From: Citrus sinensis
Lineage: Eukaryota; Streptophyta; Magnoliopsida; Sapindales; Rutaceae
Assembly (NCBI RefSeq): GCF_022201045.2
Contig: NC_068557.1
Coordinates: 21,305,501 to 21,369,500, forward strand
Length of the DNA: 64,000 nucleotides
Direction of reading: 5' to 3'
Shown: one piece after another, positions 1 to 64,000 of the stretch
Layout: each line of letters starts with the position of its first letter
Position numbering within the stretch: position 1 is the stretch's first letter
Notes under the pieces: generated by a model
The model's database searches: none
Told to the model about the DNA's origin: nothing
The model's input: the letters and a program-made list of their open reading frames with translations, nothing else
Translations under genes and position numbers: made by a program

Positions 1-1126
1 ACATTACGTGTAGCCCTTTAGGCTAACACAATGATCTTTCATCTAGTCTTTGAGGTTGATAATGTTCTTTTAACTGCGGTGCCTTCTGCATTGGAAATCA
101 AAGATACTGTCTTTGCCATAGACCCGAATAATACTCATGGCCCAGATGGTTTTTCAAGTCTTTTTTATCAACATTGTTGGCATATTGTTAGTCCTAATGT
201 TGTCCATTTTGTCTAGCATTTTTTCACCACTAGTGAGTTACCTCATAATTTTGACTCTAATTTTATTGTGTTAATTCCTAAAGAGGATGGTGCCATTGAG
301 GTTTCTAAGTTTCGACTAATAACTCTTTCGAACTTCCTCTTCAAAATCATTCCGAAGATTCTAATAGATAGGTTGGGTACATTTATTACAAAAATTATTT
401 CTCCTCGCAGACTGGCTTTGTAAAAGGGCGTTGTATCTCTGAATCTATAGGTTTGGTTTCCGAGGCATACAATCTTCTTGATCGATGGATTCAAGGTGGT
501 AATATGAGGTTGAAATTAGATATCACAAAGGCCTTTGATACAATTGAGTGAGATTTTCTTTTTCGGGTTTTAAAGAATTTTGGTTTTTCATCTCAATTTA
601 TTTCCCGAGTTTCTATTTTGTTGCACTTTACTTGCATTTCCATTTATGTTAATGGCACTCCGAGGGGTTTTTTAGCTGTAACAGAGGAGTGAGGCATGGT
701 GATCATTTGTCTCTACTACTCTTTTGCTTGGCAGAGGAGGCTTTTAGCAGAGGCATTCTTAACTTATGAGAACAAGGGTTAATCTATGGTATCTCTTCTC
801 CAAAACTCAATTTTTCTCCAAGTCATGCACTGTATGCGAACGACATTTTTATTTTTGTTCGTGGTGATTATAATTCCCTCTTTAGCTTGATAGGGCTTTT
901 AGAATCTTATAGTCGCGCTTCTAGTCAAGTGATTAACAAGGCTAAATCATGGTTCTTTATTAGATCATATATGAGTCACATGATCAATTTTTTAAAGTCT
1001 TTTTTGGGGTTTCAAGAGGGTCCAACTACTTTTACTTACTTGAGAGTTTCGATATTTCACGAAATCTTTAGGAAGTAACACTTGCAGGTTATTACTGATG
1101 GAGTTCGAGAAAAGCCAGAAAGCTGG
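1..1126 (+). mobile_element. LINE (L1-type) reverse transcriptase remnant, 5' part
   Basis: Conceptual translation in several frames gives a plant LINE reverse transcriptase. The fingers segment contains GPDGFSSLFYQHCW (about 140-182). The stretch 240-345 resembles 'NFDSNFIVLIPKEDG', followed by a KLDI-type motif near 510-535 and a YADD-box region at 833-844. The catalytic box reads Y-A-N-D, so one of the two catalytic aspartates is lost. Stops and frameshifts (for example 214-216 and 421-423) break the frame, so the copy is dead. The element begins upstream of the window, so its 5' end and endonuclease domain are not seen. It is interrupted at 1126/1127 by the solo LTR and resumes at 2517. 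Confidence 0.85.
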
Positions 1127-2516
1127 TGATAACTCTATGAAATGAGAATTATTATGACACTTTTAGACTTGAATCAGTAATACTTAGAGAGTAAATGACA
1201 TATTTTTATTGCATTTTAATTATATTTTGCATAAACATCAATTTTAGTTTATTTTAATAATTTTTTTTTATTTAGAATAATTTGTGTGCTTAGATTATAT
1301 GTATAATTGTAAGTGACCGGAAGCTCAAATTTTAAGAAATGAATGCTAATGCAATAGGCTTGCAAAAATAAGGAAAGAACTTGATTACAGAAGAATTGAA
1401 ATAAGTCTAGAACAATGCAGATGTTGTAGCCGTTCATGCAGTACCATTGCTGTAGCAACTTTGGAGTATTGACAGAGAAGATACTTAGAAGATTGTGATA
1501 TGGAGTTTCCAAATCTGGAAGATACGTGCCCTAGACTTCCGGTTGCCCTAATTTTAAGCTATAAAAGGAGCACACAGGCAAAGGAAAGAGGGAGTCATCA
1601 ACTAAAGAGAAAAACTGAAAAGAAAAAACAAGAAAACAAAATTCAAGAGAGAGATTGAAGGTTGTCATAGAGGAGAAATCACAGAGATCAATTAGAAAAT
1701 TAGCCATTTTTTTATTTTCTTGTTTTTATCTCAGTATGGGGATGTATTTGATGGTTAAAACTCATTTATTTATTTTTTTTTCGCAAATCATGAACTAAAT
1801 TTGATTGTGGTTGAGTGATAAATGAACTTAATGGATGTTTGAATGACATAAGTGTGTTGCTCAGTATTTGCTACAATATTTTATCTTAATTGTATTTATT
1901 TTAATTCTCTATTTTGGCTGACCACCTATTTAGGGATATTAACTAAGAAAGAGCCTTAAAAAAGTCACCTAAATTGAGTCAATTTCAATTTAAATAGGGT
2001 CATGCTTTATCTAAAATTAATGATGAACATAGGAATTCACTTGTAGGGTAAATATAACCTAGATCGTTTATTGTTATATTTAATGTTGACGTAACAATTG
2101 GTCACTGTTATGTTGCATTAGATATAAGATATCCAACAGACAACAATTGAGGATACATGAGGGATTTACCCAGTGTTGTAGCAGATGATATAGCAACGAT
2201 ACTAGAATTGAAATAATAGTCAATACCATTAAGTGAGTTTATTCATTCAACTACTCCATTTCCATTTGTTTTATCCTTGTGTTTGACGTGAGAATTTTCT
2301 TTATTTTATTTTATTTATTGCATTTTTACTTTAATTTGTCTATTAGTTTCATTAGTTACTTTATTTTCATTTAAAACAAAACTGCATTGTTAAAGACCGC
2401 TGAAGCAAATCTAAAAACATCAATCCCTGTAGAGACGATATGAATACTCATCAGTATATTACTTATTGTATACACTTATATATCGACACTAATAGATTTA
2501 AAGATTGCACACACCA
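1127..2516 (+). repeat. Solo LTR of a Ty3-type retrotransposon inserted in the LINE
   Basis: The 1390-bp segment starts TG and ends CA and is flanked by a perfect 5-bp duplication, GCTGG (1122-1126 and 2517-2521). The LINE reverse-transcriptase reading is interrupted exactly here and continues on the other side. A TATA box (TATAAAAG, 1560-1567) and a downstream A-rich leader fit the U3/R layout of an LTR. The 3' end, with a 'cgacact' block followed by 'ttgcacacacca', resembles the end of the Athila LTR in this window. No internal retrotransposon sequence is present. I infer unequal recombination between two LTRs removed the body. Confidence 0.85.
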
Positions 2517-4369
2517 GCTGGATGGGAAAGTTACTTTCTACGGCTGGCTGCTTTTAACTTGTGTAGTTTGTTATCCAAGCCATGTTATTACATAGCTTTA
2601 TGATCTACCAATGACCATGCTCTCTTTTGAAGCAAATGAGTGGTTGGATCCGTAATTTCACTTGGACTTGCTCCTGTGATACTCGAAAAAAGATTTTTAT
2701 CTCTTGGCATCAGGTTTGTGCTCCAAAGGAATTTGATGGTTTAGGTATTCGTGACCTGTCCTTGCTTAATCGTGCCGTTTCCTTAAGACTTCTTGGCCTA
2801 TTTTGACATCTTCTTGTATTTGGTGTCAGTTTTTAAAAGGTTGGTATCAACTCTCTTTATACAATTAGTCTCGAACTTATTCCAATTCTTCCATTTGGCG
2901 GTGTTTGAAGAGTTAAATTCCTACTTTAGTTGCTAGTTACCGTTAGGTTGTGGGAGATGGAAAAAGATTAACCTGTGGCGTGATAGATGGCTATCAGATC
3001 CCATTGATTCTTTATTGAATATTAATTATTTAAGCATGAACCTTAATTCTTTTGTGAGTGCCTTGACTGGTGATAGTGCTTGGTATATTCTAGATCATTT
3101 TCAACCTTTGTTCCCTCAACTGGTTTTAAATATAAAAAATATAATGTTGCCCCTATTTGATACTGAAGATAAGATGGTGTGGTGCCACTCAGTAGATGGT
3201 GATCTTACTTTGTCATAAGCTTATCATTTTTTACTTGGCAACTGTGAAGTCTGCCCTTGGAACAAATGTTTGTGGTCACCTTTTATTCCTCCAAAAAAAC
3301 TCTATGTTTGCCTGGAGGTTGTTTTATAATAGACTTTCAATAGATGATCAGCTACGTTTATGTGAATTATGTGTCATCTCAGCGTGCCCCTTTTGCTTGC
3401 AAACTGATGAAATAGCTGCCCACTTATTTTTCTTATGCGGGCTCTCTCAACAACTTTGGGGTTGGCTTCCTTCTTTATTTATAGTCACCTTTCCTATGAA
3501 TAGAGACCTTGTGAGTTTTCGAAAGCTAATTCTTGATGATAGATTTTCTCATCACACAGCCTCCCTTTAGTGCATGGCTTACTTCATCCTGATTTATTAT
3601 TTGTGGAAACCTTAAAACTTATTATGCTTTGAAAATCGTGTGCTCTCCTTATCTCAACTAAAGGCCATTATTGCTTCTCACATTATTTTATTGAACTTTT
3701 ATTGTCCAGGACACACAGGCACTCAGGTTTCAATTTATGACATATTGGGCATAAAGAAGCCCTTATGGCATCCTCCAAAGGTAGTTTCAGTTTTCTGGCA
3801 TCCTCTTTTAATTTATTGGGTTAAAATTAATACATATAGCCTTGCTAGATGAAATTCAGGAAAGACAGCTTGCGGTTTTCATGGGATTTAATGGTGCCTT
3901 TAAAGGATGCTTTGCAGTGCCTTTAGGTATTAATTCATCATTTTATGCTGAAATATTTGGTGTTATTATGGCTATTGAAGAAGCAACTAATAAATGGCGG
4001 CAATATGTTTGGTTAGAGAGCGACTCTACTGCTGCGCTGTCTTGTCTTCATAATCCTAAATTTGCTCCTCCATGGTGCATCCGTAATAGATGGATTAATT
4101 GTTATAGCTTGATTAAAAATATGATTTTCAAATGCTCCTTTATTTTTTGAGAATGAAGTTAGGTAGCAGATTGCTTGTCTAACTTGGGTTTATCTTATTC
4201 CGCGTATACTTGGTGGGATTATCCACCAATGACTATTAGGAAAAAAGTTATTTGAGGATACTTAGGGCTATCCCAATTATCTTTTCATAACTTAACCTTT
4301 CGTTCATGAGGATCCTATATCTCTTCTCCCTTTTTTTTAATTATATTTTCAGATTTATATAAAAAAAAA
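2517..4369 (+). mobile_element. LINE remnant, 3' part (thumb, zinc-binding RVT and RNase H-like domains)
   Basis: The LINE continues after the solo LTR. A zinc-binding reverse-transcriptase-associated domain (zf-RVT) is readable at 3196-3570, with the order FAWRL...C..C..CPFC...HLFFLC. An RNase H-like segment lies at 3840-4110 and includes WLESDSTAAL. The 3' end is AT-rich and carries an A-run at 4361-4371 that could be the remnant poly(A) tail. Stops and frameshifts occur throughout. I could not find an unambiguous target duplication because the 5' end is outside the window. Confidence 0.75.
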
Positions 4370-5218
4370 AATAGTTATACTTACTGACATCTACATTAAG
4401 AGGTTAAAAAACAAATGACCTTCATGACTAATGGTGGAACTAGTCTTTCAATTTATGGTGCGTTTACTAATCAATAATCGGAATGAACTGAAATCGAAAT
4501 AGGGAATGATAATCAAAATAAATTGTTTGCTTTAGTTATGAGAATCGGAATCGAAATGAAGTATATTGTCATTAATGTGCTTACTTTATCTTGAAATTGG
4601 AATATATCATTACAATTCTAAACTAACTTTAGTTAATTATTGTGAATTAGTACAAGAACGTCTATCGTAGCTTAGCCAACACAATTTATAGGATATGTAT
4701 TTTATTTAAGAGGATACTGGAAGCAAATTGTATAAGAAGAAAATATTTGTATTGGCCAAATTGATACTGAATGGAGCTTTGTCAAGTGCAGGTGGATACT
4801 GTTCAATGGAGCTGTTTAAATATTTTATTTGTTCTTACATTTTCTTTCACATTCTTATATTCTTATCAATGCCAGGGGCCAGAAAATGGCCCATTAGTTG
4901 GGTCCAACAAACTTTTTCAATTATAAAAGAGTGGTAGAGAATATAATATGATTGAGAAAAAAATTGAAAACATGTAACATTATTTTAGAAATCAACAATG
5001 TAATACTAAACGCGGAAAAACTTATGAATTCATATTTCTAAAAAAAGAAAACTTAAATTTTAATAGTTTTATTTCCCTAGCAAAAAAAAAAAACTAGATT
5101 AACAAATTGAGCATTATTTATTCAAAAACAAAATAATATATATATTTTTTCTCCTAAACCTACTTTAGGATTGGTTGGTACCTCAATCTCTTGAAGTACA
5201 AGTACATGGATTCAAAAG
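4370..5218. other. AT-rich spacer, no gene seen
   Basis: This stretch has no reading frame with recognisable similarity. The block at 4455-4600 (GGTGCGTTTACTAATC and 'ggaatcgaaatg' motifs) resembles the end of a plant MITE, but I found no partner terminus. Confidence 0.5.
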
Positions 5219-5787
5219 TCCCTCTAGTGAATATGAAAGTTAATTTTTTTTTTTAAATTTTTCATTGAGGACTCTATGGGCTTATTTGTGCTTAGTTTTT
5301 TTGAGTTTATTTATGTATTTCTATAAACGTATATGTAAATTATAATGCAATATTAAGATATTTATAAACGAGGAAAAAAAAACTATTTTTTATGTCGAAA
5401 ATAGCACGTATTAAGTAGAGACATGCTCTACATGTTGTGTGTTTCTACAATTCAATCTTTGAATTAGTTATGTTTGTGTTAGTTGGCTCTAAATTATAGG
5501 ATAATTCCCTCCAATGAATATGCAAGTTAGTTTTCTTTGATTTTTAATTGACGATTCAGTGGGCTTATTTGTGCTTAGTCTTTTTGAGCTTATTTATGTA
5601 TTTCTATAAACTTATATGTAAATTATAATGTAATATAAAGATATTTATAAACGAGGAAAGAAGTTATTTTTTATGTCGAAAATAGCACTTATTAAGTAGA
5701 GACATGCTCTACATGTTGTGTGTTTCTACGATTCAATCTTTGAATTAGTTATTGTGTGTGCTAGTTGGCTCTAAATTATAGGATAAT
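5219..5787. repeat. Tandem duplication, 287-bp unit, two copies
   Basis: Copy 1 is 5219-5505 and copy 2 is 5506-5787. They share long identical blocks such as 'tagagacatgctctacat' and end with the same 'ggctctaaattataggataat' region. Differences are scattered substitutions plus small indels, so by eye the identity is around 90% or higher. The unit has no coding potential and contains the palindromic core ATGCTCTACAT in each copy. Confidence 0.9.
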
Positions 5788-7779
5788 AATTTAGTTTAAA
5801 GTAGAAAATTAGTGCCGGGTCACAAATAAAAAAGTAAAGATTTGATGATTGCAAAAGTAAGTAATTGACTTGTTAAATATATATATTTTAAATATAAAAA
5901 GCAGTGGTGATAAAAATGATGACAATTAAAGTCAATAAAAGACTCCACAAAACTAATTTTTCAATAAATTTTCTATTGATGCCAAACTTTGACTTACCTT
6001 TCAACGGATCTCAATATGAATTGAAAAAAACAAAAATCCTGATTTTAATCCAACAAATAAAAATAATCATCACTTTTCGCATTCATGCTTGATGCTTTTC
6101 TAAAGAATAATATTTCGATAAAATTAGAGAAGGAAGTATGAGGAAAATTTGACATGGCCAATTACCTTAACCAATGTTACTAAATTTACTAGTTATATGA
6201 AAGAGATAAATAATTGTGACCTTAATTATTTCTTTTAAGATGAATTTAGTATATACATAGTATAAAAAACGATTTTATTTTTTTGGGCTCAAACTGTTGA
6301 AATCCTCAAGCTAACGTCTGAATCAGTACTCAGTAGACTGCGTAATGTCCACCAACTTGGCTTGTCCACTAATTGAGTGCGTAGGAAGTTGCTGAAAGTT
6401 GAATTTAATATTAATATTACTACTTTGATTCCAATATGTGAAGTTGAAAATAGAACAGAGTCAACTATTGTAAAATTAACTAAGCCACATTTTGAATGTT
6501 GAGTATATTTTTTCTATTCTTCGTTCAAGTTGTTTCATTTTATTTATTTTTAAAAAATATTTTTAAGTTACGCTCATTGCTATAGTGTTGATCAGGACTC
6601 GTCTCAAAATTTTTTGCGTTCTTATTTATGGAGAGGATAATTCAATTGACGATGATTTAACGAACTTGAGTTAGTTGAATGATTCTTAAATATGATGAAA
6701 TGAGCCGTTAATTTTCATTAATTCTCCTAAAATTTTCTCAAATATTAATTTGTTCAATGAAATATGAATTAATTTGGACTAATAAATTAATTATGTGACA
6801 TTGTGTTGTATTAAATAATTTTGTAAATATGGAATCTTAAAAATATATAAATCCCATTTTGGAATTGTATTAAAGATGCGGTGCGTTGGATATATTGCCA
6901 CGTGTTAGCCTGTTAGGTTTTGTTTTTTCTTCGAAGCCAAAAAAAATGCACGTTGATGTTATCGCCCACCACGCTGACGCTGCTGATGAAATGGACATGC
7001 CGTAGAATCTCGTCAGCATGAATGCCAATCCGGCCAAGTACGATTCGATACGCTGCCGTTTGGTGACTAACGGTTAACTAAAATGCTTTGTTCATTTACG
7101 TTTTTGTACCTCCAATTGGATAATGCATTATGAATTTATGGGACAAGCAATCTTATTCCAAATAATGCAACCTCCAACCCTCACACACTAAATGCAGCCC
7201 CCTTTGAAATACCATTTATGGTTCCCATATTTCCAAACCCCGCATCTAAAAATTAGGAGAAAAAAAATTTATATGAGTCGTATATCACATATTTGTTTAT
7301 TCGTCAATAAATAAATGTCACATGTATATATATTTATTAAGAAAAAAATAACTTAAAATATGTATAACTTATTTATTTGATAACTGAGATGAGATCACTC
7401 CACATAAATTTTTTTATAAAAAATAACTAATTTCGGATAATATCATTCCATATAAATTTTTCTGTAAAAGATAATTAAGAAATAATAAAAAATAATCCAA
7501 TCAATAATTTCACGTCAACCATTACAATTATAAATTCAAAAGTTATAATACGTGATAGTATAAGTAATCTTGCTTAATTTGAATGAAGATACCACAAATT
7601 TAAAAAATATTTTAACAAGTTGTTGTTTAAAATTTTTTTCCCCAAAAATTTGGTTACTTGTATATTTGAAGACTCATCCTCCGGATATTTCGTTTTACTT
7701 TTTTCTAAATTTTTGTTAATGAAAATGAACAAAGTGTCTCCAAAAGGCTAAATTAGTAAATACACACCTGTGCGCGAGA
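5788..7779. other. AT-rich intergenic region upstream of AACT2
   Basis: No gene is supported. The 62-aa frame at 5904-6092 has no family features. A less AT-rich island at about 6880-7080 includes CCACGTGT (6899-6906), a G-box core, but it lies far from the likely promoter. The rest is low-complexity A/T sequence. Confidence 0.5.
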
Positions 7780-7812
7780 CACGTGCTCGGACATTCCGCG
7801 GCCTCTATATAA
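7780..7812 (+). promoter_or_regulatory. AACT2 core promoter: G-box and TATA box
   Basis: A perfect G-box CACGTG (7780-7785) lies about 20 bp before a TATA box (TCTATATAA, 7804-7812). The leader exon with GC-richer sequence follows. The spacing to the first splice donor at 7924 gives a short non-coding first exon. G-boxes are bound by bHLH or bZIP factors, so light or stress control is possible but not shown. Confidence 0.65.
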
Positions 7813-7834
7813 TCAGAAGTTCAGAACAACTCTT

Positions 7835-8954
7835 CGCCATTTCCTCAGCACGACATTTCTGCGCTTCCACCCGCAAAAACCATCTCCTCCTCACGTGATC
7901 CACACTCACTCTGAATCTCGCAGGTAAATTCCATGATGGAGTTTTTTTTTTTTTTTTTGACCCCTATTATTGAAGTAATTCAAATGAAAAAGCTAAAAAA
8001 AAAAGTGCTAGATGTTTAATTATTTGTTTCTTCAACTTAGATTTAGCTGATTTTAATGTTTATGTTCCGTTCGTTTTTGAAAATTCTGTTTGGTTGGTGA
8101 GAAAACTGAGGGAAGACGAAAATGCAGAAGATATTTTATTTTTTCTGTTTTTCCTACATTTTCTCGGTAGTCAAATGACGGTTTGAAATTGGATAGTTAG
8201 TTGTTAGTTACGCATTTTTATCTACTTTAGAACTGTTATTTAATTTAATTTGGCAATTATTTATTTACGCTACTGTAAATGCTAATTCAAATATTAACAG
8301 AGATTTACTACTAACGTAATATTCTTCATGATTAGATTAGTCTATATGCGATCTGATTTTAAACGATTTCTTCAAATCTCTCCTTTTTTTTTTGGTAATT
8401 TATTTCCTAATTATTAACTTCTTTTTTAATTTTTTGGTTTTTTTGGAAAAAAGAAAGAGTGAAAATATAGTTTATTTATTTATTTAATGTTTCTACTGTC
8501 TTCATGCAGTTATTATGGATCCTATAATAAGCAAGATCTTTCCTGTTTTATCCGTTCATATGAATTGTGCTTAGTTATCTGAGTTTACGTATTTTGTTCT
8601 GTACCTACTTTTTTATTTATTTTTTGAGAGGTACCCACTTCTTTATTGATTTAGGATAAGTAGAGTCAAAGTCTAATTTCTTTTTTCTGGTTTAATTAGG
8701 GTTGCTTTATGTTTTCTTGTTGGTTCATATGTATTGTGTATTTGTGCTTGTGATTTTAGGTTCTTTACACAGTTTTCGTCAATAATATTCAGTAATTTCT
8801 CAATTGAGATCTTTTCCTCTCTAGTGAAAGCTTCCTTCTTGGGTTATTGAGACTGTGCACTAGAACTACATCTAGTATCTTTTCCATACTGCCTCATTTA
8901 TTTGACTAACCATAAGTGAAATAAATTTGTACAGATCGTGATTGGCATTGACAA
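7835..8954 (+). other. AACT2 5' leader with a 1.0-kb leader intron
   Basis: The first exon (start about 7835, inferred from the TATA box) ends at CGCAG|gtaaat with the donor at 7924. The acceptor is ttgtacag|ATCG with the exon resuming at 8935. The intron (7924-8934) is T-rich on the sense strand, as plant introns are. The start codon follows 20 nt after the acceptor. Long 5'UTR introns near the promoter often raise expression in plants. Confidence 0.7.
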
Positions 8955-12042
<3,088 letters not shown>

Positions 12043-12057
12043 GCCTTTTCTGTTCGG

Positions 12058-12265
12058 GTAAGTCTCATGCATATTCATTTAAAATTTACATGAGCACATA
12101 GGCATAGTTAGGCTATGATTAACATGACTGCAACTTCTCTTTGCTACAGATTATTATCAACGAGGTTGCACCCTTCTTGTGGAGTATAATTATGGCCCAT
12201 TAGGGTGGGGTGTTGTGCAATTGTATCTCCGTTTCTTTTTCATATGTGCTTTCGTCTTCAATAAA
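12058..12265 (+). terminator. AACT2 3' UTR with probable intron and poly(A) signal
   Basis: After the stop codon a probable 3' UTR intron runs 12058-12149 (donor gtaagtc, acceptor gctacag). A consensus AATAAA poly(A) signal sits at 12260-12265, about 220 nt after the stop. Confidence 0.6.
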
Positions 12266-13371
12266 AAGATAATAATTTTCTGGCTTTGCTCTCTCTCTGT
12301 CTCTCTCTGTCTCTTTCATTTTATATATGTGTGCGCGTACGTGTGAATTAAATGGTATGAACTTTGATGATAATCGTGCTATTGTATGTAACTAACAATT
12401 GAAAGTAATTGCTTGCAACATCAAACACCATTGCTACTAAATTTTTAGAAACACAATTTATTTATAATCGTTATCCGTGATTCAAAACAGATCCATACTG
12501 CTCTCCAGTAGCAAATGACCCAGCAAACGTGCGCAAAAATCACTCTCAATCCAATCCACATGTTGCATCCTATTAAAAAAAAAAAAAAAAAAAATCCACA
12601 CGTTACATGTAGAGAAGCCTCATGAGACTATCAATAATTGGGAAGCTAAGTTGTGTCATCGATGCACCAGACATTGCCTAATGGGTAGTTACAACATTTA
12701 AGCTTGTACGTAAAACAAGAACGTCATGAAATAAGTGATCTCTCTTCTTTTTTTTTTCTCCATTTAAGTTAAAATCGAGGCATCTTTACCAAAATACAAT
12801 TCTATAATCACACAATCTGATAATACATTTAGTTTAAAATTGGAGACTCAAAGATTTTCTCAATATTGTATGTCACTATGCATGAGGAATACGGAATAGG
12901 GTGAGGTTATTTACATTCTTAATAAATTCTTTAAACACTTTTTTAGTTAAGATACTCGACGAGAAAATATTAAAATTAAATAATTACTCAACACGCTCTT
13001 AAAAATTTCAAAATGACCTCAAATTGAATCATTGCCGTAGTATAGTTTTATTTTCGGTCTACAACCACAAAAATAATTTTAAAACCCAACTCTTTCACTC
13101 TTCGATAATTCACCAACAAGAACATGCTTTTCATTTGATTTTGGTTCGCAAGCTTCGTGTATAGTCAGACGGATAAAAATAGTTGATAACATAATCTATA
13201 AGGCTTGTGAGCCATGACCAATCCAAAAGCTAGTTAATAGAATAATATATAGGATTTTAATTTAATGAAAAACGTCAGAGGTAGGATCAGATAAAACTAA
13301 AAACCAACAGCTTTCTACGCTTGTGATTGATATTAATGAAGTCTTTGCATAGAGATGTTAACTAGATATCT
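12266..13371. other. Intergenic AT-rich region
   Basis: No gene is seen. It holds a CT/TG microsatellite (about 12290-12317) and poly-A and poly-T runs. None of the small frames has family features. Confidence 0.5.
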
Positions 13372-13380
13372 TTGTAGATT

Positions 13381-14170
13381 TTTTTTTTTTTTTTGAGAAA
13401 TTATCTTTTTGTTTTTTGGTCAGATATATATTTAACTACTATAAAATCTTGACATGTACTTTGCACCATCTTTATTTTTCAGTTTGTAATCAATTAACTA
13501 CTTTAACACAAAAAAAAAATGACTATTTTATCTTTAAATAAATTAAAAGACCATTTTATTCTACAAAATTTTGAAAAATAAAAAAATTCATAATTATAGA
13601 ATATCCCTAAATTTAATAAAATAAATCAATCTTAAATTCAATATGTTAATTTTTTATAAATATAATTTCATTTAAAAATTATCATGTTAATTTTTTGTAA
13701 TCATAATTTCATTTAATTTGTATAGGGAAGTTTCTTAATATTAATTATTGGAAAGTTTGCAATAATTATAGAGAGCTTTTCTCTTCATTTTAATTTTTGT
13801 AAACTTCCTATACTTAATTTAATTAAAAAAAATTAAATGAAATTATAAATACAAAAAAAGTATAATTATAAGATGTTATTTTTATAATTATTATTTTATG
13901 TAAAAATTATCATCTTAAATTTTTTAGATTTATTTATTTTAATGAATTTAGGGGTATTCTTATAATTATAATTTTTATATTTTTCAAAATTTTGTGGAAG
14001 AAAATAGTCTTTTAATTCATTTAGGGATAGAATGGTTACTTTTAGTATCAAAGTGGTTATTTGATACAAGTTTAAAAATAAAGATATGCCACAATTTTGT
14101 GGTGGTTAAATGTATATGTGACAAAAAAAAAAAAAGTGGTACAGAGATAATTTTCTTTTCTTTTTTTAAG
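13381..14170. mobile_element. Mutator-type foldback MITE (long terminal inverted repeats)
   Basis: The segment is a large imperfect palindrome. The left arm (about 13390-13740) pairs with the reverse complement of the right arm (about 13805-14160). Matching blocks include 'ttttcaaaattttg' and 'ggtcttttaatt', each near its mirror position. The element is flanked by a perfect 9-bp duplication TTGTAGATT (13372-13380 and 14171-14179), the length typical of Mutator-like elements. It encodes nothing and is about 790 bp long. The arms are diverged, so it is not recent. Confidence 0.75.
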
Positions 14171-14179
14171 TTGTAGATT

Positions 14180-14902
14180 TAAAATTGGTAGTGAATCTAA
14201 GAAATTTGTTAATACTAAGATTTATTGGTAGAGAGAATTTAACCGAGCATAATATGTCAAAAAGAAAAAAAGGTGAAAATGAGACTGTGAATACAAATAT
14301 ATAGGAAGTTTAATTGTTTAAGTACTTTTTTCATGCATTTTTTCGTTAGAGATATTATGGCATAATAGGTGTGCCAAATAGAATTTCACATAAAACCAAT
14401 GTCACAAAAGAGCTCATAACATAATATTATCGTGAAAAAATAAATCTTTAGTATTTTATTTATTAAAAATAGCTTAAAGGTTAAGGTCATATTTCCTAGT
14501 GCGATGTAGTGGAAAAAACTATAACTATAAAATAAAAATTAATAGTATATAGTAAATAAAATATTCAAATAATAATTTTGAAAAAAATAATAAATATCTT
14601 ATAAATTTTCATCATACAAGTAATAGATTAAATCAACTTAACTTCTAAACTACAGTAATTTTTCATCATAGCTCAATAGTACTCACCTTGCAACATAAAG
14701 ACTTATAATCCTTGAGTTTGAGTCGCGACGAAGGCCACGAGTTAAATAAGTGGTACTATAGTTTGAGAAATATTGAATCAAATCCCGAAAAAGATAATAT
14801 AGCTCTATGAACAATTAAGCCCATCAAGCCCGACTAATAAATCTCCACGAAGGATTGAGCCCATCAATATTGGGATGATCTGGATGATTTAAATGATTTA
14901 AA
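14180..14902. other. AT-rich intergenic region
   Basis: No gene or element boundary is supported here. Confidence 0.5.
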
Positions 14903-14910
14903 CCTGGGAA

Positions 14911-15773
14911 TAGAGATGGCCAACAGACAGTGCCCTGTCGGCCCAGGCCTATTAAAGGAAGTCCACGTGTGCTCGTGCTCATGTCGAGCCGTACCCATTA
15001 TTCGTTTCGTGTCATGTCGTGCCATGTCTACACCTGTCATACTGTGGGCCGTGCCGTGTTGTGCCTAGGAAAAATAGTCCACTAAATTTTATTTTTTTTT
15101 AAGAGCGTATGCTAAGTTATTGACTTATTTTTTTTAAGTTTATGTACTTTGTTTGGACCCATGTGCCTTTATTTAAATTTAATAAAATAAAAAATTAAAA
15201 ACTCAAGTTCATATTCAATAATAAAAAATTAATAATAATAAGAGAATATAATATTAGTTGTTAAGTTTGACTCTATGGTATTATAATTCTTTTTTGGTAA
15301 TTAACAACAACAATAATAATAATTTTTTTAAGGGTTAACTTAATTGTTAACTTGGAATTACGTAGAGTCATATATCATAATTTATAATAATATTAATACA
15401 TATTTATAAAATCATGATATATATAATTTTATTTATTAAAATCATGATATCAGTTATTTATTTAATAAATTATAAATATAAATCAATTATAATTTTTTTG
15501 AAACTAAGAATTAAATAAATTTAAAAAATTTGAGCTAATAAAATATATTAAAAAATTTAATTTTAAGTTATTTATAAAATCATAAAATTTTAAGTTTACT
15601 TTTATTAAAAAATGAAACGCGTTCATTGCGTGTTGTGCTTTATCATATCTCTAATTATGTCGTATTTTTAAGATCCACGTGCTTAAAATTTAAACCTGAC
15701 ACAACTCACATACGTATCGTGTCGTGCCGCGTGCTCTACCAGAACGTGCTTGTACCGTCCGGGGCCACCTCTA
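14911..15773. mobile_element. hAT-type MITE with GC-rich subterminal repeats
   Basis: Termini are TAGAGATGGCC (left) and GGCCACCTCTA (right), inverted copies with one mismatch. Flanking octamers CCTGGGAA (14903-14910) and CCCGGAAA (15774-15781) agree at 6 of 8 positions and are read as a decayed 8-bp target duplication. Subterminal regions carry repeated GTCGTGCC/GTGTCGTG words, while the core is very AT-rich. This architecture matches the complete copy at 53337-54041. No transposase is present. Confidence 0.65.
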
Positions 15774-15781
15774 CCCGGAAA

Positions 15782-16433
15782 TGCGTCGAAAGATACATTA
15801 ATATCACGAGCTGCTCGAACTTATCTGCATGGATTGCTGTTAAGTAATCATGTCGTCACGTTAAGCTCAGAAAGTCGGCTCCAGTGATCCTTTAGTGTGA
15901 AATAACCTTTAAATACATTAGAAATTATTAAAAATCTTCAAAACTTCGAAGTAATTTAACATATTGACCAAATCGATCAGCAAACAGGTTTTCGGCTTTT
16001 GTCAAAAGTCGAAAAACTTTTTCATACAAATGATCGCAAGGATCTGATTTTATCACTTTTCCAACGTTGCACATTACCTTACCAAGAACCTGATCCCATC
16101 AGATCATGGCTCCCACGGAATTGCAAAATGCATTATTCACGAAAAGCTTAGCTGGAAGAACCAAACACCGTTGAAGTCATTCATTCATTCAAAAAAGTGG
16201 GCCCTGGGAATCCACCCTTTCCATTCTTACAACAACATGTCTTGTCCTTGGCCCATTGGACCCACTCTCCCTCTCTCTTACGAAAATATTTTCTCTTTCT
16301 TTTTTTCCTTTTTCTTCTTCATTATCAATTGAAGAACAAAGCGGACACGCCAAACTCAATAGCTTAAAACGCAGCAAGCATCAACGAAAAACGACTTCGA
16401 AGTTCCCCGCTCAAATCTTTCTCCTCAACCCCC
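15782..16433 (+). promoter_or_regulatory. Upstream region and leader of the NOI gene
   Basis: No TATA box is clear. A pyrimidine-rich patch (about 16262-16320, CTCCCTCTCTCT) precedes the leader, as is common in TATA-less plant promoters. No other gene is seen. Confidence 0.4.
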
Positions 16434-18336
16434 ATGGCTGTAAGCTCTTTTTCGATTTATGGAAAACAAACAAAAAAAAAAATTCTTTTTTCCCCCCCTT
16501 TTATTGACTTTGGCTGATTACTGTTTTGTTTCCTTTTAGAGCTTGTGGGTTTGTGCAGTAGCTTATGTGTCTTTAATAAGCTCGTTTACTTTCAGCTGAA
16601 TGGATTTAATTCAACACCCCACATGATCCTTTGAAGATTGATGAGCTCAGATGTGATTGGTTGTTGCTTATTTCTACCCTGTAATTTATTTGCTTCAATT
16701 TGGTGCTTGTTGGTTGAGTGTCTTGATTTTTTTTGCTTTCTCTTTTGGTATATGAATGCAAATATTGGAAGTTCTGCCAACAGGGTACTTTAAAAAAAGT
16801 TTTTATGCGGTATTAGGAAACTAAAAGTAGATATGTCTTTGTACTGAGGCTATTCTTTATGCTAGCTGGGCATATTGTGCTGCTGGCGTGGAGATGGAAT
16901 GATAGTTTTTTGAGGAACTTTTATTTTTTTCTTTGTGACAAGTTGGGTTTTGTTACATCATTTATTGATTTCTCGGATGAATTCCTTGGTTTCCTCTGTT
17001 GATGCGTCTGTTTCAATGCATGTTAACTGCCCATCCGCTTTTTGGCTAACTTATGTTTATGTTTCTAGAGAAATTGTCAAAATTCAGGGCTTTAGTGTTT
17101 ATGTAGATTTTTCTGCTGCCATTCCTATCGATTTTTTATTTATGGCAAGTTTCCTTCTGATATGTGTGACCTCTCAGTGAAATTTTAATATCTACAGGAG
17201 AAAGGTGGACCATTGCCAAAGTTTGGTGAATGGGATGTGAACGATCCAGCATCAGCGGAGGGATTCACTGTTATTTTCAACAAGGCAAGAAATGAGAAAA
17301 AGACTGGTGGCAAACCTGACTCACCAGTGAAGGATGATTCTCAATTTAAACATGGAGCTGTACTTGGAAAGCCTCAGTCTGTAAGTTGCCACTATCTCCT
17401 AATACCTTATTTTTGTTGCTGTTTGATTAGAATCTCCACCAATTTAATGATTCAGTTTAAGTTTTATGAAGTTGTTGAATACCTCAAGAAAATGTTTTGG
17501 TACACCAGTGATCAAATTAAAGAATTTGCAATCTAACTTTTAGTTCCAACTTCAAAGCAGAGTAATATCGTTGATACAGTACCTTCTTATTAACTCACTC
17601 ATATTATTTGAAATTATAGCTTATCACCCTCAATTTCCCATTACTCACTTCTCATGTTTGTGTTTTGTTTCTAAAATACAGTCTTTACGCTAGGATTGCA
17701 CCCATGTCAGAACAAATCTTAGTTTTTGCTCATTATCTTTTTTTTTTTGGGGGTGGGGGGGGGGGGGGGGGTGACATTTCAGTTGATTCTAATGTATGTG
17801 TATACTTCTCATGGCCAAATTATTTCTAGATGGCTTTCTCCTAGTTTCTCCTGAATCAGTACCATCTCCCACTTCAAATGATATTCATCAACAGACCATG
17901 TCCTTTATGCAGGAAAATGCTTTACATTCAAATTTTACTGAAAAACATTATGGAAATACGTGGCGTCACAGTTACAGTATTTGAGACATACTATGTTATG
18001 ACAATACATATATCTTACCAGTACCCACCCTGTGTATTTAGAACTAATACTATATTGCTTGCCATATACTTTTATGACAGAAAATTAGTGTGGCTTGATG
18101 GATATCCAATTGGCTGGCTATTGTTTCCATTTTTGGAAGGTGGTTATGAAAGATGAATATATGAAGTAACATAAATGGTTATTGTTTATTGTTAGTATAT
18201 GCCCTTTTGAAATGAAAACAGCACACATGTACCATATTCTAAGGTTGACCAGTCTACTTATTTTGATGTTTGCAAATGCATTGATTTGCAGAAAAAATGG
18301 TTTTGCTGCATGCAAGCTGCCCGTGCAGAATCATAG
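16434..18336 (+). CDS. NOI: NOI/RIN4-family protein (nitrate-induced domain)
   Basis: This is a small membrane-associated protein of the family that includes RIN4, an immune regulator. I read three exons: 16434-16439 (just Met-Ala), 17198-17380 and 18292-18336, giving 77 aa. The NOI domain starts at residue 8 with LPKFGEW, the core of the site cut by the bacterial effector protease AvrRpt2 in RIN4-type proteins. It continues through the conserved GFTVIFNKAR segment. The C-terminus has WFCC (66-69), a likely palmitoylation site for membrane anchoring. The length matches short NOI proteins and is much shorter than RIN4, with a single NOI domain. The two-codon first exon is supported by its donor (gtaagc) and by MAEKGG-type N-termini in the family. 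Confidence 0.88.
17749..17771 (+). repeat. Poly-G tract in NOI intron 2
   Basis: After a run of T, five G (17749-17753), one T and seventeen G (17755-17771) follow on the sense strand. The tract is in the 911-bp intron and could form a quadruplex. Assembly or sequencing error is also possible. Confidence 0.8.
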
Positions 18337-18957
18337 GAAGCTCTTATCTTTTAAGAGCTTTGCAAGAAAAGCTTCATATATCTATGTCCAGCCACGATGT
18401 AAGATCCGGAAGACTGGAGCTTATCAGAAGCTATGATAGGTCCTACTGGAATCTGTTTGTTGTGAATTTAAGCTTTGGTGATGGTGCGATCCTACGGAAG
18501 AATATTATAAAAGAACTATATTTTATGTTTGTGATAAGTCCTTGCTCGGGTTCCACTACTCCCCTTCATTCAGTTTTTCATGCATTGACTCTTTTTCTCT
18601 GTGAAAATTCTCCTCTCTATTGTTTCAAGTGAATGTGATTTTCTGTATGAATCTGTGTACTTGTGCCAAATGGTCATATTAGAATGGTTCTCCAAGAATA
18701 CTGGTTTCCTAATTTGCTGCAGGCGACCAGTTAATTTCCTTCCATTGATGAATTATCTGGCACTTTATTCCCCAAAAGAGAAGATTGAAGCATGAAAAAG
18801 AAAGACATGTAAACGATCTACAGACAGTTGCCTTGGCACACATCATGTAGAGAAACTTACTAATATGAATGGGACTAGCTACCAAAACAGGCACAGAGAC
18901 ATGGAAATCAAAACCTCCAGCTTGTCGTGTTATAATAAAATGAACATGCATTGCACT
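18337..18957. other. Convergent 3' ends of NOI (+) and p24 (-)
   Basis: The stretch holds the 3' UTRs of two genes that face each other. A TTTATT at 18764-18769 is an AATAAA on the minus strand and may end the p24 transcript. No separate gene is seen. Confidence 0.5.
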
Positions 18958-19868
18958 CTAAACTCTTGATAGTCCTTGTTTTCGGTCAAACAAGCGCTTC
19001 AAAAGATGGATTTGGAGAAAACTAGCCGTGATAAGGAAAAAGGATCCAAGCATAGCTTTGTAGATTGCTCTCCGGCTCATTGTTTTATTCACTTTACCAG
19101 TCAAGTTAAATCCATTGATCAATGAATGTTTCCAGATTTTATCAGGATTAGCGGAAATGAGTGTAAAGTTGTTACCTATGGATTGGCGTTCGGTCTGAGC
19201 ATCAAACCAATGCTGTTGAAAGTGAATGTCGTAAAGTGCTTCCTCCAGCTTTGCTATCTGATCCAATATGGGATTAATATGCTCTGCAGATATTCACAAA
19301 AATCATCAGTGAGCGAAAGAAGAAAGGAAGGAAGATTGTTTCGTTCTCACCGTCTTTGGCATGCTGATCGTGGTAAGCATAGTGAGCAACATGTATATCA
19401 AAATCAGGAGTTTCATGATAAGGAGACTTGTTGGTGAAACAAAACTTGTAAAGCCCTTTCTTGTATGCCACAAACTCGAACGTTGCAGTGCTCCTGCGGT
19501 CAAAGTCACGAACACGTTCATCAGAAGGTCCCGTCACCTGATAATCTCAACGAGCATTTAAAAATGATCAGTGATCCGTGCAAGATAATGGACAATGAAA
19601 CCTGAAAAATAAAACAAAGCTAAAGGAAAACAAATAGAATGATACATACAGTGAGTTCAACACCTTCATCAGAGTAATGCCATGGATTATCAGCCTTAAC
19701 GACAACAAAAGAACAATGAAGAGTGTCACCTTCACATTCAACATTATGAGACACACATTCTTCTCTGTCTATTTCAAATCTTATGCCTTGTGTAATCCTC
19801 ACAAAACTCAGCATACCCACCAGCATTATCATTAGTACCACATGCTTCAAGCACCACAATGTGTCCAT
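18958..19868 (-). CDS. Transmembrane emp24 (p24) family cargo receptor, beta subfamily
   Basis: p24 proteins cycle between ER and Golgi in COPI and COPII vesicles and help sort cargo. I read four exons on the minus strand: 19868-19650, 19537-19351, 19283-19176 and 19091-18958, totalling 215 aa, the usual size. Features in order: a signal peptide (1-28); a GOLD domain with the cysteines that normally form its disulfide (EECVSH... HCSFVV... YKFCFTN); a coiled coil (DQIAKLEEALYDI); one membrane segment near the C-terminus; and a short cytosolic tail RLFDRKQGLSRV, as in plant p24 beta proteins. The final intron is only 84 bp. Intron 3 must be removed because read-through would insert a non-conserved stretch between the coiled coil and the membrane segment. 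Confidence 0.9.
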
Positions 19869-20606
19869 ATCAATCTGTGATTTATCTCTAGATTAATAAT
19901 TTTAATGTCTCAGACTTGAAGATATGTCATAACATGAGAGCCAAGAGAGTGACTGATTTGTCAGAAGTGTATTTGATAACTAACACCAGCGGTTTAGAAG
20001 TTGTAATATATTTGTTTTCTTTAGGATACAGTTTCAGTTGTGAGTGTTGACCGAGGCAAACTTCCATTTGGAACTCTAAAGTCTAAACGATGTCGCTTTT
20101 CATTTAATAATCAGTCTTTAAATGCGTTCTTCAATTTGATGGGATTATCCAATTAAGCAACATCGGTTGTTGAAATTCTCTCTTATTGTCATTATCACTG
20201 CCATAAGTAATTCATTTTAAAATAAAGTTCATATGACATAATTGAACTGGATGAGAACATTCATTTAAAGATTAAATCCAAATAATGATAAGAAGAAAAT
20301 TTAGAATATGATAATACTTCAATTTGATGGTAACACGAGAACTGCCAAGACAATCAAAAGCTGCTACTTCGTGTATCCTATTATTATCTGGTGAGTTTGG
20401 TCGCATTGACATTACTCATTAGTAACTTTACAAACGCTATTTTTGACCCATCAAAAAACTGGTCCTTTTTTTTTTTTATCTTTTACTAATAAGTTTCTAT
20501 GTAGTAGATTGAGCAGACTGTACACCAAAAAGTCGGTGACTAATTCCTCCCCCCATACAGCACTTGTATCTGTACAACACAAACATGCGGGTTCCATTGT
20601 CAGCAG
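19869..20606. other. Intergenic: p24 promoter and SAWADEE-gene 3' region
   Basis: No gene is seen. It should contain the promoter of p24 (minus strand) and the 3' UTR of the SAWADEE gene. A poly-T run (20467-20478) is the only simple repeat. Confidence 0.5.
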
Positions 20607-22769
20607 CTATACAGAAGCAGGGGATGGCTGCAAGATCTTCTTCTCCTCTGTTGCCAGCCTCTTGTGTAGTCGCTCTAAATGAAAAGTAAATTCCGCGTGT
20701 AAGTCCCTCAGCAACTTTGCTTTCTTGAACTCCTCAGTTCCAGAATAAGCAAGCTTCAATTCATGGCTAATCCCAGCATTGCCATTCTGTAGTTTCTTCT
20801 GCAAAATGTAATCCATCAAAATCAAGTTTCACAAAGAAGCATCATGCCATCATATCTGATGTTGAATTAAAAAAAGTTAACAATAGCTAACCTGAGATTT
20901 AAGCATACAAGTCCCAGTTGGCGCTGATATATCCCGCCACAAGATGTTTCTGGCCACCACCCACGGCCTGCAGGCAATGCACGCAGTGATTAAAGCAGAA
21001 ATATAGAATCCGTAAATCCAAACAGAGCAGGTTCTTGATGGCTCTCAAAAATATCTTAAAGTATTAAATGGGAGCTGTTAGACAAAGAGGAAATTAGCAT
21101 CATACTTGCACGGCATCGCTTACCTTCCTCTAGAGGATATGATGATATGTCCTGGGTTATTAAAAAATTTACATAAAACTTGAAGATCTTTATGAGTATT
21201 CAACACAATTGCTCCTCGAGCATACAACTCCTTTGACGAACTTGCGAAAACATATGATTGAGATACTATTGAAGTCTGTTGGTGAATGAATTCAGTAATT
21301 GTTGAAGGAGATAAATCTTTCTCCAAGTTCTCAATTAATATCAAGTAATTGTCTGCTCCTCCAAGATCAGCATCTTGCCTGTTGATTTCATTAATATCCT
21401 CAGCCCAACCTACCTTTTAGAAAATGGAAAGAAGTTAAATGGTTAATGAGATGTCCTTTCATAGAAGTCTTAAATTGGAAGTCACTATCAGGAGCACAAC
21501 ATTTTGATAAAAGAGTTGGGTCTTTAAAGCATGGGGACAAACCTTCAGACGGATGAATTTGACTGACCGACCGCTTGGCACACTTTTTACCCTGCAATAA
21601 GTGGAAAAAACATCAATTATTGCTCTAAATGAACGCTTGCTAGTGAAAACAGATTGTACTCGAGCAATTCTAGAACACCATATACAAAATTGACTTGCCT
21701 GCATTAGACACGACAGCTAAACAACTAGCTACTATTTTCTTTATTGCAAGCATTACCACCAAAGGATGTAATATAGCAGATAGAACTTAGAAGTTGAAAT
21801 CTAGCAGTGGTACTTACAATTTTCTCCTTTGCTCTCTCCAGAAATAAAGCCACATTTCGATCGGGTTTCTCCTTAGACTGGACGAGGCATATGTTTTCAA
21901 TCTTCTTCTCCATCATAATGCCGGCACCGGGGCCATGCTGCCAAACAAGTACGAAGGTGCACAAACACTCTTCTTCCCCCTTTGCTCTAGAATGCCTTTC
22001 AGTAATCACCTGCAAGAAGCATATTGTTTTCCGGAACGGGGTTGAAAATGGAAATTTATCATTTCATTCCCATATGAAATTCCCTCCAACAAGAAGGAAT
22101 CATCTAAACATTAATCCAGTCGAACAACACCAAATAGTTACCAGGATCACAACACATCACTCAATTAAAAGTCAATGTTGACTCATTGACATGCACAAAC
22201 ACTTCATTCGGCTTGAGGAACAGAAAATCCTAAAACTGGGTTCGGCTAGTTTCAGATAATTAGATAAAGGTCTCTCCCTCAGAGAGGGAGATCGTGACAG
22301 AAGAGAAGGGGGGGGGGGGGGGGGCCTTTAACATTTTAACCCAAAAAAGATCACATTTTTATCATCGAATTTCAGTGCAGCAAAATGGTCAAAAAAAAGA
22401 GGAAAAAAAGATCTTTTGAAAAAAGAGAGTGGCAGAGAGAAGTAAAGTACTAACGTGTTCCATAACGGCGTCGTAGAAGCGAAGGTCGAAGCCGTTGAAA
22501 GAGTGGGAGGCGCAAACCGGCAAGCCCTCGACGGCCTTGGAGCATTCCTCGTCCTGTAACTGTACCGACACCGGACGGAACCTCCCTTCAAACTCCTTCA
22601 ACTCCTCGAAGCTCTCGAACCTGCTGGCCTCGAACACTTCGTCCAGGTTATCCGAAAACCCCACGTACTTTATCGTCAGCCTCTCGCCTTGAGCGCCGAC
22701 CAGCACGCTGTACCACGCGTCGTCCCCTTCCGCCCGGAACTCCAACTCACTCTCCGCCGCCGCCGACAT
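20607..22769 (-). CDS. SAWADEE-domain protein
   Basis: I read six exons on the minus strand: 22769-22455, 22009-21818, 21591-21543, 21409-21124, 20967-20892 and 20798-20607, giving 369 aa. The N-terminal 1-170 resembles the SAWADEE chromatin-reader fold: an acidic DDAWYSV start, RFRPVSVQLQDEEC, and a second half around LVWQHGPGAG. In SHH1/SHH2 this domain reads histone H3 methylation for RNA-directed DNA methylation. Here no homeodomain precedes it, so it is not a canonical SHH protein. The C-terminal 200 residues (RPWVVARNILWRDI, then a charged helix) are unfamiliar to me. For exon 4, the acceptor 10 nt downstream of the first AG was chosen because the upstream one gives an immediate stop. 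A nuclear role is an inference. Confidence 0.75.
22273..22324 (+). repeat. Perfect inverted repeat and poly-G tract in SAWADEE intron 1
   Basis: TCTCCCTC (22273-22280) pairs perfectly with GAGGGAGA (22284-22291) across a 3-nt loop. It is followed by seventeen G (22308-22324) on the plus strand, which is C-rich in the transcript. Confidence 0.8.
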
Positions 22770-23582
22770 CCAATCAACGGTGTTGGTCAATGTCGGGAGA
22801 TAATTGAACTCACCTTTCTTTCTCGTGTGCTTATCCAATGTCCACCACCTGCGTGTGTTTGTGAGAAGCAAAACGAAACCATGAACAAAACTGGATACAA
22901 GGAGATGGAAAAGGAAACGAAAAAATTGGTGCACTGTTCTGACACGTGACAGGAGCTCGTGATGATAATGATTGAAAAGAACTTTTGGTATTTGTTATTT
23001 TTGAGAATAATATATGAGACTTTGTTTGTCATTCGAGCCCCACCATTTTTTTGGCCCCTCTGCTGATCATTATTAAAGCCCCAGCTCTCAAATGATGTCA
23101 AAAGCTTAAGTAAGGATTGGTCTAGGCCAAAAATCAAACGTGTAAATGTAATCGGAACATGCATGCATCATCTAATAAAGTTTTGTCGCATGTACATTCA
23201 TCTTCATTAATAATGATAATTAAAAAAATATTAGTAATTAATTAAAACAGACGCTATGATTGATTTTATTGTATGGTCGGTAATACGAACTGACTAATCT
23301 CCTGATCGCTTATCGTAAGAAGTGACCGACTTAATTAGTTCATAAAGAAGAGAGCATGGAATTAATTGACCTCCCTCATAACGAACGGCAAATGGAATTA
23401 AGTGCGGCCAGGAGGTTGCATTTAACATCAACAGCAGCTTTAAATTTTGAATCTTCCGACTGTAACTATCACTTTGAAGCTTTCTTTTAGGTTAAAAACC
23501 AAACAAATCTCGCATATTCTGATCGTCCACCTTTTTTCCTTGGGGGGAACTAGCAGGTAAAATGCAGAGACCACAGTTCTCT
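22770..23582. other. Spacer between the SAWADEE gene promoter and the IGPS 3' end
   Basis: No gene is seen. The open frame reaching upstream of the SAWADEE start (to 22934) lacks conserved sequence and is taken as leader. Confidence 0.5.
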
Positions 23583-23588
23583 TTTATT
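23583..23588 (-). terminator. Probable IGPS poly(A) signal
   Basis: AATAAA on the minus strand, about 217 nt past the IGPS stop codon. Confidence 0.45.
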
Positions 23589-23804
23589 ATTCTCAATCCA
23601 TACAACAATACCATTACTATCAGATACAATACATTATTCCAGTTCACTAGTGAAAGTTACAAAATTCAAAAGGAAAAGGAAATAAGGCTATAGAATACAA
23701 TAAGGGGGACGGTATATTTAATTGATCGATCAAAAGGTGACTTTATTCATCTTCCATCTGAATAACATTCACCCGAACATTCTGAGAAACAATAAAATAG
23801 GAGC

Positions 23805-26731
23805 TCATACAGAAATGTCTTTTCCAAAAAGTCCAGTTATTCCCTTCCCGGGGTCGTCTTGCTTCACTATTGACTCCCCAACCAGAACCTGCAAGAGGGC
23901 AACAAAACTTGATTCCCACACATGTACTGATAATTGTTTGCAGATTCTAAGATGCATTTCTGTTAAGTTTTTCTCATCTAATTTACATAACATATGCTAC
24001 TGTTTTAGCAAGTATGTTTGCGGAGCAAAAGTTAACTAATGCATTAAAGGGACACTCATATCACACGTCATTTGTTGAAGAACCACATGGCTGAGGAATT
24101 ACATACATCTAGGTTTCAAATGAAATGAAGTCTATGTTTAATGTCAAAATAATGTGTGGAACTTGGAATTTAGCATGTAAGGAGGAATATGTAGTAAGGT
24201 GAAAAAGCTTACAGCTTTAACACCAGCTTCTTGTACGTATGCGATATCATCGGGAGTAAATAGCCCAGATTCACCAACCACCTGAAAATGTCAAAAGTAA
24301 GGAATCCAAAATGAAGAAAATATATGAGAAGATGGCCCGCACAAAACATCTGTTTCGTGAATAAGTCTTATCTGGTAAAAGGACCACTTACAATTATGTT
24401 CTTTTGACGGATTATTTCACCACGCTCTCCTTCAAGAAGTTTCTTTGTGTTACTAATATCAACCTCAAACGTCTCTGTGGGATAAGAAACAATAGAAATT
24501 GCTAGTAAGCCAGGATGGCTAAGTCTATCCTGAGTCAATTTATAAAGATACTTAAGAGGGCCAAACAAGGTACAAGGATCATAAGTTCCACAAATAAATC
24601 AATTTTTATAAAGTTAAAAAAGCATACCAAGGTTCCGATTGTTAATACCAATAAGTTCAATCCCCTCAATTCCAAGAACACGATCCATTTCCCTCTCGTC
24701 ATGAACCTGGAATGAACCAAGGCAGGTGGAGTATTTAATATCCAATTTGTGACCACTTTATGCAGTAATGATGAGGAGACTAAAGAACCAACCATAGTCT
24801 CTCATCTTCATAATGATAGAGAACCAGCAACTAATTAATGTTTTACAACTAGGATATATACTCAAGCATAAAATAGTGATCTCAGACACTGCCAGTTGCA
24901 GGAATAGTTATGGGAATCAAACAAATGATAAAAGAAGCCCCATTCAAACCTCAACAAGTGCAGTCAAACCAAGCATCTTGCAGATCTTAGTCATGTATCT
25001 GATATCAAGATCAGGCAAAACAGCAGCGATCAGAAGAACTGCATCTGCACCTTTAGTTCGGGCATAGTAGATCTGCCATGCGTCTACAATGAATTCTTTG
25101 CACAATAGGGGGCACTGCAAACGTGACGGGCATTAGAACCATAACTTATCCTAAAAATATTAGAACCATAACTGATACTATTAACTGTCGTACGAGAAGA
25201 TGGACAAAGCTAAAAACACAGACAGGAATACAAGATAAAAAAACACACCTTCACTCCTGCACTCCTTACAGCCTCCAAGTTTTCAAAGCTTCCCTTAATT
25301 GTTAAGAACAGAAACATGTTAGAGGAAGCAAACAATCATTTGAGCATTTATATCAAAATTTAAGCACATGACTGCTCTAAAAGATAAACTTACCTTAAAA
25401 TACTTTTCATCTGTCAAAATACTGAGACATGCTGCTCCACCTTTCTCATAAGATCGGGCAATTTCAACCTATCACAAGAAAGTTTCAGACAAGAGAATAA
25501 ATAAAACCTACATGTGTATGCCGGTGGGCATGATAGAGAAAGAACAACAGTTGGAGGAGGCCTAGATGCTTAGACAAGGTCAAAACTCATTACATTTGTG
25601 GGCTCTAGAATATACAAGGAACAATTTGAATTGAGTATAGGTAGTGAGTACTATATTTCAATTTTCAACAATATCAAATTCAGCTACAATAATTGGATGG
25701 GATGGCAATTAAGGGCAAAATTATAGAACATGCATACTTACTGGATCAAAATCCTCTCTTAGGATTCCTCTGCTCGGAGAAGCCTTCTTTACTTCAGCAA
25801 TCAGAGCAGGAAGTCCAGTTCGTTGATTGGCAGCCATAAGAGCTCCAATGAAATCTCTAGCTGGAGGAGCATTGTCAAGGGCATTTTTGAGCATAGATAA
25901 TGGCCTCCTCTGTTTTAACTGAAAAGGAGTTTAGCATAAATGTCAACGCTCATCAAAATAATCAAAAGAAAAAACATAATTAGAAATAAAGTTGAGAGAT
26001 TACTTGAGTAACTTCCACGTCCTTGTGCCATACGATCTCCTCCAAAATGTTACGAGGTGTATTGCCCTCATTCTGTATCCGGAACTGAAAAGGTCCCACA
26101 TAGTGCAAAGGGGGCCCTGTCGGTGGACGTCTCCTAATTTTTATACCCTGGCTAGCAGCGACTTCATTTATCAGCATCCCCACTTCCCACTCTTTAGCTT
26201 TAAGTGCAGTTTCAGCATCTTCCATCACTGAGGAAATTGTAGCCGACCCATCCTTGGTCTCAGCCTACAAACAGAATTACAACATCTTTTAGCTCCAAAG
26301 CAAATAATCTGAGGGCACGTTCCGGATAGAGTGAATGTAACTTTTACTCCACATCAACAGTGGAATAGATTCACTAGCTATCAGACAGGCCAAAATAAAA
26401 AACGGGCAGTTAATTACCATACATTTTACATTTGCAAGTCCCACTAAGAGAAAATAATTTTTTGTTTTACGATTTCAAGAGTAGCACACTCGATGCAGTT
26501 TTTTAGTACATGAAAAAAGAACTCTTTGCATCATCATCATCAATTAATCATAATCATCACGAAAAAGGTTACCTTTTGAGCTCGAACGGGCGTGAAACCG
26601 ACACCGTTTCGTCTGTGCGCGTCCATTGCGGAGGCCGGAATGGACCGTACGATTGAAAACTTACTGGGTCTGCGATTCAGCGTTGGAAACAAAATCCGGG
26701 GTGTCGTTTTAGGATAAACCAAGCCCTCCAT
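23805..26731 (-). CDS. IGPS: Indole-3-glycerol-phosphate synthase, plastid (tryptophan pathway)
   Basis: IGPS closes the indole ring by converting CdRP to indole-3-glycerol phosphate in plastid tryptophan synthesis. I read ten exons on the minus strand: 26731-26573, 26264-26004, 25918-25742, 25468-25394, 25293-25249, 25114-24950, 24706-24628, 24474-24392, 24281-24213 and 23888-23805, giving 398 aa. The first ~53 residues are basic and Ser-rich, like a transit peptide. The barrel follows with all family catalytic or binding residues in place: Glu182 and Lys184 ([11 protein letters not shown]), Lys245 (LLCKEF), Glu294, Asn316 (INNRN) and Glu352-Ser353 (VVGESG). The spacing matches microbial IGPS. 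The protein looks fully functional. A downstream product can also feed indole-derived auxin or defence compounds. Confidence 0.95.
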
Positions 26732-26959
26732 TTTTACTCTTTTATGTCTGTGAATCCCTAAGCCAAGGCCGCGACTTCCTTCTTTTAAGGTTTTGGAGAT
26801 TTTGGTGCCGGGAGATTTTCGGAGTTTGGTGGCGGAGATATAATGCTGCCGGGTGTAGCGTAGATTAAGTGCTCCTGAAACACAAATTATTTCCTATAAT
26901 TCCTAAGAATAAAACTATAAGATAACGTTGGTTGGTTGCATTTTTATTTTCTATTTCAA

Positions 26960-27040
26960 TGTTGTAAACCATTGACTACTTCGCCACTGAAGTTTCAAGT
27001 TTCACTTTGACAAGGAAAATAATACCTCTTCCAATGTGGG
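26960..27040 (+). repeat. 5' LTR start of copia-1 (fragment)
   Basis: The segment begins TGTTGTAAACCATTGACT and resembles the start of the copia-1 3' LTR at 52968 (TGTTGTAAATTATTGACT), then diverges. It would place the original left end of copia-1 here. The rest of the LTR and the leader are missing or replaced by the sequence that follows. Confidence 0.45.
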
Positions 27041-27044
27041 TACG

Positions 27045-27345
27045 ATAGTTGATTTTTGACGTGAGAACCATTTAATTTTTACACTTTGGTGATTATTTAT
27101 ATTTATTTCTTTTATATTTTATTATTATGTTTTTATGTTGTTAATATATTATGTTGTCAATTTAATTATTTATAATAATTTTAATTTATATGATTGTTCT
27201 AAAATACTGGTTATATTATAATTTTTTTTGTTAATACGAGTGGTTTAACCGTCTGTTAATTTATTTTAATTTTAATAAATTAATATTTATTCTTACGTAT
27301 ATATTTATTTTTTAATATTATTATTGTAGCCAAAATTTTGTATCA
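27045..27345 (+). repeat. Direct repeat, left copy (~300 bp)
   Basis: This AT-rich block matches 29347-29650 in the same orientation. Shared landmarks in order are GTGAG..CATTTAATTTTT, TTATTATGTTTTTAT, ATTTAATTATTTATAA, TAATTTCAATAAATTAATATT-like and ATTATTGTAGCC. Identity is moderate by eye. Confidence 0.65.
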
Positions 27346-28569
27346 CAGATAAATAGCAATATAATTCGTAATTAAATGAAAGTGAAAATTGCAGTCAGTC
27401 GAGTATTCAAGCACATTTTATTTGACCACCAAATAAAAAGATTTTTTTTTAATCATTTTTTGACCATAAATAAGAGCTGGCAGCAGAGCTGATTCGGAAT
27501 AAGTAAGTTCGGACATGATCAATTTTCAGAGCTTTCTGTCATGATCAACACAGAATGTCAACACAGAATGTCATCTATGAAAGAGTATTATCATATTCAC
27601 AATATAGTTAAGATAGTATCTCAAATGATATGATATTTGTTTTGACCAAATATTTATTAAGAAATATTAGAATATATACACATTAAAGGAAAAAAGACAT
27701 TAAAGTTCTAACATTTATTGTGATGATCACATAGATTCTATTGATTTTAGAAATGATCATACAAATCTTTTTTTAACTATGATATCATATCCTTCAACTA
27801 CAGTCTAATCTTTTATGATACTGCAGTTAATCATAATCTATCTAAACAAAACATAAGACTTTTCAACTTAATATAAATCTTATAAATCAACAGTCGTTTG
27901 TTTTTTCAACTTAATAATTTAATTGACTTAATTTCAATAAATTAACTCATTAAATCTGTTTATTTTTTCAATTTAATGAAAATTTTCAGTCATTAAGTCA
28001 TTAAACTAATTTTTTTAGCTTTTTATTTAATTTAAAAAGTTTGAATGATATTACTAAAACATATTCTCCAAAGTAAAATATACCTAAATAATTAATTTAT
28101 TTTCATCTTTACCTAAATAAACTTACAAATTGGTATTACTATTCGTCTTTGTAACTTGTGATAATATAGTGTTGTTATCATTATTATTTCTATCTTTTTT
28201 TTTTAAGTTAGCTTTATTTATCTTTATAATTTGTATGAATTTTTTTAATATAAACTTCATAAATACAATAAAATTTATTAACATGTTCTAATTTTGAATA
28301 TTAAAGGGCTATATATTCACTCAAAAGTAATTTATATTATGATAAAATACTATCTTATTTATATTCATTGAGATTTCATTCTTTGTTAAGGGTACAAATG
28401 TAATAGTACTAATTTTCATATTTGAAGTTAAAAAAAGAAAAACTTAATACTTATTTTCAAAAATTCAAATAAAAGATAAATGTCATTCAGATTTAGATAT
28501 TACACTCTATTCAGAATCCAGACTAATTCAAATTTATTTGGATTTTGAAAAAATAAAAAAACACCTCAT
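27346..28569. other. Very AT-rich region between the direct repeats
   Basis: No gene is seen. It contains a short direct repeat of 'caacacagaatgtca' at about 27546-27572. It could be the body of a non-autonomous element bounded by the direct repeats, but no primer-binding site is recognisable. Confidence 0.4.
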
Positions 28570-29250
28570 AAGTGTAAAATGAAACATATATTAAGTAAAT
28601 GGAATATAAGACTCATAAACAGAAGGTAAAAAAAATAAATTAACATGAGAATGATAAATTAGTATATCATTGGTAAATAAAAGAAAATTTTATAAATATA
28701 ATATAAAATTTATAAATCAACATTAAGTGTAAATTAAAACATAAACTAAGTTAACGGAACATAATAATTATAAATTCAAAGTAAACAAGTAAATTAACAA
28801 TAGAATGGTAGATTGGCATATCATTGGTAAACAAAATAAAAACTTACAAATATAAGGTAAAACTTGTAAATCAACATTAAGAGCAAAGTAAAACATAAAT
28901 TAAATAAATGAAGTGCATGATTTGCAAAAGGAAGGTAAAACAAGTAAATTAACATTAGAGTGGTAAATTAGTATACTATTGGTAAACGAAACAAAAAAAT
29001 TAACAATTATAATTTAAGACTTGTAAATCAACATTAAATATAAAATAAAACATAAATTATGTAAATGTAATATGAGACTTGTAAATGGAAGGAAAAATAA
29101 GAAAATTAACAATAGAGTAATAAATTATTGTATTATTGGTAAACACAACTAAAACTTATAGATGTAACATAAAATTTGTAAATCAACATTTATTGTAAAA
29201 TAAATTTAAATTTTGTAGATTATGCCTAAAACTTGTAAATAAAAAGTAAA
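28570..29250 (+). repeat. Tandem repeat, about 155-bp period, roughly four copies
   Basis: The phrase ATTGGTAAA recurs at 28669, 28823, 28978 and 29135, spaced 154, 155 and 157 bp. Each is preceded by an AAATTAACA..AGA.T.GTAAATTA block and followed by a 'cttgtaaatcaacattaa'-like block and 'aaaacataaatta'. The copies are diverged and have no coding potential. Confidence 0.85.
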
Positions 29251-29346
29251 ATATGTAAAATAATATAAGAGGTACTAAAAAAAAACTAAAAATTTACAAG
29301 TACGAAATAAAAATTCATTATAATATTGATTACCTTATATATTTAT

Positions 29347-29650
29347 TACAATTGATTTGATGTGAGTCATTTAATTTTTCTATTTGTGTTTATTTATACT
29401 TATGTCTTTTGTGCACTATTATTATGTTTTTATATGGTTGGTCATTTAATTATTTATAACAATTTCAATTTATATTGTTATTCTATGATACCATTTATAT
29501 TATTATTTTATAATATTGCTTGTTTAATTTTTTTTTTTTTGGCTTACATGACTGGTTTAACAGGCTATCAAATTATTTTAATTTCAATAAATTAATATTT
29601 TGTTCTTGCATATATTTGTCTTTCAATACTATTATTGTAGCCTGAAGCTT
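29347..29650 (+). repeat. Direct repeat, right copy (~300 bp)
   Basis: Partner of 27045-27345. Its right edge abuts the first readable gag sequence of copia-1, so the pair marks an insertion or rearrangement that replaced the copia-1 leader and early gag. Confidence 0.65.
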
Positions 29651-30511
29651 GTCATAAAGATAACTTGATAAGAATCTAAAATTTTAATCTCATTAAAAGT
29701 CAAAACCAAGTTTTCAATTATGATTTTAAAAGATACTCTCTAACTTTTATGCATCAAATGTAATCCTCCAAGAAAAATACCCGAAGCGTCGATACCGGAA
29801 ATAGTATGAGGTGATAGTATCTCTTTTTATTGTTGAACAAAATAATGAACTCCTAATTAATCATGAATTACATCCAACTTGCTTTCAACCATTCCTAGAA
29901 GTGAATGCAAATACGTGTGCCGGTAATGGACGTAATTAGGAGGCAAGAAAGAGCATAGTTATTACTTCGTGGTGGTCAGGGGCACTCAGTACAACGAAGC
30001 AACAATAATAGATGCCACCAGAAATGGAATGTTTATGAGAGACATAATAAGGACTATAGTGTAAAAATAAAAATACTAGAAATGGTAATGAAGAAATTTG
30101 TATTGATTTGAAGGAAAAGGACATTGATCATGCACATGCCTTATAGATAAATATTTATTAGACTTCTACCAAGCATCTAAGAAAAACAAAGGAAATATTG
30201 AGATTAATTTATTCAATAACTCTCATCTTGTTGATTAGATTCATCTTGATGTCTCTAATTTCTTTGAAAGGATATGAGGAAAAATCAATCACTCAATAGG
30301 TGATGGAAATGTCCACACTAATTAAAGCTCTCATTATTATGCTATAATTATTAAGTTACCAATAAGTTAATTTTTTTTTATAGTTTCATCATATGTACTT
30401 AATATTTATATTCAATCTTGATGTCTAACATGAATTTTTGTTTAATATAACGTTGTAGATTATATAAACAAACAAATTATCTATTTTGGAGACGAAAGTT
30501 ATCGATGTATG
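29651..30511 (+). pseudogene. copia-1: gag remnant left of the Athila insertion
   Basis: Across several frames the translation reads as a Ty1/copia gag: a FHASNV-like start (about 29750), EQNNELL (about 29840), a gap where a zinc knuckle would be, then FYQASKKNK (about 30158-30185) and a DVSNFFE-like segment. Stops and frameshifts are frequent. The reading reaches the Athila target duplication GTATG (30507-30511) and continues in the same sense after 42946. Confidence 0.7.
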
Positions 30512-30781
30512 TGTTGAGTGTTAGAAAATGCATATTTATAAAGGAAAAAACCGTCATTTTACATTTCAAGTCTTACTAACAACCCTTACTTTTATGTATT
30601 TAACCTTCTTGTGATTTAATTACATGTGTTTTATTTTAATTAAGTATTTTATGTATTTTAGGGGCATTATAGTCATTTCACAATAAAGGAGAGATCAGAC
30701 GGCAAAACGGACATCACTTTTGAACTCAGGACGGTCGAAAACCTTAAGAGGAACATAAAAGGAAAAATGACACTATTCATA

Positions 30782-31121
30782 TGTACGGTACTATTCACGT
30801 GTACGGTACTATATACGTTACTGTTCACAATACTGTTCACATAGACGGATCGATGACGTGGCATTGACCGATGATATGGCATTGACTGATGAGGTGTCAC
30901 GATCCTATTGGACTAAAATTCTTATGTACTGTTGATGGTGACGTGGCAGCATATCAGTGGATGAAAAATCTCGCGTACGGTACATGCATCACACATGATT
31001 ATTTTCAACCAAACCGCGTTATTGTTCATCCGAGTCAAACCGCGTTACTGTTCATCCGGGTCAAACTGTATTACTATTCATCTACGTGGTCAAACCGCGT
31101 ACTGTTGACTGATGACGTGGC
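30782..31121 (+). promoter_or_regulatory. Athila U3 motif cluster (ACGT boxes and short tandem repeats)
   Basis: Three TGACGTGGC words (30854-30862, 30939-30947, 31113-31121) match bZIP (TGA or ABRE-like) sites. A tandem array of a 26-29-bp unit starting AAACCGCG or a variant runs 31011-31091 and repeats the phrase ACTGTTCATC. Upstream, GTACGGTACTATTCA is repeated at about 30783-30811. The cluster ends about 60 bp before the TATA box, as an enhancer would. Confidence 0.6.
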
Positions 31122-31179
31122 GCAATCCTGAGCGTCCAAACTGGTTTTAATCCGATGGCCATGATTTACTTGATGTATC

Positions 31180-31187
31180 TATAAAAA
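31180..31187 (+). promoter_or_regulatory. Athila TATA box
   Basis: TATAAAAA followed directly by a GC-rich hairpin (31188-31203). The same arrangement is found in the 3' LTR. Confidence 0.75.
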
Positions 31188-31856
31188 GGGGGCCTCTCCC
31201 CCCTAATTTGATATCTCTGAATCCATTTTTGGGATCCATTTTCTGTAATTCCTTCTCCATCTTGTATTTTCTTCGTATTTTAATAAATTTCCATTTTGCC
31301 CCTAGTTCAATTATGAGTGGCTAATTTTCTTTCAAGTTTGGGTTGAAGTTGAAGTCTCAACATGTGTCATGGGCTTTATTTGGTAAATTTATTTTCTCTT
31401 CCCCTCTAGTTTTTGTGGATGTTTTGACTTTTCGTCAACAAATAATACTAATCTTGTCTAGTACCGCCTTGGTTTCACCGGCCCTCTAGTATAAGGTTAT
31501 TATTATTTGGCACGATAAGCCCTTAGCACCATATTGATTAGAGCGTGGTTCATGAGGTGTGGATTCCCCCCTCATGATTTAATTGGCATTAATACGGATT
31601 ATTTAGCCCATGATGCATGTTGATACGGATCCAGATACCCAAGTACGTCATTTTAATAGAATTTATTCTTGCCATTTTAATTTAAGTTTTAACATATTCC
31701 AAATCATTTCCACCACAAATCCAATCACCCATTTACAAAATTAATTCTACACAATTAAAATCCACCTCCTCGTGGGATCGACACTCGTCACCATTAGTCT
31801 ATACTACAATAGATTCGTGCGCTTGCGAGTACAGTAAAATTTGCACAACAAGTTTT

Positions 31857-31874
31857 TGGCGCCGTTGCCGAGGA
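31857..31874 (+). other. Athila primer-binding site (tRNA-Asp)
   Basis: TGGCGCCGTTGCCGAGGA, 6 nt after the LTR, matches the complement of the 3' end of plant tRNA-Asp at 17 of 18 positions. The leader runs from here to the gag start. Confidence 0.88.
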
Positions 31875-32216
31875 GGTAAGTAATTTTAATTCATATAATT
31901 AAATTTTTTTTAATAATTTCTTTTATTTATTTTCTTCTATTTTTTAATTAAAAAAAAGTGAATCTACATTTAAAGGTTAGTATTTCTTTTCTTTTTCTCT
32001 TCTTTAAAATTCTGTGATTTAATTTTCAATTTATTTTTCTTTGTAATTTTTTTAATTTATTAATTTAATTTTTAGTTAATTTATTTCACGTATTTATTTT
32101 TGTGTATTTTTATAGAAAGGTTTTAATAGCGCAATAAGGTTAGTATCATAATTTCTCCCTCTTATTTATTTTTATTTGTTTTGTTCCCATCTTTATTTTC
32201 ATTTTATTTGTTTTGC

Positions 32217-33701
32217 ATGCATGGTCGTAGGTCATTATTACATAATCTTGAACCTATAGACCTTGAACTAGAAAAAACACTTCGCACACACAAACAAATT
32301 AAAAATAAAATGGATTTGCAACCACAGGAGAGGCCATTTAAGGACTACTTCAGTCCTTTAGCTAATTTGAGCACATCATGCATAAAATACCCTAATGTAG
32401 CTGCTAGGAGCTTTGAACTAAAACCTAGTGTGCTAAATTGTCTCCCCACATTTTATGGCCTAGAAAATGAGGATCCATATAATCATCTGAATGATTTTCA
32501 TGCCATTTGTCAAACTTTTAAATATGAAAAATTTTCAGACGATGATGTTAAACTCAGATTATTCCCATTTTCTTTAAAAGATAGAGCCAGTTCATGGTTA
32601 AATACTTTGCCTACTAATAGCATCACATCATGGGAACAAATAGTTACAAAATTTTTGAATAAATATTTCCCAGTGCATAAAACCAATGCTATTCGCAGGG
32701 AAATCTCGGAGTTTACCCAAAGAGAGGACGAGCAATTTTTTGAAATATGGGAGCGATTCAATGGGCTACTCTTGAAGTGTCCACATCATGGGTATGAGAA
32801 ATGGCACCAATGCCAATACTTTTTGGAGGGATTATTGCCGAATGTGCAAGAATGGCTAATGGCAACAAGTGGAGGAGAGCTAATGTCAAAAAGTGCATCA
32901 GAGATTTGGGAATTCTTCCAGCGACAAGCGGATAATTCCCAACAATGGAGTCGATCACTCAGGAATACTAGAAGAATTAAAGGAGTAAATGAGGTTCACA
33001 TTGGCGAGTCAAGTTCAGAAATTAAAGAAGTCAAAGCGATAATTGAAGGTCTCTCTCGACAAATAGCATCGTTATCGACTGCTAAATCAACAGAGCCACA
33101 TGACCATGACTCATACTCAGATCAAGCCAATGTCATAGGTGTAATGAGAAAACCATCGAATTACAACCCATACTCCAACACATATAACCCTGGATGGAGA
33201 GACCACCCCAATTTTTCATGGTCTCAAGGATTCCAACAGAACGGACCAGCAGCTCCAGCTCCAGCTCCACCAATTCCACAAAATCCTCAAGCCTCTTAGC
33301 CACCATTTAGACTATACAATCAGAACCAGAACTACACTCAGCCCAGACCATGGGAGGATGCATTCCAGAATTTCAAGAATGTTACTCACTCCACGATTGA
33401 GCAACAGAACCGCACCATTGATGGACTACGAAATGAGTTGAGAGCAGGCTTCAATTCACAAGCCCAATCAGTTTCAAGCCTTGAGAAGATAGTGGGACAA
33501 CTTGCTTCTTCAGTTCAGACCTTGGCAATGACCGTTGAGAAAGGTAAGTTTCCAAGTCAACCAGTGCCTAACCCTAAAGGAGTGCATGAAGCAAGTACCA
33601 GTTCACCACAGCAGCATGGAGAAGTCAAAGTAGTAATGACCTTGCGAAAAGGAAAAGAAGTCGACAACAAAGTGGAGATGCCTGTGACAAAAGAAAATTA
33701 A
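32217..33701 (+). pseudogene. Athila gag (capsid), broken by stops
   Basis: Structural protein that would package element RNA. The first ATG of the frame is at 32217. A second, with a better defined start MDLQPQ, is at 32310. The retrotransposon gag domain covers roughly residues 60-210: FYGLENEDPYNHL, SSWLNTLP, SWEQ...KFLNKYFP, EISEFTQ and a YFLEGLLP end. The frame is stopped at 33297-33299 (TAG) and 33699-33701 (TAA). Gag and pol share one frame, so the intact ancestor had a single gag-pol polyprotein. A Pro/Ala-rich stretch lies just before the first stop. Confidence 0.9.
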
Positions 33702-36700
33702 ATTGTACCTGTGAATGTTGAGGACTCATCACCGGCGGAGAAAGACGAAAACAACTCACGAGAATATGTTCCGAAAGCTCCATTTCCTCAGAGGTTAGCA
33801 AAAGGAAAAAAGGGAAAATCCACAGGTGAGATTCTTGAAATCTTCAAACAGGTAAGTGTTAACATCCCTTTGCTTGATGCTATTAAACAAGTTCCATCTT
33901 ATGCCAAGTTTCTTAAAGACCTTTGTACTAAAAAGAGAAATATGCATGTTCAAAAGAAGACATTTTTAACAGAAAACGTTAGTTCTATACTCCAACATAA
34001 AATTCCTTTAAAATGCAAAAACCCAGGCTCCCCCACTATCTCATGTAGCATAGGGAACCACACAATTGAGAATGCTTTGTTGGATTTAGGAGCTAGTGTA
34101 AATCTTTTACCTTACTCTGTATTCGTGAAACTTGGACTGAGAGAATTACACCCAACTCCAGTGGCGTTACAGCTTGCAGATCGGTCCACGAAAATACCTC
34201 GTGGCATTGTGGAGGACGTGCTTATCCAGGTAGACAAGTTTTATTTTCCTGTTGATTTCATTGTAATTGACACTCAACCAATACAGGATTCAAGGAAGCA
34301 CATCCCCATTATTCTAGGCCGACCTTTCTTGGCAACTGCGGATGCTCACATTCAATGCAGGACTGGAAATATGCAGTTGTCCTTCGGCAACATGACTATG
34401 GAGCTGAACATCTTCAATATTGCTAAACAACCTCACAATGCAGATAATGGAATTGTTGATGTGGATTTAATTGAAACAATAGTTGATCACACTTTTCTTT
34501 CAAACCTTAGTGATGATCCTTTACAAACATGTTTAATTCACTTTGGTTTTGATTTTGATATTGACAGATCGGTTGATGAGGTCAACGCCCTGCTTGACTC
34601 AACACCATCTATGGACACTAATAAATAGAAGTCAAGAGTTGAGCAACTAGCACCATCAGAGAAGAAACTCATCCCATCATCAGAATCACCACCGAAACTC
34701 GAGCTCAAACCATTACCCAACACTCTGGAATATGCATTTTTGGGAGAAGAAAATACTCTACCGGTAATCATCTCATCATCCCTAAATGACGAACAAAAAG
34801 GTAAGTTGTTGGATGTTTTGAAAAAGCACAAAGGAGCATTAGGATGGACCATAGCAGACATAAAAGGTATAAACCCAGTAGACTGCATGCATTACATTCA
34901 TATCGATGAAAATGCTAAATCTACTAGGGAAATGCAACATCGGTTAAATCCTAACATGAAAGAAGTTGTTAGAACATAAGTCCTTAAGCTATTAGATGCA
35001 GGTATCATTTACTCAATTTCTGATAGTTCATGGGTCAGTCCTGTACAATTCGTCCCCAAAAAGTCAGGAGTCACAGTAGTTACGAATGCTGATAATGAAT
35101 TGATACCCACTAGAGTAACTACAGGATGGCGTGTTTGCATTGATTATAGAAAGTTGAATTCCGTCACACGTAAAGACCATTTTCCTTTACCATTTATTGA
35201 TCAAATGCTTGATAGATTAGCAGGTCATGACTTTTATTGCTTTCTAGATGGCTACTCAGGATATAATCAGATTCCCATAGCACCAAAAGATCAAGAGAAA
35301 ACTACTTTCACTTGCCCTTTTGGCACTTTTGCATATAGGAGGATGTCATTTGGATTATGTAATGCACCTGCTACATTTCAACGATGCATGTTGAGCATTT
35401 TTTCTGATATGGTTGAACGATTCCTTGAAGTCTTTATGGATGACTTTTCTGTCTTTGGTGATTCGTTTGATCAATGTTTACAGCATCTAACACTAGTTCT
35501 GCAGAGATGTATCGAGAAGAACTTGGTCTTAAATTGGGAGAAATGTCATTTTATGGTAAAACAAGGTATTGTTCTCAGTCACATCATTTCGAGCAAAGGT
35601 ATTGAGGTTGAGAAAGCCAAGGTGGATCTCATTTCTAATCTTCCTCCACCCAAAACAGTCAGAGAAGTAAGATCTTTTCTTGGGCATGCTGGTTTCTATA
35701 GACGTTTCATTAAAGATTTTAGCAAAGTTTCTAGACCCTTATGCAATTCACTTGCTAAGGATGTACCTTTTATCTTTAGTGATTCATGTCTTATGGCGTT
35801 TGAAAAATTAAAACAGTTGTTGACATCATCACCCATCATTCAGGCCCTAAACTGGAGCTTACCATTTGAGCTAATGTGTGATGCATCTGATTATGCAGTA
35901 GGAGCAGTATTAGGACAAAGAGTTGATCGAATTCCCCACGTTATTTACTATGCTAGTATGACATTAAATGATGCACAGTTGAACTATTCAACTACTGAAA
36001 AAGAAATGCTAGCAGTAATGTTTGCATTGGAAAAATTTCGGTCATATCTCATTGGTTGTAAAATAATTATATTCACAGATCATGCTGCTCTTAAATATTT
36101 TTCTCACAAAGAAAGATGCAAAAGCTAGACTAATTCGTTGGGTGTTACTTTTGCAGGAATTCGACTTGGAATTCAAAGATAAGAAAGGGACAGAAAATGT
36201 TGTGGCAGATCACCTCTCTCGTCTCCATTTTGACACATTTACAGAATCATTACCATTGAATGAGTCATTTCCAGATGAACAATTAATGAATGTGGAAGTA
36301 TTACCTTGGTATGCTGATATAGTTAATTATCTTGTTACAGGTAAACTTCCAGAGTATTGGACCAAGCAAGATAAGGCTAAATTCTTTGCAAAGATAAAAA
36401 ATTTCTTTTGGGATGACCCGTATTTGTTCAAGTATTGTGCAGACCAAATTGTTAGACGATGCGTCCCAGAAAGTGAAATTCAGAACATCCTTTCATTCTG
36501 CCATGAACAAGCTTGTGGAGGCCATTTCAGCGCTAAGAAAACAGCGACTAAAGTTTTACAATGTGGTTTCTATTGGCCAACTATATTTCGAGATGCTTAC
36601 ACTTTTTGTTCTTAATGTGATAGGAGTCAACGAATGGGGAGCATTACACGAAGGAATATGATGCCACTAAATCCAATTTTAGTGGTTGAGATTTTTGACG

Positions 36701-37602
36701 TATGGGGTATCGACTTCATGGGACTCTTTCCCCCGTCTTTTGGCCATCAATACATATTGGTTGCTGTTGACTACGTATCCAAATGGGTAGAAGCAATTTC
36801 ATGCAGAACTAATGATCACAAAGTGGTGATAGGATTTTTGAAAAGCAACATTGTTTCACGCTTTGGATTCCCTCGAGCGATAATCAGTGATGGTGGTGCC
36901 CACTTTTGTAACAAAGCATTCAAGGCTCTTTTGACAAAGTATTCAATCACACACAAAGTGGCGACCCCATATCATCCGCAAACCAGTGGCCAAGTTGAGA
37001 TATCCAATCGAGAAATAAAGCACATACTAGAAAAAACGGTGAGGCCAGATAGGAAAGATTGGTCATTAAGACTTGATGATGCATTATGGGCATATAGAAC
37101 GGCTTTTAAGACCCTGATTGGGATGTCACCCTACAGGCTAGTGTATGGAAAAGCTTGCCACCTACCTGTGGAACTTGAGCATCGTGCATATTGGGCCATC
37201 AAGAAATTCAATTTTGACATGCAGCAAGCCAGCTCAGAAAGAAGATTACAGCTGGCAGAACTTGAAGAAATTCGCAATGACGCATACGAAAATGCCAAGA
37301 TTTACAAGCAACGAATGAAAGTCTTCCATGACAAGCAAATTATGAGAAAATCTTTCACTCCAGGTCAGAAAGTGCTTTTATTCAATTCTCGCTTGCACGT
37401 ATTCCCAGGTAAGTTACGCTCTCGTTGGTTTGGCCCATTTATTGTTCATACTGTTTTTCCACATGGGGCAATTGAAATTAAGAACCCAAAGAACAGTGTC
37501 ACGTTTAAAGTTAATGGTCGAAGATTAAAGCCATATCTAGAGTACCAACCACATGGAGAAGACACCGAAATAAATTTGAGTGACCCACCAAATTTGAATT
37601 GA
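33702..37602 (+). pseudogene. Athila pol: protease, reverse transcriptase, RNase H, integrase (broken)
   Basis: Domains in order: protease with the Athila-type DLGASVN active site (about 34084-34104); reverse transcriptase 35130-35720 with VCIDYRKLNS, FLDGYSGYNQI and the FMDD catalytic box (about 35434-35445); RNase H from about 35870 with CDASDYAVGAV and FTDHAALKY; integrase with an HHCC zinc finger (about 36499-36630) and the D..D..E core ([19 protein letters not shown]) at 36700-37010. Lesions are in-frame stops at 34626-34628, 34977-34979 and 36613-36615 and one frameshift near 36095-36110 in RNase H. No chromodomain follows the integrase, as expected for Athila. Confidence 0.93.
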
Positions 37603-37735
37603 TTTATTTTTTTCTTCTTTCTTTTCGTTGATTTAATTTTGTTTTCTTTCTTTATATTATTCTTCTGCTAATTGAAATTATTTTTGCATAAGTGTGTTTG
37701 TTTAACTATTCAGTTTTCTTTTATCATTTTTAATC

Positions 37736-37969
37736 ATGAGTACCTTACTTAGACCGTTCCTCCTGAACATTCTTAAACCACTTCAACGTGTCAAAACTCA
37801 TCTCAAACGGCAGATTCAATTTTGTAAAACACGTCGCATTTGGGCTCTACAACCACCAGAGTTAGTAGCCTATGTTGAGGGTTTAGAACACCAACTCCGA
37901 GACATTGAGAGAAGTGTTTACGACATCCAGTTGGAGCTTGAGGTAAATTCAATAAGAGGACGATTTTAA
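37736..37969 (+). CDS. Athila accessory frame 1: small coiled-coil protein, unknown
   Basis: An intact 77-aa frame starts 133 nt after the integrase stop, in the sense direction. The N-terminal half is basic (KTHLKRQIQF, CKTRR). The C-terminal half (about 45-70) has a heptad-like pattern, VEGLEHQLRDIERSVYDIQL, suggesting a coiled coil that could oligomerise. No signal peptide or membrane segment is visible, so it does not look like an envelope protein. I do not recognise the family. Expression could come from a spliced or subgenomic element transcript. Confidence 0.5.
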   Translation: MSTLLRPFLLNILKPLQRVKTHLKRQIQFCKTRRIWALQPPELVAYVEGLEHQLRDIERSVYDIQLELEVNSIRGRF

Positions 37970-38110
37970 TTTTCTTTGTGTGTTTTAATTTGTTTTTCTG
38001 TTTGTGTGCTTTAGTTTGTTACCCCGGTGAAGTGGCGGATAACGGTACTCCGTGACAATCAAGTCAGTTACTTCAGTTTCCCATAATAACTGATATTCTG
38101 AGGCGAAGGT

Positions 38111-38668
38111 ATGGACAGAAACGAGATTCTAGCAAAGCTTCACAAGCGATTCCTTTCACTTCCTCAGAATGCCCTCCTTACGATTTATAAAGCTCGGTCC
38201 AAACGCATGCGATTACTCATGAGGAATAACATACCTGCTGATATCCGTTGGTTAATCGAGGCGAAAGTACGATTGGCAGGTGAGTTACCTCCAACATTTA
38301 TTGCATTCATGCCTGGTTGTGGTAAAGGAAATTATGCAAGAAAACGACGAGCTCGAAGAATTTCTGTTGCTTGTCATAAGTGTGCCAGAATAAGTTGTAA
38401 TAAAAACCCATGTTCTTTAGGAATGGTGTCTGATAACAGGGAATATAAGATTCAATTCATTAGGGATGGCTTGAATAAGGAGTCATTGGATGATATCATT
38501 TTGTCTCTTGAAACGCATCCCAATAGATATGTGCAAGGAGCGATTCTCCAGTTATGGCCATTATTCCAGAAAGAGTATGCACGATATAGTCTCGGGAATC
38601 TGACTATAAACGACCCTGTTTGCCAGTTTATAAGAAAACTAGATAGGAAGCCTATCCTCGACCCATAG
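38111..38668 (+). CDS. Athila accessory frame 2: Cys-cluster nucleic-acid-binding-like protein
   Basis: An intact 185-aa frame starts 141 nt after frame 1. The core has an Arg-rich patch (77-83, RKRRARR), a four-cysteine cluster Cys88-x2-Cys91-x4-Cys96-x4-Cys101 with His89, and then a YKIQFIRDG segment (112-120). This order of basic patch, small zinc-type cluster and short FIRDG-like tail resembles the small cysteine-rich nucleic-acid-binding proteins of carla-, viti- and allexi-type plant viruses, some of which suppress RNA silencing. The N-terminal 70 and C-terminal 65 residues are extra. The similarity is judged by eye only. An independent zinc-finger protein is the alternative. No lesion is seen, unlike gag-pol. 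Confidence 0.55.
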   Translation: MDRNEILAKLHKRFLSLPQNALLTIYKARSKRMRLLMRNNIPADIRWLIEAKVRLAGELPPTFIAFMPGCGKGNYARKRRARRISVACHKCARISCNKNPCSLGMVSDNREYKIQFIRDGLNKESLDDIILSLETHPNRYVQGAILQLWPLFQKEYARYSLGNLTINDPVCQFIRKLDRKPILDP

Positions 38669-39012
38669 AGGGCGTTCAAACCGTTTCTGGACGTAAAATC
38701 AGAGGAAGATGTGAGCCACAGTCGCAACTACTTGTAAATATCATTTTTACTTTACTGTTATTTTATTTCACTTCATTGTTGTTTTATTGTTTGCATTATT
38801 TTCTTTAATAATTTTATTACTGTTTTCTTTTTCCTTATTACTGTTTGTTTTTTCATTTTTACTGTTTTCTTTTTTACTCGCAAGTCACGTGCTTACGCGT
38901 TATTTGACACTGACATGTTACCTCATACACAACTGTGACCCACTGTCACCAAGACTCTTAAATGTGATTTTTTTTGTCAAGCACTCACGAATTATTTTTG
39001 AGAAATATTCCA

Positions 39013-39681
39013 ATGGCAGCTACTCCAAATAGACAATTCAAGAACATTTGTGTGCTTTCTGGATTTACCTATGGCAAACATAAAGAGTTCGTTGAGGCAG
39101 CCATCGATCTTGGTCGAAGTATAGCAGAGAGAAAATTACACTTGGTGTACGGAGGAGGTAACCGAGGGTTATCAAAAATGGTCTCAGAAGCAGCTTTTAT
39201 CAGAGGAAGTCAAGTGTTAGGCATCATCCCAAGAGTCCTAAAACCATTGGGCAGTTCGTCTGACTCATCAACTGGAGAAGAGTTAGTCGTCTCAGGTATG
39301 TAAGAAAGAATAACTGCAATGCTTAATCATGCTGATGCTTTTATTTTCCTTCCAGGAGATCTTGCAACACTAGAGGCACTTATCACACTAGCATCTTGGG
39401 CCCATTTGCACATCCACCAAAAACCCATCGGTTTGTTAAATGCCAATAACTTTTATGATGGTTTTATCGCATTTCTTAACCATGCAATAAAAAACTATTT
39501 CATTTCTTCTAATGTGAAAAAACTTTTTATTTGTGCTCACACTGCTAATGAGCTACTTGATATGTTACAAGCTTATAAACCGGAGCCAGACCCTTGGACA
39601 TTTGTGTTGGAGTGCCCAAATAATGATGGTAACAGTAGCAGCAGTAAGAAGTACAAATTAGATTTAACTCTCCGCCTGTAA
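39013..39681 (+). pseudogene. Athila accessory frame 3: captured LOG-like cytokinin phosphoribohydrolase
   Basis: LOG enzymes release active cytokinins from cytokinin riboside 5'-monophosphates. This intronless copy has the family fold throughout: a FKNICVLSG start, LHLVYGGGNRGLSKMV (substrate-loop glycines kept), QVLGIIP, HADAFIFLPG, ASWAHLHIHQKPIGLLN and a C-terminal helix. It differs in key places: the PGGxGTxxE motif reads PGDLATLEA, losing both motif glycines and the final Glu, which is catalytic in the family. A TAA at 39301-39303 interrupts the frame and reading resumes in the same frame. Apart from that stop it is open for 222 codons, close to full LOG length. Plant LOG genes normally have several introns, so acquisition through RNA is inferred. 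Confidence 0.85.
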
Positions 39682-41550
39682 ATATTTTCTTCTGTGTTGC
39701 ACCACCCAGGTGATATCTTCTAAACTCTACTTCTTTCCTTTCAAACATTGAGGACAATGTTTCGTTCTGGTTGGGGGGAGGGAATAGTCGACAATTGTGG
39801 AATTTTGGTTAAGTTTTTACTAATTTTTATTGTAGAAACTAACTGTGGCTAACTTTTTGTGTCGAAGATGGCTGAATATGGAGTGTAGTGACTCTAGAAA
39901 CGCATCTTCATCGTAAAAAAAAAATTAAAAAACAAAAAAAAATTCAGACATTTTCTTTTTCTTTATTATGTTTTTATGTTTATTTTTCTTCTTTTTAATT
40001 TCTCCTCTATAAATATACATTTTCCAACTTGTGAGTCGAAGATGGCTGAATATGGAGTGTAGTTCCTCTAGAAACGCATCTTCTTTAAAAAAAATATATA
40101 TTTTCGTTTTCTATCATTTTACGTGTAACTTTTCTAATTAGTTTTTATGCATCATTTTCACATTTCTGCATGCATATTTTCCTTTCATGTTTAGAATAGG
40201 TTGGGGGTAGAATGTTGTTTAAAAAAATATATATATATTTTGTGATTTGTTTTAACATTGGATGACATGATTAATTTCAAAGTTTAGTATTTGTATTATC
40301 TTTGGTCTTAAGTGATGTTACATTATGTTTGCTACTCTACATGTTGATGTCGGAGACAAATATGCGTTGCTTGAAGGAATGAACATTTCATAATAAGTAC
40401 CAAGTGAGTTTTTGAGCCTATTATTTTTCTTGGAGAATAACCCTTTTGCCCACTCTTTATACAGCTTAGCAGTTTATTATTTTACACACGATCTCTAAAT
40501 TGCTTTTGAGTTAACCCTTAAAAAAATTGTATAATAAAAAAAAAAGAAAAAAATGTGTGTTGTTACATTGGGAGGCCCATCTAACTAGTAGATATGGATG
40601 ATTATTTAGAGCCCTAAAAGACGATGGAAAAGCCATCTTTGATCCGTTTGAGTCTTTCTAGCCATCCCTTTTATTAAATATCCATAGTTAACCCTTTTAA
40701 GCCTTTAAAAAAAAAACATTTTCTTTGTCAACTTATCATCTTGACCCACTCCGATTTAGAGTATTACCCGATGTCTTATAAGTTCCATCACCTATTTATA
40801 TTTGAGAAAAATGTAAATAATTATTTTGTTCAGTGAAGTTATGCCAAAAAAAAAGAGAAAAAAAAAACAAAAGTTGTTTCAAAAGAATAAAAAAAAAATA
40901 GGTGAAATCCACCTTGCAACACAAAAAAAAAAAAATTCTCTGCATTTTTCTAAACATACACTTTGTTTTCCTTATTTCCCTTCTTTGTTAGCCACGTCCC
41001 TAGCCTACGTTACGTCCTAATAAAAGTCCTTCTTGATTTTAGGGAACTATAGTTTGAAGTAGAAGCTAGTTATATGGGCTAAAAAGATGTAGTAATGCAT
41101 AATAAAAAAAAAGATAAATAAAGTAGGTTGACTAGCATTTTTGTTTGACTTGAGTTCGTATTATTTCTAAGCTGAGGGCATATTTATTTCATCTTGGTGA
41201 GAGCATGTGATATCACTTCTTTATTATTTTCTCTCTCAATTACCATTCATTGGAGTGACTATTTTTATTGGTTTCAATTTCTTTATGAGAGTGTCACTAC
41301 TTCTAGTGAGATTTTGGGGTTTGACATGTCATTCTTGAAAGTAGTTATAACAAAGTCTACTGGGCTGATTCATGTGGATGGTTGATGTGGGTGTGATGTT
41401 GCTTTAGACTGGAGATAATACTTATACTTTTATTTGATTGCTATCATTAATCTGATGGAATAAATACGAGTGTTTCTATTAAAAAAAATAATTATTTTGA
41501 ATTTGAATTTTGTTTTTGCTTTATTTGCTAGGGACTAGCAATAAGCTGGT
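39682..41550 (+). other. Athila long non-coding 3' region
   Basis: About 1.9 kb of AT-rich sequence without conserved frames lies between the LOG-like frame and the polypurine tract. It includes two extra GGTTGGGGG-type purine tracts (39770-39781 and 40199-40208) besides the real one, and a duplicated hairpin motif. GAGGACAATGTTT precedes the first purine tract. Confidence 0.7.
39861..40083 (+). repeat. Duplicated 49-nt hairpin motif in the Athila 3' region
   Basis: Two nearly identical 49-nt copies (39861-39909 and 40035-40083) start GTCGAAGATGG and end ACGCATCTTC. Within each, GAAGATG pairs with CATCTTC around a ~31-nt loop. They are separated by 125 bp of A/T-rich sequence. In RNA they would form two equal stem-loops. 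Confidence 0.85.
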
Positions 41551-41559
41551 TGGGGGGTG
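41551..41559 (+). other. Athila polypurine tract
   Basis: TGGGGGGTG immediately before the 3' LTR is the expected primer for plus-strand synthesis. Confidence 0.8.
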
Positions 41560-42941
41560 TGTTGAGTGTTAGAAAATGCATATTTATAAAAGAAAAAATC
41601 GTCATTTTACATTTCAAGTCTTACTAACAACCCTTACTTTTATGTATTTAACCTTCTTGTGATTTAATTACATGTGTTTTATTTTAATTAAGTATTTTAT
41701 GTATTTTAGGGGCATTATAGTCATTTCACAATAAATGAGAGATCAGACGGCAAAACGGACATCACTTTTGAACTTAGGACAGTCGAAAACCTTAAGAGTA
41801 GCATAAAAGGAAAAATGACACTATTCATATGTACGGTACTATTCACGTGTACGGTACTATCTACGTTACTGTTCACAACACTGTTCACATAGACAGATCG
41901 ATGATGTGGCATTGACCGATGATGTGGCATTGATTGATGAGGTGTCACGATCCTGTTGGACTAAAATTCTTATGTACTGTTGATGGTGACGTGGCAGCAT
42001 ATCAGTGGATGAAAAATCTCGCGTACGGTACATGCATCACACAGGATTATTTTCAACCAAACCGCGTTATTGTTCATCCGAGTCAAACCGCGTTATTGTT
42101 CATCCGGGTCAAACCGTGTTACTATTCATCCACGTGGTCAAACCGCGTACTGTTGACTGATGACGTGGCGTAATCCTAAGCGTCCAAACTGGTTTTAATC
42201 CGATGGCCATGATTTACTTGATGTATCTATAAAAAGGGGGCCTCTCCCCCCTAATTTGATATCTCTGAATCTATTTTTGGGATCCATTTTCTGTAATTCC
42301 TTCTCCATCTTGTATTTTCTTCGTATTTTAATAAATTTCCATTTTGCCCCTAGTTCAATTATGAGTGGCTAATTTTCTTTCAAGCTTGAGTTGAAGATGA
42401 AGTCTCAACATGTGTCATGGGCTTTATTTGGTAAATTTATTTTCTCTTCCCCTTTAGTTTTTGTGGATGTTTTGACTTCTCGTCGACAAATAATACTAAT
42501 CTTGTCTAGTACCGCCTTGGTTTCACCGACCCTCTAGTATAAGGTTATTATTATTTAGCACGATAAGCCCTTAGCACCATATTGATTAGAGCGTGGTTCA
42601 TGAGGTGTGGATTCCCCCCTCATGATTTAATTGGCATTAATACGGATTATTTAGCCCATGATGCATGTTGATACGGATCCAGATACCCAAGTATGTCATT
42701 TTAATAGAATTCTCTTCAATTTATTCTCGCCATTTCAATTCCAATTTCAGAATTTATTCTTGCCATTTTAATTTAAGTTTTAGCATATTCCAAATCATTT
42801 CCACCACATATCCAATCACCCATTTACAAAATTAATTCTATACAATTAAAATTCACCTCCTCGTGGGATCGACACTCGTCACCATTAGTCTATACTACAA
42901 TAGATTCGTGCGCTTGCGAGTACATTAAAATTTGCACAACA
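41560..42941 (+). repeat. Athila 3' LTR (1382 bp)
   Basis: Nearly identical to the 5' LTR, with the same TATA box and motif cluster. It is 43 bp longer because of an extra 'aattctcttcaatttatt'-type segment near 42710-42755 that repeats neighbouring sequence. One of the three TGACGTGGC words is mutated here (GATGTGGC, about 41902). Confidence 0.95.
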
Positions 42942-44187
42942 GTATGCTTGGTTGATAATGCAAGCACACATACTATTCTTTAAGATAAAAACTATATTTT
43001 TTTAGAAATAGAATTACTTGAAGGATATCTTACCCTACAGACTTAATAGAAGGTTTAAAAAGAGCTCGAATGTGTTAGCAAGAATGCTTTATATTTAACA
43101 AGATCTAAAAGAAATTTGCGTAGCTTTAAGATATCCACCAAAAGGGATATCATATTGAGACTTTAAATAAAAATAATGTAAAAACTCTCTGCACGATTAA
43201 AAATGTCTCAAAAAAGTAATACAAATTAGAAAAGCTTCTAACATTTTCAGTAGGATTGTATACACAATTTTAAACGCGATTGAGAGCTATGCTGTAATGA
43301 ACCAAAAGTTCACAAATCTAAAAATATTTAATTGTAGCATGATTGCATTGACACCCGGGATCTATAATGATGCGTAAAATTCTTAAAAATTCTCAAAAAT
43401 ATCGATTAAATAACTAGAAGATTCTATTGTCCTATGAGTTGTTTGTACTGCTTGCTTACAATGAAAATTTATCATTAGACTTATTCTAAGGTTGGTCATG
43501 AATCTCTATTATTTTTACAAAGAGTTTAAAAAGACATATACGGACCAATCTATCCATTTAGTAGACTATTTTATTACTTTATGCTTTTGATTGATGCATC
43601 TATACAATGGTTATAGGTTTGTTTAATGTCCACACATAATGCTACATTTGCAAGATTGCTTGCCTAAATTATAAGATTAAAGCACAATTTCCATACAATC
43701 AAAACAATGTATCTAGATAATGTTGATGAGTTCACATCTAAGACATTTGATGACTACTATACATTAGTTGGGATTGATGTTGAACATTCGGTTCCACATG
43801 TACATAAACAAAATAAATTTACATAATCATTGATTAACCAGTATAGATAATTGTGAAAAGTTTACTTACGTATACAAAATTACCAAAATCTGCGTGGGTT
43901 ATACTATTTTACATGCTATGGCATTAGTCCACCTTAAAATCACTAATTATCATTGATATTCTTTATCGAAAGTTGTACTTGGTCAATAAGTCGATATTTC
44001 CCATCTGCATACTTTTGTTTGTGCTGTACATATTCCTATATAACATCTTCAATGCATAAAGATGAGATTTTGACATCGTTTAGGGATTTATATCGATTTT
44101 ACCCCACCTTCAGTTATTAGATATCTTGAACCTCTTATGGGTGGTCTTTTCACTGTATGTCTTGGCGATTGTCACTTTGATGAAAGA
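42942..44187 (+). pseudogene. copia-1: protease and integrase remnant
   Basis: Immediately right of the Athila target duplication the copia reading resumes with LVDNASTHTIL (42950-42983), a degenerate aspartic-protease site. A gag-pre-integrase region follows, then integrase pieces, including an LIDAS core (about 43590) and DNVDEFTSKTFDDYY (43718-43760). It ends with a region reading GDCHFDE at about 44164-44184, where the mitochondrial insertion begins. Many stops and frameshifts are present. Confidence 0.75.
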
Positions 44188-44238
44188 AACTAGCAGACTA
44201 ATCACTAAATAGATACAAATAGGTGCAAATTCTAACAT
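44188..44238 (-). pseudogene. nad3: nad3 5' fragment (mitochondrial NADH dehydrogenase subunit 3)
   Basis: The minus strand from ATG 44238-44236 reads MLEFAPICIYLVISLLVS, the conserved N-terminus of plant mitochondrial nad3, and then stops matching at the junction with copia-1. Only about 17-18 of roughly 118 codons are present, so it is non-functional in the nucleus. Confidence 0.8.
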
Positions 44239-44597
44239 CACCATAGCCCACTTTGTTCTCTCGCTCCTTGCTCGTGGAGCGGCATACCAGAAAAAAAAAG
44301 AAGAAAAAAAAGCACTCATTCACTCACTCACTCAACCCCAATCCTTCAACTCTAAGTGAATCTGTTACCGCTAACCGTAGCGATCGAGCCATATCTCGAG
44401 ATTGTTAATAGCTTGTCTCACTCGCCTATATGGGAGATTTTGGCAAGTCCCATCTCGTTCGATTTGCTCTATATGGGACAATAAAGTGCGCTGGGATAAT
44501 AGAGGGTTCTCTCTGTTGGTATTATTATGATTAAAGAGCACCCCCCATATATCCGGTAAGTTATGAAAGATTCTCCACGGAGAAAACCTTTCCAATT
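44188..44597 (-). other. Nuclear mitochondrial DNA insertion (NUMT)
   Basis: About 410 bp interrupts copia-1 between its integrase and reverse transcriptase. It is visibly richer in G+C than the flanks. On the minus strand it carries the first codons of mitochondrial nad3 preceded by non-coding sequence, in the arrangement expected for mtDNA upstream of nad3. The 77-aa minus frame at 44371-44604 is then mitochondrial spacer, not a gene. Edges are estimated from where copia similarity stops (about 44187) and resumes (about 44598). Confidence 0.7.
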
Positions 44598-46379
44598 TTT
44601 CCATTATTAAGGGATGGAATAGCTCTTGAAGTGAGGCATGAATTTTCTTGGAAAGTTTCCACTTTGTTCTTTTAGATCCTCGTAGAAAGATAATGATTTG
44701 GAAGATATAATTAGAAGTTATGCATGGTTAGGTTCTATTTGTATACTTTTGCAACTAATTGTAAATCAATTATTGGATGTAGTACAAAAGCAACTAAGTC
44801 ATTTATTCCAACTGCTAATACACCAGCTTATATGATTGTTCCTGTTGCGCAATCAAGTGTAAAAATAGCTAATGAGTTATCTATTGCACATCAGAAATAT
44901 GGTAGACCACTTAGTTCCAAAGATAATGTTTCCTAGAAGAGGATAATGAAATATCAAGATCCTATTAAAAATAATGCTCAAGCTATAAATGTACCCATAT
45001 TATCTAAATCACCAGTTCTAGATAAACTAATGGCCAAAAGTCCCTAAAAAGGCTGTTGAAGAAGATTAAAAATGAGAAGAAGTCTATAAATCATACTTAT
45101 ACAAGGAACATGTGCAATCATAATGAAATAAACAACAACAATATACTTTCATTCACAGTAGCTAAAAATAATTTTATGCCTTAAATTGTCGACAAATGTA
45201 GACAAATACATGATTGGCATCAATGGAAAGAAATGATTCAAGTAGAATTAATTCTCTAACTGAACATGAAGTTTTTGGACCTATAGTCCAAATACTTGAA
45301 GATGTCAAACTCCTTAAATACAAATAAGTATTTGTGAGGAAATTTAAGGAACGTACTAAATGACTAAATACAAAGTACAATTAGTTGTATAAGGTTTCTC
45401 GCAAAGACTTGGTATTAATTATGAAGATTTATATTCTTCAGTAATGAATGCCATTACTTTTCTATTTTTAATCAGTTTAGCAGTCTTAGAAAGACTTGGC
45501 ATGCATCTCGTGGACATAGTAATTGCATGTCGGTATGTGTTATTTAACACTAATATTTACAAGAAGATCTCTGAAGGATTCAAAATGCATGTAGTATATA
45601 AATCAATGGATCGTATTTTATATTCTATTAAGTTACAATAATCCTTATATAGATTAAAACAATCTCGACACATGTAGTACAATCATTTGAGTAATGATCC
45701 TATTTACCCATGTGTATTCATTAGAAAATCTAAATTTAGATTAGCAATTATAGTAATTTATGTTGATAACGTGAACGTAATTGGAACTTTCGAAGAACTT
45801 TTAAAAACTATTGAATATTTAAAGATAGAATTTGAAATGAAAGATACAAGGAAAATAAAATATTGTCTTGACTTGTAGATTGAGTATAAAACAAACAGAA
45901 TGTTTATCCATGAATCTGCTTATGTTCAAAAAATCTTAAAGTATCTCCATATAAATAATGTTCATCCGCTAAGCACTCATGTGGTTGTTCGGTCTTTTAA
46001 TCTTACAAAGAATCCATTCCCCCTATACCAAGCTCAATACATCATAGCAGATATTGCATTCTCTATGAACTTATTAAAGAGATTTAACTCAACACTAACA
46101 CAATGACATTGAAATGACATTAAACATATCTTCTAATATCTTTCCATAAAACAGACTTAAGGTTATTTTATTTAAGTGATCCAACAAAGAATCCTAATTT
46201 TATTGGTTATGCAAATACATGCTATCTCTCTGATCTTTACAAAGTTTATTCACAAATAGGGCAATAGCGCGACAATTTCATGGTGATCTATTGAGCAGAC
46301 TTTTGTTGCCACTTCTTTAATCACTTAAAGATCCTTCTATTACACAAAGCAAATAGAAAGTGTATTTGGCTGTGGTTTA
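44598..46379 (+). pseudogene. copia-1: reverse transcriptase and early RNase H remnant
   Basis: Readable landmarks are a LTEHEVFGPIVQ-like start (about 45256), the RT palm with MHLVDIVIAC (45498-45530), the YVDN version of the YVDD box (about 45756-45770), KFRLAIIVIYVDN, and MFIHESAYVQKIL (45900-45940). An RNase H start follows near 46200 and ends with a KCIWLW-like reading at about 46355-46372. The box change and many stops make it dead. The hAT MITE interrupts it at 46379. Confidence 0.8.
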
Positions 46380-47673
46380 TAATGGTGGCAATATGGGGCA
46401 GGATTCATTTGCTCAATTCGATTTAATGCAAATTAAATGGGCTTGGTCTGAAAAAATTAATTCATTTAATAAATGGGTGACTTCGATTTAATTCGTTAAT
46501 TAAACGAATTGAATATGAGTTTGAAGATATTAACCATTCGTTTAAGATTTTTTTAATTTTTTTAATTAAATGACTTATGTATTCTTAAATATACATGAAA
46601 AAAATTTAAAATTTGAAGGTTAATACAGTAATTATAAATGATAATGAGATAAAAAAAATATAAATGAAATAAAAAATTAGGGTAGCTAACCCTCATTCCT
46701 TTCCTTTTATGCGTTCTCTCAACCCTTTCTTTTTAATTATCATGGTCTCTGCAATTTCTTTTTGTAATTTTCTCTTACAATCCCCATCGCCAGAACCATT
46801 GCCACAACAACCACAAATCTGCAAGGGTTTCACCACAAAATCCATTACCATCCCGATATTGTTACCATCGACCTGAGCCACTAAAATATAAAGTACAATT
46901 TTGCTGTCCAAGCCCAATCATCATTGCATTGCCAATCTACCACCACTGTTAGATCGAAGATCAAAGCACTGAAATTGAGCCATAACAATAGCACTTACAA
47001 TTACCATGTCAATGGGTGAAATAATAGTAGAAGAAGGGATTGGTTAATAACAACAACAGAGAAGAGATGGGTGCAATGGCAGCAGGTAATAGCAATTACG
47101 ATCTTGATATTGATGCCAATGCTGATATTTGCACTCCTCTTTACCCTTATCATCCTGTTATTGTTTAATTTCTATCTCCCTCTGATCCCCTCATCTCATT
47201 GTTAATCATCCCTCTTTGATTTCACATCAACTGACAACTTTGCCCATTTCACTTCATTTTCCTTTGTTTTTTTTACTTGAATTAAAAAAATCACTTCGGT
47301 TTATAATTTTAATTTTAATTGTTGTTATTTGCATTGTTAAGAATGTGTAATTTGGTGTTTAGATGATTGTATATTTAATCTTATAGTTTGGGTTATTTAC
47401 TTAAGTTTTGTAAACAAATTTATATTCAATTTAATTCGTTTATTATAGGATAAATGAATAGTAAATGAATGTAGATTTGATTCGATTTGTTTATTAATTC
47501 TACTAAACGAATTAAATTAATCAAACTGAATATTTATTTAATAAAATGAAATAAATCCAAATCTTAAGATTTAAATTCGTTAATAAATGAATTGAATCTA
47601 GATTAGTAGAATTTTGCCAGTTTGTTTAAGATTCGATTCCAAATTGATTCAATTATTTGTTTTGTCGCCCCTA
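46380..47673. mobile_element. hAT-type MITE inserted in copia-1
   Basis: Left terminus TAATGGTGGCAA and right terminus TTGTCGCCCCTA are imperfect inverted repeats of the common plant hAT end TAGGGGTGGCAA. Flanking octamers GTGGTTTA (46372-46379) and GCAGTTTA (47674-47681) agree at 6 of 8. The copia-1 RNase H reading breaks exactly at these points. Subterminal regions are rich in AATTCGTTTA/TAAACGAATT words in both orientations. The less AT-rich middle (46690-47160) may be a captured fragment, with no frame I recognise. The 1294-bp element carries no transposase. Confidence 0.65.
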
Positions 47674-47704
47674 GCAGTTTATTATCCATCGCATTCACAA
47701 CATG

Positions 47705-47917
47705 TATTTACGATCATATGATTTCTATATCTTTTTAAATATTGCAATATCTTTGTAAATATAGTAAGCATAGATAGGCATAGTTTCTTCCTTTTTAGTT
47801 TTGATACTCTTGTTCCCCAAGGACTTTGTTTGTATAACTAATACTGTTAATACTAATTATGAAATACGGAGAATTTGGTGAAGTTTTTTTTGCATCAAAT
47901 GCCTATCTAATTTTACA
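47705..47917 (+). repeat. copia-2 5' LTR
   Basis: 213 bp, ending in TTTTACA just before the primer site. It contains CGATCATATGATTTC and the GGCATAGTTTC block also seen in the 3' LTR. Confidence 0.85.
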
Positions 47918-47930
47918 TGGTTTCAGAGCT

Positions 47931-48560
47931 ATGGTTGACAATCAATCGTCAAAGAAAGCTGAAAATCTTAAAAAACAGAAGGATAATGTTTTCCTAGTAC
48001 ATCCTTCAAATAAGCCAATAGTCGTATTACTCTCGCCTTTACTCAATGGTAATAACCATAGTACATGGGCAAGAGTGATGACAATGGCTTTACAAGCAAA
48101 GAACAAACTCAGTTTTGTTGATGGGACTATCAGCAAACCGGATCATGATGATGGTCGTAAATGGCAACATTGTAATGATCTTGTTGGGCCTTGAGTGATG
48201 AACTTTATTTCGAGTGGACTTGCGGGAAGTGTGTTATATGTACAATCTACTAGAGAAGAATGGCAGGATTTGCAGGAATATTTTCAACAAACCAATTCAC
48301 CAAAAATATATAAACTCAAACGAGCCATCTCTACTTTACGACAAAGTGATGTTTTTGTCTCCCTTTATATACTAAAATGAAAGCACTTTGGGATGAATTA
48401 AATTCATTACAACCTATAGAGCCATGCCATGTGTTTGTGGTACTGTAAAAACTGTAAATTAGTTGCAACAGTTGGATAGTGCGATGGAGTTTCTTTAAAG
48501 GTTGTATGACAAATATGCAGTAACAAAAAGTCAGATTTTGTTGATGAACCATTTTTCCTA
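47931..48560 (+). pseudogene. copia-2 gag remnant
   Basis: The ATG at 47931, 13 nt after the primer site begins, opens a gag-type protein with LNGNNHSTWARVMTMAL (a copia-family N-terminal motif). The frame is stopped at 48192-48194 but the reading continues (TREEWQDLQEYF). Later parts are scrambled by frameshifts. Confidence 0.8.
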
Positions 48561-48919
48561 ATGCAAACAAGATTTACTCATTTGTAAGGTAAGAAGAAAA
48601 ACAACAAGACCTTCATGCATTAGAAGGACCCTCCAGAAGCAACAGCTCTTACTACACAAAATTGACAACCACTGCTGTAGAATTTCCTTAATAATGGAAC
48701 TTGGGGCAACAATGTTTCAACAAATAACAAAGGTGGAAATTTGAATGGCAGTTCTAGAAATAATCAACGCAGGCCAGCATGTCAAATTGTGGAAATTTGG
48801 GGCATATAAAATTAAAGTGCTTTGAATTGAATAGATATCCACAAAATTACAACAGTAGTTGTAACTAACAAAGAAGAGCAACAAGCACATATTTTTACTC
48901 AAGAGCAACATTAAAAACT

Positions 48920-51900
48920 CCTAGCTATGTTGTCTTCCCCAGGTAGTTTACATTCAGCAAGTCTTGCAAGTACAGCTCTTAATTCTTATTTTTCCCATAC
49001 TTGGGTAATAGATACAGGGACTACGAATCATATGTGTTGCTTTTTAAAGTTCTTTATTTCCTATAAATCATGTCGTATACCTCTTCTTGTTCAATTACCA
49101 AATGGCACAATAGCCTTTGCACTCATATACGAAAGGTTCCTTTTTCACCAGATTTTCTATTAGATAATGTTTTTTTATATCCCAAGCTTTAAATTCAATC
49201 TATTATTAGTTAGTCAATTAACCAAATCAAATAGATATCATGTCATCTTTTCTTTTAATTCTTGTGAATTTCAGGACCTGTACACGAAGAAGAAGATTGG
49301 CAAGGGTAAACTTCACGAGGACCCTTTTTTACATACAATTTCCTCTCCTACATGGCTTCAACACATGAGATTGATACTTGGCATTGGACACTTGGCCACC
49401 CTTCTCTTAGCCATTTAGAATTATATTCAAAATATTATCCTTTGATTATTTTTAATAAGAATTATATCCGTTATATTTATTATAAGGCCAAACAAACTAG
49501 AATGTCTTTTTTCTATTAGTAGTATTAAGAGTAAAGCTCCTTTTAAATTAATCTATTGTGATGTTCAAGGCCCTTTTTCTACTATTAGTTCTTCAAGTGC
49601 TTGTTATTTTTTAACCATTGTTGATGATTTTACAGGTGCACTTGGTTATATTTAATAAAAACTAAAACCAAAATACACCTTTTTCCCTTTCATGCATTGA
49701 TTAAAAAATCAATTTAATTTTGACATTAAAATGGTGTGTTCTGATAATAGGACCAAATTCCTTGTTAAAGATTTGCAACAATTTTTTCTAGATAAAGGTA
49801 TTATTCATCAAAGAAGTTGTGTAGGAATACCACAGTAAAATTAAGTCGTAAAATGTAAACATCGCCATCTCCTTGAAGTTGCGTGAAATTTACGTTTTCA
49901 AAACAGTTTGCCCATCAAATTCTGGGGTGGATGTGTCCTTACAGCAATATATTTGATAAATAAGTTGCCTAGTGAAGTATTACAAAGTAAATCCCTACAT
50001 GAAATGCTTTTTGGTGTAGCACCTGATTTGTCTCAATTAAAGGTTTTTTGTTGTTTTTGTTTTGCAAAAAATTCACACATAAAAAATAAATTTAATCAAC
50101 GTGCTAGGACTGGCATTTTTATTGGGTATCCTTTTGGACAAAAATAATATTGTATATATGATATAGAAGCTAAAATCATTCATGTGTCACGTGATGTCGT
50201 TTTTTTGGAGCATATTTTTTCCCTTTAAGGATATTACATTGTCAAGTATTTCAACACCTTTTACACATGTTGAAGATAATTTATTTTTGGATCATAACTC
50301 TTTTGAGTCCTACGATATTTTGTATATTAATCGAAGTAACTAATTCATCTAATGTTCTAAAAGAGAGTGGGCCACAAGAGCCAGCCACAGATCAACCTAT
50401 AAAAAATGCTCGTTTCCATTTCATTGAACCCACTTCAAATCACCCAACACAACTTGTACCTCAAACATTAAATGATCCACCACATGACACTTATATAGCC
50501 ATAGAACCCAAAGAACTACAGCCCACACGGCCTTTATGACACTGATGACCTCCAGCTTATCACGGGACTATTGCACCTCAACTGCTCATACTTCTACACC
50601 TGTCAATCTTGTTTCTTTGTTACCAGGTAAGAAATATCCTCTCCAAAATTTCATTTCTTATCATCATTTTACACAAACACATAAATCATTTTTATCTGCT
50701 ATTACCTCTGGGGTAGAACCTAATAAAAGGCAATTAAATTACCTGAATGGCTCAAGGCAATGGAGGATGAGATATAGGATCTTCAGAAAAGCAACACATG
50801 GGCGTTTACTCATTTGTTGGTAGGTAAAAAGGTTATTGGTATTCGATAGGTTTACAAAATAAAATATCGAGCAAATGGTACCATTGAGCGCTACAACATG
50901 CGATTAATGGCAAAAGGTTATATTCAGACAGAATGTATTAATTATCATGATACATTTTATCTTGTAGCTAAACTTGCGACATTAAGAGCTATGCTTTCTC
51001 TTACATCTATTAATGGTTGGATTTTGGAACAATTAGATGTTAATAATGCTTTTCCAAAAGGTGATTTAGAAGAGGAAGTTTACATGCAAATTCCGCAGGG
51101 TTTTTCTAAACAAGGAGAACATTTATTTTGCAAACTCTATAAGTCCATTTATGGTTTGAAACAAGCTTTCCGAAATTGGTTTTCCAAACTATCTTCTGTT
51201 ATCCAGCAAGTAGGTTTTCGTTAATCCAAGGCAGATTATTCTTTATTTTTGAAAATCAGTGGAGCTTGTTTCACCTTTTTATTGGTTTATGTAGATGACA
51301 TTATTGTGAATCAAAATGATTCAGCAAAAATTAGCAATGTTAAAGCTTTCTTTGCACAGAAATTCTATATTAAAGCTTTGGGCACTTTAAAATATTTTTA
51401 AGTATTGAAGTAGCAAGGTCATCTCGTGTGATATTCTTATGTCAAATAAAATATGCTTTGGACATTTTAGAAGATGTTGGACTACTTGATGCCCATCCTT
51501 TACCTTTTCCAATAGAATAACACTCGCTTCTTTCAACTACAAATAGAGATCATTTACCCAATCCTTTGAGTTATTGACGTCTTATTAGGAGATTGATTTA
51601 TTTAACTATTACATGACCTGATATAGTTTTTTTTTTTCTGCATGTGTTAATTCGTTTCATGCATAAACCACACACAATACATATGGATGTAGCTTTAAGG
51701 GGGCTTCAGTATTTAAAACAATCTCCAAGAAAAGGTATCATATTGTCTTCCACTAGTGATTTACATATTTGTGGGTATTGTGATGTCGACTAGGGAAGTT
51801 GTCTTGTTACTCATCGATTAGTTATTGTCTTATTGATCCTGTACTTTTCTTAAGAGCAATGCGATTTCTTGGAAAATAAAGAGGCAAAATGTTGTTTCTC

Positions 51901-52250
51901 GCTCTACGGCTGAAACTGAGTATCATTCCATGGGAGACCTCTCATGTGAGTTAATAAATGGCTTAAGGTTTTGTTCGTTGAACTTGGATTATCTCGTTCC
52001 GCTCCTATGCCTATTTATTGTAATAATCAATTAGCATTATACATTGCTGAAAATCCCGTCTTTCATGAGCGTACGAAATACATTGAGTTAGATTATCACT
52101 TTGTGTGGGAATGAGTGCAATCCAAATTATTGCTTCCTTGCACATTCACAGCTTTATGGAAATTGCAAATATCTTCATCAAACCACTTGGTTGTGATCTT
52201 TTTCTTCATCATGTGCGCAAGTTGGGCGTTGTTGATCTTCAGGCTCCAAC
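48920..52250 (+). pseudogene. copia-2 pol remnant: protease, integrase, RT, RNase H
   Basis: Protease site HTWVIDTGTTNHMC (about 48990-49040). The pre-integrase motif HWTLGHPSL is near 49380. Integrase C-terminal part is at 49908-50147, with FWGGCVLTAIYLINKLPS. Reverse transcriptase is at 50880-51230 with LEQLDVNNAF and a complete YVDDIIV box near 51288. RNase H from about 51870 contains SRSTAETEYHSM. The central integrase core around 49560-49830 is damaged. The frame is broken at many points. Confidence 0.82.
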
Positions 52251-52261
52251 TTAAAAGGGAA

Positions 52262-52478
52262 TATTAACGATCATATGATTTCTATATCTTCGTATATCTT
52301 TGTAAATATTGTAGTATCTTTGTAAATTTAGTAAGCATATATAGGCATAGTTTCGTCCTTTTTAGTTTTGACACTCCTTGTTCCCTTTTATTTGTATAAC
52401 TAGCACCGTTAATACTAATTACGAAATAGAGAGAACTTGGTGAGATTTTCTTCCATCAAATGCCTGTCAAATTTTACA
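52262..52478 (+). repeat. copia-2 3' LTR
   Basis: 217 bp, preceded by the purine tract AAAAGGGAA. It has an extra 'tatctttgtaaata' repeat relative to the 5' copy but otherwise matches. Confidence 0.85.
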
Positions 52479-53095
52479 ATATGTATAATTAGAGTTCCAC
52501 AATAGATTTTCCAATAATTATATATAAAGACAATGATGCTTGTATTCCTTAAATTAGGAAATGATACATCAAGAAAGATAGAACTAAGCATATCTCACTA
52601 AGGTTCTTCTACATTCATGAGCTCTAGTAGGACAAGAAAATTAATGTCAAACAGATATGCTCCAATAATAATTTTGATGATCATTTTACCAAAGTTCTGT
52701 CACATCAACATTTAAAAAGTTAGTCCACAGTAGACATGCATCGACTCAACAAATCAAATTTGTATATGATTTTTTAGAGGACATTTCATTGAGGTGGTAT
52801 ATTTTAGAGAGAAGAATTTTGCACCTATATTAGAAAAATATGCACTGTACTTTTTTCTCTTCGACCAGGCTTTGTCCTTCTAGGTTTTACTAGACACTAT
52901 TAAGCATGTTCAATACCACCTCTTCTTTTGAAAGTTGTACATAATTAAAGTGGTGAAGTTAGGGGAGTGTTGTAAATTATTGACTTCACCACTTAAAGTC
53001 TCACGTTGGAAAAGAGTATACCCCTTTCCCATTTGTATCCTATAAATATAGGTGTATATTACATTATTGAGTAATTAAGAAAAAGGCTAAATAAT
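52479..53095 (+). pseudogene. copia-1: RNase H end, polypurine tract and 3' LTR
   Basis: After the copia-2 insertion the copia-1 RNase H reading resumes (AACIA-type region, then KHISLRFFYIHEL at about 52585-52625). The purine tract AGGGGAG (52961-52967) is followed by an LTR starting TGTTGTAAATTATTGACT at 52968 with a TATAAATA at about 53041. I could not fix the LTR end. It is near 53095. Confidence 0.7.
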
Positions 53096-53336
53096 AGCCA
53101 ATAACAAAGTACCATTTAGTACTTTATTTTTTAGTTCAAAATTTTCTCTTATTTATTTATCTATAACAAATAACTATAATAGACAAAGTGATTGTTTTGC
53201 ATTTTGCACTTTTTAAGTTGTAACAAAATTACTGGGATCTCATGAGATGTGACATTATATGTATCAATTACTTTGATTAAATTATCAAATTATTTTATTA
53301 ATGGATAATAAAATAAAAGTTTAGGTACTTTTCACT

Positions 53337-54041
53337 TAGAGCTGGCAAAACGGGTCATCGGGTCGTGTTCGTGTTGTGCCAGTTTCGTGTCGTGTCAAAT
53401 TTAGGTCGACCCAAACCTGACCCATTTAATAATCGTGTCAAAATATTGAGACCCAAACCCGACACGGAAAAATAATCGGGTTACCCAATAACCCGTTTAA
53501 TATTTATATATTGAATAAAAGTTACATCAAATATTTACATACTATCATACATATGTATGTACATACATACATACATAATTTATCGATATTATAAAATATA
53601 CATATCTACCAATACATTACACATTTACACTATTGAGGTTTTAATTATATATATATAATATTATATATCAATATTATAAAATATACATGTCTATCAATTT
53701 TTACACATTTACACTATTGAAGCTCTAAATGTATTTAAAATTTTATAAATAAAACATTGTGTTTATATTCACCCTTTTAAAGAATAAAAAAAAGAAAATC
53801 ATCTCTAATATTTGAGTTTTAATGATAAGTATATGTAAATTATTTTAAAATAGAAAATATAATCGGGTCATTGATCGGGTAAATGGATCAACAATTTTAA
53901 CCCAAACCCGACACGGAAAAAAATCGTGTTGACCCAAACCCGACCCATTTAATAATTGTGTTAAATTTGGCGACCCATACCCATTTATTTATGTCGTGTT
54001 CGTGTCGGGTAATCGGGTCGTGTCAAATTTTACCAGCTCTA
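53337..54041. mobile_element. hAT-type MITE with GC-rich subterminal repeats
   Basis: Termini TAGAGCTGG and CCAGCTCTA are perfect inverted 9-mers. A perfect 8-bp target duplication TTTTCACT flanks them (53329-53336 and 54042-54049), as for hAT elements. Subterminal zones repeat GGGTCGTGT/CGTGTCGGGT words and AACCCGACACGG in both orientations. The core is AT-rich, with a tetranucleotide (ACAT) microsatellite near 53550. It is non-coding and 705 bp. Confidence 0.88.
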
Positions 54042-54049
54042 TTTTCACT

Positions 54050-54555
54050 AATTAATTTACTTTTTAGAGGTTAATTACTATCTCGATTTACTGAGATAAT
54101 TTAAATACTTGTTAAAATACTTGTTAAAATAATAATTTAAATTTATTTCTCTCCTGAATAACCCAAATTTCTAAGATAGAGATTTTCACTTTGTTATATT
54201 TTTCAGAGACATGTATTTACCTTTTTTTAGAGGAAATTACTTGCGACTTTTTTTTTAACAAAGAAAATTGCTTGGGTGGTGAACCTAACTATTTTGATAT
54301 TTAGAACAATTTTCCTTTTTTAAAACTTATGGCTATGAATATTTAACTTAGAGCATATTATTGTAAAAAAAATTAACATTTTGGCCAGAGAAAAACAAAA
54401 ATAGTAGAAGATTGGAACATGGCTGGGAAGCCCAATTGGGCCATATACTTTGTAGCCTCAAAAGCACAAGTCCAGCCCGTCAAATGTGCAGCACCCGACA
54501 CAACTTTGTTGCTCGCATTTGGCGATGGCATGGAGAGATTCCCATCTCAAAGTAT
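54050..54555. other. AT-rich spacer and LSMT 3' UTR region
   Basis: No gene is seen. The plus-strand frame at 54419-54706 overlaps the last LSMT exon antisense and is a shadow. Confidence 0.5.
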
Positions 54556-57500
54556 TCATTTAAAAAGATTTACGAAATTGTCAAATAGTCTTAGAGCTCT
54601 AAGTTCTCCACTTCTTATATCCCTCAGTCTTCTCCTCAGTATCTGCAACACCAGTCATATAAGCAACATTCAATCACAAATATTGAACATTTTGCATGGC
54701 ATTTGAAGGCGTATGTAAAGATTATAATGCATGAGCTACTACAATTTGAAGTACTAATGATGCAGCTTACATTAACCATGATTTAAAAAGGTGAAAAGAT
54801 CAGTAAAGTATCCTTACATATTGTGCACGAAATAATATTCTCCGCTCACTTGTACACAAGTCCACAGCTAGCTGTTTCAGAAACACTCTTCGGTTGAGTT
54901 GCTTTGGAGATGTCGTATCCAAATCCATCGATCCACTTGCCTAAAAGTCCCCCAATTCCGACATGTTATAATACATTAAAGAAGTTTTCTGAATGAAGTA
55001 CAGAATCATAAGTCGGTTAAAGAAGTTCCTTCACCTGCAAGAATCTAGAGTACTTAGATATGCTTGATTCACAGCTGTCCAATATGAATTGTAATGCCTG
55101 TTCATCGATTTCAGGGCATTTTATGTCCTTCTTCGAGGTCATTTTATTTGATGCTGCAGCAGCCATCTGATTAAAAGATATTTTAGATATGTTATATGAT
55201 ATTAGAAAAAATCTGAGACTGAAGAAAATAAATCTAAAATTGTCGAACCTCTTCAAATTTCCCCTTCATGCTTGGAGGGCTGACCACTAGATAAGCATAT
55301 GCCATTAACTCTAATGGCCATCCAGTGATTTGTATGGGAAAACACTCAGATCTGCCCATGGAAATTACATTCTTGCATTGATCAGTTTCTAAAATGAAGT
55401 GAAAAAAGATAAAGCATCACATAAGAAGGGAATTATGGCATATGGTTAAAGCTTCGTTGGGAGATAGAGACTAGGATCACAATCCAAAGGCTGACATCAC
55501 GTAAGAAGGGAATTATGGCATATGGTTAAATCTTCATTGGGAGATAGAGACTAGGATCACAATCTAAAGGCTGACGTTAGTTATAAAGAGGTTGACAGCG
55601 AATATATTTAATCCTTATATTGACCAAAATTTGATAAAAGGTTTTGGAACAACCAACTAACAGAGCAAATCCATCAGGTACTCACGCTGACAATCCATAC
55701 TTCCTCAGAGCTTCTAACTTCTCCTTATAGCATTTATCTGATTTCTTAAGAGATAAAGGCAACTCTACTGAATCACTGGGATTGGTGCCCTCCCTTGGAA
55801 CAAATCCGTATGATAGCAAAAGCTCTCCATTAGATTTCTTGCCATATGATATAAAAACCTGCATTAATCGATGCAACAAGTTTTCCAAATGAATTAACAT
55901 TCTACCCAACAGTATCACTGTAAATGCTCTGAAGAATATTATATCTACACAAACTAGTGATCAAGACAAGTCTAGGCAATACATACTATACTTGGGAGAG
56001 TGGGAATGAGTCCCTTTTTTTCTAAAATGACATGAAAATATGATTATTTGGGATATCTAAATATTCTTTACCTGCTCACCTGGCTGATATTGCCGATCGG
56101 TTGTAAACACAACTCCTTGTGATGATTTATCATAATCCAAAAATGTCTCCACCTACATCACGTAAAGATTATTCTGACTAAGTTAGAAATCAAATATGTT
56201 CCTACCAGCACAGATTTTAAATGATAGATGTCTCAGAAAGAGACTAATCTGTGAACATACCTCACAACTGTGATTCAGCATATCTGCCCAGGGAACCAAG
56301 GCCACCCTTCCATCCATTGATGGTAACCGAACCTGTGTTGGGGGGGTGGTTAAGTACTGATCTAAAGTCGACATATGACTAAATTCTTAATGGAAGTCAA
56401 TTTGACAATGAATTTGTGCGATAAAAATTTTCCGTGTTTATTTACAACCCTAATAAAAAAACTTTTCCGTGTGATCTTTAAATACCATATTATAGTTTCA
56501 CTTCATTAAGAAGAACCAAGCAGCAAAGTAACCTTGACGTCTTGAATAAGCTCACTTACCAAGCGTGAGAAAAGAATGCCAAATGACCATTTGAAAGTTT
56601 CCATATTGAATACCTGTGATCCATAGTAGGGAGCAACATCAAACTAGAGATGGTTATGGGTAATAACAGCAACACAATTAATTGTTTATGGAACTCTGTA
56701 GTGCAGAATGTTCATAACATCCATCAGAAGCTTAAACAATGGACTATATTGATCAAATCATAGTTTTTCATGTGCTAATAATTATAAGTCTAAGCAAGGA
56801 ACCCAAAAAAAAAAGTTATATATTTATTATTTGTTAAGAAAATTCAAAAGACAATAAACGGAACATTTCTAATACCAGCAGCTGGTCCAGAAAAAGATAT
56901 GGTTCAAAACAACATTTAAGAATATCAGTTGATAAATAGAATAAGTACCTCTTCAGGGAATAGATCAGGATACTTGGAAAATATCCTGAGCCTCAAATCA
57001 TTGTATCTGCACAAGGAGGGATGGGATAATAGTGAATTACCAGAAATGCACTAAAATGAAAATATAAACTGATGCAGATGCATGGAGGAAGAAAAAAGGG
57101 CTCAAAAAGTCATACGTTCCAATAACATTGGTAATCCTCTCAATTGCCCGTTCTCTAATCTGTGATGCTTCCAAGTACCTATCTAGCTCGGCACGAGTCC
57201 TGAAATGACATAAAGAGGCTGTAGGGGGAAGAACTGAGAGTAGACCCTTTCTGTGGTATAAGAATAAACTCCTTAATAAGCACATACGAACCAGAATTGA
57301 AGAACGGAAACTTACCAGTACAAAAGAGAATATGGCTGTCGGGGTAAGGCTGAGATGTAGTTGCTCCATCTTGAAGATTTCTCGAAACTTGCTTCGCTAA
57401 TCAAATATGTCGCAAGCAATGGCCAATCTGGGACAGAACACTGTTTCAACACTTCACCAGCCTCTGGACAACTCCATTTCTATCATCCAAAATGCCATGG

Positions 57501-58458
57501 AGAGAGAGAAATTATCACCCCCACAAAGTCAAACTTTATACATAGACAGCAGAATAACTTTGAAGAATCACTAAAGCAGAAAACTAAGAAAAGATCCCAT
57601 AACTAGGGAACTACAGCCATCATAACTAGATGATAAACTGATTCATAAGCTGTTTTGCTCTGTGCACTATATGAAAACACAAATCTTAAGCTCCAGTAAG
57701 TTATAATCTACCACAAAATCAGTTGAAGCATCACAGGTTTCATTAATTGCAAAAAATGTAATTTGCTTTTTCTCAAATTGCTAATGTACCAAATCATGAT
57801 TTAATTTGCTTAGTTTTGAAGCACAATTGCCAAAATGTTCAGTAAACACCTCCTTTTACATAGCAGCTAAAGTTAACCAAGCACTTCCATTTCACAGCAA
57901 TTGTCACTTAAAAGCCACAGCACTTCAATTTCAAGCATACCCTAATGCCATATACACCACAGGACTCACTAACTAATACACATGGTCAAAGAATGGAAAT
58001 CATGACCAAGTATCCAGCTAACAGTTTACTCCATGTTTTAAGAGGAGGAGGACTAGAAAGAATTTTACCGAGTCGGCGGTGATAACAAGAGAAGGAGGCA
58101 CAAAAAGCAACTTCTCGCCCTTCCTAATATTTTTTAAAGCAACTAAACCGCGCTCTCCCACATCAACCTTTTGTATGGCCATCTTCTGCGGCGGCAGGCC
58201 TGAATCAGACAGCCATTTTTGAAGGGTTGATGCATTTTCCAATGAATCTATCTCACATCCCCACGGAATCATGTTCTGGGTCACTGTAGTTTTGGTGCGA
58301 GAGGCGTCGTTAGTTGTTGAAACTGAGCAGTGAACTACTATTCGGTGCCCACATCTTTTGCGCGGGAAAGCTGTGAAGCCAGCGGGAGATTGTGCTTTGT
58401 GGAGATGCGAGAATGAAGGGAGAAGTATAGTGTGGAACGTTCTAGAAGCTTCGGCCAT
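54556..58458 (-). CDS. LSMT-L: Plastid SET-domain lysine methyltransferase, Rubisco LSMT-like
   Basis: LSMT enzymes trimethylate a lysine on plastid fructose-bisphosphate aldolases and, in some species, Lys14 of the Rubisco large subunit. I read 12 exons on the minus strand: 58458-58069, 57479-57316, 57199-57116, 57006-56949, 56613-56560, 56332-56261, 56152-56072, 55858-55686, 55351-55249, 55166-55035, 54940-54818 and 54642-54556, giving 506 aa. A transit-peptide-like N-terminus is followed by the SET domain: a GERGLVALKNIRKGE start, Asn270-His271-Ser272-Cys273 (cofactor pocket) and catalytic Tyr306 in FISYGKKS. The Rubisco-LSMT substrate-binding helices follow, to LFDNFVNLFK. All domain marks are intact. 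Sequence alone does not tell whether Rubisco or only aldolase is the substrate. Confidence 0.93.
55416..55575. repeat. 80-bp tandem duplication in an LSMT intron
   Basis: Two 80-bp units (55416-55495, 55496-55575) differ at only a few bases. They share 'aagggaattatggcatatgg' and 'gagatagagactaggatcac'. They lie in the intron between exons 8 and 9. Confidence 0.9.
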
Positions 58459-59781
58459 GGCCTTGGGAGAGAGTGAGAGAGAGAAATGCCTTATCTATTA
58501 GAAGATGAATAGAGAATCTGCAAGAGCCGTGAGATGGATGATAATGGTCGTTTCTGACAGTTAACCACGAGGAAACGGCGTCGGATTTGCAGTGATGAAA
58601 ATGAATAATAACATGTAGATCCTTGTTCTTAATGAAAACACAATTATGAACATAGTTTATAAATTCTGTAATGAAGATCCTACAGTGCCAACAGTTACAA
58701 ATTAGATGTTTTTATCTATAATGGTAGACCTACAATGATTTTTTAAATGTTAAATTAACTAAAAAATTATTTTGTGTGAAGACAAATTCCCTAAAAAAAG
58801 TATGAAGAAAAAGATAAAGTTTTAGGACCTATTTTTTTTTTAATGAAAATGGCATTCTATTGCTAACAACGAGCTAATTATAAAAGTTTTATAATTTAGT
58901 TAGATAATAGACTGCTATATTATAATTTCTAGACATATAATTAACTTGAAAATATATTTTGTCTATAATGAATCTCTTGCTTACTTGAAAATTCTCTTGA
59001 GATAAATTTAAATAACATTCATGAATTTGATTATACAACTAATAATGATAAGCCATAATTTGTTGCCAACTTGATATCTTCTATAACAATTTCAATCTTT
59101 CAAATTCAATGCCCTCTTAGAGATTTTAATGAAAAGAAAAATTAAAATACTAAACTCCATAACTTTAGAGTCTATTTTTATATCTCTTAATTCTTTATTT
59201 AAAAAAGGTTAAAAGGTAGGCCTTTAATTGTGATTTTAATAAAAGTAAAGGATTCCAATGTTATTATCGGCAAGATATAGAAGGGGTTTTTTTTAATTTA
59301 AATATACCTTATTTGTCCCTAAATAACAAATCTATACCTTATTGCATACATATGGCTCATGAAGGTGGAAAAAGTTAAAAATACCCTTAAAAAAATCATG
59401 AATCTATATCATTTTTTACTTTCATGGTTTCTTTCTCTTTCCTTTCTTTTCTCGTGGTTTTCTCTTCTCGCCATTTTTCCTTTCTAACGGTTCCATTCTC
59501 TCTCACTATTTCATTTCTTACCTCCAATACAAAGGTTTTTGATAAAACTAAATTGTTCAAAAGGTGCATTGTCAAGTGTTGGATAAGTTATGTTTGAAAT
59601 GCAACCTTTTTGTATGCTTAGAGTTGATTTGATTTCATTACAAGTATAATTGCTAATGATTTATAAGTTTTAATAGTACATTATTCATTTTTGTTCTTGT
59701 GCACACACACTATTGCATAAAATATAAGAATTTAAGACTAAAATTAAGTTACGAGTGATAGAAAAATTAGTCCAAAAAGAA
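58459..59781. other. Spacer between divergent LSMT (-) and the plastid membrane protein gene (+)
   Basis: LSMT promoter lies at the left edge. A CT/GA-rich patch at 58470-58490 is the only feature near it. The rest is AT-rich without gene features. Confidence 0.45.
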
Positions 59782-60320
59782 GTCAAGTATGAAGTCGGGT
59801 AAGTCAAGAATTTAATCAAGTAAGAAGTGAAGGGGATGAGTAAGTCGAGTATCTGGTCAAGTAAGTATATTAAACGAGTTGAGTATTAAGTTGAGTCATT
59901 TTTAAAATAAATTGAGTAAAAATCAAGTAAAATTTTTGAATAAGTCGAATAAGAGTTATGCAATTTTTAAAAAGGTCGAATATGAAGTCGGGTAAGTTTA
60001 ATATTTAGTCGAATAATAAGTGAAGGAGATGAGTAAGTCGAGTATCTAATCAAGTAGGAAGTTAAGTAAGTATATTGAATGAGTCGAATATTAATAATTT
60101 TGAAAATAAATTTAGTCGAGCGTTAATAATTTTAAAAATAAAATGAATAAAAGTCGAGTAAATATTTTGAACAAGTCAAGTAATAATTATGTTATTTTTT
60201 AAAGAAGTTGGATAAATTGATCATTCAATTGAGTAAAAAGTGAAGTATAAGAGTTGAGTAAGTCGAGCAAATATGTTGAATGAGTCAAGTATTTTTTTAA
60301 ACAAGTAGAGTAAACATCAA
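59782..60320. repeat. Degenerate tandem repeat built from AAGTCGAGTA-like words
   Basis: Three units start at about 59782, 59975 and 60207. The first two share GTCRARTATGAAGTCGGGTAAG and then GTGAAGG.GATGAGTAAGTCGAGTATC. The second is longer by an internal duplication around ATTAATAATTTTGAAAATAAA. Short words AAGTCGAGTA and AAGTCAAGTA recur more than ten times. Confidence 0.75.
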
Positions 60321-60551
60321 ATATTATTTTTTTTACTTCTTTTGATCATACTCGGCTTTATGATTTAAGGAATCAGTTTTGTTACGATTTTATTGAGATT
60401 ATTTTTGTACTCTTCATGATTTTTTTTAGTATATATAGATAAAATTAAAAGATGTTAGTAGTTTAAGGTATATATCGGGTATTTCGAGGGAAATGGGGTT
60501 TATCCCACGCAATTCCCTCGAAGATATCGGAGTGGTTGCCAAATAAGAACC

Positions 60552-60677
60552 ATGACAGGTGCAAAAGATCCCATCTTTTCAGCAAAGCATGTCAGCGAAC
60601 ACAGTCCTCATCTCTTGCAACTTCACACCAGTTCCACGCACAAGACCAAAACTCAAAACTCAAATCCAAAACCTTAA
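60552..60677 (+). other. Upstream ATG and overlapping short frame before the plastid membrane protein gene
   Basis: An ATG at 60552, in a different frame, opens a 41-codon frame ending TAA 60675-60677. It overlaps the main start at 60589 if transcription begins upstream of 60552. It could lower translation of the main frame. Confidence 0.5.
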
Positions 60678-62863
60678 AAGCACCAACTTGACGTTTCTCA
60701 ACAGGACAACCACCTTAAAGTTCTCTGATGTGCTTCAACCCCACAACCTTAAACCCTTCGTTTTCCCAATTCGCAAAAGGTTTCTTCTCCAAAAATGTCA
60801 AAGCATCTTGGATTCTCAAAACTCCAAAGACCCAGATTTGGATGACAAAGAGTCTTCAGAGTTGAGGAGCAAAGAAGATGTTCAAAAGGGAAGGGACTGG
60901 ACAACCTCAATTTTGCTTTTTGTCTTATGGGGTGGACTCATGTACTATGTTTTCAACCTTGCTCCTAATCAAACCCCGGTATTGATTGGCCTATGTTTTA
61001 TCTTTTATGGCTTATATTTGATTCATTTTGTTTATGCAGTTCTTTAAATGGGTATATTTTGTTTGGTATCTTTGATGAGGTTAAGCCAATATATGGGCCA
61101 TGACTGTTGGAATTGACTTGACATGAACTTGCAGTCAAGGGACGTGTATTTTCTGGAAAAGCTTCTGAACTTGAGGGGAGATGATGGCTTTGTAATGAAT
61201 GAAGTGCTTGTCTCTCTCTGGTACATCATGGGTTTGTGGCCTTTAGTGTATAGCATGTTACTGCTTCCAACCGGTAGAAGGTCCCTTCCAGTTCTTCATC
61301 TTTGTTCTTCATATTATTGTGTGAACTCTGTAACTTGTTTGTGTGAAATCCTCAGTTCAGTTGACAGTGTAAGAGTCGGTGTCTTTTTGCCTCATTGTTC
61401 CATAAGGAAAATGCTGAGTCTTCAGCGAGAATCTGTTGAATTTACTTATGCTTGTTCGTTATGCTTTTATTTTGTGTGAATGCGAAATAGACCAGCGGAA
61501 TCATGAGAAATAATATATTGATACTGTTGAACTTCGTTGAATGGCTTGAGGATTAGCCTCTGTTCCTTGCATGCAAGCAGCAATTAAAATGTAGGGGATT
61601 GACTGGTATATGTGTCAACAGCTTGAAACACAGACTGAATTCAGTTAGTTTGACTTATTCATTCTTGTGCCTTGCAGCTCAAAATCCAGTATTCCTGTCT
61701 GGCCATTTCTTGTACTCTCATTTTTTGGTGGTGCATATGTTCTTCTACCCTATTTTGTTCTTTGGAGGCCGCCACCTCCTCCTGTTGAAGAAACTGAGCT
61801 CAACAAATGGCCTCTGAATTTTCTGGAATCAAAATTAACTGCTGGGGTAAGAATTTACCATTTCTCCCATAATGAAGGATCTATGAACTTGTTTAAAAAT
61901 CCAATTACCTCTTAAAATTGACATGTGCGTGAATCTGAGTAAGAGTGTGATCCTATGCATGAATTTGCCAAGCTCTACATAAATACGACTTAAAATTTTT
62001 AGCCACTTAATGACAAGTAACAATAAAATTGATTTCACAAATCCACAGGGAGTTGAATTTCCAATAGGTATCACTAAGAAATACAATGCATTTGGAAGTA
62101 GTCTCATTTGGAAAAATAGAATCTGACTCCATTACATATCAGATATCACTTGCAGCAGGACTAGGCTTAATCCTTTATGCAATTTTTGCCGGCGGCGATG
62201 TCTGGAAGGAGTTTCTCCAGTACTTTAGGGAAAGCAAACTTGTAAGCGTCTTTATATCTTTGTTTCACGTGTGTATTTCTGCACATTTTTGCTCTTTGGT
62301 TTAATATAATTAGGTTACAAAAGGTGGTTCACTTTACCCCTAGTTTATGCCCTCTTCCCTTTGATTATGTTTCTGTGGACGTGTAATATTGCTTTTAAGT
62401 TGCAAGTTGCAATATTCTTGATTGTACTAGTCTATGGTTTAACATAACACGAACCTACACATGCTTTTGGACCTCTATGTTGCAGGTTCACGTTACAAGC
62501 ATTGATTTTACTCTGCTATCTACATTTGCTCCTTTTTGGGTTTACAATGATATCACTGCTCGGAAGTGGTAAGATTTCTCTAAATGTGGCATGTGTACTT
62601 CATTTTGCTTCAATATTAGTGTTTGTGGTATAACATTCAGGCACTTGATCTCTTTGTAGGTATCACTTCTTCATTTTGCTTCAATATTAGTATTTGTGGT
62701 ATAACATTCAGGTACTTGATCTCTTTGTAGGTATCACAAAGGTTCTTGGCTTCTTCCCATAACATTGGTGCCATTTTTGGGTCCCTCTCTGTATCTGTTT
62801 CTACGACCACCACTATCCAAAATGCCAGTTTCAGTCAGCAAAACATCATTGGAGCAAGAATAA
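60589..62863 (+). CDS. Conserved plastid multi-pass membrane protein, function unknown
   Basis: I read six exons: 60589-60978, 61135-61280, 61678-61846, 62143-62241, 62486-62568 and 62731-62863, giving 339 aa. Residues 1-~70 are basic and rich in Ser/Thr with few acidic residues, like a chloroplast transit peptide. An acidic linker (DPDLDDKESSE) follows. Then five or six membrane segments are seen: SILLFVLWGGLMYYVF, SLWYIMGLWPLVYSMLLL, FLVLSFFGGAYVLLPYFVLW, ISLAAGLGLILYAIF, TLLSTFAPFWVY and LLPITLVPFLGPSLYLF. The Pro-rich RPPPPP loop sits after helix 3. I know similar sequences as unnamed plant chloroplast proteins but cannot assign a function. The ATG was chosen because it starts the transit peptide. 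Exon 6 uses the second of two duplicated acceptors. Confidence 0.8.
62599..62740 (+). repeat. 71-bp tandem duplication containing a 3' splice site
   Basis: Unit 1 (62599-62669) and unit 2 (62670-62740) are nearly identical, from TTCATTTTGC to GGTATCAC. Each ends with the acceptor CTCTTTGTAG|GTATCAC. Only the second one leads into the conserved coding sequence. Use of the first adds an in-frame TAG soon after. Confidence 0.9.
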
Positions 62864-63767
62864 ATCACAAGTTTTTCATACTCTTCTGTATATCAACAAA
62901 CAACTGGCACAGCTGAAAAACTCCATTTTGATGCTGAGGAGATTATGGAAGAATGATAGTTCATATCTGATCTTCATATATATATAAAACAAAAAAAAAA
63001 CCCTGAAATTACGGGAATTGAATTCCTCCTGAACAAGAATGAGCAGCCTGCGCAATTCTTAGTTTCTATCCGAACCTTCGTAGTTTTCTCTGTGTGTGTG
63101 TGTGTATGAAAAAGATCAGGATGCCTACAGCTTAGGACAAGAAGCAACAGGAAAAAAAATGAACTAATACTTCATTTCAGTTTCTTCCCGGGGAAGAAAA
63201 AAAATACAGTTCATGTTATTGACAGCATCAATTTCAAATAAACTTTACAGGACTTTAACTTATTCTAGTGATTCTTGGTTCTAAAAATTTCTATCCCTCA
63301 AGTTTTATTCAAGTTTCCACTAAACATGGGACCGGCTCCAGCCTTCCAAGAAGTTTTCTTCACCATATAACTAGAGGTCTATACTTTCCATACCCAGCCA
63401 GTGCACTATTACACAGATCTTTTAAGCGGTCAAAAAGGTGAAAAGGTCAAACAGTTCATTTCCAGCCTGCACTTGGTATGCTTTCATACCAGGTGCAGGA
63501 CTACAAGTAACACAACTACTCTGAAAGTTTCAATCTCTCGAGTTATACTGCTCAACGGCAGTTAATCTTGGAATATGACAAATTGGTTGCTAGAAATTCA
63601 GGCGAGCACCGTTCAGCACCCAAACATCAAACTTGAATTTCAAGTAGAAAGATAGGCACCAATTTGTTAGAAAATCACATTCTACAGAAAAAAAGATCAC
63701 AAACTTAAAAAGTAGCAACTTGTAAATATGTGCCATAACTAGGCAACAAAGAGAAATGCACCATTTA
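62864..63767. other. 3' regions of the plastid membrane protein gene (+) and the LACS gene (-)
   Basis: Convergent 3' ends, no further gene. A TG microsatellite lies at 63091-63106 and several A-runs are present. Confidence 0.5.
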
Positions 63768-63932
63768 TTACTGATACAACATTTGGAGATCATCCTTAAA
63801 CTTAGCCTTGAGTTGTTCCCTCTTTATCTTCAAAGCAGCAGTAACCAATCCAGCCTCGGGTGTCCAGGGTTCTGGCATCAACTTAATCTTTGCAGGAATC
63901 TCAAACTTGTCGAGTTTTGCAGCTTTTGCTAC
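63768..63932 (-). CDS. Long-chain acyl-CoA synthetase C-terminal exon (LACS8/9-like), partial
   Basis: LACS enzymes activate free fatty acids to acyl-CoA. LACS9 and LACS8 act at plastid envelope and ER. This is the last exon on the minus strand, with the acceptor 'cctgcag' at 63933-63939 and stop at 63768-63770. The 54 residues ([19 protein letters not shown], then [14 protein letters not shown]) match the conserved C-terminal AMP-binding subdomain of LACS8/9. The Lys in 'VTAALKIKR' corresponds to the family's catalytic C-terminal lysine region. The rest of the gene is to the right of the window, and 63940-64000 is intron. Confidence 0.8.
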
Positions 63933-64000
63933 CTGCAGGCATAAAGTGGTTTTATATCTCCGTGACAGGAAAAATTCTGTGCGACCCACTAGTGTACTCG

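Follow-up and report, generated by a model that had tools for sequence, protein, structure and literature searches.

An Athila-like retrotransposon family of Citrus sinensis carries a captured, selected LOG-derived gene that probably no longer releases cytokinin

The window analysed here is a stretch of 64,000 nucleotides from Citrus sinensis (NC_068557.1, positions 21,305,501 to 21,369,500 of the forward strand), and window coordinates are counted from its first base. A complete Athila-like LTR element spans 30512-42941 and is flanked on both sides by the target-site duplication GTATG. Two additional ORFs, both in the sense orientation, lie between its integrase and its 3' LTR. The features of the element are as follows.

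30507-30511, no strand: target-site duplication GTATG, 5' copy
30512-31850, + strand: 5' LTR (K2P 0.027 to the 3' LTR)
31857-31869, + strand: primer binding site, complementary to the 3' end of tRNA-Asp
31874-31881, + strand: perfect splice-donor consensus AGGTAAGT, directly after the primer binding site
32181-33299, + strand: gag (Retrotrans_gag; Pfam)
33711-34628, + strand: aspartic protease (Pfam)
35100-36128, + strand: reverse transcriptase and RNase H; frame interrupted near 36082-36128 in the window copy
36082-36615, + strand: reading resumed in another frame; contains the integrase zinc-binding region (Integrase_H2C2)
36634-37602, + strand: integrase core (rve; Pfam), no chromodomain reported
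38111-38668, + strand: second extra ORF, Carla_C4 / Viral_NABP family, 185 amino acids, intact
39013-39681, + strand: LOG-derived frame (SLOG/Lysine_decarbox) with one nonsense codon at 39301-39303; intact family copies exist
41548-41557, + strand: polypurine-rich tract preceding the 3' LTR
41560-42941, + strand: 3' LTR
42942-42946, no strand: target-site duplication GTATG, 3' copy

Outside the element, an ORF with a SAWADEE domain (22389-22934, − strand; PF16719, E = 7.2e-21) marks an ordinary host gene region, and a tandem array of about four 155-base units occupies 28569-29204, upstream of the element.

The order of domains (gag, protease, reverse transcriptase/RNase H, integrase) is that expected for the Athila lineage of non-chromovirus Ty3/gypsy elements, and the Pfam-scanned stretches of the element yielded no chromodomain and no second RNase H. 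The thirteen bases of the primer binding site are complementary to the 3' end, with its CCA, of a tRNA-Asp gene found in this genome. Of 16 pattern matches, one (L095) was retrieved, and ARAGORN identified it as a tRNA-Asp(gtc) gene. This primer is one of the types used by non-chromoviruses, for which tRNAs for Ala, Arg, Asp, Lys and Trp have been described (PMC6317226). The Athila ORF-1 domain PF03078 was absent from the Pfam matches in seven scanned stretches, which is not decisive for a minority feature present in only 16% of Athila elements (PMC6317226). Domain order, the lack of a chromodomain and second RNase H, and the tRNA-Asp primer together lead us to class the element as Athila-like.

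The two LTRs differ by 29 transitions, 7 transversions and 43 gap columns. In addition to the nonsense codon in the LOG frame, pol is damaged: the reverse transcriptase/RNase H frame stops at 36128, and another frame resumes from 36082. The window copy is a family member that died only recently. The sense strand of the element holds five copies of the consensus AGGTAAGT (31874, 33542, 33850, 34799 and 37407). The whole window, both strands taken together, has seven where 1.8 are expected, and none of 100 shuffles reached seven. The copy that follows the primer binding site is a possible donor for spliced subgenomic RNAs; acceptor-like sites, with 61 in the element, are too common to be informative.

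The LOG-derived frame begins with the ATG at 39013 and ends with the stop at 39679-39681, and its lone in-frame TAA is codon 97 (39301-39303). Searched separately, the two pieces on either side matched PF18306 (E = 2.4e-7) and PF03641 (E = 2.4e-20), and each also matched Arabidopsis At2g37210/2a33 (E = 7.7e-16 and 2.1e-21). Because both pieces independently match LOG-type families and solved plant LOGs, the assignment is not a product of chance. TIGR00730 was matched above its cut-off by all 33 scanned members of the LOG family (set A3). The NCBI LOG equivalog cut-off was missed, with the family protein P0002 reaching 87.9 of 300 bits, a threshold that may be too strict for plant LOGs. The first-pass annotation had described a complete Athila element with matching target duplications and, between integrase and the polypurine tract, a sense, intronless LOG-family frame with a single stop at 39013-39681; its coordinates are correct, and the element, with its LTRs, flanking GTATG copies and ordered domains, is as it described, which we word as Athila-like. 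Just 3' of the LOG frame, a repeated unit (GAAGATGGCTGAATATGGAGTGTAG...CTCTAGAAACGCATCTTC) with self-complementary ends is present at 39855-39925 and 40029-40099, its two copies 86-89% alike and 174 bases apart.

The other additional ORF (38111-38668) was overlooked in the first-pass annotation. Among 39 scanned members of its family (set A2, E at most 0.001), 30 matched PF05515 (Viral_NABP) and 29 matched PF01623 (Carla_C4), with a best E of 1.1e-8; the window copy alone reached E = 0.0063 to PF01623, below the Pfam cut-off. Among the 120 of 250 protein matches listed, the named relatives came from Citrus, Xanthoceras sorbifolium, Acer yangbiense and Populus x canadensis, and clusters held up to 566 members; these numbers suggest that the relatives outside this genome also sit in elements. 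Scans of viral contigs with the LOG, the NABP-like ORF and the integrase found no relatives, and a scan of genome contigs found two bacterial loci only.

The arrangement seen in the window belongs to a large family. Across the genome (299.7 Mb, 11 contigs), the PGDLATLE motif written as a degenerate DNA pattern had 891 exact matches (460 + 431) against 0 for a reversed-pattern control, which rules out a one-off passenger. Three family searches of the genome returned 1560, 2094 and 2117 first-look candidates, rather than confirmed copies, with 150 scored in each case. A protein search gave 548 matches; among the 120 listed, all named ones were from Citrus and the largest cluster had 705 members. 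The best full-length protein relative was 96% identical and came from Citrus x changshan-huyou. We retrieved 72 LOG entries, 71 of them usable, with 57 distinct sequences; because five places were represented twice, the entries cover 67 places including the window. In 70 of the 72 entries (exceptions, L039 and L049), the LOG had an NABP-like ORF upstream on its own strand, at most 800 bases away, so the LOG lies in the same place in related elements, the relationship that the first-pass annotation had asked to see. Ten annotated Citrus gene models fuse both ORFs, three of them (P0027, P0062 and P0100) holding only part of the NABP-like ORF. In a second sample of 12 copies picked by the neighbour ORF instead of the LOG, 11 had the LOG and one (L088) lacked it.

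The sampled copies sort into four subfamilies, A to D. Thirteen places of subfamily A (L013-L022 and the G000 places) have an identical score of 485.8 bits and 96% identity to P0243, the kind of uniformity that a very recent amplification burst would leave. In subfamily D, median synonymous divergence over 38111-39681 is 0.093 in the LOG and 0.017 in the neighbour ORF, and we suspect mosaic copies produced by recombination.

We surveyed the active site in 138 protein representatives and the 57 distinct DNA copies, using the residue numbers of Corynebacterium LOG (CgLOG), which coincide with those of P0002 by alignment. In CgLOG, Arg99 and Glu122 are the proposed catalytic residues, the AMP-binding residues include Gly116, Gly118, Thr119, Met96, Lys100 and Glu121, and Met96, His97, Lys100, Glu125 and Trp129 form the prenyl pocket (PMC4979012). 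In the element family, the PGGxGTxxE loop typically reads PGDLATLEA. Position 122 is never Glu (Ala in 51, Thr in 3, Val in 2 and Ser in 1 of the 57 copies), position 116 is Asp in 57/57 and position 118 is Ala in 56/57; within the prenyl pocket, position 97 is Gln, position 100 is Ile in 56/57 and position 125 is Thr in 57/57. These six positions are altered in all four subfamilies, the sole exception being Lys100 in one of the 138 proteins. Met96, Arg99, Thr119, Glu121 and Trp129 are mostly retained (Arg99 in 54/57 and Trp129 in 52/57 copies), and through residues 99, 119, 121 and 129 the protein may still bind some nucleotide. AlphaFold models were poor (mean pLDDT 38.6 and 53.9). Judged by these residues, the LOG-derived protein is very probably not a cytokinin-activating enzyme, and the description of the frame as cytokinin-activating in the first-pass annotation does not survive the loss of the PGGxGTxxE loop and the replacement of Glu122 in every sampled copy.

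The frame was nevertheless kept under selection. By NG86, with copies from one genome, LOG dN/dS between subfamilies was 0.17-0.23 at dS of 0.50-0.92, compared with 0.58-1.02 in frame +1 and 1.18-1.91 in frame +2. Ratios this far below the wrong-frame range of 0.58-1.91 indicate that the LOG protein has been kept by purifying selection in the lineage, as the first-pass annotation had supposed when it proposed dN/dS across copies as a check. The 57 copies contain 23 in-frame stops, compared with 838 and 1186 when read in the two other frames. Within subfamilies, dN/dS was 0.45 (A), 0.61 (B), 0.49 (C) and 0.16 (D), in a main sample picked by LOG match score, which biases these ratios down; the higher values in A-C are as expected of decaying copies and also of weaker constraint. 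In the sample picked by the neighbour ORF, LOG pN/pS was 0.24 over nine full-length gapless copies, eight of them without a stop, a figure that omits L086 and L090 (matched in two pieces) and L088.

The same pattern emerged at the level of sites. Of the 138 proteins, 93 were long enough for this analysis and 92 were used, P0025 being left out of the subfamilies. Differences fixed between subfamilies numbered 2 at 37 host-invariant kept sites versus 43 at 129 other core sites (0.05 versus 0.33 per site; Fisher p = 0.0015), with a further 4 at 15 changed sites and 19 at 32 tail sites. Private variants, counted in the 80 proteins of subfamily D, numbered 5.14 per site at kept, 5.13 at changed, 4.92 at other core and 5.38 at tail sites, and 6.78 in the nine N-terminal residues. 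Individual copies decay without restraint, but the lineage that went on replicating did not. For the neighbour ORF (63 usable entries, 43 distinct), dN/dS between subfamilies was 0.21-0.43, with out-of-frame controls at 0.70-1.46.

Comparison with a LOG of the host points to the route of capture. The host LOG L078 of the same genome matches Arabidopsis LOG3 only in exon pieces (residues 1-35, 32-72, 74-108 and 107-179, of which the fourth contains an additional internal stretch), whereas 71 of the 72 element entries give a single uninterrupted alignment of 200 residues or more. The absence of introns from the element LOG, set against the exon pieces of L078, makes capture through mRNA likely, in agreement with the acquisition through RNA and the intronless frame described in the first-pass annotation.

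A host-like LOG motif pattern, which detects only the exact unbroken motif and misses any host LOG whose motif is interrupted by an intron or differs in a base, identified three places genome-wide: L078 itself, L077 and L076. The latter two are decayed elements in which integrase and an NABP-like ORF or its remnant are followed by an intron-free LOG with PGGLGTLEE. They retain Arg99, Glu121, Glu122 and the loop glycines, while position 100 is already Leu and position 125 already Thr. When the L077 piece served as a protein query, L077 and L076 were the best two matches, and the others listed among the 150 scored were 51-57% identical. In trees built with IQ-TREE on small data sets, L077 + L076 (support 99) and the A-D family (support 100) were jointly split from plant and bacterial LOGs (support 99); as old and young LOGs group together, we rejected the idea that this genome made independent captures. 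In this comparison with two LOGs each from plants and bacteria, the plant pair had support of 98 and the bacterial pair 99, and the element clade fell outside LOG3 + LOG8 (support 98), a placement that may reflect long-branch attraction. The simplest history would be one capture, with the active site lost before amplification. From the tree we infer that change began in part of the prenyl pocket and reached the catalytic loop afterwards, ahead of the divergence of the sampled subfamilies. Judged from motifs, the ancestor of L077 and L076 may have been an active cytokinin enzyme; in these two decayed copies, Lys100 and Glu125 are already changed. L076 also holds a second divergent LOG frame (4365-4946, − strand), on the opposite strand and about 1.6 kb from the old LOG copy, that is 61-65% identical to P0002 and P0243.

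In aggregate, these observations are best explained, with a probability of about 0.72, by a captured LOG that lost its active site and became a selected accessory gene, probably for something other than cytokinin release. Under this reading, a spliced host LOG mRNA would have entered the family ancestor once, behind a carlavirus-type nucleic-acid-binding ORF. In the family that amplified, all four sampled subfamilies have replacements at the catalytic Glu, at the glycines of the phosphate loop and in the prenyl pocket, and purifying selection kept the altered protein while hundreds of copies arose. Since the active site is lost yet the protein is selected, its selected function is probably not cytokinin release. 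With less certainty, the protein may keep the LOG fold and work by binding; a selected pseudoenzyme of this kind is our best reading. LOG active sites are built from two subunits (PMC4979012), which makes host LOG the first candidate partner; mixed dimers would lower cytokinin activation where the element replicates. More tentatively, the two ORFs could form a host-manipulation cassette in which a virus-type NABP, with relatives in other rosids, accompanies a pseudoenzyme LOG that forms mixed dimers or acts by sequestration and so disturbs host cytokinin activation or some other nucleotide signal; this is possible, and we hold it only as a minority view. If true, it would be, to our knowledge, the first retroelement to hit a plant hormone pathway with a dead copy of the host enzyme.

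Other readings of the same data differ in what they ask of the protein. The LOG product might instead be a structural or RNA-handling helper in the element's own particle, with no host target, in keeping with a neighbour ORF of a nucleic-acid-binding family and with the joint travel of the two ORFs; nothing links the LOG protein to the particle, and we regard this role as doubtful. A dead LOG pocket might still bind an adenine nucleotide and thereby sequester a signal used in immunity or by a hormone, for example one of the phosphoribosyl-AMP type associated with plant TIR proteins. The mostly retained pocket residues M96, R99, T119, E121 and W129 would suit such a sponge, but Asp at 116 in the phosphate loop should repel phosphate; we consider this reading unlikely. 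An active enzyme that raises host cytokinin or cell division, as the first-pass annotation envisaged, accords with the PF03641 and TIGR00730 matches above cut-off and with Arg99 in 54/57 DNA copies. It is contradicted by the missing Glu122 (57/57), Gly116 to Asp (57/57) and Gly118 to Ala (56/57), and by a score below the equivalog cut-off, perhaps too strict for plant LOGs; Ala substitutions at crucial active-site residues of CgLOG, S19A excepted, cost almost all activity (PMC4979012). On the lost active site we rejected this candidate, which we consider highly improbable. We give hardly any weight to a neutral passenger whose frame is open only because copies are young: private variants spread about evenly over site classes and within-subfamily ratios of 0.45-0.61 in A-C fit it, but between-subfamily dN/dS of 0.17-0.23 at dS up to 0.92, with its wrong-frame controls, and pN/pS of 0.24 in a sample chosen regardless of the LOG do not.

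Most additional ORFs of plant LTR retrotransposons lack known domains (PMC9289625), and whether they function is described as an open question (PMC6317226). Here, such an ORF has a known source gene, its active-site loss can be traced stepwise in one genome and it was selected nonetheless, making its function directly testable. The virus-type neighbour suggests that genes have passed between retroelements and plant RNA viruses, in one direction or the other; no title in our literature searches dealt with a retrotransposon that carries a carlavirus-type protein. Citrus is infected by mandariviruses, one of which has a cysteine-rich protein that suppressed local silencing (PMC12172455). The family also carries a warning for annotation, as many listed Citrus 'cytokinin riboside 5'-monophosphate phosphoribohydrolase' proteins look like retroelement pseudoenzymes.

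LOG-type domains in such elements are not new in themselves. Alvarado-Marchena et al. 2022 (PMC9289625) report a YgdH/LOG domain in Gypsy consensus sequences of Citrus sinensis, C. clementina and Populus trichocarpa and cite Steinbauerova et al. 2011; their Citrus elements very likely belong to the family described here, as judged by the shared domain. Section 12 of that paper gives domain presence only, without active-site loss, selection, old relatives or a neighbour ORF, and Vicient and Casacuberta 2020 make no mention of ygdH, lysine decarboxylase or LONELY GUY. The novelty that the first-pass annotation saw in the locus thus narrows to the altered state of the gene, its history and its neighbour: the lost active site, the selection and the virus-type ORF are unreported in the literature we found, in which subscription papers are thinly represented.

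Relative to the plant LOGs At2g37210/LOG3 (2a33; E = 1.3e-43 for P0002) and At5g11950/LOG8 (1ydh; E = 7.6e-39), the element LOG is similar in length, but it is intron-free, has lost the catalytic Glu and PGGxGTxxE, and bears an extra C-terminal tail ending in KKYKLDLTLRL; its stem branch, estimated with FastTree, is 1.04 versus 0.20 for LOG3. With carlavirus and other viral cysteine-rich NABPs (PF01623, PF05515), the neighbour-ORF family shares a basic stretch and a Cys-rich region, which we take to be a zinc finger, whereas it is encoded by a retroelement, is about 182 amino acids long and has a conserved C-terminal half. The closest parallel in kind is the AlkB-type RNA demethylase ORF of orchid Gypsy elements, likewise a captured host-type enzyme retained over replication (PMC9289625). 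The orchid enzyme is active in vitro (PMC9289625), whereas the active site of the element LOG appears to be lost.
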